From Magnetospirillum sp. XM-1 (GTDB lineage Bacteria; Pseudomonadota; Alphaproteobacteria; Rhodospirillales; Magnetospirillaceae): a stretch of 64,000 bases of DNA. The stretch is taken from contig NZ_LN997848.1 of the NCBI RefSeq assembly GCF_001511835.1, positions 1,488,001 through 1,552,000 of the forward strand, read 5' to 3'. Made by a program: the position numbers and the translations under genes. Below, in pieces: positions 1 through 64,000 of the stretch. The notes under the pieces were generated by a model. It saw only the letters and a program-made list of their open reading frames with translations, had not been told where the DNA came from and made no database searches. The stretch's first letter is position 1. Each line of letters opens with the position of its first letter.

Positions 1-1212
1 GGTGACGGTGTTGATCTCGCGCCAGGGGGAGGGCACCAGCGGCGCGCCCACCTCGGGCAGTTCCAGCGGCGGGGCCTGCAGCATGCCGATGCGGGCCATG
101 AAGGCGCGCTGGGCCTCGGTGCCGGCGTCCAGCGCCATGCGGGCCGAGCCGATGTTGGACGAGTGGATGAGGATTTCCGGAATGCTCAGCCAACGGTTCA
201 GCGCGTGGTCGTCATGGATGGTGTGCCCGGCGAACACCAGCGGCTTGGTGGCGTCGAAGCTGGAATTGAGGTTGGCCTTGCCGTGGTCCAGCACCATGGC
301 GGTGTTGAACAGCTTGAAGGTGGAGCCCATCTCGTAGGCGCCCTTGGTGGCGCGGTTGAACATGGACGAATCGGTGGGGGCGGGCGGGTCGTTGGGGTCG
401 AAGTCCGGCAGACTGACCATGGCGACCAGTTCGCCGGTGCGCACGTCCATCACCATGCCGGTGCCGCCGACGGCCGAGAACTCCTCCACCGCGCGGGCCA
501 GTTCGTTGCGCACGATGGTCTGGACGCGGATGTCGATGGACAGGGCCAGCGGCTCGCGGCTTTCCTTCAGCGCGTTCTCGAAGCGCTTCTCGATGCCGGC
601 CACGCCCTTGTTGTCCACGTCGGTGACGCCCACCGCGTGGGAGACCAAAGAGCCGTGGGGATAGATGCGGCGCTCGCCCTTTTCGAACAACAGGCCGGGA
701 ATGCCCAGGTTGTTGACGTCGTATTGCTGGCGCGGCGTCAGGTTGCGCTTGAGGTAGACGAACTGGCGGCCCGACGACAGGCGCTCGATGGTCTCTTCCA
801 GGTCCAGTTCGGGCAGCACGCCCACCAGCCGGATGGCGGCGTTCTCGACGTCGACCTTGGCGATGCGAAGGTCCTCGGGCCGGGCGAACAGCGACACGGT
901 GGGAAGCGACGAGGCCAGCAGCACCCCGGTGCGGTCCGAGATGTCGGCGCGCTCCATCTGCAATTCGTCGGTCCGGGCCTGGGGCTGGGCGTGGGCCTTG
1001 GGCGGGTTGCGGTCGATGACCGCCACGTCGACCATGCGCGCGCCCACGGCTGCAAAGGCCAGCAGGAACACCAGGGCGGTGACCACCAGACGAGAACGGC
1101 CGGTCTCGATGGCCTGCATGCGCACGCCGTCCAGGCGCAGCGCCGCTCCGGCCTGGAGGTCGTCGCCGGCGTGGAAGCCGGGGGTATGGCGCTTGGGCGC
1201 GAAGATGCTCAT
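1..1212 (-). CDS. ftsI: FtsI, septal peptidoglycan transpeptidase (PBP3), 3' part outside window
   Basis: Class B penicillin-binding protein that cross-links septal peptidoglycan in the periplasm, anchored in the inner membrane. About 404 residues are present. A short basic cytoplasmic N-terminus is followed by one membrane segment (about residues 38-56) and a dimerisation/pedestal domain. The transpeptidase domain shows the SxxK motif with nucleophile Ser297 (S-T-F-K) and the SxN motif (Ser351-Ser-Asn353). The KTG motif must lie beyond position 1. The ATG at 1212 overlaps the ftsL stop (ATGA), so the two are translationally coupled. Order mraZ-rsmH-ftsL-ftsI is the classic dcw cluster. Identity is secure; only the C-terminus is missing, because of the window edge. 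Confidence 0.96.
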   Translation of the reverse strand, partial: MSIFAPKRHTPGFHAGDDLQAGAALRLDGVRMQAIETGRSRLVVTALVFLLAFAAVGARMVDVAVIDRNPPKAHAQPQARTDELQMERADISDRTGVLLASSLPTVSLFARPEDLRIAKVDVENAAIRLVGVLPELDLEETIERLSSGRQFVYLKRNLTPRQQYDVNNLGIPGLLFEKGERRIYPHGSLVSHAVGVTDVDNKGVAGIEKRFENALKESREPLALSIDIRVQTIVRNELARAVEEFSAVGGTGMVMDVRTGELVAMVSLPDFDPNDPPAPTDSSMFNRATKGAYEMGSTFKLFNTAMVLDHGKANLNSSFDATKPLVFAGHTIHDDHALNRWLSIPEILIHSSNIGSARMALDAGTEAQRAFMARIGMLQAPPLELPEVGAPLVPSPWREINTVT

Positions 1213-1832
1213 CGCGCGCCCCCTTCGCCCTGGGCCAGGGCGGGCGACGGAATGACGATGCTCCGGCTTCCCTTGGCGGGGGCCGGAGCCGGGGCCGTCA
1301 CGGGCGGGGCCAGGGGTTTGACAATGGGCGCCTGGGCCAGGGTGCCGGTGCCGGGCTTGTTGGGCTGGGGCTTGCCGGGCTGCGGCTTGGCCGTTTCCGC
1401 CGGCCGCGGCCTGGCCGGGCTCTCGGCCAGCTTGACCGAGGTGGCGGGGGGCTGGGCCTTGGGGTCGGAGGGCTTGGCCTGGGCGGCGGCCGGCGGCAGC
1501 GACATCTTGGCCGGCGACACGGCGGCGTAGACCACGCCGGTGGCGGGGATGCCGTCCTTGGGCAGGGTGTCCAGCGTCGCCACCTGGGTCGGCGTCACCG
1601 GCTTCATGCCCAGATGCTTTTCCGACAGGGTGCGCAGGCGCACCGGGTCGTTGAGATAGCTCCACTCGGCCCGGAGGATGTGGATGGTCTCCTGGTTGCG
1701 GTGAATCTCGGCGTTCAGGCCGGCGAGACGATGCTCCAGGTCCTTGACCTCGTACTTCACCACGAACAGCACCACGCCGACGCTGACCGCCAGCAGGGTC
1801 CACAGGATGGTTCCGGTCAGTCCGCGCCTCAT
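1209..1832 (-). CDS. ftsL: FtsL-like bitopic cell-division protein
   Basis: 207 residues. One membrane helix near residues 9-26 is followed by a short periplasmic coiled-coil (about 30-75) containing the NDP-R-L segment typical of FtsL. FtsL joins FtsB and FtsQ and activates FtsW/FtsI septal synthesis. The C-terminal 110 residues are an Ala/Pro/Lys-rich low-complexity tail, much longer than the roughly 120-residue E. coli protein; such tails occur in alphaproteobacterial FtsL. Identification rests on position between rsmH and ftsI plus topology, since FtsL sequence is poorly conserved. Both ends overlap neighbours by 4 bp. Confidence 0.88.
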
Positions 1833-2788
1833 GATGCGGTCCCCCGGGCGGGAGCGTCGGTGCGGATGGCGGCGCGCAGCTTGGCCGAGCGGGCGCGGGG
1901 ATTGGCCCGCGATTCCTCGGGGCCGGGGGCGACGGCCTTGCGGGTCTGCAGGGTGAAGGTGGGGACGGGGCCGGCGCCCTGCGCCTGGGGGACGTGGCGC
2001 GAGGGCCGCGCCGCCTCGCCCGAGCGGGCTTTCAGGAAGCCCTTCACCACCCGGTCTTCCAGGGAATGGAAGGTCACCACCGCCAGGCGCCCGCCGGGGA
2101 CCAGCAGGCGCTCGGCCGCTTCCAGCCCACGCTCCAGCTCGCCCAGTTCGTCGTTGACCGCGATGCGCAGCGCCTGGAAGGTCCGCGTGGCAGGATCGAT
2201 GCCGTCGCCCGAGCGCGGCACCACCCGGCGCACCACCTCGGCCAGTTCGCCGGTGCGCTCGAAGCGCTTGGCGCGGCGCGCCTCGACGATGGCCTTGGCC
2301 ACGCGGCGCGACAGGCGTTCCTCGCCATAGCGGTAGATGATGTCGGCCAGCTCGCCCTCGGGCGTGTCGTTGACCATGTCGGCGGCGCTGGGACCCTTGG
2401 TCTCCATGCGCATGTCCAGCGGGCCGTCCTTGGCGAAGGAGAAGCCGCGCTCCGCCTGGTCGATCTGCATGGAGGACACGCCGATGTCCAGCGCGATGCC
2501 GTCAACCTGGTTGACACCCTGCTGACGCAGCAAGGATTCCATGTCGCCGAATCGGCCCTCGATCATGGCGAAATGGCCGTCCTGGCTTTGCTCCAGGGAA
2601 CGGCCGCGCGCCACGGCGGTGGGGTCGCGGTCGATGGCCCACACCCGGCAGGCGCTGGCCGACAGGATGGCCTTGGTATAGCCGCCGGCCCCGAAGGTGC
2701 CGTCCACATAGGCGCCGCCGGCCTTAGGCGAAAGCGCCGCGATCACCTCGGCCAGCAGCACGGGGATGTGGGGGCTGGTGTCGCTCAT
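1829..2788 (-). CDS. rsmH: RsmH (MraW), 16S rRNA m4C1402 methyltransferase
   Basis: 319 residues, normal for the family. It N4-methylates C1402 of 16S rRNA using S-adenosylmethionine. The N-terminus begins HIPVLLAEV, the SAM-binding loop is V-D-G-T-F-G-A-G-G (residues 28-36), and an [10 protein letters not shown] segment follows, all diagnostic of MraW. The reading frame stays open upstream, but the ATG at 2788 is chosen because it overlaps the mraZ stop as ATGA and begins the conserved N-terminus. The stop in turn overlaps the ftsL start. Confidence 0.97.
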
Positions 2789-3246
2789 GGCGTCACCTTG
2801 GGACGAAGGGGCAGGGTGGGGCGCGATTGCAGGGCGCGGGCGCGGATCTCGGCTTCGACGGTCTTGTAGGCCTCGGGCGACCAGATCTGGAAGGTCTGGC
2901 CCTTGCCGACGAAGGAGACGGACTCGGTGATGCCGGCATGGGCCATGATGTCCTCGGGCAGGACGATGCGGCCCTCGGGGTCCCAGGGCAGCTGGCGGGC
3001 GTCGGCGAAGATCAGGGCGGACAGGTCTTCCTGCTCGGCCGAGAAGGCGTCGAAGCTCTGGGCGCCGTCGGACAGGCGCTCCATGAAGTCCATGCCGCAG
3101 CCTTCGATGCAGGCGTTGGTGAACGAGCGGTAGCAGACGATTCCGGCGAAGCTTTGGGCGGCCAGGGCAGCACGGAAGGTCGCGGGCACGGAGACCCGTC
3201 CCTTCTTGTCGACCTTGTTGACGAATGTGGAGAGGAAGAGTGCCAC
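2785..3246 (-). CDS. mraZ: MraZ, transcriptional regulator of the dcw cluster
   Basis: 153 residues with two SpoVT/AbrB-like MraZ repeats, beginning [19 protein letters not shown]; a second copy near residues 85-100 reads [10 protein letters not shown]. MraZ is a ring-forming DNA-binding protein that represses its own operon in E. coli by binding TGGG-type direct repeats at the promoter. The start is GTG at 3246 (Val-Ala-Leu-Phe). First gene of the cluster, with a leader of roughly 85 nt and TGGGA boxes upstream. Confidence 0.96.
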
Positions 3247-3322
3247 CCTCGTCCGCCTTCCGCTTGTGTGCCCGAAAACCCCTTGCCCATCTCCCGGGAC
3301 ACAATACGCCTGTGCGCCCCGA

Positions 3323-3372
3323 TGGGATGGTGATTAATGGGATATCATGGGAAATCATGGGAGTCAATGGAA
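3323..3372. promoter_or_regulatory. MraZ-box array (10-bp-phased TGGGA)
   Basis: TGGGA occurs on the + strand at 3338, 3348 and 3358, exactly 10 bp apart, followed by a degenerate TGGAA at 3368. A further copy lies at 3323, 15 bp before the first. MraZ proteins bind TGGG-type direct repeats spaced one helical turn apart upstream of mraZ. Here the repeats read on the strand opposite to mraZ and sit on the promoter. Confidence 0.7.
3339..3367 (-). promoter_or_regulatory. Putative mraZ promoter
   Basis: On the minus strand, TTGACT (3362-3367) is separated by exactly 17 bp from TATCCC (3339-3344). The -35 is good and the -10 weak, as expected of a regulated sigma-70-type promoter. The array of TGGGA boxes covers the spacer and the -10, a natural autorepression geometry. 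Confidence 0.5.
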
Positions 3373-3589
3373 TCGGATAGTAATCGCATGGGCTGGGGCA
3401 GTTGAGAGACAATGTTTGACGGTATTTACTAAAGTACTCGAGGATCGCCTCGCAGCGCATTGATATTTACCGTTTTTTCATAAACGACCAAAATCCCTAT
3501 GTGAAATCCCTCACAGGGGTGTAACGTGAACATCGCCCCGATGGCGGTGGATCGGGGCTGATGGGCGGTTTGGGAAATTATGGGAAAAA

Positions 3590-3992
<403 letters not shown>

Positions 3993-4057
3993 GGCCCCAC
4001 TCTAAGGCCTGGAATGCACAGGTCAAGTGCCGCGAAGTGTGAATGACGTTCAAAAGA

Positions 4058-4084
4058 AAAGGCCTCCGTAATGCGGAGGCCTTT
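4058..4084 (-). terminator. Rho-independent terminator after cheZ
   Basis: Stem GGCCTCCG/CGGAGGCC (4061-4068 with 4074-4081), loop of 5, extended by A:T pairs. On the minus strand it is followed by a T-rich run. It lies about 40 bp past the cheZ stop. Confidence 0.85.
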
Positions 4085-4124
4085 ATTGTCTCTATACTTG
4101 TGCCTGGTCGGGTTAAAACCGTAT

Positions 4125-4856
4125 TTACCCGAACAGCTTGTCGATTTCGTCCTGGGAGATTCCCTGGTTTTCCAGGGCCGGGCCGTTGAGCAGCTTGGAA
4201 TCGTCGTCCTTGTGCTCCTCAAAGATCTTGGGCGACACGTCGGAGATGTTCTCCGGGCCCCAGATCTCGATCATGGCGTTGATGCGGGCCTCGACGTATT
4301 TGAGGGTCTTGACCACCTTGGTGATGCGCTGGCCGGTGATGTCCTGGAAGTTACAGGCCTCGAAGATGGTGCTGACCGTGTCGTTGATGTCCTCGACCAG
4401 GCGGCCGACATAGGAATCGGCGGCGTGCGCCCGGATTTCCTTGCCGATGCTCTCGATCTTCTCGGCGGCCTCCAGGATGTTCTCGGTGGCGCTTTCGGTG
4501 GACGACACGATGGCGTCCAGCTCGAAGGTGACGGCCATCAGGCGGTCGTCGTCGGCATCCTTGGGGCGCAGCGCGGCGATTTCGGCCTTGGTGTGCTCGA
4601 TGCAGACGGCCAGCGCGCGCAGCTCGGTCTTCAGCATGGAGACTTCGGCGGCCTTCTGCGGCAGCACGTCGTCGACCACCGCGGCGGCCACCGGCGGCGG
4701 GGCGTCGCCGCGGACCAGGGATTCCAGCCCCTTGATGTCGGCGCGAAGGTCGTTGATGGCCTTGAGGACCTCGGAGGTGGAGGCGCTGGGGCCGGCCTCG
4801 CCGCGAGCCTGGAGCCGCTTGATCTCGGCCGTGAACAATTTGCGCTCGGTCGTCAT
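4125..4856 (-). CDS. cheZ: CheZ-type CheY-P phosphatase
   Basis: 243 residues, mostly helical. The signature F-Q-D-I-T-G-Q at residues 170-176 contains Asp172 and Gln176, equivalent to the catalytic Asp143/Gln147 of E. coli CheZ, which dephosphorylates CheY-P at the flagellar motor. The C-terminal acidic helix I-S-Q-D-E-I-D-K-L-F-G resembles the CheY-binding peptide of CheZ and FliM. The first 100 residues are a variable Ala-rich coiled-coil. Its start overlaps the upstream hemerythrin stop by 4 bp, and a strong terminator follows. Confidence 0.88.
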   Translation of the reverse strand: MTTERKLFTAEIKRLQARGEAGPSASTSEVLKAINDLRADIKGLESLVRGDAPPPVAAAVVDDVLPQKAAEVSMLKTELRALAVCIEHTKAEIAALRPKDADDDRLMAVTFELDAIVSSTESATENILEAAEKIESIGKEIRAHAADSYVGRLVEDINDTVSTIFEACNFQDITGQRITKVVKTLKYVEARINAMIEIWGPENISDVSPKIFEEHKDDDSKLLNGPALENQGISQDEIDKLFG

Positions 4857-5308
4857 GACTGCTTGGCATCCCCTAATGTCACCGATGGCGGCCTTGCTCC
4901 GCCATCAACCACCCGCTTCACCCACGGCATATACGATTTATCCGTAACCAGGATGTGCTCGGTCAACCACTTCTTGAGGAATTCTACAACCTGTTCGTTC
5001 AATGCCCCGCGTTCTCCCGCCCGGTATCGGCCGCAGATGTCGCGGACATGGGCCTCCAGCCGCCGATGCTCGGCCTTGTGGTCCTCGAAGTCGGGAAAGC
5101 CGGAGGCGGCCATCATAGCCTCTTCGCGGCGAAAATGATGCTCTGCATATTCGGAAAGCGCGGAGAGCACGCTGCCGACCACGTCGCGGCTCTGGCCGGT
5201 GTCGGTGGCGTCGTACAGCTGGACCAGCAGGTCGATCAGGATGCGATGGTCGGAATCCAGCAGTGGATTGCCCACGCTGAAAGCTTCGCTCCACGCGATC
5301 GATGTCAT
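4853..5308 (-). CDS. Bacteriohemerythrin
   Basis: 151-residue single-domain hemerythrin, a four-helix protein binding O2 at a diiron centre. Ligands are visible in the expected order: His21; His58 with Glu62 (HxxxE); His77 and His81 (HxxxH); His118 and Asp123 (HxxxxD). Magnetic and other microaerophilic spirilla carry many hemerythrins linked to oxygen sensing or delivery. Here it is translationally coupled (ATGA) to cheZ, which suggests a role in aerotactic signalling rather than bulk storage; that part is inference. Confidence 0.93.
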   Translation of the reverse strand: MTSIAWSEAFSVGNPLLDSDHRILIDLLVQLYDATDTGQSRDVVGSVLSALSEYAEHHFRREEAMMAASGFPDFEDHKAEHRRLEAHVRDICGRYRAGERGALNEQVVEFLKKWLTEHILVTDKSYMPWVKRVVDGGARPPSVTLGDAKQS

Positions 5309-5445
5309 CGGGTCCCCCGCCCCTGCGTTCCCGTCGCAGCCACTATACCCTACATCCCAGGCGGTACAAGCCTGGAAGGATGGCCAGACCGCCCCTCGCC
5401 GGGCGGCTGTGCTTGATGTAGACTTGGGGCCTGCGGAGGCTTTCA

Positions 5446-6438
5446 GTGACCCGACTGCGCATCGCCACCTTCAATCTGGAAAACCTGGACGAGCGTCCGG
5501 GCGGCGGCATGGATTTCGAGGACCGGCTGGCGGTGCTGCGGCCGCAATTCCTGCGTCTGCGGGCCGACGTCCTGTGCCTGCAGGAGGTCAACACCCACCC
5601 GGCCACCAAGAGCGGGCCGCGCCTGTTCACCGCGCTCGACCGGCTGCTGGCCGGTACCGGGTACGAACACTGGAACCGGGCGCACAGTCTCAACCGTGGC
5701 GGCGTCCATCCCTCGGACAAGCACAATCTGGTCATCGTCTCGCGCCTGCCCATCCGCTCGCACCGCCAGATCTGGCACGATCTGGTGCCGCCCTGCGCCT
5801 ATCGCCCGGTGCGCGCCGAGCCGGCCCCGGCCGAGGCCCAGGCGGTGGAATGGGACCGCCCCATCCTGCACGCCGTGCTCGACCTGCCCGACGGACGTCC
5901 GCTGCACGTGATCAACGTCCATCTGCGCGCACCCCGCGCCGTCTGGCTGCAGGGCCAGAAGGAGCGGTTCGGCCGCTGGCTGTCGGTGGGCGGCTGGGCC
6001 GAGGGGTTCTTCCTGGCCGAGATCAAGCAGGCGGGCCAGGCGCTGGAGGCCCGTCTGGCCGTGGAGGAGATCTTCGATTCCGATCCCGAGTCCCTGGTGG
6101 TGGTGTGCGGCGACTTCAATTCCGCCGAACGCGAAGGCCCGCTTCGCATCATCAAGGGCGACGAGGAGGATACCGGCAACGGCCATCTGGCCATGCGCAT
6201 GCTGGTGCCGCTGGAGCGCAGCTTGCCGGAAAACCTGCGCTATTCGGTGATTCACCACGGCCGCCCGGTGATGCTGGACCACATCCTGGTGTCGCGGCCC
6301 CTGCTGGGCTGGTACCTGGGCGCCGAGATCCACAACGAAACCCTGGGCGACGAGCTCGTTTCGCCGGCGACGGTCCACGGCACGCCCGACAGCTACCACG
6401 CCCCCCTGGTGGCCGAGTTTTCCCCGCCCCAGCCCTGA
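5446..6438 (+). CDS. Endonuclease/exonuclease/phosphatase (EEP) family protein
   Basis: 330 residues, no signal peptide. Metal-dependent phosphodiesterase fold with the expected motifs: Asn10 in T-F-N-L-E-N, Glu47 in C-L-Q-E-V-N-T-H, G-D-F-N-S near 225, and C-terminal M-L-D-H-I-L-V-S with the catalytic His. The substrate cannot be told; the family includes DNases, sphingomyelinases and phosphoinositide phosphatases. The start is GTG at 5446 with GGAGG about 8 bp upstream. It is divergent from the hemerythrin gene. Confidence 0.85.
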   Translation: MTRLRIATFNLENLDERPGGGMDFEDRLAVLRPQFLRLRADVLCLQEVNTHPATKSGPRLFTALDRLLAGTGYEHWNRAHSLNRGGVHPSDKHNLVIVSRLPIRSHRQIWHDLVPPCAYRPVRAEPAPAEAQAVEWDRPILHAVLDLPDGRPLHVINVHLRAPRAVWLQGQKERFGRWLSVGGWAEGFFLAEIKQAGQALEARLAVEEIFDSDPESLVVVCGDFNSAEREGPLRIIKGDEEDTGNGHLAMRMLVPLERSLPENLRYSVIHHGRPVMLDHILVSRPLLGWYLGAEIHNETLGDELVSPATVHGTPDSYHAPLVAEFSPPQP

Positions 6439-6522
6439 GGGCTTCTCAATAATCATTTCAATTCCGACGATGCGCCCGCTGTCTCGCGCCGTTATAGTGG
6501 TGCCGGAGCGAGGGGAGGCGCC

Positions 6523-7707
6523 ATGATCGCGTGGCTTTGCGGATTGGTGGGCGAGGGGCCGTTTCCCTCGCGGCGGGTGGTCGCCTATCAGGCGATGCTG
6601 GTGCTTTGCATCGTGCTGTCCACCGCCATCGCCATCATCGACACCGTGCCCGACGCCTGGGTCGGGTTCGAGGGCGCCGTGACGGCGGCCAGCGGCCTGT
6701 TCCTGGCCGTGCTGTCGGCCGATTACGCCATCCGGCTGCTGTCGGCCCATTCCCAGCGGGCCGAGGGGGAATCCGGGCTGGCCGCCATGGTGCGCTACGC
6801 CCTGTCGCCCTACGGCATCTTCGATTTCCTGGCGGTGGTGCCGTTCCTGGTGGGCGAGGCCACCACCGTGCTGCCCCATGACGGCGAAACGGTGTTCGGC
6901 ATCGTCCGCTTCCTGAAGCTGGCGCGCTATTCCCCCGCCCTGGAAACCCTGGGCGTGGTGGTGCTGCACGAGATGCGGCCGCTGCTGGCGTCGCTGTTCA
7001 TCATGCTGATCCTGGCTATTTCGGCCTCGACCATGCTGTACTTCGCCGAGCGCGCCGCCAACCCGGCCATGGGCAGCGTGCCGGCGGCCATGTGGTGGGC
7101 CATCGTCACCCTGACCACGGTGGGATTCGGCGACGTGGTGCCCATCACGGCGCTGGGCAAGCTGCTGGGCAGCGTGGTGGCGGTGCTGGGCCTGTGCATG
7201 TTCGCGCTGCCGGCCTCGATCCTGGCGTCGGGCTTCGCCGAGGAGATGAAGCGCCAGAATTTCGTCTCCACCTGGCATCTGGTGGCCAAGGTCCCCTTCT
7301 TCCAGCGCCTGCAGGCCAGCCAGATCGCCGAGATCGCCGGCCTCTTGAAACTGGCCCGCGCCATCAAGGGCGAGGTGCTGATGCGCGAGGGCGACACCGG
7401 CGAGTGCATGTACTTCATCGTCAACGGCCAGGTGGAGGTCAAGGGCAAGGCCGGGACCTTCATCTTGAAGAACGGCGACTTCTTCGGCGAGATCGCCCTG
7501 ATCGAGCGCTGCCCGCGCACCGCCACGGTCAAGGCGGTCAGCCGCTGCCAGCTCCTCATTCTCGACGCCCGGGACTTCCACAAGTTCGTGGCCCACGACC
7601 ACGCCCTGCTGGAAGTGATCTGGGAGACCGCCCGCGCCCGCATGGCCCAGGCCAAGCAGGTCGAGAAGAAAGACGACCAGAAGAGCGAAGAGAAGGAAGA
7701 CGCGTGA
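6523..7707 (+). CDS. Cyclic-nucleotide-gated potassium channel (MlotiK/MmaK-like)
   Basis: 394 residues. Six membrane segments (about 22-215) end in a pore with selectivity filter T-V-G-F-G-D (199-204), indicating K+ selectivity. Residues about 250-375 form a cyclic-nucleotide-binding domain with F-F-G-E-I-A-L followed by P-R-T-A-T, the phosphate-binding cassette containing the conserved Arg. The tail is Lys/Glu-rich. The voltage-sensor segment has few basic residues (F-L-K-L-A-R-Y), as in weakly voltage-dependent prokaryotic CNG channels such as MlotiK1. Start ATG with GGGGAGG a few bases upstream. Confidence 0.93.
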   Translation: MIAWLCGLVGEGPFPSRRVVAYQAMLVLCIVLSTAIAIIDTVPDAWVGFEGAVTAASGLFLAVLSADYAIRLLSAHSQRAEGESGLAAMVRYALSPYGIFDFLAVVPFLVGEATTVLPHDGETVFGIVRFLKLARYSPALETLGVVVLHEMRPLLASLFIMLILAISASTMLYFAERAANPAMGSVPAAMWWAIVTLTTVGFGDVVPITALGKLLGSVVAVLGLCMFALPASILASGFAEEMKRQNFVSTWHLVAKVPFFQRLQASQIAEIAGLLKLARAIKGEVLMREGDTGECMYFIVNGQVEVKGKAGTFILKNGDFFGEIALIERCPRTATVKAVSRCQLLILDARDFHKFVAHDHALLEVIWETARARMAQAKQVEKKDDQKSEEKEDA

Positions 7708-7738
7708 GCGGGTTTCCGGCGATTGAGAGGCTCATGCC

Positions 7739-8083
7739 ATGAGCGAGCCCAGGCTGAAGGCCAAGCTGTGGGTCCATGCCGCCATCCGCCGCTGCGCCAT
7801 CCTGGCTATTCCGGCCTTCGTGGTGGCCAAGGGCGACGAGGATGCAGGCGCGGTGCTGATCAAGCTCAACCGCGGTCCCGCCGGTTGCGAGGTCTTCACC
7901 CAGGTGCGCGACGGAGCGGGCGAGGCGGCCTGGATGCGCGCCACCGGCCCCGATCCGGTGCCCGAGGACAAGGCCGATTCCTATATCCGCAAAAGCCGCG
8001 ACATCGATTCCGACCTGTGGGTGGTGGAGGTCGAGGACCGCGACGGCCGGGTCCCCTTCCTCGAGCGCATCTTGGCGGGCTGA
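7739..8083 (+). CDS. DUF1491 family protein
   Basis: 114 residues, soluble. The N-terminus (L-K-A-K-L-W-V-H-A-A-I-R-R-C) and the central V-L-I-K-L-N-R-G segment match the alphaproteobacterial DUF1491 family of unknown function. The C-terminus has D-S-D-L-W-V-V-E-V-E-D-R. It starts 31 bp after the channel gene on the same strand, and ridA follows 54 bp later, so co-transcription is possible. No catalytic motif is evident. Confidence 0.8.
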   Translation: MSEPRLKAKLWVHAAIRRCAILAIPAFVVAKGDEDAGAVLIKLNRGPAGCEVFTQVRDGAGEAAWMRATGPDPVPEDKADSYIRKSRDIDSDLWVVEVEDRDGRVPFLERILAG

Positions 8084-8137
8084 CCGGAAATACGCTATGA
8101 AGCGTTCTTCCGTAATTTCCATCCAAGGACCCGCTCC

Positions 8138-8512
8138 ATGACCCGTCAGCTGATCTCTTCCGGTTCCTCGTTCGAGGAAGTGGCCGGCTATTCCCGCGCC
8201 GTGCGCCAGGACCCCTGGGTGTTCGTTTCCGGCACCTCGGGCTTCAAGGACGGCCAGATCGCCGACGGCGTGGTCGCCCAGGCCGAGCAGTGCATGGCCA
8301 CCATCGCCGCCGCCCTGGAACAGGCCGGTTATTCTCTGGCCGACGTGGTCCGGGTCAAGGCCTACATCACCGAAGCCGCCTTCTTCGAGCAGATCGCCCC
8401 GGTGCTGGGCAAGGCCTTCAAGGGCATCCGCCCGGCCAACACCACCATCGTCTGCGGCCTGGTCGATCCCCGCATGAAGGTGGAGATCGAGGTTACCGCG
8501 CTGAAGGCGTAA
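8138..8512 (+). CDS. RidA/YjgF family enamine/imine deaminase
   Basis: 124 residues, the standard length. RidA trimers hydrolyse reactive enamine/imine intermediates released by PLP enzymes such as threonine dehydratase. The C-terminal I-R-P-A-N-T-T-I segment carries the conserved Arg, followed by V-E-I-E-V-T-A. V-F-V-S-G-T-S-G is the usual N-terminal strand-turn. A hairpin-rich repeat begins 3 bp after its stop. Confidence 0.9.
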   Translation: MTRQLISSGSSFEEVAGYSRAVRQDPWVFVSGTSGFKDGQIADGVVAQAEQCMATIAAALEQAGYSLADVVRVKAYITEAAFFEQIAPVLGKAFKGIRPANTTIVCGLVDPRMKVEIEVTALKA

Positions 8513-8515
8513 CAA

Positions 8516-8562
8516 GCGGCCGGGACGGCCGCGCTCCGGGTATGGAGCGCAGGCATCCTGCC
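8516..8562. repeat. REP-like triple-hairpin element
   Basis: Three consecutive inverted repeats: GCGGCCG/CGGCCGC (8516-8532), GCGCTCC/GGAGCGC (8531-8550) and GCAGG/CCTGC (8549-8561). They share edges, so the structures are mutually exclusive or stack as a cloverleaf. It occupies the whole ridA-SDR gap and resembles extragenic palindromes of GC-rich proteobacteria. Confidence 0.6.
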
Positions 8563-8586
8563 CGCCAGCCAAAGGGAGAACGCACC

Positions 8587-9255
8587 ATGCCCACCATTCT
8601 GATCACCGGCGCCAATCGCGGCATGGGTCTCGAATTCGCCCGGCAATACGCCGCCGCCGGCTGGCGGGTGCTGGGCACGGTGCGCGATCCCATGGCAGGG
8701 CGCGCCCTGTCGGAAGCCGGCGGTGAGGTCTATGTCTGCGACGTGGCTCTTCCCGATCAGGTCGCCCGCCTCAAGGCCTCGCTGGCCGGGGTGGAACTGG
8801 ACGTCCTGCTGCTCAACGCCGGCATCTACGGCGAGAACCAGGAGTTCGGCGCGGTCGATCCCGCCGCCTTCATGAAGGTGATGGCGGTCAACGCCCTGGC
8901 GCCCTTGAAGCTGGCCGAGGCCTTCGCCGACCGGATGGCGGGGCGCAAGGTGATCGCGGCGGTGTCGTCCAAGATGGGCGCCATGTCCGACAACACCTCG
9001 GGCGGGTCCTACGCCTACCGGGCGTCCAAGGCGGCGCTGAACATGGTGATGAAGGGCCTGGCGGTGGATCTGGCAGGCCGGGGCATCCTTACCGTGGCCC
9101 TGTCGCCCGGCTGGGTGCGCACCGACATGGGCGGCCCCAACGCGCCGCTCGACGCCGCCGAGGCGGTGGCCGGCATGCGCAAGGTGGTGGACGGCTTGAG
9201 GAGTGAGGACAGCGGCTGCCTGATCCATTACGATGGCTCCCGCCTGAACTGGTAG
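8587..9255 (+). CDS. SDR family oxidoreductase
   Basis: 222 residues, classical short-chain dehydrogenase/reductase. The cofactor loop is T-G-A-N-R-G-M-G near residues 7-14, N-A-G near 78, and the catalytic Ser and Tyr-x-x-x-Lys (Y-R-A-S-K) near 135-150. Like C-factor/CsgA-type SDRs it has the A-N-R-G-M-G loop and a short C-terminus ending in the common Y-D-G-S motif. NAD(P) dependence is expected; the substrate is unknown. GGGAGAA precedes the ATG. The HCCA isomerase gene follows 9 bp downstream. Confidence 0.88.
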   Translation: MPTILITGANRGMGLEFARQYAAAGWRVLGTVRDPMAGRALSEAGGEVYVCDVALPDQVARLKASLAGVELDVLLLNAGIYGENQEFGAVDPAAFMKVMAVNALAPLKLAEAFADRMAGRKVIAAVSSKMGAMSDNTSGGSYAYRASKAALNMVMKGLAVDLAGRGILTVALSPGWVRTDMGGPNAPLDAAEAVAGMRKVVDGLRSEDSGCLIHYDGSRLNW

Positions 9256-9264
9256 GAGGTGGGC

Positions 9265-9867
9265 ATGGCCGCGCCCGTCGAGTTTTATTTCGATTTCGCC
9301 TCGCCCTACGGCTTCTTCGCCGCGCAGGAGGTGGACGGGCTGGTCGCTCCCTTCGGCCGCGAGGTGGCGTGGAAGCCGATCATGATCGGCTCGGCCTTCA
9401 AGGCGTCGGGCAACCTGCCGCTGGTCAGCCAGCCCTTGAAGGGCGACTACGCCCGCCATGACTGGGAACGCCTGGCCCGCCTGATGGAGGTGCCCTACCG
9501 TCTGCCCGATCCCTTCCCGGTTCCCGCTTTGCCGCCGTCGCGGGCCTATTGGTGGCTGGAGTCCAGGGACAAGGACCTGGCCAAAAGCTATGCCCGGGCC
9601 GTCTATCTGGCCTATTTCGCCGAGAACATGGACATCTCCAGCCTGGAGGTGGCCTGCGCCCTGGGAGTGCCGCTGGGCGTCGATCCCGACGAGATGGCCG
9701 CCGCCGTCCAGGCTCCGGAATGGAAGGCCCGCCTGAAGGACGAGACCGAGGCGGCCATCGCCAAGGGTGTGTTCGGCTCGCCGTTTTTCATGGTGGACGG
9801 CGAAGGCTTTTGGGGCGCCGACCGACTGTGGATGTTACGGAGGTGGCTGGAAAAGGGTGGCTGGTGA
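9265..9867 (+). CDS. 2-hydroxychromene-2-carboxylate isomerase / kappa-class GST-like (DsbA fold)
   Basis: 200 residues. The thioredoxin-fold N-terminus F-Y-F-D-F-A-S-P-Y places Ser13 where DsbA has its first Cys, typical of HCCA isomerase and kappa GSTs, which use glutathione. The C-terminus has the family G-S-P-F-F-M-V-D-G and F-W-G-A-D-R-L motifs. HCCA isomerase acts in naphthalene degradation, but most chromosomal homologues have unknown substrates. ATG 9265 is preferred to the in-frame GTG at 9259, because AGGAGGTG (9253-9260) sits just upstream of the ATG. Confidence 0.85.
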   Translation: MAAPVEFYFDFASPYGFFAAQEVDGLVAPFGREVAWKPIMIGSAFKASGNLPLVSQPLKGDYARHDWERLARLMEVPYRLPDPFPVPALPPSRAYWWLESRDKDLAKSYARAVYLAYFAENMDISSLEVACALGVPLGVDPDEMAAAVQAPEWKARLKDETEAAIAKGVFGSPFFMVDGEGFWGADRLWMLRRWLEKGGW

Positions 9868-9978
9868 CCTAAATAAGCGCTAAGGCTTTCATCGAAGGTC
9901 GGGGCATACTTACCCCTGATTGCCCCGGGGCGCGCGTAGTGCCATTGTCGCCGCCTTGAATGAACGGAGTACGTTGCG

Positions 9979-10404
9979 TTGCCGCTTATCATCGATCTGA
10001 AGCCGGGCGAGAAGCTCATCATCAATGGCGCGGTGCTGGAAAATGCCAGTTCCAACACCAAGGTGCGGGTGCTGAACGACTGCTCGATCCTGCGTCAGAA
10101 GGAGATCCTGTCGGATTCCGACAGCGTGACGCCTGCATCCCGGGTCTATTTCGCCCTGCAATGCGCCTATATCTTCCCGACCAAGCGCGGCGAGTACCTG
10201 CGCATGTTCAACCACTACCTCGACAGCTATGTCGAGGCCTGCCCCAGCGCCGTCCCCATCAAGGACGAGATCACCGAGGCGGTGGAGGAGGGGCATTACT
10301 ACAAGGCGCTGAAGGCGACCCGCCACCTGCTCGAGCACGAGACCAAGGTGCTCGGTTCGCTGCAGGAAGCCGCCGCCGAGGAAGCCGCCGCCGTCGGGGA
10401 CTGA
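9979..10404 (+). CDS. flbT: FlbT, flagellin post-transcriptional regulator
   Basis: 141 residues. L-K-P-G-E-K-L-I-I-N-G-A-V and P-A-S-R-V-Y-F-A-L-Q match FlbT. In Caulobacter FlbT binds the flagellin mRNA leader and promotes its decay until the hook is complete, in concert with FlaF; a flaF homologue is at 28.8 kb. The start is TTG at 9979 with GGAG about 9 bp upstream; the ATG at 9960 is out of frame. The C-terminus is Ala/Glu-rich. A symmetric terminator separates it from convergent flgL. Confidence 0.9.
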   Translation: MPLIIDLKPGEKLIINGAVLENASSNTKVRVLNDCSILRQKEILSDSDSVTPASRVYFALQCAYIFPTKRGEYLRMFNHYLDSYVEACPSAVPIKDEITEAVEEGHYYKALKATRHLLEHETKVLGSLQEAAAEEAAAVGD

Positions 10405-10454
10405 GCCCCGGCGACGGGCGGTGCCATAAGGCGCGCGGGCCCTTGGGCCTAGCC

Positions 10455-10485
10455 AAACCCGGATGAGACCTGCTCATCCGGGTTT
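10455..10485. terminator. Bidirectional terminator between flbT and flgL
   Basis: A perfect 13-bp stem AAACCCGGATGAG/CTCATCCGGGTTT (10455-10467 with 10473-10485) and a 5-nt loop. It lies between convergent genes and only 4 bp from the flgL stop. The T-runs are short (TTT). Confidence 0.8.
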
Positions 10486-10489
10486 GTGA

Positions 10490-12628
10490 TTACTTCAGAT
10501 ACGTCAGCAAGCTGAGATTGCGGGTCTGGGCCAGCGCCTGGTAGCTGGCCTCCAGCGCCGTCTGGTCGGACAGCAGCTTGGTCACCGCCTCGGTCTGGTC
10601 GACCTGGGCGATGTCGGCCACCCGCTTGGACAGGAAGCCGATGAACTGGTTGTGCTTCTCGTTCTTCAGCGAAATGGTCTTGCGGGTGCCATCGATCAGG
10701 CTGGCCGCCGACTTGATGTCGCCCACCTTCTCGGCGCCGAAGGGCGGCGTGCCGGCCGCCGGTGATTCGATGGCGTCGTTGATCAGGAAAAGCGCCTGGC
10801 TGATGCGCTCCTGGTGGGATTCCAGCCCGCCGGCGGTGCCGAACTGGCCCTGGGCGATCAGGCCCAGCGCCCGGATGGCCTTCTCGAAGGCGGGGTCCGA
10901 GGCGTAGATGCCCACATTCACCGTGCGGTCGTTGTCCACGCGATGCTGCAACTGCAGGGTGTCTCCCTTGTACCAGCTGCTGGAATCGATCTTGGCGTTG
11001 GTCGACAGGGTCTCGTCGGTCAGGCTGACGCTGGCGATCTCGAGATAGCCGCCGGCATTGTCCACCACCTTGTAGACGCCGTCGTTGACGCCGGTGGTGC
11101 CCTTCATGGTGATGATGGTGCCGTTGGGCGGATAGAGATTGCCGCCGTCATCCTTGAAGCCGTTGGCGTTGGACGAGGTGATGCGCTCGCCCAGCGTGCC
11201 GCTGGAGGCGAAGTCCAGCGAGCCGAAATGGTTGGAATTGCGCGTCACCGTGGTCGCGGTGTTGGGGTCGTAGAACGTCATGGTGAAGTCGCTGCGCCCG
11301 GTCTGGGGCAGCAGCTGGGACACCCGCGCCCCTTCCGGATTGAGCACGAAGGACACCGAGGTGGCGGTGGCGTCGCTCACCGTGAAGGAGCCGTTGTGGC
11401 TGGCGGTGCCGCCCAGCGAGAGCTGGTCGCCGATATTGACGCCGGCGAAGTCCACCGTCGCGCCGGCGGCGGCGGTCAGGGTCACCGTGGTCAGGCCGGT
11501 GGCCGCCGAGGTGGTGGTGGTGAAGTTCAGCGTGCCGGCGGTGGTCGGGCTGGCCGGGGCGACGCCGTTGATGCCGAACTTGAGGCTGGTCGAGGCCACC
11601 GCTTCTTCCTTGGCCGGGTCGAAATTGGTCTTGAAGTTGACCACGCCGTTCTTGTTGCTGACGACCTCGTAGGCGCCCTCGTATCCGGTGGTCGCCGCGC
11701 CGTTGGTCAGCTGCGGGCCGATGGTGAACTTGGTGCCCACGGTCAGGCCGGCCAGGGAGCCGGCGGTGTTGGCAGTCATGTTCATGGTGCCGTCGGGGGC
11801 GAAGGTGAAGTTCAGCTGCGAGGTGGCGGTGTCCAGGATGGTGCTGGGGGTGGTGCCGTAGCTGAGGACGTTGGTGGTGGTGCTGCCCTCGGCCAGCGGA
11901 TTGCCGGCCACGTCGCACATGGCCTTGGACTTGACGGTGAAGTCGCCGTTGTTGGCGGGCGTGGCGGTGCTGTCCGAGACGGTGATGCGCGAGCCCGAGT
12001 AGACCGCCTTGAAGGCGTCCGAGCGCGCCGGGATGATCACCCCGCTGCTGGCCTTGAAGCTCATGGCGGTGGCTTCGATGTTGGTGATGGACAGGTCCTG
12101 GAGGTCGGCGTTGCGCGTGGTGGAGAAGGTGTTGATCGAGCCGTCGTAGAGGGACTGGAAGTCGGTCAGGGTGGCGGCGGGAATCTCGACCGGAACGTTG
12201 CTCACCCGGCCGCCCGAGAACAGGTACTGGCCGTTGACGTTGGTGGCCAGGTCGGCCTGCAGGCTTTGCAGCGCCTCGAAGGCGGTCTTCTGGATGCCCT
12301 TGATGTTCAGCTCGCTCTTGGGGTTGTTCTGGCGGAACGAAACGAGCGAGTCGCGGAACACCGTCAGCGTCTTCTTCATCCCGGAAATGGCGGTGGTGGC
12401 CGCTTCCAGCTTGGTGCTCCACACGTCGTTGTTGTCGATGAAGCGCTTGGCGATGGCCTGCTCGTTCTCGAAATTGATGACCGTGTTGGCGCCCGAGGCG
12501 ATGCCGTCGTACGACTGCGACTTCAGCTTGGTGGTCACCTGAATCTGCTCGGACTGAATCCGGGTCTGGATATCGAGGATCCGGTTGACGTAGGCGGTAT
12601 TGGCGCCAAGCGTGCCGATGCGGGTCAT
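10490..12628 (-). CDS. flgL: FlgL, hook-filament junction protein (HAP3)
   Basis: 712 residues, about twice the E. coli length. The flagellin-like N-terminal helix (R-I-G-T-L-G-A-N-T-A-Y-V-N-R-I, then Q-T-R-I-Q-S-E-Q) and the C-terminal helix ending L-A-Q-T-R-N-L-S-L-L-T-Y-L-K form the conserved D0/D1 core. Residues about 190-560 are a Thr/Ala/Gly-rich surface insertion. FlgL joins the hook to the filament and is exported by the flagellar type III system. Last gene of the flgI-flgL run; it starts 12 bp after the flgK stop. Confidence 0.92.
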   Translation of the reverse strand: MTRIGTLGANTAYVNRILDIQTRIQSEQIQVTTKLKSQSYDGIASGANTVINFENEQAIAKRFIDNNDVWSTKLEAATTAISGMKKTLTVFRDSLVSFRQNNPKSELNIKGIQKTAFEALQSLQADLATNVNGQYLFSGGRVSNVPVEIPAATLTDFQSLYDGSINTFSTTRNADLQDLSITNIEATAMSFKASSGVIIPARSDAFKAVYSGSRITVSDSTATPANNGDFTVKSKAMCDVAGNPLAEGSTTTNVLSYGTTPSTILDTATSQLNFTFAPDGTMNMTANTAGSLAGLTVGTKFTIGPQLTNGAATTGYEGAYEVVSNKNGVVNFKTNFDPAKEEAVASTSLKFGINGVAPASPTTAGTLNFTTTTSAATGLTTVTLTAAAGATVDFAGVNIGDQLSLGGTASHNGSFTVSDATATSVSFVLNPEGARVSQLLPQTGRSDFTMTFYDPNTATTVTRNSNHFGSLDFASSGTLGERITSSNANGFKDDGGNLYPPNGTIITMKGTTGVNDGVYKVVDNAGGYLEIASVSLTDETLSTNAKIDSSSWYKGDTLQLQHRVDNDRTVNVGIYASDPAFEKAIRALGLIAQGQFGTAGGLESHQERISQALFLINDAIESPAAGTPPFGAEKVGDIKSAASLIDGTRKTISLKNEKHNQFIGFLSKRVADIAQVDQTEAVTKLLSDQTALEASYQALAQTRNLSLLTYLK

Positions 12629-12640
12629 GATCGGCCTCCC

Positions 12641-15217
12641 TTACTTCACGATATTGACGAGGGTATCCAGCATTTCCTGCAGCGTCGAGATTACCTTGGC
12701 CGACGCCGAATAGGCCTGCTGGAAGTTGATCATGTTGGCGACCTCTTCGTCCAGGTTCACGCCGCTGGTCGAGGCGTACTGGGTGTTGAGAGCCTGGCCC
12801 AGCGTGGTCTGGTAGTCCAGCCGGTCCTTGGAATGGGCCGCGTCGGTGGACACCTGGGCGATGGAGGCGGCGGCGTGCTCGGCGAAACTGTAGCTGCCGG
12901 CATAGAGGCTGCCCGCCGTCGACATCTGGGTCTTCGTGGACATGGCGCCGCCCATGGCCAGGGCGGTGGTGTTGTCGCCCTCGGACAGGAAATATTTGCC
13001 GAGATCGGAATTGTACTGCATGGCGCCGCGGCTGACCTTGGCCGGCGAGCCCTGGATGTCGGCGCGCACGTCGATGACGCCCGACTTGCGGGTCGAGGCG
13101 GTGTGCATGCCCAGTTCGGTGATGAAGCTGCCGGCCGGCGTCAGATTGTCGGGTGTGGCGCCCAGGAACAGCTCGCGATCCGAGGTCTGGCGGATGCGCA
13201 GGCGATAGCCCGAGCCTTCCGGGATCACCGAGGCTTCCACCAGCTGGGACTGCTGAAATCCCAGATAGGACTTCATGTCGGAGGACCCCATGGTGCCGCC
13301 GACCACGCTGATGTCCAGCGGTACGCCCCGGTTGTCCCAGACGCGAAGGCGGTAGGCGTTGGGGCCTTCCTGGACGGCCGCGGCCTGGGCGGAGCTGCTC
13401 TGCGCGTTGATGGCGTCGGCGATGTCCTTGAGCGTCATGTTTCCCGCCGCCAGCGAGATATGGGCCACCGCGCCGTTGGCATCGCTGATGTTGATGCTGG
13501 TCGATGATGTGGTGGTCAGGGATGAGCTGGACAGGATGGCCGATTCGTTAGTCTGGGTCTGGGCGTTGATCTTCTTGGCGATGTCGTAAAGCGACGAGCC
13601 GGCCGCCATGCTGATGGTGTTGCCGATCTTGCCGGTGGGGTCCAGCAGGTTGAAGCTGCGCGCCGTGGACAGGGTGAAGTCCTTGGCGACCACGTCGGAA
13701 TCGACGATGGAGTCAGGCACCTTGCTGGTGAAAAAATCGTTCAGCCCGAAGAAATTGGCGAAGCCCGTCACCTGCTTGTCGGCCTTGTTGTCCCCGTCCA
13801 CGTCGAAATTGATGCGGGCGTCGGTGGTGCCCGATCCGGCGGCGGTGGCCTTCTGGTCGCGGAACGCCAGCGTCACCGACGGGACGCCGGTGTCGAGCAC
13901 GAAGGTGCCGGTGTCGATCGAGGCGGTGGCCGAGCTCATCACGTTGCCCTGATAGCTCTGCTGGCGCATCCAGCTTTGGATCTTGGCCGCCACGTCGGTC
14001 ATCTTGACGCCCAGCGTGGTGGCGGAATCGGACATGTCCAGCGCGGTGGCGTTGCCGGCGGCGTCGGTATAGCTCGTGCTGCTCATGATGGCGCGCACGG
14101 TGGTGGCGGCCACCTGGTTGCCCTGGGTGTCGAACAGGGCGATGGTGGTGTCGTCGTTGCCGGAATACCAGATGTTCTGCGGGTTCGATCCGTTCAGCGC
14201 CGGGTTGTTGGGGTCCACCAGCTGGCGGGTGCCCACCATCTTGGAATTCTGGGTGGGGAAGATGGTGCCGCGGTTGTGGACCTGGTTGACCGTCTCCTTC
14301 AGCTTGGCGGCCACCTCGTCCATCTGGGCCTGAAGGTTGGGGATGACGGTGTCGCGCAGATCGAGCAGGGCGCGCAGTTGGCCGTCATTGATGTCCTCGC
14401 CGATATCGGTGGCGTCGCTGGTGCTGACGGTCAGCTTGTTGAAATTGCCGCCGGCCGCCGTCATCCAGGAATCGGTGATGGTGGTCGCCACGTGGCGGAG
14501 GGTGGCGGGTCCCTTGTCCACCAGGGTCTTGCCCGTCTTGGTGAACACGCCCACCGAACCGTCGCCGCGTTCGAAATACTGGATGTCCATGTACTTGGAC
14601 AGGGTGGTCAGCGCGTTGTCGCGCTTGTCCTGAAGGTCGCCGATGTCGCCGCCGATGGCGTTGTTGCGGACGATCTTCTGGTTGAGGTCGAAAATGTCCT
14701 CCAGCTGCTTGTTGACCTGCTCCGTGGTGTCGGCGACGGCCCGGTCGGCTTCCAGGCGCAGGTTCTGCATGTGGTAGGTCATCTCGTTGAACTGGTCGGT
14801 CATGTCCTTGGCGGTCTGGACGGTCGCCGACTGGAAGGCCGGCGTGTTGACCTGGGTGGCCAGGGTCTCGAACGAGGACTGCATCTGCTGGATCTGGTGC
14901 GAGATGGAGGTGGAGCTGCCCACCGTGCCGAAAAGGTCCTCGAGGCGGGGATAATAGGTCTGCGTGATGTCCAGCGCGCCCTGGGTCGAGGTCTGGCGGC
15001 GGATGTCGCGCATCAGCCCCTCGTCGACGTTGCGGGTCAGCGCGCCTTGCTGCACGCCGGCGCCGATGCCGTTGACCACCCGGGATTCCGGGGTCATCTG
15101 CTTGCGGACATAGCCCTTGGTGTTGACGTTGACCACGTTCTGGGAAATGACGTCCAGGGCCTTCTGGTTGGTCAGAAGTCCGGAAAGCGCCGAATTGAGT
15201 CCGAGGGTCAGCGACAT
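12641..15217 (-). CDS. flgK: FlgK, hook-associated protein 1 (HAP1)
   Basis: 858 residues (547 in E. coli). The N-terminus L-N-S-A-L-S-G-L-L-T-N-Q-K-A-L-D-V-I-S and the C-terminus G-V-N-L-D-E-E-V-A-N-M-I-N-F-Q-Q-A-Y are the hallmark rod/hook-type ends. The centre (about 330-700) is an extended variable region. It forms the first hook-filament junction ring. It is preceded 26 bp upstream by an FlgN-like chaperone gene, the usual FlgK/FlgL chaperone arrangement. Confidence 0.95.
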   Translation of the reverse strand: MSLTLGLNSALSGLLTNQKALDVISQNVVNVNTKGYVRKQMTPESRVVNGIGAGVQQGALTRNVDEGLMRDIRRQTSTQGALDITQTYYPRLEDLFGTVGSSTSISHQIQQMQSSFETLATQVNTPAFQSATVQTAKDMTDQFNEMTYHMQNLRLEADRAVADTTEQVNKQLEDIFDLNQKIVRNNAIGGDIGDLQDKRDNALTTLSKYMDIQYFERGDGSVGVFTKTGKTLVDKGPATLRHVATTITDSWMTAAGGNFNKLTVSTSDATDIGEDINDGQLRALLDLRDTVIPNLQAQMDEVAAKLKETVNQVHNRGTIFPTQNSKMVGTRQLVDPNNPALNGSNPQNIWYSGNDDTTIALFDTQGNQVAATTVRAIMSSTSYTDAAGNATALDMSDSATTLGVKMTDVAAKIQSWMRQQSYQGNVMSSATASIDTGTFVLDTGVPSVTLAFRDQKATAAGSGTTDARINFDVDGDNKADKQVTGFANFFGLNDFFTSKVPDSIVDSDVVAKDFTLSTARSFNLLDPTGKIGNTISMAAGSSLYDIAKKINAQTQTNESAILSSSSLTTTSSTSINISDANGAVAHISLAAGNMTLKDIADAINAQSSSAQAAAVQEGPNAYRLRVWDNRGVPLDISVVGGTMGSSDMKSYLGFQQSQLVEASVIPEGSGYRLRIRQTSDRELFLGATPDNLTPAGSFITELGMHTASTRKSGVIDVRADIQGSPAKVSRGAMQYNSDLGKYFLSEGDNTTALAMGGAMSTKTQMSTAGSLYAGSYSFAEHAAASIAQVSTDAAHSKDRLDYQTTLGQALNTQYASTSGVNLDEEVANMINFQQAYSASAKVISTLQEMLDTLVNIVK

Positions 15218-15243
15218 GATTTATCTTCCCCGCCGTTCTGGCG

Positions 15244-15744
15244 TCAAAGGGCCTTATTGAAGGACAGCGAGCCGCCCGTGCCGGCGGAGGCGTCGAAGAT
15301 GCCGGCCCGGCCGTAGGCGGTGGTGCTGGTGACGTTCTTCTTGGCGGCGTCGACCATGATGTCCATCACCCGCTGGTAGGCCTCCATCTCGGCCTTGAGG
15401 CGCCGGGCGTTGGTCTCCACCAGTTCGTTGAGGCGCGTGCCGACGGCCACCAGCATCTCGCGCCGGTCGTCGTCGAGCAGGCGGGCCAGGTCGGGCTCGT
15501 CCATCAGGGGCTGGACCGACTGTTCATAGAGCCGGGCCAGCGCCGCCTTGTTGTCGGCCAGCAGGCGCACCGTCTCGGGGTCGTGGGAGAGCAGGGCGTC
15601 ATTCTCGACGTCGAGCAGGTCGCACAGATTGGTGCAGGCGAACAGCAGGTCGTCGTACCAGAACAGCTCGGCCTCGGCCTGGGCCGCCCGCAATTCGTCG
15701 TCGTCGAGAAGGTCGTGGTCGTGAAGTTCGCGGTCGTCGTTCAT
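15244..15744 (-). CDS. FlgN-like flagellar export chaperone
   Basis: 166 residues, mainly helical, with an acidic N-terminus (about 14 Asp/Glu in the first 30). It has no strong motif. The helical pattern, length and position between flgJ and flgK point to an FlgN-type chaperone holding FlgK/FlgL before export. The C-terminal 30 residues (T-A-Y-G-R-A-G-I-F-D) are a flexible tail. It begins 1 bp after the flgJ stop. The call rests largely on context. Confidence 0.6.
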   Translation of the reverse strand: MNDDRELHDHDLLDDDELRAAQAEAELFWYDDLLFACTNLCDLLDVENDALLSHDPETVRLLADNKAALARLYEQSVQPLMDEPDLARLLDDDRREMLVAVGTRLNELVETNARRLKAEMEAYQRVMDIMVDAAKKNVTSTTAYGRAGIFDASAGTGGSLSFNKAL

Positions 15745-15745
15745 G

Positions 15746-16069
15746 TCACTGCACCTCCTGGTGGCTCAGCAGCATTTTCTGGACGGCGGCGCCGATCCCG
15801 ATGCCATTGCCTTTGTTGGCGACCATCTTGCCGTACTCGTCGATCAGCAGGGACCGGAACATCTGTTCGCCGCTGCCGCCGCCGAAGACGCCGTCGGTCT
15901 TGATGCCCTCGAACATGTGGGTGAGCATCTGGCTCATGTACATGGCCTCGAACTGACGTCCGGCCTTGGCGGCCCGCGCCGTGTCGGTGGCGCCGGCCTT
16001 GGGCATCTTGACGCCGGGCAGGCCGGTGTCGGTGTAGGGCGTGGCGGCCAGGGAGGGAAGAACGCTCAT
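15746..16069 (-). CDS. flgJ: FlgJ-type rod-binding protein, muramidase domain absent
   Basis: 107 residues. Only the rod-binding N-terminal domain is present: F-E-A-M-Y-M-S-Q-M-L followed by G-G-G-S-G-E-Q-M-F-R-S-L-L-I-D-E-Y-G-K. The C-terminal peptidoglycan hydrolase of enterobacterial FlgJ is missing, as in most alphaproteobacteria, where a separate enzyme opens the wall. ATG 16069 overlaps the flgI stop (TGATG); a GTG one codon upstream is an alternative. Confidence 0.88.
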   Translation of the reverse strand: MSVLPSLAATPYTDTGLPGVKMPKAGATDTARAAKAGRQFEAMYMSQMLTHMFEGIKTDGVFGGGSGEQMFRSLLIDEYGKMVANKGNGIGIGAAVQKMLLSHQEVQ

Positions 16070-17247
16070 CACAGCACCTCCAGCTCGGCCTGCAGCGCGC
16101 CCGCCGCCTTGATGGCCTGAAGAATGGTAATCAGGTCGCGCGGGCCGATGCCGAGGCTGTTCAGGCCCTCGACCAGCTCCTGCAGGGTGACGCGGTGGGC
16201 GACCACGGCCAGCTTGTTGCCGGCGCCCTCGTCCACCTGGATGTCGGTGCGCTGCACGGTGGTGGTGGTGCCGGTGTCCGAGAACGGCGAGGGTTGCGAC
16301 ACCTGCGGCGTCTCGGTGATGCGGATGGTCAGCTGGCCCTGGGCGATGGCCACCGTGCTGATGCGCACGTTCTCGCCCATGACGATGGTGCCGGAGACCT
16401 CGTCGATCACCACGCGGGCCACCTGGTCGGGCTCGACGCGCAATTGCTCGACGTCGGTGAGCAGGCCGACCACGTTGCCGCGATAGCCGGGGGGAACGAC
16501 CACCTGCACCGTGCCGGGATCGACGGGCCGCGCCATGTCGCCGCCCAGGTAGGAATTGATCGCCTGGGCGACGCGGCGCGAGGTGGTGAAGTCGGGGTTG
16601 CGCAAGCTGACCTTGACGGATTCCAGGTGCGACATCTCGAAGGGCAACTCGCGCTCGACGATGGCGCCGTTGGCGATGCGTCCGGCGGTGGGCACGCCCT
16701 TGGTCACCGACGAGCCCGAAGCGCCCGAGGCGGTGAAGCCGCCGGTCGCCACCTGGCCCTGGCCCACGGCGTAGACCTCGCCGTCGGCGCCGATCAGGGG
16801 CGTGACCAGAAGCGTGCCGCCGCGCAAATCCTTGGCGTCGCCCATGGCCGAGACGTTGATGTCGATACGGGTGCCCTGGCGCGAGAAGGGGGGCAGGGTG
16901 GCGGTGATCATCACCGCCGCCACGTTCTTCGGCGTGAGCTGGGAGCTGATGGCGCCGGTCTTGTCGCGGATGTTGACGCCGAGCCGCTCCAGCATGCCGG
17001 TCAGGCTTTCCTTGGTGAAGGGCGCGTTGGTGAGCGAGTCGCCGGTGCTGTTGAGGCCGACCACCAGGCCGTAGCCCACCAGCATGTTGTCGCGCACGCC
17101 TTCGAAATCGGCGATGTCCTTGATGCGGGACGCCCCGAAGGCCTCGACCGGCATCATCCCCAGCGTCGCGGCCAGCAGCGAGGCGGCCAGCAACAGGGCG
17201 CGGATCGGTTCGGCGGCGAAAAGGGCTCGGCGGGCATTGCTTTTCAT
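16069..17247 (-). CDS. flgI: FlgI, flagellar P-ring protein
   Basis: 392 residues. Periplasmic P-ring subunit that acts as a bushing for the rod in peptidoglycan. A signal peptide covers about residues 1-45 (basic start, hydrophobic A-L-L-L-A-A-S-L-L-A-A). R-I-K-D-I-A-D-F-E-G-V-R-D-N and L-V-G-Y-G-L-V-V-G-L-N mark the mature start, and the C-terminus L-Q-A-I-K-A-A-G-A-L-Q-A-E-L is typical. The frame is open to 17334, but ATG 17247 gives a proper signal peptide and fits the promoter at 17296-17312. Confidence 0.96.
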   Translation of the reverse strand: MKSNARRALFAAEPIRALLLAASLLAATLGMMPVEAFGASRIKDIADFEGVRDNMLVGYGLVVGLNSTGDSLTNAPFTKESLTGMLERLGVNIRDKTGAISSQLTPKNVAAVMITATLPPFSRQGTRIDINVSAMGDAKDLRGGTLLVTPLIGADGEVYAVGQGQVATGGFTASGASGSSVTKGVPTAGRIANGAIVERELPFEMSHLESVKVSLRNPDFTTSRRVAQAINSYLGGDMARPVDPGTVQVVVPPGYRGNVVGLLTDVEQLRVEPDQVARVVIDEVSGTIVMGENVRISTVAIAQGQLTIRITETPQVSQPSPFSDTGTTTTVQRTDIQVDEGAGNKLAVVAHRVTLQELVEGLNSLGIGPRDLITILQAIKAAGALQAELEVL

Positions 17248-17295
17248 GACGGTCTCATCCCAGCAGACGGAACATGGGTCTGGCAGGCATGCTCT

Positions 17296-17312
17296 TGCGA
17301 AACCCGTGCCAA
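17296..17312 (-). promoter_or_regulatory. Sigma-54 promoter for the flgI operon
   Basis: The minus strand reads TTGGCACGGGTTTCGCA. The -24 element TTGGCACG is a perfect consensus match, and the -12 element TCGCA has one mismatch to TTGCA at correct spacing. The predicted start site is near 17285, about 38 nt before the flgI ATG. Middle/late flagellar operons of Caulobacter, including flgI, use sigma-54 with FlbD. Confidence 0.75.
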
Positions 17313-17485
17313 GAGGAAACATGGGGAATATCAATGTGTTGCCTTTTGTTGTTACGGGCGGGTGGCGGTTTTGGCCGGGCAGTTACGGCCCTTCAGCCCG
17401 GCAAAACCTGCCCAGTTGACCCGAAGCGCCGGCTCTGGCGAAATAACGCCTGTCGCAGTCCGGCCCAACCGGGTAGAATCAGGAC

Positions 17486-17917
17486 ATGAAGATTTCAGGC
17501 GTGGGCTCCAAGGGTGCCGTTTCCGGCACCAAGAAGTCCGAAGGTACAGGCGCCAAGGGCGAGTTCAGGAAGGCTCTCATCGAATCCATGGATTCGATGG
17601 AGGAGGCGCATGCCGTCGAGGCGCCGGTCGGCATCACCGGCATCGACGCCCTTCTGGTGGTGCAGCAGGTGGACAATTCCGTCGAGCGCGAGGCGCGGCG
17701 CCGTCTGGTCCGCCGCGGCGAGGAGCTGCTGGACGGGCTGGAGGAACTGCGCCACGGCCTGCTGATGGGCGAGATCCCCACCAGCCGCATGATGAATCTG
17801 GCCCAGAACGTGCGGATGCGCCGCGAAAACTGTGCCGATCCGCGCCTTGCCGCCATCCTCGACGAGATCGAGCTGCGCGTCGAAGTCGAGCTGGCCAAGC
17901 TGTCGTCGCGCGGCTGA
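17486..17917 (+). CDS. fliX: FliX, flagellar assembly regulator
   Basis: 143 residues. The central I-D-A-L-L-V-V-Q-Q-V-D and the C-terminal D-E-I-E-L-R-V-E-V-E-L-A-K-L match the FliX family. In Caulobacter FliX senses completion of early flagellar structures and controls the sigma-54 activator FlbD. It is divergent from flgI across 238 bp, the same arrangement as in Caulobacter. The N-terminal 25 residues are Gly/Lys/Ser-rich and disordered. Confidence 0.9.
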   Translation: MKISGVGSKGAVSGTKKSEGTGAKGEFRKALIESMDSMEEAHAVEAPVGITGIDALLVVQQVDNSVEREARRRLVRRGEELLDGLEELRHGLLMGEIPTSRMMNLAQNVRMRRENCADPRLAAILDEIELRVEVELAKLSSRG

Positions 17918-18046
17918 TTTTCCTGTCACGAAACGAATTTACCCGTCCGAGGGGGCGCCGTGATGCAAGACGGCGCTTGCGGGGGTGCGCCCCGATCCAT
18001 ATATTGCGCTGCGACTTGAACCCCGAGCAGGATTCGAGGGAACCTT

Positions 18047-18463
18047 ATGAACGTCACGTTGCCGCCGGACTATGTTCCGTCCGAGGACGAGCCCTTCATG
18101 AACGACACCATGAAGGAGTATTTCCGCCAAAAGCTGCTGCGCTGGCGGGCCGAACTCCTCCGCGAATCCGACGAAACCCTGCAGCACCTGCAGGAAGGTG
18201 GCATGCAGGAGCCCGACATCGCCGACCGCGCCTCGGCCGAGGCCGACCGGGCCCTGGAACTGCGTACCCGCGACCGCGAGCGCAAGCTGATCTCCAAGAT
18301 CGACGCCGCCATCGGCCGGGTCTCCGACGGCTCCTACGGCTATTGCGAGGAGACGGGCGAGCCCATCTCCATCCGCCGCCTGGAGGCGCGCCCCATCGCC
18401 ACCCTGTCCATCGAGGCGCAGGAGCGTCACGAGCGGCTGGAGCGCACCCATCGGGAAGATTAG
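18047..18463 (+). CDS. dksA: DksA-family RNA polymerase-binding factor lacking zinc ligands
   Basis: 138 residues. The coiled-coil tip motif D57-I-A-D60-R-A62 (DxxDxA), needed for activity in the RNA polymerase secondary channel, is intact. The globular C-terminus keeps only Cys100 of the four zinc cysteines: the others are Thr103, Ser121 and Ala124. Such zinc-independent versions (like P. aeruginosa DksA2 and alphaproteobacterial DksA) remain functional. It mediates the stringent response with ppGpp. GAGGGAA precedes the ATG, and a strong terminator follows. Confidence 0.9.
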   Translation: MNVTLPPDYVPSEDEPFMNDTMKEYFRQKLLRWRAELLRESDETLQHLQEGGMQEPDIADRASAEADRALELRTRDRERKLISKIDAAIGRVSDGSYGYCEETGEPISIRRLEARPIATLSIEAQERHERLERTHRED

Positions 18464-18490
18464 GCTTCTGTCATAAGTATAGGTCCGGAT

Positions 18491-18517
18491 GCCCCGCCCC
18501 TCGGCGGGGCTTTTTTT
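18491..18517 (+). terminator. Rho-independent terminator after dksA
   Basis: Stem GCCCCGCC/GGCGGGGC (18491-18498 with 18503-18510), 4-nt loop, then seven T residues. It starts 28 bp past the dksA stop. Confidence 0.95.
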
Positions 18518-18597
18518 GTTTGGAAAACCTCCAATTAATGCCTAAAAAAGAAGCTCACGCGGGGGTGTGTTCTAAAAATAGGCACAAGGGGGCGTAA

Positions 18598-19647
18598 ATG
18601 GCCGAGCCGGAACGAATCCTGGAACTGACCCAGGCGGTGCATGCGGTTGCCAACGACAAGATCAGCGAGATCAAGAAGGTGACCGGGACCACCCGCATCC
18701 TGTCGCTCAACGCCCTGATCGAGGCGGCGCGGGCCGGCGAGCTGGGCCGGGGCTTCGCGGTGGTGGCCAACGAGGTGAAGAACGTCTCGGACAACATCAA
18801 CACCATCACCCAGTCGTTGGAAGGCGAGCTGTCGTCGACCATCAACGACCTGATGAGCCTGGGCCAAGTGATGGTCAAGCAGCTGCGCGGCTCGCGCCTG
18901 GCCGACCTGGCGCTCAACATGATCGAGATCATCGACCGCAATCTCTATGAGCGCTCGTGCGACGTGCGCTGGTGGGCCACGGATTCGGCGGTGGTGGATT
19001 GCCTGACCCAGGGCAGCGCCGATTCCGCCAGCCACGCCTGCAAGCGCCTGGGCGTCATCTTGGATTCCTACACCGTCTACCTCGATCTGTGGATCGCCGA
19101 TGCCGAGGGCCGTGTGGTGGCCTGCGGCCGTCCCGACCGCTATCCGCGCGCCATCGGTTCGGACGTGTCGGGGGAATCATGGTTCCGGGGCGCCATGGCG
19201 TCGCGGGACGGCGGCGAATACGCGGTGGCCGACATCTCGACCAGCCCGCAACTGGGCGGCGCCCAGGTGGCCACCTACAGCGCCGCCATCCGCGAAGGCG
19301 GTGAGAACAGCGGCCGGGCCATCGGCGCGCTGGGCATCTTCTTCGACTGGCAGGCCCAGGCCGAGACCGTGGTCAAGGGCGTGCGCCTGCGCGAGGAGGA
19401 AAAGGCCGCCACCCGCTGTCTGCTGCTGGACCAGGACTTCCGGGTGATCGCGTCGTCGGACGGGCTGGGCGTGTTGGCCGAGCGGCTGCCGCTCGACACC
19501 CGTCACGGCCCGGTGGGGTCCTATGTGGAGGACAGCGGCACGGTGGTCGGCTATTCCCTGACGCCCGGCTACGAGACCTACGAAGGCCTGGGCTGGTACG
19601 GCGTGATCATCCAGCACCCGCAGACCATGGCGACGACCCGGCACTGA
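18598..19647 (+). CDS. Soluble chemoreceptor-like protein: MCP tip followed by Cache-like sensor
   Basis: 349 residues, no membrane segment. Residues about 21-75 are the MCP signalling tip (L-S-L-N-A-L-I-E-A-A-R-A-G-E, then G-R-G-F-A-V-V-A-N-E-V), but only the second half of the usual hairpin with little methylation helix. Residues about 110-345 look like a Cache/PAS-like sensor (D-L-W-I-A-D-A-E-G-R-V-V-A-C-G-R, S-W-F-R-G-A). The order is the reverse of ordinary receptors. It probably joins chemosensory arrays through the tip as a cytoplasmic receptor. AAGGGGG precedes the ATG. Its 3' end overlaps mipZ by 41 bp. Confidence 0.8.
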   Translation: MAEPERILELTQAVHAVANDKISEIKKVTGTTRILSLNALIEAARAGELGRGFAVVANEVKNVSDNINTITQSLEGELSSTINDLMSLGQVMVKQLRGSRLADLALNMIEIIDRNLYERSCDVRWWATDSAVVDCLTQGSADSASHACKRLGVILDSYTVYLDLWIADAEGRVVACGRPDRYPRAIGSDVSGESWFRGAMASRDGGEYAVADISTSPQLGGAQVATYSAAIREGGENSGRAIGALGIFFDWQAQAETVVKGVRLREEEKAATRCLLLDQDFRVIASSDGLGVLAERLPLDTRHGPVGSYVEDSGTVVGYSLTPGYETYEGLGWYGVIIQHPQTMATTRH

Positions 19648-20425
19648 TCCCGATGGCGTCCACCAACGTGCGCAGTTCCTGGCGGGCTGCCACGTGGCTC
19701 ATGTTGAACTCGAAGCCCATGATCTTCTTCTTCAGGTCGATCAGGGTCAGGCCTTCGAGGAACATGGAGCGGTAGATCACCCGCTCGCCCAGGCCGGGAA
19801 TGACGCGAAAGCCCACACGCTTGGACAATTCGGCCAGCAGCTTCTCCATGTCGCGCTTGTTGCGCGCGTCCAGGTTGGACAGGCGGTTTCTCAGCACGAT
19901 CCAGTCCACCACCGCCTTTTCGCCCCGCATGGCGCGGGACTTCTTGGTCTCCCACACCATCTCGGCGTAGTGGCTGGGGCGGCGGATCTTCATGGCGCCG
20001 GGCTCGACCAGGGCCAGCACGTCCAGATCCACCAGGGAATCGTTCAAGGGCGTCACCAGGGTGTCGGCGAAGGAATGCCCCAGCCGCGACATGGGGTGGT
20101 CGCTGCCGGGCGTGTCGATCACCACCACGTCGTGGCGGGCGGCGAAATCCTTGAACACCTCTTCCAGCCGGGCGCAATCGGCCGCCGGATCGCCGGTGGG
20201 GGGGATGGCCATGTGCTCTGGCAGCGGCAGGCCCAGCTCATCCCTGTCCTTTCGCGCCGCCCGGTTGCCAATATAGCGCGACAGGGTCGCCTGGCGGGCG
20301 TCGATGTCGATGCTGCCCACCGACAGCCCCCGGTCCAGCAGGCTGACGATCAGGTGCATGGAGATGGTGGACTTGCCGGTGCCGCCCTTCTCGTTGCCGA
20401 CGACGATGACGTGGGCTTTCTTCAT
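19607..20425 (-). CDS. mipZ: MipZ, ParA-family ATPase positioning the division site
   Basis: 272 residues. Deviant Walker A K-G-G-T-G-K-S-T at 13-20, V-V-V-I-D-T-P-G-S-D as Walker B/switch, and R-N-R-L-S-N-L-D-A-R-N-K in the middle, all characteristic of MipZ rather than ParA or MinD. In Caulobacter and magnetospirilla MipZ forms a gradient from ParB at the poles and inhibits FtsZ. The frame is open upstream, but ATG 20425 begins M-K-K-A-H-V-I-V-V-G-N and overlaps the preceding oxidoreductase stop by 4 bp. Confidence 0.93.
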   Translation of the reverse strand: MKKAHVIVVGNEKGGTGKSTISMHLIVSLLDRGLSVGSIDIDARQATLSRYIGNRAARKDRDELGLPLPEHMAIPPTGDPAADCARLEEVFKDFAARHDVVVIDTPGSDHPMSRLGHSFADTLVTPLNDSLVDLDVLALVEPGAMKIRRPSHYAEMVWETKKSRAMRGEKAVVDWIVLRNRLSNLDARNKRDMEKLLAELSKRVGFRVIPGLGERVIYRSMFLEGLTLIDLKKKIMGFEFNMSHVAARQELRTLVDAIGISAGSSPWSAGAG

Positions 20426-22467
20426 GACGGTTTCACCTGTTTCAGCCAGACCTTGGTGTCGTGGAAGACGGCGCCGCCGCCGGGCAGCGCCGGGTCGGCG
20501 CTGGTCAGGTGATTGATGCCCTTGCCGCCCTCGAAGAAGGCGTCGGGCCAGATGCCCTCGACCGCCACCACGCCGCGCGCGACGCCGGCGGTGGGGCGGA
20601 CGTGGACCCTGATCTCGGCCTTCCGGTTGCCGATGGCGACAAGGCCGTTCTCGGCCAGGCCCAGGGCGGCGCAATCCTCGGGGTGGAGCAGGGCGGTGGG
20701 CCGCCCGGCCTGTGAACGCGAGGTGGGCATCTCGGTGAAGCTGGTGTTGAGGAAGTGCCTGGACGGCGGCGTGATCAGGCGGAAGGGGTGCTCTTCATCC
20801 GCCTCGTCGGTGACCGCCAGATGGTCGGGGAGTTCCGGCAGGCCGTCCATGCCCCAGTCGGGGGCGAAGCGGAAGCGGCCGTCGTCGTGGCCGAAGCCCG
20901 ACAGGAAGTGGGCATCCTCGAACACCTTGGCGCAGTCGAGGCCGCCCAGCACGTGCAGCTCGTCGGCGCCGGGCAGGTCGGAGGCGACCAGCACCTGATC
21001 GATCATCTCCCACTCGTCCATCTCGAAGCCGGGATGGATGGCGCCCAGGCGGGCGGCCAGATCGGCGATCACCCGGTGGTTGGCGCGGGCTTGGCCGATG
21101 GGCGCGATCACCGGCTTGGCCACCTGCAGGAAGGTGTGGCCGTAGCTGGTGTAAAGGTCGGCGTGCTCCATGGAGGTGGTGGCGGGCAGCACGATGTCGG
21201 CGAAGCGTGCCGTCGCCGTCATGAACTGCTCGTGCACGGCCAGGAACAGGTCGTCGCGGGCGAGGCCGGCGCGCACCAGTCCGCTGTCGGGGGCGACCTC
21301 GGCCGGGTTGGAGTTCTGCACCAGCATGGCGGTGACCGGCGGCCCGCCGGCCAGATCCTTGGGATCATTGGTCAGCACGGGGCCGATGCGGCTCATGTCC
21401 AGGGTGCGGACCTTGGGGGCGGGGACATCGAGTCCGTCCAGCAGGGTGCGGGCGATATCGAACACGCCGCCCATGCTCTGCACCGCACCGCCGCCCTTGT
21501 GCGCCCAGGCCCCCGACACGGCGGGCAGGCACGAGACGGCGTGCAGGTTGACCGAACCGTTGCGCGAGCGGGAATAGCCGTAGCCCGAGCGCAAATAGGC
21601 GCGCTTGGTGGTGCCGTAAAGCCGGGCGAAGGCCTCGATCTCGTCTTCCGACAGGCCGGTGATGGCGGACGCCCATTGCGGCGTGCGGGTCTTAAGGTGC
21701 GCTTCCAGCCGCTCGGGGCAGTCGGTGTAGCGCGACATGTAGGCGCGGTCGGCCAGATCGTCCCTGAACATCACATGCATCACGGCGCAGGCCAGCGCCC
21801 CGTCGGTGCCGGGGCGCAGCATCAGGTGCTGGTCGGCCTTTTCGGCGGTGGGGGTGCGGTAGGGATCGACCACCACCAGCTTGGCGCCGCGTGCTTTGCG
21901 GGCCTGGCTGATCAGTCCCATCAGATGCACCTGGGTGGCGGCCGGATTGGCGCCCCAGATGACGATCAGGTCGCTTTCGGGAATCTCGCGCGGGTCGACG
22001 CCCCACTTGGCCCCCGTTCCCGCCACCCAGCCGGTGCTGGCGGCGGCCGAGCAGATGGTCTTGGCCTGGTTGGAATAGCCCATGACCCGGCGCAGCCGGT
22101 TGATGGCCGATTGCTGCACGTGGCCCATGGTGCCGGCGTAGAAATAGGGCCACACCGTCTGTGGGCCCAGGCGGGCGGCCGCCTCCTTGAAGCGCGAAGC
22201 GACCTCGTCCAGCGCCTCGTCCCACGAGATGGGGGCGAACCTGCCCTCGCCCTTAGGCCCGATGCGCTTCAACGGCGTGGTCAGGCGGCCTTCGTGATGC
22301 ACCCGCTCGGCATAGCGCGCCACCTTGGCGCAGACGACGCCCTCCGTATAGGCCATGTCGCCGCCATGCACCCGGCCGATGCGGCCCGGCTCGGGGAGCT
22401 CCACCACCAGCGGGCAGGCGCTGGGGCAGTCATGGGGGCAGACGGAAACGGCGGTATTGACGGTCAC
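20422..22467 (-). CDS. Molybdopterin-dependent oxidoreductase with one 4Fe-4S cluster
   Basis: 681 residues. Cys10, Cys14, Cys18 and Cys46 (C-P-H-D-C-P-S-A-C and later V-V-C-A-K) bind a 4Fe-4S cluster. Molybdopterin-fold motifs follow (I-W-G-A-N-P-A-A-T near 168; a C-terminal molydopterin-binding domain from about 560). No twin-arginine signal, so it is cytoplasmic. It belongs to the large group of anaerobic dehydrogenases of unknown substrate (formate-dehydrogenase/BisC relatives); T-I-C-S-A-A near 138 may supply the Mo ligand. mobB, moeA, moaD and moaE for its cofactor are at 43-46 kb. It is translationally coupled to mipZ. Confidence 0.87.
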   Translation of the reverse strand: MTVNTAVSVCPHDCPSACPLVVELPEPGRIGRVHGGDMAYTEGVVCAKVARYAERVHHEGRLTTPLKRIGPKGEGRFAPISWDEALDEVASRFKEAAARLGPQTVWPYFYAGTMGHVQQSAINRLRRVMGYSNQAKTICSAAASTGWVAGTGAKWGVDPREIPESDLIVIWGANPAATQVHLMGLISQARKARGAKLVVVDPYRTPTAEKADQHLMLRPGTDGALACAVMHVMFRDDLADRAYMSRYTDCPERLEAHLKTRTPQWASAITGLSEDEIEAFARLYGTTKRAYLRSGYGYSRSRNGSVNLHAVSCLPAVSGAWAHKGGGAVQSMGGVFDIARTLLDGLDVPAPKVRTLDMSRIGPVLTNDPKDLAGGPPVTAMLVQNSNPAEVAPDSGLVRAGLARDDLFLAVHEQFMTATARFADIVLPATTSMEHADLYTSYGHTFLQVAKPVIAPIGQARANHRVIADLAARLGAIHPGFEMDEWEMIDQVLVASDLPGADELHVLGGLDCAKVFEDAHFLSGFGHDDGRFRFAPDWGMDGLPELPDHLAVTDEADEEHPFRLITPPSRHFLNTSFTEMPTSRSQAGRPTALLHPEDCAALGLAENGLVAIGNRKAEIRVHVRPTAGVARGVVAVEGIWPDAFFEGGKGINHLTSADPALPGGGAVFHDTKVWLKQVKPS

Positions 22468-22610
22468 GGGCGGGATTTCCGGTCATGGTGCGTTGCAGCG
22501 GAGTCTAACGGGGGCAGGGGGCGGGCGCAACGGCGATGCGCCTTTAACCCTTGACCCGCCGATGGTATTCTCCGCGACATCTAGATATGTCTTGCCCGGA
22601 GAAGAACAAG

Positions 22611-23720
22611 GTGTTGACGGACGGTGCCGCTGAGCGGGTGGATTGCGTGGTGATCGGGGCCGGCGTGGTCGGGCTGGCTTGCGCCCGCGCCCTGGCCCAT
22701 GCCGGTTCGGAGGTGGTGATCCTCGAGGCTGAAGGCGCCATCGGCACCGGCATCTCGTCGCGCAATTCCGAAGTGATCCATGCCGGCATGTACTATCCGG
22801 CCGGCAGTGGCAAGGCCCGGCTGTGCGTCGAAGGCAACCGCATGCTGCGCGACTACGCCGCCTCTCGCGGCGTGCCCCACACCATGACCGGCAAGCTGAT
22901 CGTCGCCACCGACGAGGCCGAGGCCGCCCAACTGGACGGTATTCTCGAGAAGGGCCGGGTCAACGGCGTCGAGGGGCTGACCCGCATCTCCGCCACCCAT
23001 GCCCGCGAGATGGAGCCCGATCTCAATTGCGTCGCGGCGCTGTTCTCGCCCGCCACCGGCATCGTCGACACCCATGGGCTGATGCTGTCGCTGTTGGGCG
23101 AGGCCGAGGAGCGGGGCGCCGCCCTGGCGCTGAAATCGCCGGTCACCGGCGGGCGGCCTGTCGAGGGCGGCATGCTGATCTCGGTGGGTGGCGCCGAGCC
23201 CACCACGCTTCTTGCCCGCAAGGTGGTGCTGGCCGGCGGCCTGTCCTCGCCCCGCCTGGGGGCGGCCCTGGGGCTGGCCAACGTCCCGCCGGGTTACCTG
23301 TGCAAGGGCAATTACTTCACGCTCACGGGCCGCACGCCGTTCTCGCGCCTCGTCTATCCCGTGCCGGTGGCCGCCGGATTGGGGGTGCATTTCACCCTGG
23401 ACCTGGGCGGTCGCGGCCGCTTCGGCCCCGACGTGGAATGGGTGACTGCTGAGGATTACCAGGTGGACCCGCGCCGGGGGGATTCCTTCTACGCCGCCAT
23501 CCGCCGCTATTGGCCGGGCCTGGCCGACGGCGCGCTGGAGCCCGCCTATGCCGGCATGCGCCCCAAGATCTCGGCCGAGGGTGAGGCGGCGGCTGATTTC
23601 ATGATCCAGGGACCGAACCAGACGGGGCGGCCCGGGGTGGTGGCCCTTTACGGCATCGAAAGCCCGGGCCTGACGTCTTGTCTCGCCATCGCCAAGCTTG
23701 TGGGGGAGTTGCTGGCATGA
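22611..23720 (+). CDS. FAD-dependent oxidoreductase, L-2-hydroxyglutarate oxidase (LhgO)-like
   Basis: 369 residues. DAO-family flavoprotein with the Rossmann motif V-I-G-A-G-V-V-G-L near the start and [14 protein letters not shown], the signature segment of LhgO-type enzymes. LhgO oxidises L-2-hydroxyglutarate to 2-oxoglutarate and passes electrons to quinone. GTG 22611 is preferred because GGAG lies 8 bp upstream; an in-frame ATG at 22587 has no clear ribosome site. The stop overlaps the next start (ATGA). Confidence 0.82.
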
Positions 23721-24937
23721 TCAAGCGCCTGATCGCCGTGATGGTGTTGCTCGGCGCCGCGCCGTCCGCCCTGGCGCTGGACCGGCCGCGCGATTTCGTG
23801 CCGCCGCCGCCCTCGATGATCCCCAATTTCCGCGAACAGACCCGCGACGTGGTGATCGAGCTGGGCACCTACGCCAAGAAGCGCAACCCCGCCTTCCAGG
23901 TGCTGATGCGCGGCGGCTCGGAGCTGCTGGTCAAGGGCGAGCTGGAGATGGAGTGGGACGACCTGCACGATCCTACGGGAGCCAATTTCATCAAGCGGCC
24001 GCCGCTGCGCTCGGTGTTCCGGCCGCTGGTCAAGGTGCTGGACGGCATCGTCATGGACGGCCTGTATTGCGGCCCCTATGCCTTCGACAACAAGCCGCTG
24101 GACGAGGTGCTGAAGGCCCGGCGCGACCTGGACCTGGAACTGGATGCCGAGAAGAAGCGCGGCATCCACCGCCCGCCGGTGGCCATCGAGATGGGCCCCT
24201 TCAGCAACGACCCGGCCGAGGAGCTGCGCAAGTACAACGACCTGAAGCAGAAGCAGGCCCGCGCCGAGATCCAGCGGCGCGAGACCTATGCGCTGGACGC
24301 CATCCGCTCGGAGGGGCGCAACGTGCTGGCCATCGAGATGTGCGACAAGCCCGCCGAGCGCGAGGCCGCCTACAAATCGGCCATCCGCGATCGTGTGACG
24401 CCCTACGCCAAGATCGGTGCGGGCCCCCTGGACGAGACGCCGCGCGCCCATCCCTCCTTCGAGAACGCCCGGGAGATCCTCACCGTCGCCCATGCCCGCA
24501 ACTGGCTGCCGGTGCTGCGCTCGGACCGCTTCGGCACCAAGGGCAAGTTCATCGAGGCCATCGCCGAGACCAATTACGACATCGTGCTGGTGGACGTGGC
24601 GCACCGCTCGGCCGAACTTCTGGTCAAGACCGACGTCCAGCGCCTGAAGTTCAAGAAGCTGGGACCGCGCCGGCTGGTCTTGGCGGTGATGCCGCTGGGC
24701 CGGGCCTATGACTGGCGCTGGTACTGGATGAAGGGCTGGGAGGTGGGCAATCCCGCCTTCCTCTACGCCCTGGACGAGGACCCCGGCACCTACCTCACCG
24801 ATTTGGGCAGCGGCGAATGGCGCGGCATGCTGGGCAAGTACCTGGCGGGAATCATGGATCTGGGCTTCGACGGCGTGATGTTCGACGACGTCGGCACCTA
24901 TCTGTGGTTCGAGGAACTGATGCCGCTGGGCGGGTGA
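23717..24937 (+). CDS. Secreted GH114/TM1410-like protein
   Basis: 406 residues with a signal peptide ([15 protein letters not shown], cleavage near residue 20). The C-terminal half looks like a TIM-barrel of the endo-alpha-1,4-polygalactosaminidase/TM1410 group: I-V-L-V-D-V-A-H near 290 and [16 protein letters not shown] near 385, where the paired Asp would be catalytic. The middle (about 135-205) is a charged helical insertion. Possibly an exopolysaccharide-degrading enzyme. It is translationally coupled to the FAD oxidoreductase. Confidence 0.6.
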
Positions 24938-24946
24938 GGACGATCA

Positions 24947-26608
24947 ATGCTGACCGCCTGCCGTTCCTACGAGGAAGCCTGCCGGACCTTCCGCTGGAAG
25001 ATTCCCGAGCGCTACAACCTGGCCTTCGACGTCTGCGACCGCCAGACCATGGGTGGCGCCGACGGGCACCGCACGGCGCTGATCGTCGAGGCCCCGGACG
25101 GCGGCGTCGAGCGCCATACCTTCCACATGCTGCGCCTGTTGTCCAACCGGCTGGCCAACGCCCTGGCCGCCTTCGGGATCGCGCCGGGCGACCGGGTGGC
25201 CATGGCGCTGCCCGCCGGGCTCGAGGCCCTGGTCACCCTGCTGGCCGTCACCAAGATGGGGGCGGTGCTGGTGCCCGTGCCGCTCGGCCTGGGGGCCGAG
25301 CCCCTGGGCTGGCGGCTGGCCGACAGCGGCGCGCGGGTGGCGGTGATCGACCCGGCGGCTGTCCCGGCGCTGGACCGTGCCCGCCATCGCCTGCCCGATC
25401 TGGAGCGGGTGCTGGCGGTGGGGGACGGCGGAGCGGGAGCCCTTGATCTGTGGTCGGTGCTGGAGGCCTCGTCAGACGCCTTCACCCCCCTGGTGACGCC
25501 CGCCGACCACCCGGCCTTCATCTTCTATCCCGAAGGGGCGTGCGGCACGCCCGCCGGGGTGATCCACGCCCACCGCGCCATGGCCGGCGGCCTGCCGGCG
25601 GTGGAGATGTCGCTGTCCTTCTTCCCCCAGTTCGGCGACGTGGTCTGGACCTCGGCCGACTGGATGGGGGCCGAGGCCCTGTTCCGCGCCGTTCTTCCGG
25701 CGCTGCACCACGGCGTGCCGGTGGTGGCGCGCCCCGGCCCCTTCGACCCGGCGGCGGCGCTGGACCTGATGTCGCGGCACGGCGTGCGCATCCTGTATGT
25801 GCCGCCCCGGCACCTGGGCGCCCTGGCCGAGGCGGCGGCGACGCGGCCGCACGCCATGCCGCGCGCCATCGCCACCGGGCCCGAGCCCATCGACGATTCC
25901 CTGCACGAGCGGGTGATCAAGGTGTTCGGCGTCCATGCCAACGAGGCCTGGGGCGTGCTGGAATGCGGCGCGGTGGCCGCCAATTTGGCCGGGCTGATGG
26001 AATTGCGTCCGCCTTCGCCCGGCCGCGCCGCGCCGGGATTGTCGGTCGAGGCGGTGGACGAGCGCGGCCGGCCGTTACGGGCCGGCGACCGGGGCATCCT
26101 GGCGGTGTCGCCCAACGCACCCGGCAGCTTTCTCGGCTATTGGGGCGACGGCGCCGGCGCGGCGCGGCGGGTCAACGGCTGGCTGCTGACCGGCCGCGGC
26201 GGCTTTCGCGACCTGGACCATTATCTGTGGCCCGATCCGCCGGCGGCGGCCGACGGCGCCGTGGTGGTCAAGGGCGAAATGGTGCGGCCTTCCGAGGTGG
26301 AGGCCGCCCTGGCCGCCCATCCCGACGTGGCGGCGGCCGGCGTGGTGGAATGGCCGTCCGGCGAGCTGAAGGCCTTCGTGGTGTCTAGGGGGCGGCCGGG
26401 CGAGGCCGGGTTCGTCCGCGAGCTCCAGGGCTGGGTCAGCCTGATGCGGTCCGCGGCCGAGGCGCCGGCGCGGCTGGACTTCGTCGAGGAGCTGCCCCTG
26501 TCCGTGGATGGCAGCGTGCGGTACGGCGACCTGCTGGACCGGCCCATCCGCCTGGACGCCCCGTTGCCAGACGAGCGCTGGCCGGGGCGCAAGGGCAAGC
26601 CGCGCTGA
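24947..26608 (+). CDS. AMP-binding acyl-CoA ligase homologue with degenerate active site
   Basis: 553 residues spanning the full ANL-superfamily length, related to acetyl/medium-chain acyl-CoA synthetases. Key motifs are eroded. The phosphate loop reads Y-P-E-G-A-C-G-T-P-A-G-V (194-205), with Ala203 replacing the invariant Lys. The T-G-D hinge is T-G-R. The C-terminal adenylation Lys is Ser523. The P-S-E-V-E motif is preserved. The frame is intact with normal composition, so it is a maintained protein, probably not a working ligase. It starts 9 bp after the GH114-like gene. Confidence 0.75.
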   Translation: MLTACRSYEEACRTFRWKIPERYNLAFDVCDRQTMGGADGHRTALIVEAPDGGVERHTFHMLRLLSNRLANALAAFGIAPGDRVAMALPAGLEALVTLLAVTKMGAVLVPVPLGLGAEPLGWRLADSGARVAVIDPAAVPALDRARHRLPDLERVLAVGDGGAGALDLWSVLEASSDAFTPLVTPADHPAFIFYPEGACGTPAGVIHAHRAMAGGLPAVEMSLSFFPQFGDVVWTSADWMGAEALFRAVLPALHHGVPVVARPGPFDPAAALDLMSRHGVRILYVPPRHLGALAEAAATRPHAMPRAIATGPEPIDDSLHERVIKVFGVHANEAWGVLECGAVAANLAGLMELRPPSPGRAAPGLSVEAVDERGRPLRAGDRGILAVSPNAPGSFLGYWGDGAGAARRVNGWLLTGRGGFRDLDHYLWPDPPAAADGAVVVKGEMVRPSEVEAALAAHPDVAAAGVVEWPSGELKAFVVSRGRPGEAGFVRELQGWVSLMRSAAEAPARLDFVEELPLSVDGSVRYGDLLDRPIRLDAPLPDERWPGRKGKPR

Positions 26609-26663
26609 CCTCTGGCGTTTTTCCACCCAAGATGTCATGGTTCGTCATGCAAGGAGGGGCGGC

Positions 26664-27044
26664 ATGGGCCGTGCGGCTGACGACATTCAACTGACGGACG
26701 AGCAGCGGTTGCTGTTCGACAGGCTGTGCGCCCTGATCGATTCCCAGACCGAAGGCCTGGTCCTGATGACGGTGGCCCAGGACATGGTGGGCGAATTGCT
26801 GCGCCGCGACTGCGACAGGCAATTGCGCGAGCAGACGCTGGGCGAGATTTCCCGCTTCTTTCTCGGCATGATCAAGGCGCCCAATCTGTCCGCCCAGTAC
26901 AAGCTGGGTCGCCTCAAGATGTTCGCCCGCGCCACCGTGCGCATCCTGCTCGACCGCCGCGCTCATCTGGCGGCGGAGCTGCCCGCCCCGCCGCCTCCGG
27001 GCCTGGCGCGCCGGGCCGAGGATCACGCGCCTGCCCCTCAGTGA
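26664..27044 (+). CDS. Conserved-looking hypothetical helical protein
   Basis: 126 residues, not recognised. It starts at ATG 26664 behind a strong AAGGAGGGG ribosome site (26651-26659), although the frame is open further upstream into the ligase gene. The protein is helical and soluble, rich in Leu/Arg, with L-T-D-E-Q-R-L-L-F-D-R-L at the start and a Pro/Ala tail. It lies 55 bp after the ligase on the same strand and just before a FlaG-like gene. No function can be assigned. Confidence 0.6.
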   Translation: MGRAADDIQLTDEQRLLFDRLCALIDSQTEGLVLMTVAQDMVGELLRRDCDRQLREQTLGEISRFFLGMIKAPNLSAQYKLGRLKMFARATVRILLDRRAHLAAELPAPPPPGLARRAEDHAPAPQ

Positions 27045-27209
27045 GCTTCCCGGCCGATTCAGAACACGGGGCGGTTGTCAAGAATCTGATTGCTTCATAA
27101 AGGCGAAAGCTTGTAGTCTGTGGCTTGTGCCAGAAGGCGCTGCCGGGCGAGTTGTCTTCGCGATTCGAATCCGGCAGTTGTCAGTGTCCAATGATTATAG
27201 GAGGGCAGA

Positions 27210-27620
27210 ATGTCCACCTCGATTGCATCCGACGCCCCACTCCGGTCTCCGGTCGCAGACGTGCCGCACACGGCGGCTCATGCTGCGCAGCCCGTGACGG
27301 CCGAGGCCAAGGAAGCGGCGTCCCTTTCCGAGCCCCCCCGGTACACGTCTCCGGTGGTCAAGGTCGATAGCGGAACCGGTCTGGCTCTGCTGGTCGTCCG
27401 CGACGGCGATACGGGCAAGGAAGTCGAGCAGTATCCTTCGCGCCATGTGGTCGAAGAGTACAAGCGCAACATCCCCACGGCGATCGACCAGTCCCAGACT
27501 GCGGTCAAGGCTCAGGCCGCCGAGGATGTGAAGGCTCCGCCCGCCCCCGTGGCTGCCGCCCCCAGTGCTCCGGCCGCTCCCGCGGCGCCGGCTCCGACCG
27601 GCGGCTCGGTCAAGATCTAA
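27210..27620 (+). CDS. FlaG-like protein
   Basis: 136 residues. The middle (about 48-88) reads P-V-V-K-V-D, then L-L-V-V-R-D-G-D-T-G-K-E-V-E-Q-Y-P-S, resembling the FlaG fold (V-x-D-x-x-T-G-E-V-I-R-Q-I-P). The N-terminus is disordered and the last 35 residues are an Ala/Pro-rich tail. FlaG proteins affect filament length or flagellin function. TAGGAGGG precedes the ATG. The nearby flaF supports a flagellar link. Confidence 0.6.
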   Translation: MSTSIASDAPLRSPVADVPHTAAHAAQPVTAEAKEAASLSEPPRYTSPVVKVDSGTGLALLVVRDGDTGKEVEQYPSRHVVEEYKRNIPTAIDQSQTAVKAQAAEDVKAPPAPVAAAPSAPAAPAAPAPTGGSVKI

Positions 27621-27640
27621 GCGGCGGCTTCCGCCGCTTT
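27619..27640 (+). terminator. Terminator after the FlaG-like gene
   Basis: Stem AAGCGGCGG/CCGCCGCTT (27619-27627 with 27631-27639), 3-nt loop, overlapping the stop codon, followed by only one further T. The remaining 210 bp before cobC show nothing else recognisable. Confidence 0.65.
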
Positions 27641-27850
27641 AGGGCAGGGGATCGCGGCCGGTCTCAAGACTTGGGCCGGCCCTGTGGTTCAGAACTTCGT
27701 TGACGGTTCGCCCGCAAGGACGAGCCCGTTTTCGCACGTCTGGATCAGATCTGCCCGGCATTGACGGCAAATCCCGAAATCGAAACCTCAAACTTCCTGG
27801 CCCGCATGCGGGAGGGAGGGCAAACCGGACAGACGCGACCCTGTCGCGGG

Positions 27851-28840
27851 TCAGCCCGCCAGGGCCCGTTCCAGCCGCGCTTCCTCGGCCGGGCTGCCCG
27901 GCAGGCCGAAGCGCAGAATGTCGGCGCGAAAGGCGAAGGCGCGTACCAGGATGCCGGCGCGGCCCAGGCGCTCGTAGACCTCGCCGGCCCGGTCGTGGCG
28001 GGCCAGACGGAACAGGCAGGTGCCGCCCAGCACCTCCAGTCCGGTGCCTTTCAGGATGGCGTCCAGGCGCCCGGCGGCGTCGTTCAGGCGGGTGATGGTG
28101 GCCTCGGTCCAGGCCTGGTCGGCCAGGGCGGCGGCGCCGATGGCAAAAGCCGGGCCCGAGACCGGCCAGGGGCCCAGGTGGTCGGCGAGGCGAGCCGCCA
28201 TCCGTTCCTCGGCCACGGCGAAGCCCAGGCGCAACCCGGCCAGGCCGAAGAACTTGCCGAACGAGCGCAGAACCACCAATCCGGGGCCGACCTTGGCGGT
28301 CAGCGACAACTCGGGGCGTTCGTCGCAGAAGGCCTCGTCGACGATCAGCAGGCCGCCGCGCGCCGCCAGCCGCGCCGCCAGCTCGAGCAGGCGTTGGGGG
28401 GCGATGACGCGGCCGTCGGGATTGTTGGGATTGACCGCCACCACCACGCGGGCCTCGCCGATGTCGTCCAGTCCGGCGACTTCGCGGACGGCGTGGCCGG
28501 CGGCGGTCCAGGCGCGGGCATGCTCGCCATAGGTGGGAGCCAGGATGGCCGCGTCGGTGGTCTCGGTGATGCGGGGCAGGGCCTGGATCAGCGCCTGGCT
28601 GCCGGTTCCCGCCACCACCCGCGCCGTGGCGGGGATTGTCCAGCGGCGGGACGCGGCGTCCAGCAGGGACTGGGCGGCTCCGGAATCAGGCAGCCGCCGC
28701 CAGCACTCGGGGGCCAGGTCGGGAAGGGGATAGGGCCAGGGATTGATGCCGGTGGACAGGTCCAGCCAGCCTGCGGCGGGCTGGCCCCACCGGGCCTGGG
28801 CGGCGGCGACGTCGCCGCCGTGAAGGGGAAGGTGGGTCAG
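27851..28840 (-). CDS. cobC: CobC/CobD-type threonine-phosphate decarboxylase (cobalamin synthesis)
   Basis: About 329 residues, class I/II PLP aminotransferase fold. H-G-G-D-V near the start, W-L-D-L-S-T-G-I-N-P-W-P-Y-P, N-P-N-N-P-D-G, and the PLP-lysine segment [15 protein letters not shown] identify L-threonine-O-3-phosphate decarboxylase, which makes the aminopropanol linker of cobalamin. The conserved N-terminus starts right after the flaF stop, and no ATG, GTG or TTG is available in frame. The best start is a CTG at 28840 overlapping the flaF stop as CTGA. Confidence 0.85.
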   Translation of the reverse strand: MTHLPLHGGDVAAAQARWGQPAAGWLDLSTGINPWPYPLPDLAPECWRRLPDSGAAQSLLDAASRRWTIPATARVVAGTGSQALIQALPRITETTDAAILAPTYGEHARAWTAAGHAVREVAGLDDIGEARVVVAVNPNNPDGRVIAPQRLLELAARLAARGGLLIVDEAFCDERPELSLTAKVGPGLVVLRSFGKFFGLAGLRLGFAVAEERMAARLADHLGPWPVSGPAFAIGAAALADQAWTEATITRLNDAAGRLDAILKGTGLEVLGGTCLFRLARHDRAGEVYERLGRAGILVRAFAFRADILRFGLPGSPAEEARLERALAG

Positions 28841-29181
28841 GCTCGGTTGGCGCTTTCCAGCAGCCCCTCGGAAATCTGGAGGTTGACGTTGACCAGGGTG
28901 GTGATGGTGTTGTCGCTGATCTCGACGCCCTTCTTCAAGGTGGTGTCGGCGACGAAGTCCGACAGGCGCTTCAGGTTGGCCTTGACCGCCTCGGGCAGGC
29001 CGCTGGCCGAATCGGAGACCAGGGTGCGGATGGCCACCCACAGCTGCAGGTTCTGTTCCAGCGCCGCCGCCAGCCGGGCCTTGTCGCCGCGCGACTGGTC
29101 CAGCGTGATGGCCGCCTCGACAAGGCCGAAGGCATCCTGTTCGCCGATCTTGAGCGATTCGAGCTGGATAGGTTGAGACAT
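28837..29181 (-). CDS. flaF: FlaF-like flagellin regulator
   Basis: 114 residues. Helical, with the FlaF pattern: A-L-E-Q-N-L-Q-L-W-V-A-I-R-T-L followed by L-P-E-A-V-K-A-N-L, and a terminal L-V-N-V-N-L-Q-I-S-E-G-L. FlaF is needed for flagellin synthesis in Caulobacter and acts with FlbT. ATG 29181 (GGGGGA upstream) is chosen over starts further up the open frame, because it begins M-S-Q-P-I and has the better ribosome site. It overlaps cobC by 4 bp, an unexpected partner. Confidence 0.72.
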   Translation of the reverse strand: MSQPIQLESLKIGEQDAFGLVEAAITLDQSRGDKARLAAALEQNLQLWVAIRTLVSDSASGLPEAVKANLKRLSDFVADTTLKKGVEISDNTITTLVNVNLQISEGLLESANRA

Positions 29182-29369
29182 GCGCTTATCCCCCGACTTC
29201 CCTTGGCTGCGGCCCATTGCCGCCTCGAAGCTTGCCCGAATCATACGTCAGGCGATGGAATCTTGCCAATTCGTATGTTGATAAACCCTTAAAAGGGCGG
29301 CGCCGCGTTGACGCCCCGCCAGAGGCCCCCTATCCTCAAATGTGTATTCCATCAGGAACGGAGCGGCAG

Positions 29370-31166
29370 TTGAGCGGCGGAAAGCACAAGACGGCGGACC
29401 AGCTCCTGCAGGATGCGGTGAAGCACCACCTTTCCGGCGACCTGGACGGCGCCGGCCGTCTCTACAAGGAATTGCTGAAGCAAAGCCCGCTTCATCCCGA
29501 CGGCTTGCACCTGTCCGGGCTGGTGGCCATGCAGCGGGGCCGGTTCGACGAGGCCGAGCGCCTGATCCGCGCAGCCATCGCGGCCAGCCCCAAGGCGGTC
29601 CCCTATCACGGCAATCTCGGCACCGTGCTGATCAACGCCGGCAAGCCCCAGGAGGCCATGGCCTGCTACCGCCGCGCCGTGGAACTGGACGAATCCTATG
29701 TGGACGGCTGGAACAACATGGCCAGCCTGGCCGCCCAGATGGACGACCACGAGCAGGCGGCCCTGGCCTACAGCACCGTGGTGCGGCTGACCGGCGGCGC
29801 CGATGGCGGCGCGCTGGGCTATCTCGGCCTGGAACTGGCGGTGCTGTGCGACTGGGACAATCTGCCGGTGGTCAAGGAAGCCATCGCCGCCCTGGCGCCG
29901 TGGCGCGGCGGCAAGAGCCTGCCGGCCCCGCCCTTCACCTTGCTGATCCATGATTTCAGTCCGGCCGAGCAGCGCCGCCATGCCGACGAGGCCGCCTCGC
30001 TCATCGAAAGCCGCGTCCAGCCCATGACCCACAAGCCCCGGGCGCGCCGGCCGCGCCTGCGGCTCGGCTATCTGTCCGAGGATTTCCACGACCACGCCAC
30101 CGCCTATCTGCTGGCCGAGGCGCTGGAAAGCCACGACCGCTCGCGCTTCGAGATCTTCGCCTATTCCTACGGCCCCGAGGCCAAGGGCGCGGTGCGCGCC
30201 CGGCTCAAGGACGCCTGCGACCATTGGGTGGAACTGGGCACCTTGTCCGAGGCCGAGGGCGCCAAGCGTATCGCCAAGGACGGCATCGACATCCTGGTGG
30301 ATTTGAAGGGCCATACGGGGCGCGCGCGCACCAGTATCCTGGCCGCCCGCCCGGCGCCGGTCCAGGTGGCGTGGCTGGGCTATCCCGGCACGTTCGGCGG
30401 CACCTGCATGGACTACATCATCGCCGATTCCTTCGTGATCCCGCCCGGCGCCGAGGGCGATTACGCCGAGCAGGTGGTGCGCCTGCCGCTGTGCTACCAG
30501 CCCAACGATTCGCGCCGCCCCCGGGCGCTCGCCCGCGAGCCCAAGGCCAAGTGGGGCTTGCCGGAAGACGCCTTCGTCATCGCGGTGTTCAACAACAGCT
30601 TCAAGATCAACGCCGAGGCCTTCGCGGTGTGGATCAGCGTGCTTCAGGCCCAGCCCGACGCGGTGCTGTGGTTCGTCGAATTCCATCCGGCGGCGACGGC
30701 CAGCCTGCGCAACATGGCCCAGGCCGTGGGCATCGATCCGGCGCGCCTGATCTTCGCGCCGCGTCTGCCCCAGGCCGAGCATCTGGTTCGCCTGTCGGCC
30801 GCCGACCTGTTCCTCGACACCTGGCCGTGCGGCGGCCACACCACGGCCAGCGACGCCCTGTGGGCCGGCGTGCCGCTGGTGGCCTGGGCCGGCCGGACCT
30901 TCGCCTCGCGGGTGGCGGGTTCGCTGCTCAAATCCCTGGGCTTCGACGAGCTGATCACCGATTCGCAAGGCTCCTACCACGCTTTGGCCCAGCATCTGGC
31001 CAAGGAGCGGGTCATCCTGGCCGAGTTGCGCCAGCGCCTGTGGGCGGCGACCCAATCCTCGCCCCTGTTTGACGGCAAGGCTTTCGTCGGCCCGCTGGAG
31101 AAGGCCTTCGACACCATGTGGGAACGGTGGGAAAAGGGCGAAAAGCCCCAGGGCTTCGACGTTTAG
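29370..31166 (+). CDS. TPR-GT41 glycosyltransferase (OGT/SPINDLY-like), copy 1
   Basis: About 598 residues. TPR repeats cover about 5-150 (A-V-K-H-H-L-S-G-D-L-D-G-A, A-M-A-C-Y-R-R-A-V-E-L-D). The GT41 catalytic region starts near 210 (L-R-L-G-Y-L-S-E-D-F-H-D-H-A), with I-D-I-L-V-D-L-K-G-H-T, V-A-W-L-G-Y-P-G-T, and the nucleotide-sugar site G-G-H-T-T-A-S-D-A-L-W-A-G-V-P. Such enzymes put a single sugar (GlcNAc, Fuc or Glc) on Ser/Thr of proteins. TTG 29370 has AGGAACGGAG upstream; ATG 29340 is an alternative without one. It ends tail-to-tail with the sugar operon (4-bp overlap). Confidence 0.9.
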   Translation: MSGGKHKTADQLLQDAVKHHLSGDLDGAGRLYKELLKQSPLHPDGLHLSGLVAMQRGRFDEAERLIRAAIAASPKAVPYHGNLGTVLINAGKPQEAMACYRRAVELDESYVDGWNNMASLAAQMDDHEQAALAYSTVVRLTGGADGGALGYLGLELAVLCDWDNLPVVKEAIAALAPWRGGKSLPAPPFTLLIHDFSPAEQRRHADEAASLIESRVQPMTHKPRARRPRLRLGYLSEDFHDHATAYLLAEALESHDRSRFEIFAYSYGPEAKGAVRARLKDACDHWVELGTLSEAEGAKRIAKDGIDILVDLKGHTGRARTSILAARPAPVQVAWLGYPGTFGGTCMDYIIADSFVIPPGAEGDYAEQVVRLPLCYQPNDSRRPRALAREPKAKWGLPEDAFVIAVFNNSFKINAEAFAVWISVLQAQPDAVLWFVEFHPAATASLRNMAQAVGIDPARLIFAPRLPQAEHLVRLSAADLFLDTWPCGGHTTASDALWAGVPLVAWAGRTFASRVAGSLLKSLGFDELITDSQGSYHALAQHLAKERVILAELRQRLWAATQSSPLFDGKAFVGPLEKAFDTMWERWEKGEKPQGFDV

Positions 31167-32122
31167 ACCGCCAAGGTCCACTTCAGCCGCAGGCTGCGGC
31201 CCGAGGTGAAGCCGCGCTTGAAGAAGGCGATGGAAATTTCCTTGTCGTCGGCATGGCCCTTAGCCGGAATCTCGCCCAGGTCGAAGCGGGCGAGCCCCGC
31301 TTCCTTGGCCCGCAGGATGGTGTTCCACAGCGGCCAGTGGCCCAGCGGCTTGTCGAACTGGTCGCGGTCGTAGACGCCCGAGGCGTAATAGGCGGCGCCG
31401 CCCGCCCACACCACGATGGACCCGGCGGCGAGCGTGCCGTCCTCGAGGAAGCCCAGGGACAGTTCCCCCCGGCCCTGCGTGATCTCTGTCCAGTAGACCT
31501 GCCAGTAATCGTCGCCGCGCCGTTTTCCGCCGGCGATGCGGGCGTGGAAGTCGGGAAACAGGTCGAAGGCCGCCCGGTCGGGATTGGCGGCGTTGACGAA
31601 GGTGAGAGACAGGTTGCGGCTGCCCCAATTGATGAGCGAGCGGTAGCTGTCCCTGATGTCGGCCCGTAAGGCTTCCGCCGGGCGGGCCAGATCGATCATG
31701 GCCGAGGCCAGCACGATCCCTTCCGCGCCTCTGTCCACCAGCAGGGCGGCCAGCGGGTTGCAGGCTTCTTCCGCCGGGCCGCCGATCACCACGCGGGCCA
31801 GTCCGGCGGATCGGGCGCTTTCCGCCAGATGGTCAAGGGCGGTGGCCAAGCCATCCTTGACGTGTCTGGGCTCGGCTTCGGCCTTCCTGGCCAGCACCGC
31901 CGGCAGGCCCCGGAACGACACCTGATCGGGGCCCGTGGCGGCGCGGGCGCGGATTACGGGGCCGGCCGGGCCGACCACCTGGAACGAGATGTCCCGGTGG
32001 GTTGGCGTCACGGTGGGATAAAGGCGGGCGGCGAAGCGCCCCCGCAGCGGGTGGGCGTCCCATTGCGGAAAGCCTTCGCCTTCCGCCGCGGGATCGATGG
32101 GTTCCACCCGGTACTTGGACAT
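31163..32122 (-). CDS. FemAB/GNAT-like acyl- or aminoacyltransferase
   Basis: 319 residues. The C-terminal half has the GNAT/FemAB-type fold seen in polysaccharide and peptidoglycan modification: Y-R-S-L-I-N-W-G-S-R-N, L-A-A-G-S-I-V-V-W-A-G-G-A-A-Y-Y-A-S-G, and a final I-S-I-A-F-F-K-R-G-F. It probably transfers an acyl or aminoacyl group to the amino sugar made by the operon; the substrate is unknown. ATG 32122 overlaps the DegT stop (TGATG). Last gene of the four-gene operon. Confidence 0.7.
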   Translation of the reverse strand: MSKYRVEPIDPAAEGEGFPQWDAHPLRGRFAARLYPTVTPTHRDISFQVVGPAGPVIRARAATGPDQVSFRGLPAVLARKAEAEPRHVKDGLATALDHLAESARSAGLARVVIGGPAEEACNPLAALLVDRGAEGIVLASAMIDLARPAEALRADIRDSYRSLINWGSRNLSLTFVNAANPDRAAFDLFPDFHARIAGGKRRGDDYWQVYWTEITQGRGELSLGFLEDGTLAAGSIVVWAGGAAYYASGVYDRDQFDKPLGHWPLWNTILRAKEAGLARFDLGEIPAKGHADDKEISIAFFKRGFTSGRSLRLKWTLAV

Positions 32123-33441
32123 CACTTGCGCTCCAGCTCGCGCAAGCTGGCCATGTTCTCGGCCACCTTGCAGAAGGCGTCGGCCACGTCGTCCAGGTCG
32201 GCGCGGCTGGCCGGCGGGCGGATCAGTTCGTGGGTGATCACCCGGTTGAAGTGGGCGTCCTCGACGTTGGGGCAGGACCCCGGGGCGTAGTCGGGGGCGC
32301 CGGTGTAGTGCGGGCATTTGAAGGGGCAGCCCACCTCGCCATAGGCCACCTGCTTCTGGTAAAGCGGCTGCAGGTAGAGCGGCCGCACATAGCCTTCGCC
32401 CACCAGCACGCCCTCGCCTTCGCGCAGTTCGGTGGCGGCCAGCTCGGCCTTCAGCGCACGCACGAAGGTGGCGCGTGACAGGTCGGCCGCCTCGGCATCA
32501 TAGGACAGGGCATGCAGGTAGGTGACGTGCTCGACGCCGTCCTGGACCCGGGGCATGGCGAGGAAGGGAATGCCCCGGATGCGGTCCTCCAGGTATTTGA
32601 CGTTGGCCTGGCGGCGCTTGACCAGATCGGGACCTTTGAGCAGCTGGCGCCGGCCGATGGCCGCCTCGATTTCGCCTAGGCGGAAATTGTAGCCGATCAT
32701 GTTGACCAGATCGGTGACGCCCTTCTTCTCGACCACCGCCTCGGCGTGGTTGCGGATCAGCTGCAGCTTCTCGGCCAGGCGGGAATCGTTGGTGGTGACC
32801 ACGCCGCCTTCGCCGGTGTGGATGTGCTTGTGGTAGTTGAGGCTGAACACCCCCATATGGCCCAGCGTGCCCACCGGGCGGCCCTTGTAGGTGGCGAAGG
32901 GGGCCTGGGCGCAATCCTCGATCACGGTGATTCCGTGCTCCTCGGCCAGTTCCATGATCGGGTCCATGTCGGCCACGTTGCCGAAGATGTGGACCACGAT
33001 GATGGCCTTGGTGCGGGGCGTGATCTTGGCGGCGATGGTCTTGGCCGAGAGGCAGTAGCTGTCGGGATCGATGTCGGCGAAGACCGGCACGGCGTTGAAC
33101 ACCAAAGCGGCCACCGCCGAGGCGCTCATGGTGTAGGGCGAGACGATGACCTCGTCGCCCGGCCCGATGCCGGCCGCCCCGGCCGCCGCGTAGAGCCCGC
33201 TGGTGGCCGAGTTGACGCTGACCGCGTGGGCGGCGCAAAAGGCGGTGGCCCATTCGTGCTCGAAGGCCTTGACCTCGGGCCCGCCGAAAAAGTCGTTGTG
33301 CCAGGTGCCGAGGAAACGCGACAGGATGCCGCTTTCCATCACCTTGGCCACGGCGGCGCGGTCATCCTCGCCGATCACCGAATAGGCGGGAAACAGCTTG
33401 GTGCGGACGGGATCGCCGCCCAGCAGGGCCAGGGTGCTCAT
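32122..33441 (-). CDS. DegT/DnrJ/EryC1/StrS family sugar aminotransferase
   Basis: 439 residues. PLP-dependent aminotransferase acting on keto-sugar nucleotides. The PLP lysine lies in F-S-L-N-Y-H-K-H-I-H-T-G-E-G-G, E-D-C-A-Q-A holds the cofactor Asp, and V-N-S-A-T-S-G-L-Y-A is the phosphate-binding turn. It is slightly longer than usual, with a Cys-containing insertion near 385 (C-P-F-K-C-P-H-Y). Overlap of 1 bp with the genes on both sides indicates a tightly coupled operon for an amino sugar. Confidence 0.92.
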   Translation of the reverse strand: MSTLALLGGDPVRTKLFPAYSVIGEDDRAAVAKVMESGILSRFLGTWHNDFFGGPEVKAFEHEWATAFCAAHAVSVNSATSGLYAAAGAAGIGPGDEVIVSPYTMSASAVAALVFNAVPVFADIDPDSYCLSAKTIAAKITPRTKAIIVVHIFGNVADMDPIMELAEEHGITVIEDCAQAPFATYKGRPVGTLGHMGVFSLNYHKHIHTGEGGVVTTNDSRLAEKLQLIRNHAEAVVEKKGVTDLVNMIGYNFRLGEIEAAIGRRQLLKGPDLVKRRQANVKYLEDRIRGIPFLAMPRVQDGVEHVTYLHALSYDAEAADLSRATFVRALKAELAATELREGEGVLVGEGYVRPLYLQPLYQKQVAYGEVGCPFKCPHYTGAPDYAPGSCPNVEDAHFNRVITHELIRPPASRADLDDVADAFCKVAENMASLRELERK

Positions 33442-34430
33442 CAGGTCGTCTCCCACAGGGAAAGAAGGCGGGCGCACAGGGCCTGCGCCGCCAGGGCGGA
33501 ATGGCCGTCGCTGGCCAGGGGAATGCCGCGGTCCAGATGGCCGGCGATGTTGTCCAGGGCGTCGGTCATGGCGCGGCCCAGGCCGCTGTCCTCGGGCCCG
33601 GCGGGGGCCAGGACGCGGTAGCCGGGAAAGCGTGGGCTGTCGGTCACCGGGCGCCGCGTGAGCTGGAAGCCGGAATCCGTGAGGCTGACCCGCCCGCCGG
33701 AAAACAGCAGATCGGCCTCGAACACCGAGAAGGCATGCATGTCGGCCCCCAGCAGGTGGATGGCCGCGCCGTTCGTCGTGGCGACCACCACGTCCAGGGT
33801 GGGGTCGTCGTCGCGGCCGTCCTCCACCTTGCCCAGGGCGGCCCGGGGCGTCAGCTCGCCCAGCAGGAAGGACAGCAGGTCGAGGAAGTGGCTGGCGTTG
33901 TTGAGCAAACCCTTGGTGTACCAGGCGCTGCCCTTCTGGAACGCGCCCCATTGGCCGGCGGCGATTTCGTCCCGCAGGCGGACCATGCCGGGGGCCCAGC
34001 GGCGGAAATAGTTGACCATCAGCGGCTTGCCCGCCGCCTCATAGGCTGCGACGATGGCCGCCGAGCGCGCCAAATCGTCGGTCAGCGGCTTTTCCGCGAA
34101 GACCAGCCGGGCGGGCGACGGCAGCAGGGCCTCGAGAATCTCGGCATGAAACGGGGTGGGCACGCAGACGCTGGCCACGTCGTAGGGCACGTCCACCTCG
34201 GCCAGACTGGCGAAGCCGGCGGGAATGCCCCAGGCCGCCATGAAGGCGGCGCGGCGCTCGGAATCGGGCTCGACGCAGGCGGCTAGCTCGAAGCCGGGGT
34301 GGCGCCGGTAGGCCTTGGCGTGGGTCAGCACCTGATCCGAGGCGGGGTCGGCCTCGTCATAGCCGCCGGCGATGGCGCCGCAGCCGACGATCAGCGCCCG
34401 GATGCGCTCAGACCCAGCGATGCGCGACAT
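33441..34430 (-). CDS. Gfo/Idh/MocA family oxidoreductase
   Basis: 329 residues. N-terminal NAD(P)-binding Rossmann fold with I-V-G-C-G-A-I-A-G-G and the E-K-P-L motif near residue 112 (F-A-E-K-P-L-T-D-D), the family's conserved lysine. It probably oxidises a sugar nucleotide hydroxyl to the ketone used by the neighbouring DegT aminotransferase. The start at 34430 lies 23 bp inside the upstream gene. Confidence 0.9.
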   Translation of the reverse strand: MSRIAGSERIRALIVGCGAIAGGYDEADPASDQVLTHAKAYRRHPGFELAACVEPDSERRAAFMAAWGIPAGFASLAEVDVPYDVASVCVPTPFHAEILEALLPSPARLVFAEKPLTDDLARSAAIVAAYEAAGKPLMVNYFRRWAPGMVRLRDEIAAGQWGAFQKGSAWYTKGLLNNASHFLDLLSFLLGELTPRAALGKVEDGRDDDPTLDVVVATTNGAAIHLLGADMHAFSVFEADLLFSGGRVSLTDSGFQLTRRPVTDSPRFPGYRVLAPAGPEDSGLGRAMTDALDNIAGHLDRGIPLASDGHSALAAQALCARLLSLWETT

Positions 34431-35142
34431 GGTCGTTGATCTTGCGTAAGTCGGGATGGGTTTTGAGCAGGGTCAGCACGTCGCCCAGGGAGAAGCCCGG
34501 CCCCTTGATGGGCAGCAGGGTGCTGAACACGGTGTCGATCAGCTCGTAATCCTGCTTGGTGTCCAGCGTCAGGCGCAGCTCGGGATCGAAGTGCTCGGAG
34601 GGCGCCGGGATGTTCTTCAGGGTGTACAGCTCGGGATGGCGGTAGATGTAGAGGCTGACATGTTCGTGGTCGGTGGGGTCGCTCGTCCGCTGGGCCACGT
34701 CGGCCAGAATCCTGGTGGCGAACACCTGGGTGTCCATGCCGATGGGGTAGGTGCGCTCCAGGATATTGGAAAGGTAGTCCACCCCCGCCGCCTTGTACGC
34801 CTGGACGCATTGCTCGACGATCATGGGATCGATCAGCGGGCAGTCGCCGGTCAGTTCCACGATGAGATCGGCTTCGAAGGCCTGGGCGGCGTCGAGAACG
34901 CGCTTCAACACGTCGTCCTCGGACCCCCGCCAGCAGCCGATGCCCAGTTCGGCGGCCAGGGCCTCGATGGGGTCGTCGGTGGCGTTGACCGTGGTGGCCA
35001 CCACGATGCCGTCGAGCGAGGGAACCATCTTCAGGCGTTCGACCATGCGGGCCAGCATGGGCTTGCCCTGGGCGGGCAGCAGCACCTTGCCCGGCAGGCG
35101 CGACGAGGTCATGCGCGCCTCGATGGTGGCGATGATCTTCAT
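34408..35142 (-). CDS. SpsF/NeuA-like cytidylyltransferase family protein
   Basis: 244 residues. N-terminal E-A-R-M-T-S-S-R-L-P-G-K-V-L is the nucleotide-binding motif of CMP-sugar synthetases and SpsF proteins; E-L-T-G-D-C-P-L-I-D-P carries the metal-binding Asp. It activates or transfers a sugar in surface glycan synthesis. First gene of the operon SpsF-Gfo-DegT-FemAB, which reads toward the convergent GT41 gene. GAGAACATCCGCCC precedes the ATG, with only a modest ribosome site. Confidence 0.85.
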   Translation of the reverse strand: MKIIATIEARMTSSRLPGKVLLPAQGKPMLARMVERLKMVPSLDGIVVATTVNATDDPIEALAAELGIGCWRGSEDDVLKRVLDAAQAFEADLIVELTGDCPLIDPMIVEQCVQAYKAAGVDYLSNILERTYPIGMDTQVFATRILADVAQRTSDPTDHEHVSLYIYRHPELYTLKNIPAPSEHFDPELRLTLDTKQDYELIDTVFSTLLPIKGPGFSLGDVLTLLKTHPDLRKINDHVAHRWV

Positions 35143-35240
35143 GGGCGGATGTTCTCTTCCGTAGGCTGTGGCGAAAAGGGTAGGGCGGCGCCGTTAAGAT
35201 CGGCTTAAGCCAAGGCCCCGCTCCGTGCTAGAAAGCGGCC

Positions 35241-35930
35241 ATGACCCCCGACGAAATCCTTTCCCGCGTGCTCTACAAGGACCAGGACGTCATCGTGCTG
35301 GATAAGCCCGCCGGGCTGGCGGTGCATGCCGGCCCCAACTCGCCCGACCACCTGGAACTCTATCTCGATGCGCTGCGCTTCGGCTGGGCCGAGGTGCCGA
35401 AGCTCGCCCACCGCCTGGACCGCGACACTTCGGGCTGCCTGATTCTGGGACGCCACGCCAAGGCCATCAAGCGCCTGGGCAAGATGTTCGAACAGCGCCG
35501 GGTGGAGAAAGTATACTGGTCGGTCAGTCATGGAACGCCCGACGGCGACAGCGGCACGGTGGACGCCCCGCTGCTGAAAGTGTCGGCACGCGGCCAGGGC
35601 TGGCGCATCAGAGTCGATCCGGCGGGGCAGCCTTCTGTAACCGACTGGTCGGTATTGGGGCGGGGCGACGGCCTTTCCTGGATCGAGTGGCGGCCCAGGA
35701 CCGGCCGCACCCATCAGATCCGCATCCACGCCCAGCATCTGGGCTGCCCGCTGCTGGGCGATGCCTATTACGGTCCCGACCCGGAGACCCAGACGCGGCT
35801 GCATCTGCTGGCCCGCGAGGTGTCGTTTCCGGCGCTCGCACCCAGCAAGGAACCCATCCGGGTGATGGCTCCGCCGCCCGCCCATATGGTCGAGGCGTTG
35901 GGCAAATGCGGGTGGGATCAATCCTCCTGA
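35241..35930 (+). CDS. RluA-family RNA pseudouridine synthase
   Basis: 229 residues. H-R-L-D-R-D-T-S-G at 57-65 contains catalytic Asp60; L-D-K-P-A-G-L-A-V-H-A and R-T-G-R-T-H-Q-I-R-I-H are the other family motifs. No S4 domain, so it is closer to RluA/TruC than RluC/RluD. It isomerises uridine in rRNA or tRNA; the exact site is unknown. The 3' end overlaps the convergent parE by 13 bp. Confidence 0.92.
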   Translation: MTPDEILSRVLYKDQDVIVLDKPAGLAVHAGPNSPDHLELYLDALRFGWAEVPKLAHRLDRDTSGCLILGRHAKAIKRLGKMFEQRRVEKVYWSVSHGTPDGDSGTVDAPLLKVSARGQGWRIRVDPAGQPSVTDWSVLGRGDGLSWIEWRPRTGRTHQIRIHAQHLGCPLLGDAYYGPDPETQTRLHLLAREVSFPALAPSKEPIRVMAPPPAHMVEALGKCGWDQSS

Positions 35931-36223
35931 AGGTCGCTTTCGAAACTGCGCCCGGCATAGGCGATAGCGACCATCTCCACCGTATCGGCGACGACCCGAA
36001 AGGCTATGGTGACGCGGCGCTCGAAGCCGATGGTGCGCAGGCCCGGGACGATGTCGTCGCGGCGGGTGCCGCGCTCGGGGAAGGTCAGCAGGCTCAGGCA
36101 GGCATGTTCGATGCGGTCGAGATAGGCCCCGGCGCGAGCTGGTCCCGAAGTCTCGGCGATAAAGCGGAAGAGTGATGACAGGTCGCTTTCCGCCGTGGCG
36201 CGGAAGACGAGTCTGCGTGTCAC
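35918..36223 (-). CDS. parE: ParE-type toxin (RelE/ParE superfamily)
   Basis: 101 residues. F-R-A-T-A-E-S-D-L near the start and F-E-R-R-V-T-I-A-F-R-V, then I-A-Y-A-G-R-S-F toward the end, are typical of ParE toxins, which poison gyrase or, in the RelE branch, cleave mRNA. It is preceded by its antitoxin with a 4-bp overlap (antitoxin first, the usual type II order). Confidence 0.88.
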   Translation of the reverse strand: MTRRLVFRATAESDLSSLFRFIAETSGPARAGAYLDRIEHACLSLLTFPERGTRRDDIVPGLRTIGFERRVTIAFRVVADTVEMVAIAYAGRSFESDLQED

Positions 36224-36465
36224 CGGCCTTGTCCGCGCAGCCTGGCGAAGACGTCCTCGGCCGGGATGCTGGGGCGGTTGTCGGCCAGGGAGGCTTCCAC
36301 CTTGCGGCGTAGGATTTCGTCCAGCGCCGCCTCTTCCCGGTCAAGCGCCCGCAGGGCGGCGCGCATGACCTCGCTGGCCGAGCCGTAGGCTCCTGAGGCA
36401 AGGCGCGCCTCGAGAGCCGCCTGTTGCGGTCCCAGGGTCACGGTGATGGGTTTGCTGCTGCGCAT
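36220..36465 (-). CDS. parD: ParD-type antitoxin
   Basis: 81 residues. Ribbon-helix-helix N-terminus ([31 protein letters not shown]) matches the CopG/ParD family, which binds its own promoter and neutralises ParE through the C-terminal tail. A much longer frame runs upstream through uvrB, but ATG 36465 gives exactly the ParD length. The AT-rich stretch just upstream (TGTAATATTC) is a likely promoter/operator. Confidence 0.9.
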
Positions 36466-36549
36466 AATGAATATTACACTGTCATATCGGGGGAGAATCT
36501 TCAAGACGCGGCCTTGGACCGGGAGACGCATCTCCCTATAGTACCCGTC

Positions 36550-38661
36550 ATGAGCCGTCCGCTGCCCTTCGATTTCATGGAACGTCCGCCTCTGCCCGAG
36601 GGCGATGTGGAGTTCAAGCTGGTGTCCGACTACCGGCCCTCGGGCGACCAGCCCCAGGCCATCGCCGAGCTGTCGGCGGGGGTGGAGGCGGACGAGCGCG
36701 ATCAGGTGCTGCTGGGGGTCACCGGCTCGGGCAAGACCTTCACCATGGCCCACGTCATCGCCAAGACGAAGCGGCCGGCCCTGGTCCTGGCCCCCAACAA
36801 GACCCTGGCCGCCCAGCTTTACGCCGAGATGAAGGGGTTCTTCCCCGACAACGCGGTGGAGTATTTCGTCTCCTATTACGACTACTACCAGCCCGAAGCC
36901 TATATCCCGCGCACCGACACCTATATCGAGAAGGATTCGGCGGTGAACGAGCAGATCGACCGCATGCGCCACGCGGCGACGCGGTCCCTGCTCGAACGGC
37001 GCGACGTGATCCTGGTGGCCTCGGTGTCGTGTATCTACGGCATCGGCTCGGTGGAATCCTACGCCCGCATGACCGTGGCACTGAAGGTGGGTGAAAGCAT
37101 CGACCGCGCCGACCTCCTGAAGCGACTGGTGGAACTGCAATACACCCGCAACGACGCCGCCTTCGAGCGCGGCACCTTCCGGGTGCGGGGCGACGCGGTG
37201 GAGATCTTCCCCGTCCACTACGAGGATCGCGCCTGGCGCCTGTCCCTGTTCGGCGACGAGATCGAGGCCATCCACGAGTTCGATCCGCTGACGGGCGAGA
37301 AGACCTGCTCGCTGTCCGAGGTCACCGTCTACCCCTCCAGCCACTACGTCACGCCGCGTCCGACCATCACCCAGGCCATCAAGGGCATCAAGGCCGAGTT
37401 GAAGGAGACGCTGGAGCGCTTTCACGCCGAGGGCAAGCTCTTGGAGGCCCAGCGCCTGGAGCAGCGCACCAATTTCGACCTGGAGATGCTGGAGACCACC
37501 GGCCACTGCAAGTCCATCGAGAACTATTCCCGCTACCTCACCGGGCGCAAGCCCGGCGACCCGCCGCCCACCCTGTTCGAATACCTCCCCGAGGACGCCC
37601 TGCTGATCGTCGACGAAAGCCACGTCACCGTGCCGCAGATCGGCGGAATGTACCGGGGCGACTATAACCGCAAGAGCGTGCTGGCCGAATTCGGCTTCCG
37701 CCTGCCGTCGTGCATCGACAACCGGCCGCTGAAGTTCGAGGAATGGGAACTGATGCGGCCCCAGACCGTCTACGTCTCGGCCACCCCCGGCCCCTGGGAG
37801 ATGGAGCGCACCGGCGGCGTGTTCACCGAGCAGGTGATCCGCCCCACCGGCCTGATCGATCCCGTCTGCATCGTGCGCCCCGTCGAGCATCAGGTGGACG
37901 ATCTGCTGGCCGAGGTCCGCCAGATGGCCCGCCTGGGCAACCGCACCCTGGTCACCACGCTGACCAAGCGCATGGCCGAGGATCTGACCGAGTACATGCA
38001 CGACAACGGCGTGCGGGTGCGCTACCTGCATTCCGACATCGACACGCTGGAGCGCATCGAGATCATCCGCGACCTGCGTCTGGGCGCCTTCGACGTGCTG
38101 GTGGGCATCAACCTGCTGCGCGAAGGCCTCGACATTCCCGAATGCGCCCTGGTGGCCATCCTCGACGCCGACAAGGAAGGCTTCCTCCGGTCCAAGACCT
38201 CGCTGATCCAGACCATCGGGCGGGCCGCGCGCAATATCGACGGCCGCGTCATCCTTTACGCCGACAAGATGACCGAAAGCCTGGAATACGCCCTGGCCGA
38301 GACCAACCGCCGCCGCGAGAAGCAGCAGGCCTACAACACCGAGCACGGCATCACGCCCGAAGGCATCCGCAAGGCGGTGTCCGATGTGATGGAAAGCGTC
38401 TACGAGGCCGATTACGTCACGGTGGGCACCGGCGAATCCGGCATCAAGCACGGGGTCGGGCACAACCTGGCCTCGGTCAAGGCCGACATCGAAAAGCGCA
38501 TGAAGGCCGCCGCCGCCGACCTGGAATTCGAGGAGGCCGCCCGGCTCAGGGATGAATTGCGCCGCCTCGAAGCCCTGGATCTGGGGATCGAGGTGGACCT
38601 GGGCAGCAAAGGCAGGCCGCGTCCCACCGGCAAGCCCAAGGGAAAGGGACGGCGGCGCTAG
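36550..38661 (+). CDS. uvrB: UvrB, excinuclease ABC subunit B
   Basis: 703 residues. Walker A G-V-T-G-S-G-K-T (56-63), the beta-hairpin [10 protein letters not shown] that clamps damaged DNA, helicase motifs including Q-T-I-G-R-A-A-R-N, and a C-terminal UVR domain ([15 protein letters not shown]). It loads onto lesions with UvrA and recruits UvrC, encoded 2.2 kb downstream. The tail is Lys/Arg/Gly-rich. ATG 36550 gives the standard N-terminus. No GAAC-N7-GAAC SOS box is seen upstream. Confidence 0.97.
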
Positions 38662-38774
38662 TTGTTGTGGAAACTACCCATCGGTTAGGGGGACGAAGCC
38701 ATTCTACTCTGTTAGAGTAATGTGGAGGATGGGGCCGGCCATTGCGCCGGCAGGGAAGGAGCCTAGCGAAGCTC

Positions 38775-39686
38775 ATGGAGCGGATCGGAAAATACGTCAT
38801 TCATACGGCGGTGGTGACCACGGGCGCCGCCCGGATTTTGTTGTGTCACGATCCGGATCTGCAGATTCCGGTGGCGGTCAAGCTGTTCGACCCCAAGCCG
38901 GGCGACGACGGCCCGCTGAGCCCCGCGCAGCAGCTGACCCGCTTTCTGACCGAGGCCCGCACGCTCGCTTCCTTCGACCATCCCTATATCGTCGGCGTCA
39001 AGACGCTGGAGCATCTGGCCGACGGCCGGCCCTTTTTCGTCATGCCCTACATGGCGGCCCATCTGCCCTACGAGATCGGCAAGGAATTCGCCTCGGCCGA
39101 GGAGGCGGCGGCCGCGCCGGAACGCGACCGGCCGCGCCGCGCGAGCGGCCAGCGGGCCATGCTGGTGATGAAGCAGCTGTCGTCGGCGGTGCTGGCGCTG
39201 CACAAGCGCGGCATCGTCCACCGGGCCTTGAAGCCGTCCAACATCTTGCTGACCGCCACCCAGAACGGGGCGGTGAAGCTGTGTGATTTCGCCCTGATCA
39301 AGCTGGCGGAAAAGAACCTGCCGCTGCCCGACCATTGGATGGGCGACGTCGCCTATACCGCGCCCGAGCAGCGCGAGAACGCCACCGCCGTCGGCCCGCG
39401 CGCCGACGTCTATTCCCTGGGCGTGCTGGCCTATCGCCTGCTGGTGGGCACGCTGCCCGATCCGGCGGCCGGAGCGGCGGTGCTGGGCGGCGGCTTCCCG
39501 CCCGAGTTGATCAATCTGGTTGCCGCCTGCACCGATCCCGAGCCTGAGCGCCGTCCGCTGCATGCGGGTGAGGTGCTGGGCGGGCTCGACCGCGTGCCGC
39601 CCCCGTCGCGGCCGAATGTGGCCAAGCCGGTGGTTCAGGTGGTGGCCAAGCCGCGCGTCGCTTCGGCGGTGGCCGCCGAGTCCTGA
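38775..39686 (+). CDS. Protein-kinase-fold protein, probable pseudokinase
   Basis: 303 residues, cytoplasmic. Kinase fold with V-A-V-K (Lys36), the helix-C Glu60, and Y-T-A-P-E-Q. The glycine-rich loop is missing (H-T-A-V-V-T-T-G), the catalytic H-R-D is H149-R-A151, and D-F-G is D171-F-A. Lys153 and Asn156 of the catalytic loop remain. Loss of the catalytic Asp implies no or very weak phosphotransfer, so a scaffold or ligand-sensing role is more likely. AAGGAG lies 13 bp before the ATG. The stop overlaps the next gene (TGATG). Confidence 0.82.
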   Translation: MERIGKYVIHTAVVTTGAARILLCHDPDLQIPVAVKLFDPKPGDDGPLSPAQQLTRFLTEARTLASFDHPYIVGVKTLEHLADGRPFFVMPYMAAHLPYEIGKEFASAEEAAAAPERDRPRRASGQRAMLVMKQLSSAVLALHKRGIVHRALKPSNILLTATQNGAVKLCDFALIKLAEKNLPLPDHWMGDVAYTAPEQRENATAVGPRADVYSLGVLAYRLLVGTLPDPAAGAAVLGGGFPPELINLVAACTDPEPERRPLHAGEVLGGLDRVPPPSRPNVAKPVVQVVAKPRVASAVAAES

Positions 39687-40465
39687 TGGCCGATACCCTG
39701 CTTTCGCCCCGGCTTCCCCGCGCCGCCCTGGTTACCGGGGGCGGAAGGCGGATCGGCCGCGCCATCGCCCTGGACCTTGCCCGCCAGGGCTTCGCCGTGG
39801 CGGTCCATTGCCGCCGTTCCATGGCCGAGGCTGACGGGGTGGCGGCGGAGATTCAGGCCATGGGCGGGCGGGCGGTGGTCCTGGCCGCCGACCTGGAATG
39901 CGAGGATCAGGTGCGGGTCCTGATCGGGCGGGCCGAGGCGGGGCTGGGGCCGCTGGGCCTTCTGGTCAACAACGCCTCGGTGTTCGAGAAGGACGACGCC
40001 CTGGGGGCGGATCGGGCCAGTTGGGACCTTCACATGGAGGTCAACCTGCGGGCGCCCTTCGTGCTGACCCAGGATTTCGCCCGCCGGCTGCCCCAGGCGG
40101 CCGAGGGGCTGGTGGTCAACCTGCTGGACCAGCGGGTTTGGAACCTGCCCCCCCATTTCACCAGCTATACCCTGTCCAAGGCCGCCCTGTGGGCGGCGAC
40201 CCAGACCCTGGCCCTGGCTTTGGCCCCTCGCATCCGCGTGGTGGGAATCGGACCCGGCCCGGCGCTGCCCAGCGCGCGGCAGACCGACGCCCAGTTTGCC
40301 GCCCAGGTGGCGGGGCTGCCCCTGGAGCGGGGGACCTCGCCGGACGAGGTCTGCCGGACGCTGCGCTTCCTGCTGGCCACGCCGTCCATCACCGGTCAGA
40401 TGATCGCTTTGGATGGCGGACAGCACCTGGGGTGGTCGACCTTTGGTGATACGCCGGAAGAATAG
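39686..40465 (+). CDS. SDR, pteridine reductase/FolM-like
   Basis: 259 residues. The cofactor loop reads T-G-G-G-R-R-I-G: Arg in place of the middle Gly, the T-G-x-x-x-R-x-G variant characteristic of pteridine reductases (PTR1, FolM), which reduce biopterin or dihydromonapterin with NADPH. N-N-A-S, the catalytic Y-T-L-S-K, and C-terminal I-A-L-D-G-G-Q-H follow. The link to pterins fits the molybdopterin genes downstream, though that is only suggestive. It is coupled to the pseudokinase gene by a 1-bp overlap. Confidence 0.82.
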   Translation: MADTLLSPRLPRAALVTGGGRRIGRAIALDLARQGFAVAVHCRRSMAEADGVAAEIQAMGGRAVVLAADLECEDQVRVLIGRAEAGLGPLGLLVNNASVFEKDDALGADRASWDLHMEVNLRAPFVLTQDFARRLPQAAEGLVVNLLDQRVWNLPPHFTSYTLSKAALWAATQTLALALAPRIRVVGIGPGPALPSARQTDAQFAAQVAGLPLERGTSPDEVCRTLRFLLATPSITGQMIALDGGQHLGWSTFGDTPEE

Positions 40466-40881
40466 GCCCGACGGTTTGCTGCGTTGCGAGGCGTGAGTCT
40501 TTTGAACCGGTTCCGCAACGGTCCAGGCATAGCCTGGGACTCTGCCCTGAAAGTCGAATAGGTTAAGTTGTTCACAGGCGTTAACGCCCCGGCGGGGCTG
40601 CCAAGCGGTCCTGGTTTTGTCCAGGGAAAAAAGCCAATATTTGCTGATTGTTTACACTTGACTTGGTTAACCCATTGAAAAATAACGAGACAGTCGGCAT
40701 GCTCACAAATTGGGCAAAGTGCTCACACCCCAGGAGACTCAAGGGGGCGGACCGTGCCTGACGAACTTGCCAACAGACTTATCCACAGCTTTCGTGGATA
40801 TCCCGCAACGCAAGGAAAATCGATTCGTCCCTGCGTAATGGATAGGCGAAACCCCTGCCGCCGGTCTGTGGGAGGCGCGCC
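40466..40881. other. Gene-free AT-richer region with DnaA-box-like sites
   Basis: 416 bp without a plausible gene. It contains a perfect DnaA box TTATCCACA (40779-40787) with a weaker inverted copy just after (CGTGGATAT near 40794), plus TTGTTCACA (40568-40576) and TTGTTTACA (40648-40656). 40620-40700 is markedly AT-rich for this genome. It may be the uvrC promoter region with DnaA control, or a replication-related site; the sequence alone does not decide. Confidence 0.35.
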
Positions 40882-42756
40882 GTGACCGAAGCCGACAGCC
40901 CCGCCGCCCCCCTCGCCCGTGGGGTGGAGGTTATCGCCCAGGTGGTGGCGACCCTGCCCGGAACCCCCGGGGTCTATCGCATGCTCAACGGCAAGGGCGA
41001 CGTCCTTTACGTGGGCAAGGCCAAAAGCCTGAAGAAGCGGGTGGTGGCCTATACCCGCCCCGATCGCATGCCGCTCCGCATCCAGCGGATGATCGCCGAG
41101 ACGGCGTCCATGGAGGTGGTGACCACGCGGACCGAGGTCGAGGCGCTGTTGCTGGAAAGCAACCTGATCAAGAGCCTGGGGCCGCGCTACAACATCCTTC
41201 TGAAGGACGACAAGAGCTTTCCCCACATTCTGATCACCGCCGACCACGACTGGCCGCAGGTGCTGAAGCACAGGGGTGCCCGCAACCGCAAGGGCGAGTA
41301 TTTCGGCCCCTTCGCCTCGGCCGGCGCGGTCAACCAGACGCTGGCGGCGCTGCAGCGGGCCTTCCTGTTGCGCTCGTGCTCGGATTCGGTGTTTTCGTCG
41401 CGCACCCGGCCCTGCCTGCTGTTCCAGATCAAGCGCTGCTCCGCGCCTTGCGTCGAGCGCATCGCCCCGGGCGAGTATCTGGCGCTGGTCGAGGAGGCCC
41501 GGGCCTTCCTGTCGGGCCAAAGCCGGCGCATCCAGAACGATCTCACCAATCGCATGTCGGCGGCGGCCGAGGCCATGGAATACGAGAAGGCGGCGGTGTT
41601 CCGCGACCGCATCCGGGCGCTGGCCCGCATCCAGGCGCATCAGGACATCAATCCCGCCGACGTCGAGGAAGCCGACGTGGTGGCGCTGCACCAGGCCGGC
41701 GACGGGGTGTGCATCCAGGTGTTCTTCTTCCGCTCGGGCTGCAATTACGGCAGCCGGGCCTATTTCCCCGTCCACGCCCAGGGCGAGGAGGCGCCCGAGA
41801 TCATGGCGGCCTTCCTGGGCCAGTTCTACGCCGACAAGATGCCACCTAAGGAGATCCTGCTGTCGCTGGACCCCGCCGAGACCGCCATCGTCGCCCAGGC
41901 CCTGTCGGAGAAGGCGGGGCGCAAGGTGGTCTTGAGCGTGCCGAAGCGCGGCGACCGCAAACGGCTGGTCGAGCATGCGCTCGACAACGCCCGCGACGCC
42001 CTGGGGCGGCGCATGGCGGAAAGCGGGGCGCAGCGAAAGCTGCTCGAAGGCGTGGCCGAGGTCTTCGGGCTGGAGGCGGCGCCCGAACGCATCGAGGTCT
42101 ACGACAATTCCCACATCCAGGGCTCGGACGCGGTCGGCGCGATGATCGTCGCCGGCCCCGACGGGCTGATGAAATCGGCCTATCGCAAGTTCAACATTCG
42201 CTCGGCCGAACTGACCCCCGGCGACGATTTCGGCATGATGCGCGAGGTGCTGACCAGGCGCTTCGCCCGCGCCCAGAAGGAGGACCCCGACCGCGACCGG
42301 GGGCTGTGGCCCGATCTGGCCCTGATCGACGGTGGCAAGGGCCAGCTCAACGCGGCGCTCGGCGTGCTGGAGGAGTTGGGCATCGACGACGTCGCCCTGG
42401 TGGGCATCGCCAAGGGGCCCGACCGCAATGCCGGCCGCGAGCGGTTCTTCCTGGCGGGCAAGGAACCCATCAGCCTGGAGCCGCGCCACCCGGTGCTCTA
42501 TTTCCTGCAGCGCCTTCGGGACGAGGCGCACCGCTTCGCCATCGGCACCCACCGGGCCAAGCGCTCCAAGGGGCTGGTGCAGTCCACCCTGGACGCCCTG
42601 CCCGGCATTGGCCCGAAGCGCAAGAAGGCGCTGCTGCACCATTTCGGCTCGGCTAAGGCCGTGGCCGAGGCCGGGCTGCCCGACCTGGAAAGCGTCGAGG
42701 GAATCAGCCACGCCATGGCCAAAAAGATTCATGACTACTTCCATCCCGAGGGTTAG
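40882..42756 (+). CDS. uvrC: UvrC, excinuclease ABC subunit C
   Basis: 624 residues. GIY-YIG nuclease domain ([31 protein letters not shown]), the [15 protein letters not shown] segment, UVR domain, RNase H-like C-terminal nuclease ([10 protein letters not shown]) and helix-hairpin-helix end ([10 protein letters not shown]). It makes both incisions in nucleotide excision repair. GTG start with GGAGG 9 bp upstream. Head of the uvrC-pgsA-mobB-moeA-moaD run. Confidence 0.97.
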
Positions 42757-42768
42757 TATTCGCCCGCC

Positions 42769-43329
42769 ATGCTGACCAGCCTTCCCAACCTGCTGACTCT
42801 TTCGCGGATCGTCGTGATCCCGCTGGTGGTCGGGCTGTTCTATGTGGAAGGCGACGCCGCCCGCTGGGCCGCCTGCGCCCTGTTCGTGGCCGCCGCCGTC
42901 ACCGACTGGTTCGACGGCTATCTGGCGCGGTCGTGGAATCAGGTCTCCAGGTTCGGCCGCTTCCTCGACCCCATCGCCGACAAGCTGCTGGTGGCCTCGG
43001 TGCTGTTCATGCTGGCCGCCTTCGATCGCCTCAGCACCGTGTCGTTCCTGCCCGCTTTGATCATCGTGCTGCGCGAGATCCTGGTGTCGGGCCTGCGCGA
43101 GTTCCTGGCCGAGGTCCGCGTCAGCATGCCGGTGTCGCGTCTGGCCAAGTGGAAGACCGGCATCCAGATGACCGCCATTCCGGTGCTGCTGGTGGGCGAC
43201 GCCGCCGCCTTCATGCCCACCCGCCAGCTGGGCGAGGTGGGGCTGTGGATCGCCGCCATCCTGACCATCATCACCGGCTGGGACTACCTGCGGTCCGGCA
43301 TGCGGCACATGGGGGAATCGGCGGAATGA
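42769..43329 (+). CDS. pgsA: PgsA, phosphatidylglycerophosphate synthase
   Basis: 186 residues, integral membrane. The CDP-alcohol phosphotransferase motif is complete: Asp46, Asp49-Gly50, Ala53-Arg54, Gly63, Asp67 and Asp71. It makes phosphatidylglycerol-phosphate from CDP-diacylglycerol and glycerol-3-phosphate. uvrC-pgsA adjacency is common in proteobacteria. It begins 12 bp after the uvrC stop; its own stop overlaps mobB by 4 bp. Confidence 0.95.
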   Translation: MLTSLPNLLTLSRIVVIPLVVGLFYVEGDAARWAACALFVAAAVTDWFDGYLARSWNQVSRFGRFLDPIADKLLVASVLFMLAAFDRLSTVSFLPALIIVLREILVSGLREFLAEVRVSMPVSRLAKWKTGIQMTAIPVLLVGDAAAFMPTRQLGEVGLWIAAILTIITGWDYLRSGMRHMGESAE

Positions 43330-43820
43330 GGGTGTTCGGCATCGCGGGACGCTCCGGGATGGGCAAGACCTCGCTGATCATCCGTCTGGTTCCCTGGTTC
43401 CGGGCCAAGGGCGTCACCATCTCCACCGTCAAGCAGGCGCACGAGGCCTTCGACGTGGACAAGAAGGGCAAGGATTCGTACGAGCATCGCGAGGCCGGCG
43501 CGTCCGAGGTGATGATCGCCTCGGCCCGGCGCTGGGCGCTGATGCACGAGTATCGCGACGAGCCCGAATACACCATGGACCAGCTGCTGGCCCGCATGAG
43601 CAAGGTGGGTCTGGTGCTGGTGGAGGGCTTTCGCCAGTGGCCGCATCCGCGCCTGGAAGTCTGGCGGGAAGAAGGCGGCAAGCCGCCCTTCTGGCCCGAG
43701 GACGACCGCATGTGCGCTCTGGTCAGCGACCGCAAGGTGGCCGCGTGCCCGCTGCCTCAGTTGAATCTGGACGACACCGACGCCATCGGCGCCATGATCT
43801 GCGAGAGGGTGGGGCTGTGA
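43326..43820 (+). CDS. mobB: MobB, molybdopterin-guanine dinucleotide biosynthesis adaptor
   Basis: 164 residues. P-loop GTPase with G-R-S-G-M-G-K-T-S-L near the start, T-V-K-Q-A-H-E-A-F-D-V-D-K-K-G-K-D-S and L-V-L-V-E-G-F (Walker B). It assists MobA in attaching GMP to molybdopterin. Overlaps pgsA (ATGA) and moeA (GTGA). MobA is not in the window. Confidence 0.92.
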   Translation: MRVFGIAGRSGMGKTSLIIRLVPWFRAKGVTISTVKQAHEAFDVDKKGKDSYEHREAGASEVMIASARRWALMHEYRDEPEYTMDQLLARMSKVGLVLVEGFRQWPHPRLEVWREEGGKPPFWPEDDRMCALVSDRKVAACPLPQLNLDDTDAIGAMICERVGL

Positions 43821-45052
43821 CCGACCGTTTCGTCCCGGACAAGGACATGATGACCGTCGCCGAGGCGCTGGCCCGGCTGGACGCGCGCCTGTCCCCGGTT
43901 GTCGGGACCGAGGAGCTTGGCCTGCACCACGCCCTGGGCCGCATCCTGGCCGAGGATGTGGTGTCTTCGGTCAACGTGCCGCCCCACGACAATTCGGCGG
44001 TGGACGGCTGGGCCTTTTGCCGCGCCGATTTGCCCGCCGACGGGTGTCTGCCGGTGGTGGGCCGCGTCGCCGCCGGCCATCCCCTGGACGGGCCACTGCC
44101 CCGGGTGAGCGCGGTGCGCATCTTCACCGGCGCGCCGCTGCCCGAAGGCGCCGATACCGTCGCCATGCAGGAGGATTGCAAGGACCAAGGCGAGTCGGTG
44201 GTGCTGCCCATCCGGCTGTCCGAGGGCGACAACGCGCGGGCCGCCGGCGAGGACATCGCCAAGGGCGCGGTGGTGCTGCATGCCGGCACGCGGCTCAGGC
44301 CGCAGGAACTGGGCGTGGCGGCGGCCACCGGGCGTTCCTCGCTCAAGGTCTACCGACCCCTCAAGGCCGCCGTGTTCTCCACCGGCGACGAGATCCGGGA
44401 CCCCGGCACCGAGCTTGCCCCCGGCTGCATCTACGACACCAACCGCTTCACCGCTTCGGGCCTGCTGCGCGCGCTGGGCGCCGAGGTTACCGATCTCGGC
44501 ATCCTGCCTGACCGTTTTGAGACCATCCGCGACGCCCTGGCCGAAGCCGCCCGTTCCCACGACCTGATCCTCACCTCCGGCGGCGTGTCGGTGGGCGACG
44601 AGGACCATGTGAAGCCCGCCGTGCTGGCGCTGGGCTCGCTGGATTTCTGGCGTCTGGCCATCAAGCCCGGCCGTCCGGTGGCGCTGGGTGAGGTGGCGGG
44701 CACCCCCTTCGTCGGACTGCCCGGCAATCCGGTGGCGGTGATGGTCACCTTCATGGCCATCGCCCGGCCCATGGTGCTGCGCCTGATGGGGGCCGCCCAG
44801 ACCGCTCTGCCCCGCTATTCGGTGGAAGCCGGCTTCGCCTTCAAGCACAAGCCGGGGCGGCGCGAATACCTGCGGGCGCGGCTCGCCCACATGGACGGGC
44901 GGCTGGTGGCGGCCAAGTTCACCTCGGACGGATCGGGCGTGCTGACCTCTATGACCTGGTCGGACGGGCTGGTGGACGTGCCCGAGGACAGGGGCGACAT
45001 CGCGCCGGGCGAGATGGTGGATTTCCTCTCCTATGCGGACATGATGCGATGA
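43817..45052 (+). CDS. moeA: MoeA, molybdopterin molybdenumtransferase
   Basis: 411 residues. It inserts molybdate into adenylylated molybdopterin. P-P-H-D-N-S-A-V-D-G-W-A, R-I-F-T-G-A-P-L-P-E-G-A-D, and L-T-S-G-G-V-S-V-G-D-E-D are conserved MoeA segments; G-L-P-G-N-P-V-A-V precedes the C-terminal domain. The GTG start overlaps the mobB stop, and moaD overlaps its stop. Confidence 0.96.
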   Translation: MTDRFVPDKDMMTVAEALARLDARLSPVVGTEELGLHHALGRILAEDVVSSVNVPPHDNSAVDGWAFCRADLPADGCLPVVGRVAAGHPLDGPLPRVSAVRIFTGAPLPEGADTVAMQEDCKDQGESVVLPIRLSEGDNARAAGEDIAKGAVVLHAGTRLRPQELGVAAATGRSSLKVYRPLKAAVFSTGDEIRDPGTELAPGCIYDTNRFTASGLLRALGAEVTDLGILPDRFETIRDALAEAARSHDLILTSGGVSVGDEDHVKPAVLALGSLDFWRLAIKPGRPVALGEVAGTPFVGLPGNPVAVMVTFMAIARPMVLRLMGAAQTALPRYSVEAGFAFKHKPGRREYLRARLAHMDGRLVAAKFTSDGSGVLTSMTWSDGLVDVPEDRGDIAPGEMVDFLSYADMMR

Positions 45053-45300
45053 AGGTGCTGTATTTCGCTTGGCTGAAGGCCAAGACCGGCGTCGGCGAGG
45101 AGGATGTCGCTCCCCCGGACGGCGTCGCCAATGTCGGACAGCTGGTCGACTTCCTGAAAACCCGCTCGCCCGGCCATGCGGCCGCCTTCGAGGCCATGGG
45201 CGTGGTGCGCGTCGCCGTGAATCAGGATTACGGCAATCTCGACACCCCGGTGAAGATGGGTGACGAGGTGGCGTTCTTTCCGCCGGTGACCGGAGGCTAG
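45049..45300 (+). CDS. moaD: MoaD, molybdopterin synthase small subunit
   Basis: 83 residues, ubiquitin-like. It ends in the required Gly-Gly (P-P-V-T-G-G), which becomes a thiocarboxylate donating sulfur to the dithiolene. F-F-P-P-V-T-G-G is diagnostic. It is coupled to moeA by an ATGA overlap. Its partner moaE is 141 bp away, separated by a hairpin repeat. Confidence 0.95.
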   Translation: MKVLYFAWLKAKTGVGEEDVAPPDGVANVGQLVDFLKTRSPGHAAAFEAMGVVRVAVNQDYGNLDTPVKMGDEVAFFPPVTGG

Positions 45301-45307
45301 GTCGGGA

Positions 45308-45425
45308 AGCGGGGCTGCCGCCCCGGCCCCGCTTGGAGGCGATGCCTCCAAACCTCCATTTTATTTATGAATCAAAGGGGGTTCGGGGCATCGCCCCGAA
45401 TGGGTTCGGGCGATAGCCCGACATC
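45308..45425. repeat. Intergenic multi-hairpin repeat between moaD and moaE
   Basis: Hairpins TGGAGGC/GCCTCCA (45334-45350), TTCGGGGC/GCCCCGAA (45382-45400) and TCGGGC/GCCCGA (45406-45421), plus GC-rich complementarity near 45308-45332. An AT-rich stretch (45359-45375) separates the first hairpin from the other two. It looks like a dispersed extragenic element; other genomic copies cannot be checked here. Confidence 0.6.
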
Positions 45426-45441
45426 CTGAAGGAGAGCGAGA

Positions 45442-45915
45442 ATGATCCGTGTCCAACGCGAGGATTTCGACCCCGGCGCCGAGCTGGCCCGCTTCTCTTC
45501 CGGCAAGACCAATGTGGGCGGCGTCTGCCTGTTCGTCGGGCTGGTGCGCGATTACATGGGCCACGATCCGGCCAGCGGCGCGGCGGTCAACGCCATGACG
45601 CTGGAACACTATCCCGGCATGACCGAGCGCCAGCTGGAAGCCATCGAGGCCGAGGCGCGCTCGCGCTGGCCGCTTGACGACGCCCTGGTGATCCACCGTT
45701 TTGGGCGGCTGGAGCCGGGCGAGCGCATCGTGCTGGTGGCCGCCTCGTCGGCGCACCGCGACGCGGCCTTCGAAGCCTGCCGCTTCCTCATCGACTGGCT
45801 GAAGACCAAGGCGCCGTTCTGGAAGGTGGAGCATACCCCGCAAGGGGATGCCTGGGTTGACGCCAAGGAATCCGACGATGCGGCGGCGTCGCGCTGGGAT
45901 CAGGCAAAGCCCTGA
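45442..45915 (+). CDS. moaE: MoaE, molybdopterin synthase large subunit
   Basis: 157 residues. V-G-G-V-C-L-F-V-G-L-V-R-D near the N-terminus, H-R-F-G-R-L-E-P-G-E, and the active-site segment L-K-T-K-A-P-F-W-K with the catalytic lysines. With MoaD it converts cyclic pyranopterin monophosphate to molybdopterin. AAGGAGAG lies 7 bp before the ATG. The tail is acidic and Ala-rich. Confidence 0.95.
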   Translation: MIRVQREDFDPGAELARFSSGKTNVGGVCLFVGLVRDYMGHDPASGAAVNAMTLEHYPGMTERQLEAIEAEARSRWPLDDALVIHRFGRLEPGERIVLVAASSAHRDAAFEACRFLIDWLKTKAPFWKVEHTPQGDAWVDAKESDDAAASRWDQAKP

Positions 45916-45978
45916 TTTCTTGGGGCAAAACAGTGAGGGGCCGGCGGCCCCAGGTCAAGCTTAATTCGCTTTTACCTT

Positions 45979-46006
45979 TTGTTAACCTCTTTGCCTGTGC
46001 TAAAAT
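45979..46006 (+). promoter_or_regulatory. Putative sigma-70-type promoter for the small protein
   Basis: TTGTTA (45979-45984), a 16-bp spacer, then TAAAAT (46001-46006). The predicted start near 46013 leaves a leader of about 20 nt. This is the AT-richest spot between moaE and the following gene. Confidence 0.5.
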
Positions 46007-46033
46007 GGCGGCCTGTAATCCACAGGTTCCGTC

Positions 46034-46243
46034 ATGTCCGACTTGATCCGCCAATCCGTTTCATGGCCTTACGTCCACGGCGCCCGCAGTTACTCCCGCG
46101 TCACCCAATTGGCGCGTTCGGGCGGTGGCGAAGCGTCGGAAAAGACGGAAGAGACGGATCGTCCTCAGGCCAAGGCAGAGGCGGGCAAGAGTGAAGGCGC
46201 CTCCGCGGTCCGGCGTGGCGGGGTGCTGGACCTTTCCGTCTGA
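46034..46243 (+). CDS. Small hypothetical protein
   Basis: 69 residues, not recognised. It is basic/acidic mixed and likely disordered, with D-L-I-R-Q-S-V-S-W-P-Y-V-H-G-A-R-S-Y at the start and a Glu/Lys/Ala-rich middle. A plausible promoter and leader precede it and a strong terminator follows 17 bp after the stop, so it forms its own transcription unit. The ribosome site is weak. Confidence 0.5.
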   Translation: MSDLIRQSVSWPYVHGARSYSRVTQLARSGGGEASEKTEETDRPQAKAEAGKSEGASAVRRGGVLDLSV

Positions 46244-46259
46244 CCCTGTCGACCTGAGC

Positions 46260-46297
46260 AAAAGCCCCATCCCGGTTCCCCCCGGGATGGGGCTTTT
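46260..46297. terminator. Bidirectional terminator
   Basis: Perfect 16-bp stem AAAAGCCCCATCCCGG/CCGGGATGGGGCTTTT (46260-46275 with 46282-46297), 6-nt loop, with T-run on both strands. It separates the small plus-strand gene from the convergent GT41 operon, whose stop is 17 bp away. Confidence 0.95.
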
Positions 46298-46314
46298 GCT
46301 TTGGGCGGGTGGCG

Positions 46315-48372
46315 TTACCGCCCCTTCTTTCCCTTGCCCTTGGGGGCGGGCGCCGGCTTGGCCGTGCCCGCCTTCCTCAGGCGGGTATCCGGGCCAATGG
46401 GGCAGTGGCGGTTGATCTCGTCCATCCGGGCCCGGTAGAGGTCGAGGTAATCGGGACGCGACAGCAATTCCACTTCGTCACTGTCGAGGTCGGTGCCGAC
46501 CTCGTCGTAGATGTCCATGTTGGCGAGGTCGGGAACCGGAATGCGGTCGGCCAGGAAGTCGTTCCACATGCCTTCCAGCAGATTGTCCAGATGGGTCACC
46601 AGCTTGTCGGTGTCGAACAGGTCGCAGGTGGCGCGGTTGGCCGCCAGCCTGTCGCGGTAGCCGGCCAGCAGGCGCTTGTCGTTGCCCAGCTCCACCGCCT
46701 TTTCCACGTATTCGTCGAAGGTGGTGCAGACCAGTTCCTCGAGCCCGGCGGCGGTGGCCAGGCTGCCGCAGACGCGCGACGCGAAGCCGCGCCCGGCCAC
46801 GGTCAGCACCGGAACGCCCATCCACAGCGCGTCCGACGCGGTGGTGTGGGCGCCGCAGGGCGAGGTGTCGAGGAACAGATCGGCCAGGGGATAGCGCGAC
46901 AGGTGCTCGGCATTGATGATCTTGGGCGCGAAGATGATGCGGTCGGGGGTGACGCCGTGCTTGATGGCCTCCTGGCGCAGGTTCTCGTTGATGCGCTCGC
47001 TACCGTCCAGCAGCCACAGCACGCCGTTGGGAACGCGGCTAAGGATGTCCATGAAGCGGGCCCACATGGGGGCGGTGAACTTCTGCAGCCCGTTGAAGCC
47101 GCAGAACACGATGGCGTTGGCCGGCAGGCCCGCCGCCTCGCGCGTCCACTTGATGTCGGCCACCTGCCGGTTGCGGTCGTTGGGCTGGTAGCAGGGCAGC
47201 CGCACCACCTTCTCTGAGTAGTAGATCTCGTGATCGGGCGGAATGGTGAAGTCGTCGGCGATGATGTAGTCGTGGTAGGGCGTGCCCATGGAGCCGGGAT
47301 AGCCCAGCCAGCTGACGGCCACCGGGGCCGGACGCATGGCCATGATGGCCGGGCGCGCCTCGCCGGTATAGCCGTTGAAATCGATCAGGATGTCGATGCC
47401 GTCGGCATGGATGCGCTTGGCCACGTCCTCGTCGGACATCTCCAGGATGTCGACCCAATGGTCGAAATCCTTCATCAGCTGGTTCTGGATGCGGTCCCCG
47501 GTGCGGCGCGAGCAGGAATAGGCGAAGACCTCGAAGCGCGAGCGGTCGTGCAGCTTGTACATCTCCGCCGTCAGGTAGCCGTGGGCATGCTCCTTGAAAT
47601 AGGACGACAGGTAGGCGATGCGGATCTTGCGCTTGGGCCGCTTGGCCAGGGCGGCGCGGTGGCTGTCCTTGTCGAACAGCACCTTGGGCCGCCCGATCTT
47701 GGCCTTGTAGTACTTCCAGCCGCGCGCCAGGTGCAGCAGCGGGTCGTCGGTATGGAAGACCAGGCAATGGGGAGACATGGCCGAGAACAGCTGGCGCCGG
47801 GTGGTGCCGGGAATGCCGGTCAGCACCGGCCACTTGCACAGCTTCTGGCGGATGGCGATCCAATGCTGCATGGCGTCGGCGGGCTGGACCAGCTCGATGC
47901 ACTGGCGCAACGCATCCTCGCCCGATTCCTCCAGCGAGGTGTGTTCGAGCACGCGGCCGATCTGCTTCAAGGCCGAGACCTTGAAGTTCACCGTGTCGCC
48001 GGTGACGCCGGGCAGCTGGTTGACCAGCCCCAGCCACTGGGTCACGGCGTCGGGGACGCGGCCCAGGCGCTCGTAGGTGCTGCCCAGGTTGATGTGGGCG
48101 GGGTAGAAATCCTGCTTCAGGGCGATGGCGGCGCTGAACGCCTGCACGGCGGCTTCGTGGTCGTTGAACTTGTTCAGCAGCACGCCGAGATTGTACTGGA
48201 TGGCGTAGGCCAGCGGGTTCTGGCCGTTGTATTGCAGCCAGGTGCGGTAGAGGCCAAGCGCGTCGGCGTCGGCGCCCTGCTGGGCCAGGCTGTCGGCGGC
48301 GGCGATGACGCGGGTGGCTTCGATCTTGCCGGACGCGATCTGTTGCATGACCTCGGCCATGACGTTGCTCAT
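46315..48372 (-). CDS. TPR-GT41 glycosyltransferase, copy 3
   Basis: 685 residues. TPR-like helices over about 1-190 (A-L-G-L-Y-R-T-W-L-Q-Y-N, A-H-I-N-L-G-S-T-Y-E-R-L-G). GT41 catalytic region from about 240 (I-R-I-A-Y-L-S-S-Y-F-K-E-H-A, I-D-I-L-I-D-F-N-G-Y-T, V-S-W-L-G-Y-P-G-S-M-G) with the donor site G-A-H-T-T-A-S-D-A-L-W-M-G-V-P. The C-terminus ends in a Lys/Gly/Pro-rich tail. ATG 48372 overlaps the upstream copy's stop (TGATG) with GGAGAACGG as ribosome site. It is the last gene of a run starting with the giant repeat protein. Confidence 0.92.
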   Translation of the reverse strand: MSNVMAEVMQQIASGKIEATRVIAAADSLAQQGADADALGLYRTWLQYNGQNPLAYAIQYNLGVLLNKFNDHEAAVQAFSAAIALKQDFYPAHINLGSTYERLGRVPDAVTQWLGLVNQLPGVTGDTVNFKVSALKQIGRVLEHTSLEESGEDALRQCIELVQPADAMQHWIAIRQKLCKWPVLTGIPGTTRRQLFSAMSPHCLVFHTDDPLLHLARGWKYYKAKIGRPKVLFDKDSHRAALAKRPKRKIRIAYLSSYFKEHAHGYLTAEMYKLHDRSRFEVFAYSCSRRTGDRIQNQLMKDFDHWVDILEMSDEDVAKRIHADGIDILIDFNGYTGEARPAIMAMRPAPVAVSWLGYPGSMGTPYHDYIIADDFTIPPDHEIYYSEKVVRLPCYQPNDRNRQVADIKWTREAAGLPANAIVFCGFNGLQKFTAPMWARFMDILSRVPNGVLWLLDGSERINENLRQEAIKHGVTPDRIIFAPKIINAEHLSRYPLADLFLDTSPCGAHTTASDALWMGVPVLTVAGRGFASRVCGSLATAAGLEELVCTTFDEYVEKAVELGNDKRLLAGYRDRLAANRATCDLFDTDKLVTHLDNLLEGMWNDFLADRIPVPDLANMDIYDEVGTDLDSDEVELLSRPDYLDLYRARMDEINRHCPIGPDTRLRKAGTAKPAPAPKGKGKKGR

Positions 48373-50393
48373 CAACCGTTCTCCGTGTCAGGGGCGGGCC
48401 ACATGCGAGTGTCCGCCGGGATGGGGTAAAGGTGGTCGAGCGCGGCGAGGCCCTTGCGCCAGCGGGCGAAGTACTCGTCTTCCGGAACGAAATCCACGAC
48501 TTCCACGGGGTGTTCGACGCCGACGTCCATATAGGTGTCGAGGTTGCGCAGGTCGGGGCAGGGCAGGCGTCCGGACCTGAAATCGTCCCACATCTCGGCA
48601 AACAAACCCTCCAGCCGGCTGACCAGAAGATTGGTGTCGAACATCACCGCGTTGGGCTTGGCGTCGCGCAACTGCTTGCGGTAGGCCTGCAGCTTCGCGG
48701 GGTCGTGGCCCAGCGCGATGGCTGTCTCCACGTATTGTTCGGGGGTCGAGCACACCAGTTCCGGCAGGCCCGCCGAACGCAACAGCGAGCCGGCGACGCG
48801 CGACGCGAAGCTGTGGCCCGACAGGGTCAGGATCGGCACGCTCATCCACAGGGCGTCCGACGCGGTGGTGTGGGCGCCATAGGGGAAGGTGTCGAGGAAC
48901 AGGTCGGCGAGCGTCATGCGGGCCAGATGCTCGGGGCTGGGCAGCCGGCGGCCGAAGATCAGGCGTTCGCTCTCGATGCCGCACTGGCGGGCATGGGCGC
49001 GCAGGCGCTCCTGGACCTCGTCGCTGGTTTCCAGCAGCCACAGCACGCTGCCCGGCACCGCCGCCAGAATGGCGACCCAGCGCTCGAACATCAGCCGCGT
49101 GATCTTCTGCTGGCTGTTGAAGCAGCAATAGATCATTCCCTCTTCCGGCAAACCGGCCTCGGCGCGGCTGGGCGGCTGGACGGCCACCGCCCGCTGGCGG
49201 TCGTTGGCCTGGTAGCAGGGCAGACGCATGACCTTTTCCGAGCAGTACATGTCGCGGCCGGGCGGAATGATCCAGTCGTCGGCGATGATGTAATGGTGGT
49301 AGGCCGTGCCCATGGTGCCGGGATAGCCCAGCCAGTTGACGTTGATGGGGGCCGGGCGCATGCCGAACAGCTTGGTCCGGGCGCCCTTGGTATGGCCGTT
49401 CAGGTCCACCAGGATGTCGATGCCGTCGTCGCGGATGCGCTGGGCCGCCGCGTCGTCGTTCATGCCGGTGATGTCGAGCCAGTGGTCGAAATCGCCGCGG
49501 ATGCGCTGCTTTAACGGGTCCTCGCCGGCGGGGCCGCAGTAATAGGCGAAGATTTCCACCTTGGAACGGTCGTGCAGGGCGAAGATTTCGGCGATCAGAT
49601 AGCCCACCGCATGGGCTTTCAAATCCGATGACACATAGCCGATCTTGAGGCGGGTCCGGTCGGCGCGGTCTTCCGGCCGGATTTCGGGCAGGCGGGCAAT
49701 GCGCCGACCGAACATCTTGTTGCTGTGCTCCCAGGCCGAAGCCAGGTGCAGCAGCGGGTCGTCGGTATAGGACGACAGCGACAGCGGGCTGAAATTGCGC
49801 ATCTGGGTCAGGTGGTCCATGCCCTCGAAGGGCACCACCACCGGCCAGCGGCACTGGGCCATGCGCCCGGCCAGCATGTGCTCGGCGTTCTCGCGCTGGG
49901 TGTTGTCCAGCTCCAGGCTCTGGCGCAGGGTGTCCTCGGCGGCGACGGATTGCTGGCGGTCCTGCAGCACCCGGGCAATCTGCTTCAAGGCCGTGGCCTT
50001 CATGCGGACGGCATGGCCGGTCACCTGGGACAGCCGGCTGACCAGCCTGTTCCAGGTCTCCACCGCCCCATCGGGCGAGCCCAGCGCCTCGTTGGCACCG
50101 CCCAGGTTGATGTAGGCGGGATAGAAGTCCGGATTGTGCTCGATGGCCCGTTCCAGCGCCGCCTTGGCCTGATCGGGCTTGCCGCTCGCCGTGTGCAGCA
50201 CCGCCTGGTTGAAGCAGGCGGCATAAAGCAGGTGATGATCCGGGTTGAGGCCGATCCACAGGTGATAAAGCTGCAACGCCTGTTCGACTGCGCCGCCACG
50301 ATGCAGCGTGTCGGCGGCGCCGAACAACTCCTGCAGGGACAGGCGGCCCTCGGTCAGGGCCTTCACGGCGGACAGAAAGACTTCCTGGGTCAT
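48372..50393 (-). CDS. TPR-GT41 glycosyltransferase, copy 2
   Basis: 673 residues, clearly paralogous to the adjacent copy (same order of TPR and catalytic segments; L-K-I-G-Y-V-S-S-D-L-K-A-H-A, I-D-I-L-V-D-L-N-G-H-T, V-N-W-L-G-Y-P-G-T-M-G, G-A-H-T-T-A-S-D-A-L-W). Cytoplasmic protein Ser/Thr or Asn glycosyltransferase by family. ATG 50393 has GGGA upstream; an ATG at 50405 in the same frame is possible. It begins about 210 bp after the stop of the giant Thr-rich gene on the same strand. Confidence 0.92.
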   Translation of the reverse strand: MTQEVFLSAVKALTEGRLSLQELFGAADTLHRGGAVEQALQLYHLWIGLNPDHHLLYAACFNQAVLHTASGKPDQAKAALERAIEHNPDFYPAYINLGGANEALGSPDGAVETWNRLVSRLSQVTGHAVRMKATALKQIARVLQDRQQSVAAEDTLRQSLELDNTQRENAEHMLAGRMAQCRWPVVVPFEGMDHLTQMRNFSPLSLSSYTDDPLLHLASAWEHSNKMFGRRIARLPEIRPEDRADRTRLKIGYVSSDLKAHAVGYLIAEIFALHDRSKVEIFAYYCGPAGEDPLKQRIRGDFDHWLDITGMNDDAAAQRIRDDGIDILVDLNGHTKGARTKLFGMRPAPINVNWLGYPGTMGTAYHHYIIADDWIIPPGRDMYCSEKVMRLPCYQANDRQRAVAVQPPSRAEAGLPEEGMIYCCFNSQQKITRLMFERWVAILAAVPGSVLWLLETSDEVQERLRAHARQCGIESERLIFGRRLPSPEHLARMTLADLFLDTFPYGAHTTASDALWMSVPILTLSGHSFASRVAGSLLRSAGLPELVCSTPEQYVETAIALGHDPAKLQAYRKQLRDAKPNAVMFDTNLLVSRLEGLFAEMWDDFRSGRLPCPDLRNLDTYMDVGVEHPVEVVDFVPEDEYFARWRKGLAALDHLYPIPADTRMWPAPDTENG

Positions 50394-50570
50394 CGGACGT
50401 CCCATCGGGTTGGGTCAAATCGTCCCGGCGGCGTGCGAACGTGCCGGGGCCGACGTCCATAATGACCGCCCAATGGTTAACGGATTGATGCCGGATTTCG
50501 TTCCGCCGCCAAGCACCGTTCGGCCAAGCGAATGCCATCCCCGGAAAGGGGGCGGCGCCGCCGGGAAGGG

Positions 50571-50598
50571 TGAGCCGTCCCCGGTCAGGGACGGCTCA
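50571..50598. terminator. Hairpin after the giant repeat gene
   Basis: Stem TGAGCCGTCCC/GGGACGGCTCA (50571-50581 with 50588-50598), 6-nt loop, starting 7 bp past the stop. It is not followed by a T-run on the minus strand, so termination may be partial and some transcripts could continue into the GT41 genes. Confidence 0.55.
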
Positions 50599-50605
50599 TC
50601 TTGCC

Positions 50606-53600
50606 TTAGGTGTTGGTGTTCGAACCGCTGATTGCCCAGAAGTAGGCGTTCTGCTGGTCGGTGTTGAGGGAACTGATGGCTGCGCCCTGGATCGCATTGG
50701 CCTGGGTGGTGGTCAGGGCGTAGATGTCGGTGGTCTCGAGGCCGACGATCTGCGTGGTGGTCAGGCCGTCGATCTGGGTCGTGGTCAAGCTGTTCGCCTG
50801 GGTGGTGGTCAACGCAGCGATGTTGGCCGAGGTCAGGGCGTTCAGCTGGGTAACGGTCAAGGCCTTGATATCGGTGGTTTCGAAGGCCGCCGTCACCGTG
50901 CTGGTCAGTGCGCCCAGTTGGGTGACCGTCAGGCCGCCGATCTGGGTGGTGGTCAGACCCGCCACATTGGTGGTGGTGAGCGCGTTGAACGCGGTGGTGC
51001 TGAGCGCGCCGACCCCGGTCGAGGCCAGAGCCCCGATCTTGGCGGCGGTCAAACCCGTCGCCTGGGTATCGGTCAGGGCACCAACCTGGGTGACCGACAG
51101 GGCGGCCATATCGGTGGTCTCCAGCGCGTTCAGCTGGGTGGTGGTCAGACCCGTCACCTGCGTGGTGGAGAGGCCGCCCACCTGGGTGGTGGACAGCGCC
51201 ACGACCTGGGTGGTGGTCAGCGAGTTGAGGCTGCTGGTGGACAGGGCCCCGATCTCGGTGGTGGTCAGCACCGCCAGGTTGGTGGTGGTGATCGCCGCCG
51301 CCTGGGTGGTGGAGAGGCCGCCGATCTGGGTCGCGGTCAGCGACGCGAGGTCGGTGGTTTCCATGGCGTTCAGCTGGGTGGTGGTGATGCCGGCCACCTG
51401 GGCGGTGGTCAGGCTCTGCACCTGGGTCACCGACAGGGCCACCAGATCCGTGGTCTCCAGCGCGTTCAGCTGGGTGGTGCTGAGGCCGGCCACCTGGGTG
51501 GTGGTCAGGCTCTGCACCTGGGTGGTGGTCAGGGCCACGACGCCGGTGGTGGTCAGCGCGTTCAGCGTGGTGGTCGAGAGAGCCGCCAGATCGGTGGTCT
51601 CGATGTTCACCAGCTGGGTGGTGGTCAGACCCGCCGCCTGGGTGGTGGTCAGCGCCGCCACCTGGGTGACCGACAGGCCGGCCAGGTCGGTGGTCTCCAT
51701 GGCGTTCACCTGGGTGGTGGAGAGGCCCGCCACCTGGGTGGTGCTCAGGTTCGAGAACTGAGTGGTGGTGAGAGCCGCCACGTCGGTGGTCTCGAGGGCG
51801 TTCAGCTGGGTGGTGCTGAGACCGCTGACCTGGGTGGCGGTCAGGTTGACGACCTGGGTGCTGGTCAGCGCCGCCACACCGGTGGTGGTCAGAGCGTTGA
51901 GCGCCGAGGTGGTCAGTGCCGCCAGATCGGTGGTCCCGATATTGATCAGCTGAGTGGTGGTGATGCCGGTCGCCTGGGCCGCGGTCAGCGAGGCGGCCTG
52001 GGTCGAGCTCAGCGAGGCCACGCCGGTGGTCGACAGGGCGTTCACCGCGGTGGTGCTGAGGCCGGCGACCTGGGTGGTCGACAGAGCGGAGATCTGCGTG
52101 GTGTTCAGTCCGCCGGCGCCGGTGGTCGACAGAGCGTTCAGCTGGGTGACGCTCAGCGAGCCGACTTCAGTGGTGGACAGGCCGGACACCGAGGTGGTGG
52201 TCAGCGCGTTGACCTGGGTGGTGGTCACCGAAGCCAGCTGAGTGGTGGAGAGAGCCGCGATGTCGGTGGTTTCCATCGCGTTGACCTGGGTGGTCGAGAG
52301 ACCGCCGACCTGGCCGACCGTCAGAGACTGGACCTGGGTGGTGGACAGGGCCGCCACGTCGGTGGTCTCGAGAGCGTTCAGCTGGGTGGTCGACAGGCCG
52401 CTCACCTGGGTGGTGGTCAGCGAGGAGACCTGGGTCGAGGTCAGGGCGACTACGCCGGTGGTGGTCAGCGAGTTCAGCTGGGTCGCCGAGAGCGCCGTAA
52501 GGTCGGTGGTCTCGATGTTGATCAGCTGGGTGGTGCTGATGCCGGCCACCTGGGTGGTGGTGACGTTCGCCACCTGGGTCGAGGACAGGCCCGCGATGCC
52601 GGTGGTGGACAGCGCGTTCAGGTTGGTGGTCGACAGGCCGGCCACCAGGGTGTTGGTCAGGCCGGACAGCTGGGTGGTGTTCAGCGCCGCCGCACCGGTG
52701 GTGGTGAGCGCGTTCAGCTGGGTGACCGAAAGCGCGCCGACCTCGGTGGCGGTGACGCCGGCCAGGGCGGTGGTGGTGAGGCCCGCCAGCTGGGTGGTGC
52801 TGATGTTCGCCACCTGGGTGGTGGAGAGCGCGGCCACGTCGGTGGTTTCCAGGGCGTTGACCGTGCTGGTGGTCAGGCCCGCCACCTGAGTGGTGGTCAG
52901 AGCGCGCACCTGGGTCGAGGTCAGGGCCGCCACGTCAGTGGTTTCCAGGGCGTTCAGCTGAGTGGTGCTGATACCCACGGTCTGGGTGGTGGTCAGCGAC
53001 GAGACCTGGGTCGAGCTCAGAGCCGCGACGCCGGTGGTGGTCAGCGAGTTGATCTGCGTGGCGGACAGGGCCGTCACGTCGGTGGTCTCGATGTTCACCA
53101 GCTGGGTGGTGGACAGGCCGGCCACCTGGGTGGTGGTCAGGTTGGAGACCTGGGTCGAGGTCAGGCCCGCCACGTTGGTGGTGGACAGCGCGTTCAGCTG
53201 GGTGGTGGTGATGCCGGACACCGTGGCGGTCGAGATGCCGGCCACCTGGGTGGTGGTCAGGGCCGCCAGCGTGGTGGTGGTGAGCGAGTTGACCTGGTTG
53301 GCGGACAGCGCACCGGCCTCGGTCGCGGTGATGCCGGACAGAGCGGTGGTGGTCAGGCCGGCCACCTGGGTGGTGGTGATGCCCGACACCTGGGTGGTGG
53401 TCAGGGCCGCGATGTCGGTGGTCTCCATCGCGTTGACCTGGGTGGTGGTCAGACCGCCGACCTGGGTGGTGGTCAGCGACTGCACCTGAGTGGTGGAGAG
53501 CGCGGCCAGATCCGTGGTCTCGAGGGCATTCAGCTGGGTGGTGCTGACGCCGGAGACCTGGGCGGTGGTGAGCGACGAGACCTGGGTCGAGGTCAGGGCC

Positions 53601-56600
53601 ACAACGCTGGTGGTGTTGAGCGCGTTGAGATGGGCGGCCGAGAGCTGCACCAGGTCGGTGGTCTCGATGTTCACCAGCTGGGTGGTGGACAGGCCGGCCA
53701 CCTGGGTGGTGGTCAGGTTGGAGACCTGGGTCGAGGTCAGGCCCGCCACGCCGGTGGTGGACAGCGCGTTCAGTTCGGTGGTGCTGAGGCCGGACACCGT
53801 GGTGGTGCTGAGGCCGGTCAGCTGGGTGGTGTTCAGCGCGGCCGCGCCGGTGGTGGTCAGGGAGTTGACCTGGGTGGAGGTCAGCGCCCCGGCCTCGGTC
53901 GCGGTGATGCCGGACAGGGCGGTGGTGGTCAGGCCGGCCACCTGGGTGGTGGTGATGCCCGACACCTGGGTGGTGGTCAGGGCCGCGATGTCGGTGGTCT
54001 CCATCGCGTTGACTTGGGTGGTGGTGATGCCGGCCAGCTGGGTGGTGGTCAGCGAACGCACCTGGGTGGTGGTCAGCGCGGCCACGTCCGTGGTCTCAAG
54101 GGCGTTCAGCTGGGTGGTGCTGATGCCGGGGACCTGGGCGGTGGTCAGCGAGGACACCTGGGTGGAGGTCAGGGCCGCCACGCCGGTGGTGGTCAGTGCG
54201 TTGGCCTGGGTGGCCGAGATCGCCGCGATGTCGGTGGTCTCGATGTTCGCCACCTGGGTGGTGGACAGGCCGGCCACCTGGGTGGTGGTCAGCGCGGCCA
54301 CCTGGCTCGAGGCCAGGCCGGCGACGCTGGTGGTCGACAGGGCATTCAGCTCGGTGGTGGACAGGCCGGCCACGACGGTGGTGGACAGGCCGGACACCTG
54401 GGTGGTGGTGAGCGCCGCCGAGTTGGTGGTGGTCAGCGTGTTGACCTGGGTGGTGGTCAGCTCGGCGATGCCGGTGGCGGTCAGGCCGGACAGCGTGGTG
54501 GTGGTCAGCGCCGCGATCTGGGTGGTGTTCACCGACCCGATCTGGGTGGTGGTCAGCGCCGCCACGTCCGTGGTCTCCAGCGCGTTGACCTGGGTGGTCT
54601 TCAGGCCGTCGATCTGGGTGGTGGTCAGCGAGCGGACCTGAGTGGTGGTCAGCGCGGCCACGTCCGTGGTCTCGAGCGCGTTCAGCTGGGTGGTGCTGAT
54701 GTTCGAAACCTGGGCGGTGGTCAGCGAGGACACCTGGTTGGCGGTCAGGGCCGCCACGCCGGTGGTGGTCAGCGAGTTCAGCGCGGTTGCCGAGATGGCC
54801 GAGATGTCGGTGGTCTCGATGTTCACCAGCTGGGTGGTGCTGATGCCCGCCGACTGGGTCGAGGTCAGCGCGGCAAGCTGGGTCGAGCTCAGGCCGGCGA
54901 TGGCGGTGGTGGTCAGGGCGTTGACCAGGGTGGTGGTCAGGCCGGCCAGGTTGGTCGCGGTCAGGCCGTCCAACTGGGAGGTGGTCAGAGCAGCGGCGTT
55001 GGTGGTGGTCAGCGCGTTGATCTGGGTGGTGGACAGAGCGTTCACCTCGACGGAGGTGATGCCCGACAGGGCCGTGGTGTTCAGGCCACCGGTCTGGGTG
55101 CTGGTGATGCCCGACACCTGGGTGGTGGTCAGGGCGGCGATGTCGGTGGTCTCCATCGCGTTGACCTGGGTGGTGGTCAGTCCGCCCACCTGGGTGGTGG
55201 TCAGCGAGCGCACCTGGGTAGTGGTCAGGGCCGCGAGGTCGGTGGTCTCCAGCGCGTTCAGCGTGGTGGTGGACAGGGCCGCCGCCTGGGTGACGGTCAG
55301 GCTGATGGCCTGGGTGGTCGACAGCGCCGCCACGTTGGTGGTGGTCAGGCCGTTGAGGGCCGTGGCGGTCAGCGCCGTGACCTCGGTGGTGGTCAGGTTG
55401 GTCAGCTGGGTGGTGGACAGGCCGGCCGACTGGGTCGAGGTCAGCGCGCCCACCTGGGCGGTGGTCAGGCTGGAGATGCCCGTGGTCGACAGGGCGTTGA
55501 TCAGCGTGGTGGTCAGGCCGGCCACGTTGGTCGCGGTCAGGCCGTCCAGCTGGGTGGCGGTCAGGGCAGCGGCGTTAGTGGTGGTCAGCGCGTTGATCTG
55601 AGTGGTGGTCAGCGCGTTCACCTCGGTGGAGGTGATGCCCGACAGCGTGGTGGTGGTCAGCGCGCCGGTCTGGGTGCTGGTGATGCCCGACACCTGGGTG
55701 GTGGTCAGGGCCGCGATGTCGGTGGTCTCCATCGCGTTGACCTGGGTGGTGGTCAGGCCGCCCACCTGGGTGGTGGTCAGCGAGCGCACCTGAGTGGTCG
55801 TCAGCGCGGCGACGTCCGTGCTCTCCAGGGCGTTCAGCGTGGTGGTGCTGATGGTGCTGACCTGGCCGGTGGTCAGGCTGCTGACCTGGGTCGAGGTCAG
55901 GGCCGCGATGCCGGTGGTGGTCAGCGCGTTGACCTGGGTGGCGGTCAGCGAGGCCGCCTGGGTGGTGGTCAGGTTGACCAGCTGGGTGGTGGAGATGCCG
56001 GCCAGCTGGGTGGTGGAGATGCCGTCCAGCTGGGTGACGGTCAGGGCCGCCACGTCGGTGGTCTCGAGCGCGTTGACCTGGGTGGTGGTCAGGCCGCCGA
56101 TCTGGGTGGTGGTCAGCGAACGCACCTGGGTGGTGCTCAGCGCCGCCACGTCGGTGGTCTCGAGAGCGTTCAGCTGGGTGGTGGACAGGCCCGAGACCTG
56201 GGTGGCCGACAGGTTCGGCACCTGGGTCGAGGTCAGGGCGGCCACGCCGGTGGTGGTCAGCGAGTTCAGCGACGTCGCCGACAGGGCGGCGATATCGGTG
56301 GTCTCGATGTTCACCAGCTGGGTGGTGGAGATGCCGGCGGTCTGGGTCGAGGTCAGCGCGCCGACCTGCGTGGAGGTCAGGCTGGCAACGCCGGTGGTGG
56401 TCAGGGCGTTCAGGTTGGTGGTGGACAGGCCCGCGACCTGGGTGGTGGTCAGGCCGTCCAGCTGGGTGGCGTTCAGGGCCGCCGCGCTGGTGGTGGTCAG
56501 CGCGTTGACCTGGGTCACCGACAGGGTGGCGACCTCGATGGAGGTGACGCCGGACAGGGTGGTGGTGTTCAGGCCGGCCACCTGGGTGGTGGTCAGGTTG

Positions 56601-59600
56601 GAGACCTGGGTGGTGGTCAGGGCCGCCACGTCGGTGGTTTCCATCGCGTTGACCTGGGTAGTGGTCAGCGACGAGACCTGGGTGGTGGTCAGCGAGCGCA
56701 CCTGAGTGGTGTTCAGGGCGGCGACGTCGGTGGTTTCCAGCGCGTTCAGCTGGGTGGTGCTGAGGCCGGACACCTGGGTGGTGGTCAGCGAGTCGACCTG
56801 GGTGCTGGTGAGCGCCGCCACGTTGGTGGTGGTCAGGACGTTGAGCACCGTGGCGGTCAGGGCGCGCAAATCGGTGGTTTCGAGGTTGGCGACCTGGGTG
56901 CTGGTCAGCGCCGCCGCCTGGGTGGTGGACATGCCGGCCACCTGGGTGGCGGTCAGGCTGGCCAGGCCGGTGGTCGACAGGGCGTTCAGCGTGGTGCTGG
57001 TCAGTCCGCCGAACTGGGTGGCGGTCAGGCCGTCCAACTGGCCGGTGGACAGGGCGGCGGCCGACGTGGTGGTCAGCGCGTTCAGCTGGGTGGTGGACAG
57101 GCTGCCCACCTGGGCCGAGGTGACGCCGGACAGGGTGGTGGTGCTCAGGCCGGTGGCCTGGGTGGTGGTCAGGTTGGCCACCTGGGTGTTGGTCAGGGCG
57201 GCGACGTCGGTGGTCTCCATCGCGTTGACCTGGGTGGTGGTCAGCGACGACACCTGGGTGGTGGTCAGCGCCCGAACCTGGGTGGTGTTCAGGGCGGCGA
57301 CGTCGGTGGTCTCCAGCGCGTTCAGCTGGGTGGTGTTGAGGCCCGACACCTGGGCGGAGGTCAGCGAGTCGACCTGGGTGCTGGTCAGCGCGGCCACACC
57401 GGTGGTGGTCAGCGAGTTCAGCGAGGTGGCCGAGATGGCGCGGACCTCGGAGGTGGTCAGGTTGACCAGCTGGGTGGTGGTGATGCCGGCCGTCTGGGTG
57501 GTGGTCAGGTTGGCGACCTGGGTGCCGGTCAGGCTGGACAGAGTCGTGGTGTTCAGCGCGTTCAGGCTGGTGGTGGTCAGGTTGGCCACCTGGGTGGCGG
57601 TCAGGCCATCCGCCTGGGTCGCGTTGATCGCGGCGGAGCCGGTGGTGGTCAGCGCGTTCAGCTGGGTGGTGGACAGGCTGCCCAGCTGGGCCGAGGTGAC
57701 GCCCGACAGCGCGGTGGTGGTCAGGCCGGTGGCCTGGGTGGTGGTCAGGTTGGTCAGCTGGGTATTGGTCAGCGCGGCGACGTCGGTGGTCTCGAGCGCG
57801 TTCACCTGGGTGGTGTTCAGGGCCGAGATCTGGCCGGCGGTCAGACTCCGGACCTGGGTGGTGTTCAGCGCGGCGACGTCGGTGGTCTCGAGCGCGTTCA
57901 GCTGGGTGGTGCTGAGGCCGGACACCTGGGCGGAGGTCAGGCCATCCACCTGGGTGGTCGACAGGGCGGCCACGTTGGTGGTGGAGAGCGAGTTCAGCGC
58001 GGTGACCGACAGGGCACGCAGATCGGTGGTCTCGATGGCGCCGAGAGCCGTGCTGGTCAGGCCGCCGGACTGGGTGCTGGTCAGGGCCGAGACCTGGGTC
58101 TGGCTCAGGCCGGCCAGGGTGGTGGTGGCCAGGGCGTTCAGGCTGGTGGTGGTCAGGCCGGCCACGGTGGACGACGCGACACCCGACAGCTGGGTGGTCG
58201 ACAGGGTCGCCGCGCCGGTGGTGGTCAGCGCGTTCAGCTGGGTGGTGGACAGCGCCGACATTTCTGTCGAGGTCAGGCTGCCGATGCCGGTGGTGGTCAG
58301 GCCGGTGGCCTGGGTGGTGGTCAGGTTGCTGACCTGGGTGGTGGTCAGCGCCGCCAGATCGGTGGTCTCGATGGCGTTCAGGTTGGTGGTGGTCAGGCCG
58401 GCGATCTGGCCGGTGGTCAGGGCCCGGACCTGGGTAGTCGACAGGGCCGCGACGTCGGTGGTCTCGAGCGCATTCAGGGTGGTGGTGTTGAGGCCGCTCA
58501 CCTGGGTGGTGGAGAAGTTGCTCACCTGCGTGCTGGTCAGCGCCGCCAGGCTGGTGGTCGACAGCGAGTTCAGCTGGGTGGCCGTCAGGGTGTTGATCAC
58601 CGCCGAATTCAGGGCGACAGCCGCCGTGGTGGTCAGGCCGCCGGTCTGGGTGGTGGTCAGGCCGCGCAGCTGGGTGCCGGTCAGGCTGGACAGCGCGGTG
58701 GTGGTCAGCTGGTTCAGGTTGGTGGTCGACAGGCCGCCGACCTGGCCCGAACTCAGGGCTTCCACCTGGGTGGTGGTCAGCAGCACCACGTTGGTGGTGG
58801 TGAGCGAGTTCAGGTTGGTGGCGGAGAGCGAGCCCACCTGGGCCGAGCTCAGTTCGCTGACGAAGGTGGTGGACAGCGACGCCACCTGGGTGGTGTTGAC
58901 GCCGGTGACCTGCACCGAGGTCAGGGCGGCCAGGTCAGTGGTTTCCAGCGCGTTGAAGTGCGTGGTGTTCAGGCCGCCGACCTGGGCCGAGGTCAGCGAG
59001 CGGACCTGGGTGGTGGACAGCGCGACCACATCGGTGGTGTCGAGCGCGTTCAGCACGGTCGAGGTCAGGCCGGACACCTGAGCGGTGGCCAGGGCCGCGA
59101 CCTGGGTGCTGGTCAGCGCCGCCACGTTGGTGGTGGACAGGGCGTTCAGCGCCGTGGTGGTCAGCGAGGTGAGCTCGGTCGTCTCGATGTTGACCAACTG
59201 GGTGGTGCTGATGCCGGCACTCTGGGTGCTGGTCAGCGCGCGCAGCTGGGTCGCCGTCAGATTGGCGACCGCGGTGGTGGTCAGCGCGTTCAGGTTGGTG
59301 GTCGACAGGCCGGAGACCTGGGTGGTGGTCAGGCTGGACACCTGAGTGCTGCTCAGCGAGGCCGAGGCGGTGGTGGTCAGCGCGTTGATCTGCGCCGTGC
59401 TCAGGGCGCGCAGGTCGACGGTGGTGAGCTGGGCAGCCGAGGTCGAGTTGAGGGCGCCCAACTGGGTGGTGGACAGGGCCGCCGCCTGGGTGGCGGTCAG
59501 GACGCCGACGTCGGTGGTTTCCAGCGCGTTGACCAAGGTGGTGGTCAGGGCGCCGACCTGGGTGGTGGTCAGCGAGCGCACCTGGGTGACGGTCAGGGCC

Positions 59601-62600
59601 GCGGCGTCGGTGGTTTCCAGGCCGTTCAGGTTGGTGGTGCTGAGGTTCGACACCTGGGTGGCGGTCAGCGCGCTCACCTGGGTGGTGGTGAGCGCCGCCA
59701 CGTTGGTGGTGGTCAGCGCGTTGACCTGAGAGGTGGCCAGGGCCGACAGGCCGGTGGTGGCCAGCGCCGACGCGGCGGTGGTGGACAGCGCCGCCGCCTG
59801 GGTGGTGGTCAGACTCCGAGTCTGGGTGGCGTTAAGGGTTGCCAGACTGGTGGTCGACAGGGCGTTCAGGTTGGAGGTGGACAGGCCGGCCACCTGGCCG
59901 GTGGTCAGGGCGCCCACCTGGGTGCTGGTCAGGGCCGCCGCGTCGGTGGTGGTCAGCGCGTTCAGCTGCGTGACGTTCAGCGCCTTGATCTCGGTGGCGG
60001 TCAGCGCCGAGGCGTTGGTGGTCGACAGGCCGGAAACCTGGGTGGTGGTCAGGCCGGCGATCTGGCTGGCCGACAGCGCCGCGATGTCCGAAGTTTCCAG
60101 CGCGTTCAGCACCGTGGTGGTCAGACCGGCCACCTGGGTGGCGGTCAGGCCCTTCAGCTGGGCGCTGGTCAGGGCGGCGACGCCGGTGGTGTCGAGCGCG
60201 TTCAGCGTGGTGGTGCCGAAGCCGGCCAGCTGCGTGGCGCTCAGCGTGGTCTGCTGGGTGGTGGACAGCTCGGCGATATTGGTGGTCGACAGCGCGTTGA
60301 ACACGGCCGAGCTGAGAGCGCCCAGCTCCGTGGTGGTCAGCGACCCCGCCTGGGTGGAGGTCAGGCCGCCGACCTGGGTGGTGGTCAGGCTCTTGGCCTG
60401 GGTGGCGGTCAGGCCGGCGACGCCGGTGGTCGACAGCGCATTGAGGCTGGTGGTGCTGAGGTTGCTCACCTGGGTGGCGGTCAGAGCCGACACCTGGGTG
60501 GTGGACAGCTGGCCGGCGCCGGTGGTGGTCAGCGCGTTCAGCTGGGCGGTGGACAGCGCCTTCGCCTGGGTGGCCGACAGGCCCGAGATCTGGGTGGTGG
60601 ACAGGCCGCCGACCTGGGTGGTGGACAGGCCATTGATCTGCGAGGCGTTGAGCGCCGCAAGATCGGTGGTTTCCAGCGCGTTCAGCTGGGTGGTGCTGAG
60701 GTTGGTGACCTGGGTGGCGCTCAGGCCCTTCAGCTGTCGGCTGGACAGGGCGGCGACGTCGGTGGTCTCCAGCGCGTTCAGCTGGGTGCTGCTCAGGCCG
60801 GACACCTGGGTGGCGGTCAGCGAGGCCGCCTGGGTCGTCGACAGGCCGGCGACGTTGGTGGTGGTGAGCGAATTCAGGGTGGTGGCGGTCAGGCCGGACA
60901 GGTCTGTGGTTTCCAGCGCGCCGAGGGCGGCGGCGCTCAGGCCGGCCACCTGGGTGGTGGACAGATTCCGGGCCTGGGTCACGGAAAGGCCCGCGATGGT
61001 CGTGGTCGACAGGGCGTTCAGGTTGGTGGTGCTGAGGCCGGACACCTGGGTCGCGTTCAGCTGGCCGACCTGGGTGGTGGTCAGGGCCGCCGCGCCGGTG
61101 GTGGTCAGCGCGTTCAACTGGGCGGTGGACAGCGCCTTGGCTTCGGTGGCCGTCAGGCTGCCGACGGCGGTGGTGGTCAGCGCCGCCACCTGGGTGGTGG
61201 ACAGGCCGCCGACCTGGGTGGCGTTCAGCGCCGCCAGATCGGTGGTTTCAAGCGCGTTCACCTGAGTGGTGGTCAGGCCGCCGACCTGGGTGGCGGTCAG
61301 GTTGCGGAACTGGGTGCTGGTCAGGGCGGCCAGATCGGTGGTTTCAATCGCGTTGAGCGTCGTGGTGCTGAGGCCGCCGACCTGGGTGGCGGTCAGGACG
61401 GCCTGCTGCGTGGTGGACAGCGCGGCCACGTTGGTGGTCGACAGCGCGTTGATCACGGTGGCGGAGAGAGCCCCCACTTCCGTGGTGCTGAGCGATTGCA
61501 CCTGGGTGGTGGTCAGACCGCCCAGCTGGGTGGTGGTCAGACCCTTGGCCTGGGTGGCGGTCAGCTCGGCCACGGTGGTGGTGGTGAGCGAGTTCAGGTT
61601 GGTGGTCGACAGGCCCGACACCTGGGTGGCGGTCAGGGCCCGCAACTGGGTGGTGGACAGCTCGGCCGCGTTGGTGGTGGTCAGCGCGTTCAGCTGGGTG
61701 GCGGTCAAAGCCTTGGCTTCGGTCGCCGTCAGGTTGGTGAACTGGGTGGTGGTCAGCGCGGCCACCTGGGTGGTGGTCAATCCGCTGATCTGGGTGGCGG
61801 TCAGCCCGGCCAGGTCAGAGGTTTCCAGCGCATTCAACTGGGTGGTGCTGAGGCGACCGACCTGGGTGGCGGTCAGGCCCTTCAACTGGGCGGTGTTCAG
61901 GGCGGCGACGTCGGTGGTTTCCAGCGCGTTCAGCTGGGTGCTGCTCAGGCCGCCGATCTGGGTGGCGTTCAGCGCCGACACCTGGGTGGTGGACAGGGCG
62001 GCGACGCCGGTGGTGGTCAGCGCGTTCAGCTGGGTCGCCGTCAGGGTGGCCAGCTCGGTGGTTTCCACGCCGCTCAGCTGGGTGGTGGTCAGCGCGCCCA
62101 CTTGGGTGGTGGTCAGGGTCTTGGCCTGGGTGGCGGTCAGGCCGCCGATGCCGGTGGTCGACAGCGCGTTCAGGTTGGTGGTGCTGAGCGCCGCCACCTG
62201 GGTGGTGTTAAGCCCGGCCACCTGGGTGGTGGACAATTGGCCGGCATTGGTGGTGGTCAGCGCGTTCAGCTGCACCGTGGTCAGGGCGCGCAGCTCGGTG
62301 ACCGTCAACGACGAGGCGTTGGTGGTGGACAGCGCGGAGATCTGGGTGGTGGACAGCGCATTGATCTGGGCAGCGTTCAGCGCCGCGATGTCGGTGGTTT
62401 CGAACGCGTTCAGCTGGGTGGTGCTCAGCCCGGAAATCTGGGTGGCGTTCAGCGCACGGACCTGGGTCACGGACAGCGCGCCCACATTGGCGCCGGCCAG
62501 GGCGTTCAGCGTGGTGGTGTTCAGGCCGGAAACCTGCGCCGCGGTCAGGGCGCTGGACTGGGACGTGGTCAGCTCGCCCACATTGGTGGTGGTCAGCGCG

Positions 62601-64000
62601 TTCAGCGCCGTCACCTTCAGATTGGCGACGTCGGTGGTCTCCAGGGCGCCCAGCGTGGTGGTGTTCAGGCCGCCCACCTGGGTGGAGGTCAGGCTTCCGA
62701 CCTGGGCGATGCTCAGGCCGGCGACGCTGGTGGTCGATAGGGCGTTCAGGGCCGAGGTCGACAGGCTGCCGACCTGCGAGGTCTGAAGGGCGCCGACCTG
62801 GGTGGTGGACAGCTCGGCCGCCGCGGTGGTGGACAGATTGGCCAGCTGGGTGCCGCTCAGCGCCTTGATCTCGGTGGCGGTGAGGCTGCCCGCCAGGGTC
62901 GAGCTCAAATTGGCCAGCTGGGTGGTGGTCAGCTGGGCGACCTGCGCGGTGCTCAGGCCGGCGAAGTCGGTGGTCTCGAGCGCATTGACCTGGGTGGTGG
63001 TCAGGCCCTGCAGCTGGGTGCCCGTCAGGGCGCGCACCTGCGTCAGGCTCAGCCCGGCGATGCTGGTGGTCTTGAGCGCGTTCAGCGTGGTGGTGTTCAG
63101 GCTGCCCAGCTGAAGGGTGCCCACCGAACTCAGCTGAGACGTGGTCAGCGTGTTCAGCGCGGTGGTGCTCAGGGAGTTGATCACCGCGGCGGAGAGCGCC
63201 CCGGTCTGGGTCGAGCTCAACGACGACACCTGGGTCGAGGTCAGCGAGGCCGACTGGGTGGTGGTCAGGCCGCGCAGCTGCAGCGTGTTCAGCGCCGCCA
63301 GGGCGGTCGAGGACAGCTGTCCCAGATTGGTGGTGTTGAATCCGGCCAGCAGGGCGGAATTGAGGCCGCCCACCTGGGTCGCGGTCAGCTGGCCGACATT
63401 GGTGGTCGACAGGGCGTTGAGCAGGGTGACGCTCAGCGCGCCGATCTCGGCGCTGGTCAGGGCGCCGAGCGAGGTGGTGGTCAGCGCCCCCGACTGGGTG
63501 GTGGTCAGGCTGCTCAGCGACGAGGTCGCCAGCGCCGCCAGATCGGTGGATTCCAGGGCGTTCAGGTTGGTGGTGTTCAGCGAGCCGACCTGGGTCGAGG
63601 TCAGACTCTGGGCCTGGGTGGTGGTCAGGGCCGCCAGATTGGTGGTGTTCAGCGCGTTCAACGCGGCGCTCGACAGCCGCGCGACCTGGGTCGCGCTGAG
63701 GCCGGAGACCTGCGAGGAGGACAGGCTGGCAAATTGGGTGGTGGACAGGCCGCCGATCTGGGTAGCGGTCAGGGCATTGAGTTCGGTGGTCGACAGCGCA
63801 GCCGTCTTGGTGGTCGACAGGCCGGACAGCTGGGTGGTGGAAAGACCGGCGACCTGGGCGCCGCTCAGGCTGGACAGGCCGGTGGTGGTGAGCGAGTTGA
63901 GGCTGGTGGTCGAGAGGGTGGCGACGTGCGAGGTCTTGAGTGCGGCGAGCTGGGTGGTGCTGAGGACGGCGACGTCGGTGGTTTCAAGCGAGCCGATGAG
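50606..64000 (-). CDS. Giant Thr-rich octapeptide-repeat protein, N-terminus outside window
   Basis: At least 4,464 residues, still open at 64000. No in-frame ATG, GTG or TTG occurs between 63664 and 64000, so the true start is upstream of the window. Apart from a 30-residue tail (from N-A-I-Q-G-A-A to S-N-T-N-T) it is about 554 copies of an 8-residue unit: small residue, Leu/Ile, Thr/Ser/Glu, Thr, Thr, Gln/Asp, Val/Leu/Ile, variable. Thr is roughly a quarter to a third of residues; Cys and aromatics are nearly absent. Such composition suits a repetitive solenoid, surface or secreted. No transport signal is visible in the C-terminus. The neighbouring GT41 genes suggest O-glycosylation. Function unknown. 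Confidence 0.85.
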   Translation of the reverse strand, partial: LIGSLETTDVAVLSTTQLAALKTSHVATLSTTSLNSLTTTGLSSLSGAQVAGLSTTQLSGLSTTKTAALSTTELNALTATQIGGLSTTQFASLSSSQVSGLSATQVARLSSAALNALNTTNLAALTTTQAQSLTSTQVGSLNTTNLNALESTDLAALATSSLSSLTTTQSGALTTTSLGALTSAEIGALSVTLLNALSTTNVGQLTATQVGGLNSALLAGFNTTNLGQLSSTALAALNTLQLRGLTTTQSASLTSTQVSSLSSTQTGALSAAVINSLSTTALNTLTTSQLSSVGTLQLGSLNTTTLNALKTTSIAGLSLTQVRALTGTQLQGLTTTQVNALETTDFAGLSTAQVAQLTTTQLANLSSTLAGSLTATEIKALSGTQLANLSTTAAAELSTTQVGALQTSQVGSLSTSALNALSTTSVAGLSIAQVGSLTSTQVGGLNTTTLGALETTDVANLKVTALNALTTTNVGELTTSQSSALTAAQVSGLNTTTLNALAGANVGALSVTQVRALNATQISGLSTTQLNAFETTDIAALNAAQINALSTTQISALSTTNASSLTVTELRALTTVQLNALTTTNAGQLSTTQVAGLNTTQVAALSTTNLNALSTTGIGGLTATQAKTLTTTQVGALTTTQLSGVETTELATLTATQLNALTTTGVAALSTTQVSALNATQIGGLSSTQLNALETTDVAALNTAQLKGLTATQVGRLSTTQLNALETSDLAGLTATQISGLTTTQVAALTTTQFTNLTATEAKALTATQLNALTTTNAAELSTTQLRALTATQVSGLSTTNLNSLTTTTVAELTATQAKGLTTTQLGGLTTTQVQSLSTTEVGALSATVINALSTTNVAALSTTQQAVLTATQVGGLSTTTLNAIETTDLAALTSTQFRNLTATQVGGLTTTQVNALETTDLAALNATQVGGLSTTQVAALTTTAVGSLTATEAKALSTAQLNALTTTGAAALTTTQVGQLNATQVSGLSTTNLNALSTTTIAGLSVTQARNLSTTQVAGLSAAALGALETTDLSGLTATTLNSLTTTNVAGLSTTQAASLTATQVSGLSSTQLNALETTDVAALSSRQLKGLSATQVTNLSTTQLNALETTDLAALNASQINGLSTTQVGGLSTTQISGLSATQAKALSTAQLNALTTTGAGQLSTTQVSALTATQVSNLSTTSLNALSTTGVAGLTATQAKSLTTTQVGGLTSTQAGSLTTTELGALSSAVFNALSTTNIAELSTTQQTTLSATQLAGFGTTTLNALDTTGVAALTSAQLKGLTATQVAGLTTTVLNALETSDIAALSASQIAGLTTTQVSGLSTTNASALTATEIKALNVTQLNALTTTDAAALTSTQVGALTTGQVAGLSTSNLNALSTTSLATLNATQTRSLTTTQAAALSTTAASALATTGLSALATSQVNALTTTNVAALTTTQVSALTATQVSNLSTTNLNGLETTDAAALTVTQVRSLTTTQVGALTTTLVNALETTDVGVLTATQAAALSTTQLGALNSTSAAQLTTVDLRALSTAQINALTTTASASLSSTQVSSLTTTQVSGLSTTNLNALTTTAVANLTATQLRALTSTQSAGISTTQLVNIETTELTSLTTTALNALSTTNVAALTSTQVAALATAQVSGLTSTVLNALDTTDVVALSTTQVRSLTSAQVGGLNTTHFNALETTDLAALTSVQVTGVNTTQVASLSTTFVSELSSAQVGSLSATNLNSLTTTNVVLLTTTQVEALSSGQVGGLSTTNLNQLTTTALSSLTGTQLRGLTTTQTGGLTTTAAVALNSAVINTLTATQLNSLSTTSLAALTSTQVSNFSTTQVSGLNTTTLNALETTDVAALSTTQVRALTTGQIAGLTTTNLNAIETTDLAALTTTQVSNLTTTQATGLTTTGIGSLTSTEMSALSTTQLNALTTTGAATLSTTQLSGVASSTVAGLTTTSLNALATTTLAGLSQTQVSALTSTQSGGLTSTALGAIETTDLRALSVTALNSLSTTNVAALSTTQVDGLTSAQVSGLSTTQLNALETTDVAALNTTQVRSLTAGQISALNTTQVNALETTDVAALTNTQLTNLTTTQATGLTTTALSGVTSAQLGSLSTTQLNALTTTGSAAINATQADGLTATQVANLTTTSLNALNTTTLSSLTGTQVANLTTTQTAGITTTQLVNLTTSEVRAISATSLNSLTTTGVAALTSTQVDSLTSAQVSGLNTTQLNALETTDVAALNTTQVRALTTTQVSSLTTTQVNAMETTDVAALTNTQVANLTTTQATGLSTTTLSGVTSAQVGSLSTTQLNALTTTSAAALSTGQLDGLTATQFGGLTSTTLNALSTTGLASLTATQVAGMSTTQAAALTSTQVANLETTDLRALTATVLNVLTTTNVAALTSTQVDSLTTTQVSGLSTTQLNALETTDVAALNTTQVRSLTTTQVSSLTTTQVNAMETTDVAALTTTQVSNLTTTQVAGLNTTTLSGVTSIEVATLSVTQVNALTTTSAAALNATQLDGLTTTQVAGLSTTNLNALTTTGVASLTSTQVGALTSTQTAGISTTQLVNIETTDIAALSATSLNSLTTTGVAALTSTQVPNLSATQVSGLSTTQLNALETTDVAALSTTQVRSLTTTQIGGLTTTQVNALETTDVAALTVTQLDGISTTQLAGISTTQLVNLTTTQAASLTATQVNALTTTGIAALTSTQVSSLTTGQVSTISTTTLNALESTDVAALTTTQVRSLTTTQVGGLTTTQVNAMETTDIAALTTTQVSGITSTQTGALTTTTLSGITSTEVNALTTTQINALTTTNAAALTATQLDGLTATNVAGLTTTLINALSTTGISSLTTAQVGALTSTQSAGLSTTQLTNLTTTEVTALTATALNGLTTTNVAALSTTQAISLTVTQAAALSTTTLNALETTDLAALTTTQVRSLTTTQVGGLTTTQVNAMETTDIAALTTTQVSGITSTQTGGLNTTALSGITSVEVNALSTTQINALTTTNAAALTTSQLDGLTATNLAGLTTTLVNALTTTAIAGLSSTQLAALTSTQSAGISTTQLVNIETTDISAISATALNSLTTTGVAALTANQVSSLTTAQVSNISTTQLNALETTDVAALTTTQVRSLTTTQIDGLKTTQVNALETTDVAALTTTQIGSVNTTQIAALTTTTLSGLTATGIAELTTTQVNTLTTTNSAALTTTQVSGLSTTVVAGLSTTELNALSTTSVAGLASSQVAALTTTQVAGLSTTQVANIETTDIAAISATQANALTTTGVAALTSTQVSSLTTAQVPGISTTQLNALETTDVAALTTTQVRSLTTTQLAGITTTQVNAMETTDIAALTTTQVSGITTTQVAGLTTTALSGITATEAGALTSTQVNSLTTTGAAALNTTQLTGLSTTTVSGLSTTELNALSTTGVAGLTSTQVSNLTTTQVAGLSTTQLVNIETTDLVQLSAAHLNALNTTSVVALTSTQVSSLTTAQVSGVSTTQLNALETTDLAALSTTQVQSLTTTQVGGLTTTQVNAMETTDIAALTTTQVSGITTTQVAGLTTTALSGITATEAGALSANQVNSLTTTTLAALTTTQVAGISTATVSGITTTQLNALSTTNVAGLTSTQVSNLTTTQVAGLSTTQLVNIETTDVTALSATQINSLTTTGVAALSSTQVSSLTTTQTVGISTTQLNALETTDVAALTSTQVRALTTTQVAGLTTSTVNALETTDVAALSTTQVANISTTQLAGLTTTALAGVTATEVGALSVTQLNALTTTGAAALNTTQLSGLTNTLVAGLSTTNLNALSTTGIAGLSSTQVANVTTTQVAGISTTQLINIETTDLTALSATQLNSLTTTGVVALTSTQVSSLTTTQVSGLSTTQLNALETTDVAALSTTQVQSLTVGQVGGLSTTQVNAMETTDIAALSTTQLASVTTTQVNALTTTSVSGLSTTEVGSLSVTQLNALSTTGAGGLNTTQISALSTTQVAGLSTTAVNALSTTGVASLSSTQAASLTAAQATGITTTQLINIGTTDLAALTTSALNALTTTGVAALTSTQVVNLTATQVSGLSTTQLNALETTDVAALTTTQFSNLSTTQVAGLSTTQVNAMETTDLAGLSVTQVAALTTTQAAGLTTTQLVNIETTDLAALSTTTLNALTTTGVVALTTTQVQSLTTTQVAGLSTTQLNALETTDLVALSVTQVQSLTTAQVAGITTTQLNAMETTDLASLTATQIGGLSTTQAAAITTTNLAVLTTTEIGALSTSSLNSLTTTQVVALSTTQVGGLSTTQVTGLTTTQLNALETTDMAALSVTQVGALTDTQATGLTAAKIGALASTGVGALSTTAFNALTTTNVAGLTTTQIGGLTVTQLGALTSTVTAAFETTDIKALTVTQLNALTSANIAALTTTQANSLTTTQIDGLTTTQIVGLETTDIYALTTTQANAIQGAAISSLNTDQQNAYFWAISGSNTNT
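50699..64000 (-). repeat. Continuous 24-bp tandem array (octapeptide coding)
   Basis: The 24-bp phase is unbroken in every stretch examined from 50699 to the window end. Typical units encode A-L-T-T-T-Q-V-x. Synonymous and conservative differences between units show it is old or under selection, not a recent slippage product. Confidence 0.9.
51603..59763 (-). repeat. 576-bp (192-residue) super-repeats inside the octad array
   Basis: A landmark octad (N-I-E-T-T-D and its derivatives) recurs at 51939, 52515, 53091, 53667, 54243, 54819, 55395 and 55971, each exactly 576 bp apart, and again from 56307 to 59187 (56883, 57459, 58035, 58611). Two intervals (51603-51939 and 55971-56307) are 336 bp instead, 240 bp or ten octads shorter. 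Conservation fades toward both ends. Confidence 0.88.

Follow-up and report, generated by a model that had tools for sequence, protein, structure and literature searches.

A giant ALTTAQ octad-repeat protein of Magnetospirillum sp. XM-1, its rhythm of about 3.43 octads and its GT41 neighbours

The giant gene and its surroundings

The window, as the whole stretch of 64,000 nucleotides analysed here is called, belongs to a genome whose two contigs add up to 4,992,477 bases, 4,825,187 of them in the larger one. One end of it is filled by a gene consisting almost entirely of eight-residue repeats (octads), followed on the same strand by two glycosyltransferase genes. The features discussed below are:

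46315..48375, minus strand: TPR-GT41 glycosyltransferase 2 (PF13844, E 2.4e-85; gene calls; tree)
48372..50405, minus strand: TPR-GT41 glycosyltransferase 1, OGT/SPINDLY type (PF13844, E 1.2e-84, plus TPR; giant-adjacent group in the tree)
50606..64000, minus strand: giant ALTTAQ octad-repeat protein, window part (open frame, 4464 of 4586 codons; PF20080 in 158 stretches)
52515..56546, minus strand: 192-residue (24-octad) super-repeats with 576-bp landmarks (autocorrelation, unit identity, octad shuffles)
55829..56788, minus strand: 40-octad segment used as structure-model query (AlphaFold2: short helices in succession, one for each octad)

An open reading frame check gave 4464 codons before the stop in the minus-strand frame 50606-64000, and the gene extends 366 bp outside the window, its GTG start codon (coordinate 64366) being preceded by the ribosome site AGAAAGGGGG. 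The full protein would have 4,586 residues (454 kDa, pI 4.05) and no Cys at all; its first octad begins at about residue 8 and its last lies close to the C-terminal end, the 122 residues coded outside the window being octads by eye. The original prediction had proposed an extension past 64000 to find the N-terminus and any secretion signal; the N-terminus was located in this way, but the octads, starting at residue 8, have too short a stretch ahead of them for a Sec signal of the usual kind. When the giant was aligned with its orthologue in genome G043, 4491 codons were paired without internal gaps (the sole gap being the end missing from the fetched stretch) and dN/dS was 0.34. Therefore, the frame is under purifying selection and encodes a maintained protein. 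Three octad frames were found in the host genome, this one and two paralogues (L013 and L014).

In the window part, 557 complete in-phase octads were counted, against the 554 or so Thr-rich octapeptides first reported, with a hydrophobic residue in first position in 556 of them and the exact motif LTTTQV in 47. The seven landmarks from which 24-octad super-repeats spaced by 576 bp had been proposed all carry an [IL]STTQ[LV]xN octad followed by one of the IETTD- or LTTT-type, and the proposed hierarchy of 8 within 192 residues was borne out by residue autocorrelation, with maxima at lags 192 (0.636), 384, 576 and 768; the remaining multiples of 8 in the range to 768 gave 0.41-0.54, the background from composition being 0.143. 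The identity between octads 24 apart was 0.637, vs. 0.437 when octad order was shuffled 500 times (sd 0.006, maximum 0.455). The period is present through most of the gene, beyond 52515..56546, and the octad repeat spans nearly the whole protein.

About 200 bp separate the first GT41 gene from the 3' end of the giant gene, and the possible start of the second overlaps the end of the first. Both are probably co-transcribed. Each encodes a PF13844 domain together with TPR, and among solved chains the first is closest in sequence to O-GlcNAc transferases, to XcOGT and to SPINDLY. Before the giant, on the same strand, are genes for a radical-SAM protein, a group-1 glycosyltransferase and two NAD-sugar epimerases, as obtained by codon-based gene calling in which wrong-strand reading frames of this GC-rich genome were discarded. 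Elsewhere in the window, the region 10490-15217 (minus strand) contains an FlgK gene (858 aa, PF22638) beside one for a 712-aa protein without Pfam match at 1e-6.

Repeat family, predicted fold and rhythm of the octads

Searches with PF20080 (ALTTAQ repeat), a 38-residue sequence model, returned 158 stretches of the giant with 2004.7 bits, compared to a curated cut-off of 26.4 bits. Judged by this profile, the repeat is a member of a known Pfam family and not a new repeat family; an NCBIfam search with the giant gave zero matches. A profile search also matched a solved chain, PDB 9ZEM (HeliScrew4; E 2.8e-17 and 5.6e-23), of 120 aa with the same octad pattern (ALTPEQIA...), which from the depositors' name alone is probably a designed protein. 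Thus, the earlier view that the unit resembles nothing known has to be abandoned. A literature search, which covered few subscription papers and preprints, found no paper on HeliScrew4 or 9ZEM and nothing on the ALTTAQ repeat, on the fold, period or partners of PF20080, on HeliScrew or on a giant Magnetospirillum protein.

Among the matches listed, the repeat was present in 29 of the 55 genomes of the family, own genome included, and in a sample of the phylum it was found in 6 of 150, again own included (E 1e-10); Paramagnetospirillum caucaseum is among the named relatives. Giants of a Magnetococcales type (L104-L111) have frames of up to 5675 aa with alternating octads, i.e. a 16-residue unit. 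A Duganella giant (L048:5214-15212) has a 134-residue period, which is not a multiple of 8 and breaks the octad phase.

In the AlphaFold2 model of the 40-octad segment (pLDDT 93.5, pTM 0.84), 38 octads each contain a helix 4-6 residues long and strands are absent, although the model's confidence may be inflated by the repetitive input alignment, made of 22 segments of the same giant offset by 192 residues. A second model, based on the N-termini of 16 related loci, had the same mini-helices (pLDDT 93.9, pTM 0.86) with one irregularity, at residues 71-80, where a shift of one or two residues before F-x-x-x-Q-L is common to 8 of the 16 N-termini. An N-cap Ser or Thr closed by a capping box is a textbook helix motif, and the model helices start at octad position 3, which is compatible with S/T2 as the N-cap and Q5 as its capping-box partner. 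The octads are thus predicted to be a string of short N-capped mini-helices, a fold well supported by both models. Short helices capped at L-T-T-x-Q-V had been one guess of the original prediction and agree with this; its other guess, a beta-solenoid, and the likeness that it drew to ice-nucleation proteins fare badly with an all-helix model whose best family is PF20080.

Among fold matches, mesothelin (8FSL, 8CYH, 8CZ8) ranked first for the N-terminal model and also in Foldseek, with modest scores, and 9ZEM did not come up there (library to April 2026). A viral fold search gave four matches with E <= 0.001, all of them phage proteins with TM <0.2. Two uncultured phage proteins (BFVD A0A6J5Q6G8 and A0A6J5QPU1) match the mini-helix model with E ~2e-6, also with TM <0.2.

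The order of the octads was analysed by Fourier transformation with the octad as unit. Of 34 chosen giants entered, 33 had at least 40 in-phase octads (L048 dropped out), partial genes and L034, later recognized as L111, being left out of this test. A peak at 3.37-3.53 octads, within the band of 3.2-3.7, was detected in all 33, ranking first in 30 and second in three, and 0 of 100 shuffles reached it. The best single period over all giants was 3.43 octads (about 27.4 residues), and the strongest long lags of individual giants fall close to whole multiples of it: 24 octads in the window giant and in a Magnetococcales locus (L032), 14 in L029, 17 in L033 and L043, 31 in L031, L037 and L042 and 55 in L035, which correspond to 7.0, 4.1, 5.0, 9.0 and 16.0 turns for 24, 14, 17, 31 and 55 octads, respectively. 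The most self-similar lag per giant was on average 0.04 turn off register vs. 0.25 at random, with 3.43 fitted on the same data; the worst of the 33 was L072, whose strongest lag of 68 octads is 0.175 turn off. As the 33 giants are kin, many of them congeneric and three from one genome, their shared ancestry restricts how many cases of the rhythm are independent.

Residue preferences follow the cycle. In L011, T3, T4, E2, D5 and N5 lie on one side of it and A3, Q5 and G8 on the opposite one, and T3 and A3 were in opposite phase in all six giants that passed the threshold for both (11 examined). The out-of-sample Magnetococcales-type giants (seven frames of six genes, L104-L111) support the rhythm less clearly: a 2-octad alternation was strongest in six of the seven frames, and once it was removed a peak at 3.36-3.47 came first or second in all seven, reached within the band by at most 3 of 200 shuffles in five, whereas only two (L110 and L111) passed the shuffle test against any frequency. 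In remote adhesin-type homologues, a clear 3.4 peak was seen only in P0008 (16 of 39 being testable).

Other fundamentals, of 2.4 or 4.8 octads, were considered and rejected; both appear as secondary peaks. A period of 4.79 octads fitted worse overall than 3.43 (0.198 vs. 0.513), although it ranked above 3.43 in L057, and a peak at 2.4 octads would be expected from the aliased second harmonic of 3.43. A torsion-scan toy model was set aside, as it gave 557 left-handed and 0 right-handed solutions at 3.2-3.7, whereas the mesothelin match is right-handed.

Taken together, these regularities suggest a screw of about 3.43 octads per turn in space, with the 192-residue period looking like seven screw turns that come back in register with the octads. 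The plain reading of the lags would be that duplication units of 14, 17, 24, 31 and 55 octads keep the screw in register across lineages.

Association of the giants with a GT41 lineage

Among the matches listed, a co-directional GT41 gene was found directly 3' of the giant, at up to ~220 bp, in 22 of the 29 family genomes with PF20080, and within ~32 bp or touching it in 12 of those 22; gaps were measured to the edge of the tblastn match, and some giants are cut by contig ends. The exceptions were an upstream GT41 in G002, one on the opposite strand in G006 and G008, where HlyB and HlyD genes are present but no GT41 was found on the fetched stretch; G001, G005, G031 and G044 received no assignment. 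As the matches listed for GT41 amount to 0-21 per genome (34 in G041), usually two per gene, among thousands of genes, chance adjacency would be expected to be rare.

In a GT41 tree, all 43 giant-adjacent sequences fell on one side of a branch with SH-aLRT 98 and the 21 other rows outside it. The former include eight upstream or opposite-strand cases (two each from L036 and L042, and one each from L043, L049, L075 and L076), the latter are 20 distinct genes that form a chosen part of those listed, and the tree comes from a quick search with SH-aLRT only and long-branch warnings. No octad frames were found in the stretches fetched around these other GT41s. The association is not universal: only one of the three octad genes of the host genome has GT41 neighbours, GT41 was absent from the fetched flanks of L072 and L073 (the second octad genes of G048 and G041) and of L077, and in a set of 25 loci it was found in the fetched flank in 10 and not in 15.

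Gene order and tree together give good support to a link between these enzymes and the giant, and from it we infer that the GT41s would decorate the giant with sugar. NXS/T sequons were not above column shuffles in six of seven giants (e.g. 63 vs. 72.6 in L011) and exceeded them in L037 (60 vs. 35), where the column grid is mixed.

Three further observations were made on sugar genes. Another TPR-GT41 of the window is near genes for a cytidylyltransferase, a Gfo/Idh oxidoreductase and a DegT aminotransferase (29217-31166, plus strand, and 32122-35142, minus strand), a region that looks like a nonulosonate-type, perhaps flagellin, glycosylation locus and whose GT41 does not group with the giant-adjacent sequences in the tree. 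Epimerase-like proteins with N-termini alike by eye are encoded near the giant/GT41 pair in two lineages (L012:3173-4255 and L046:3034-4062, both on the minus strand) and may supply the donor sugar. An operon of L013 with sugar genes (two group-1 glycosyltransferases, Asn synthase and SIS/GATase) was considered and rejected, since opposite-strand genes lie between.

Proposed function and comparison with known systems

The reading that we favour, and regard as moderately probable as a whole, is a screw filament of mini-helices that is O-glycosylated by GT41 enzymes in the cytoplasm, exported by a type I route and deployed as a surface fibre or coat. The giant would form an extremely long filament, built of N-capped mini-helices. 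Within an octad x1-x8, L1 and V6 would face inward, S/T2 would be the N-cap, Q/D5 would close the capping box, as in the familiar motif, and residues 3 to 7 or 8 would form the helix. Each mini-helix would be rotated by about 105 degrees relative to the one before, with 3.43 octads or ~27.4 residues in a turn. This would place T3-T4 with E2, D5 and N5 on one face of the screw and A3, Q5 and G8 on the opposite one, and since 24 octads make seven full turns, 192 residues would be a natural duplication unit. Made without a Sec signal, the chain would be O-glycosylated on Thr and Ser by the two GT41s, whose TPR arms could follow the repetitive sequence, then leave the cell, most likely through a type I (HlyB/HlyD) exporter coded elsewhere in the genome, and, once outside, fold into a long screw through local contacts, yielding a glycosylated coat or fibre on the cell surface.

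Evidence on export bears on this reading and on its main competitor, an O-glycosylated scaffold or cytoskeletal rod that never leaves the cytoplasm and whose GT41s are regulatory enzymes of O-GlcNAc type. Such a rod would suit the lack of a usual Sec signal and of any clear membrane-spanning stretch (mean hydropathy over 19 residues at most 1.28). It would also suit the gene surroundings, as no exporter genes were found beside the window giant, the HlyB/HlyD relatives of the host genome being ~100 kb away and elsewhere, and among 30 family-genome loci (L011, L013, L014, L051-L077) such genes were in the fetched flank of only L074. However, HlyB-like ABC and HlyD genes flank the giants in L032, L035, L036 and L074, with the ABC gene only seen in L042, and among 39 homologues PF05860 was found in eight, PF13205 in two and a DUF4347-domain name in two, which we take to be surface-protein types. 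Low pI and absence of Cys, as in the giant, are a trait of type I secretion substrates. Many relatives have a hydrophobic tail after the last octad. Altogether a purely cytoplasmic rod seems rather unlikely, and a cell-surface fibre is our best guess, with the link to glycosylation stronger than that to secretion; adhesion, or a role as coat or matrix fibre, would be likely uses.

A different objection concerns the screw itself, as the 192-residue period could result from tandem duplication only, with no structural meaning and with a rhythm inherited by all giants. Copying did happen, as the same codon is used 192 residues further on more often than expected (0.741 vs. 0.675), and the giants are homologous, many of them congeneric. 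Nevertheless, neighbouring 192-residue units share only 44-84% protein identity, L013 and L044 have a weak 24-octad signal yet keep the 3.43 peak, and units of 14, 17, 31 and 55 octads also fall near whole turns, making duplication alone an improbable account.

We consider it more doubtful still that the giant is a flagellum-associated component exported by another route such as the flagellar apparatus. The FlgK gene of the window is 35 kb away, the paralogue L014 is near flhB and L048 lies between genes resembling fliR and flgL by eye (loci L051-L077 were left out of this neighbourhood check), but the window giant is flanked on both sides by glycan-type genes, not flagellar ones, and the exporter genes beside relatives are type I. 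Finally, a beta-solenoid binding ice or minerals, to which Thr-rich octads in register might point, is very improbable given a model of short helices without strand and PF20080 as the best family.

If the screw filament with its GT41s is taken one step further, the giants might constitute an undescribed glyco-export system, built solely as an 8-residue-helix screw (~24/7), with duplication limited to in-register units (14, 17, 24, 31 and 55 octads), each with its own GT41 lineage and exported by type I as a glycosylated fibre whose length would be ~0.1-0.2 micrometre. This wider proposal is tentative, and we would not quite bet on it. The 3.43-octad rule behind the 192-residue period and the dedicated GT41 lineage appear new. 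With them, the odd pairing of 8 and 192 becomes a structural rule that can be tested. They also provide a natural family for a screw-like repeat with one clear PDB chain found by sequence search, and point to a likely natural substrate of one bacterial GT41 lineage.

Among known proteins, HeliScrew4 (9ZEM) shares the octad pattern of the giant but is just 15 octads long. Ice-nucleation proteins are beta-solenoids of 16-residue repeats, whereas the model of the giant is all-helix and no such Pfam family was matched. Unlike RTX proteins, the window part of the giant has no match to the glycine-rich nonapeptide repeats (PF00353). With regard to the enzymes, the arrangement resembles that of the large surface adhesin HMW1, which receives its sugars in the cytoplasm from a GT41 enzyme, HMW1C, coded beside it (PMC3983070); at the giant locus too, a GT41 gene adjoins that of a large presumed substrate. 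HMW1C has an AAD domain, not TPR, and makes N-links, and HMW1 is exported by Sec and two-partner secretion (PMC3983070), whereas the GT41s of the giant carry TPR and are not AAD-type N-glycosyltransferases, and the window part of the giant has no match to the two-partner secretion domain PF05860. FlmG of Caulobacter is a soluble flagellin O-glycosyltransferase acting in the cytoplasm before export, with its N-terminal part proposed for substrate specificity and its C-terminal part being the transferase (PMC7591256); it differs in its substrate, flagellin, and its donor is pseudaminic acid. The logic of the giant and its GT41s would resemble that of HMW1/HMW1C and FlmG/flagellin, whereas fold, enzyme type and route would differ.
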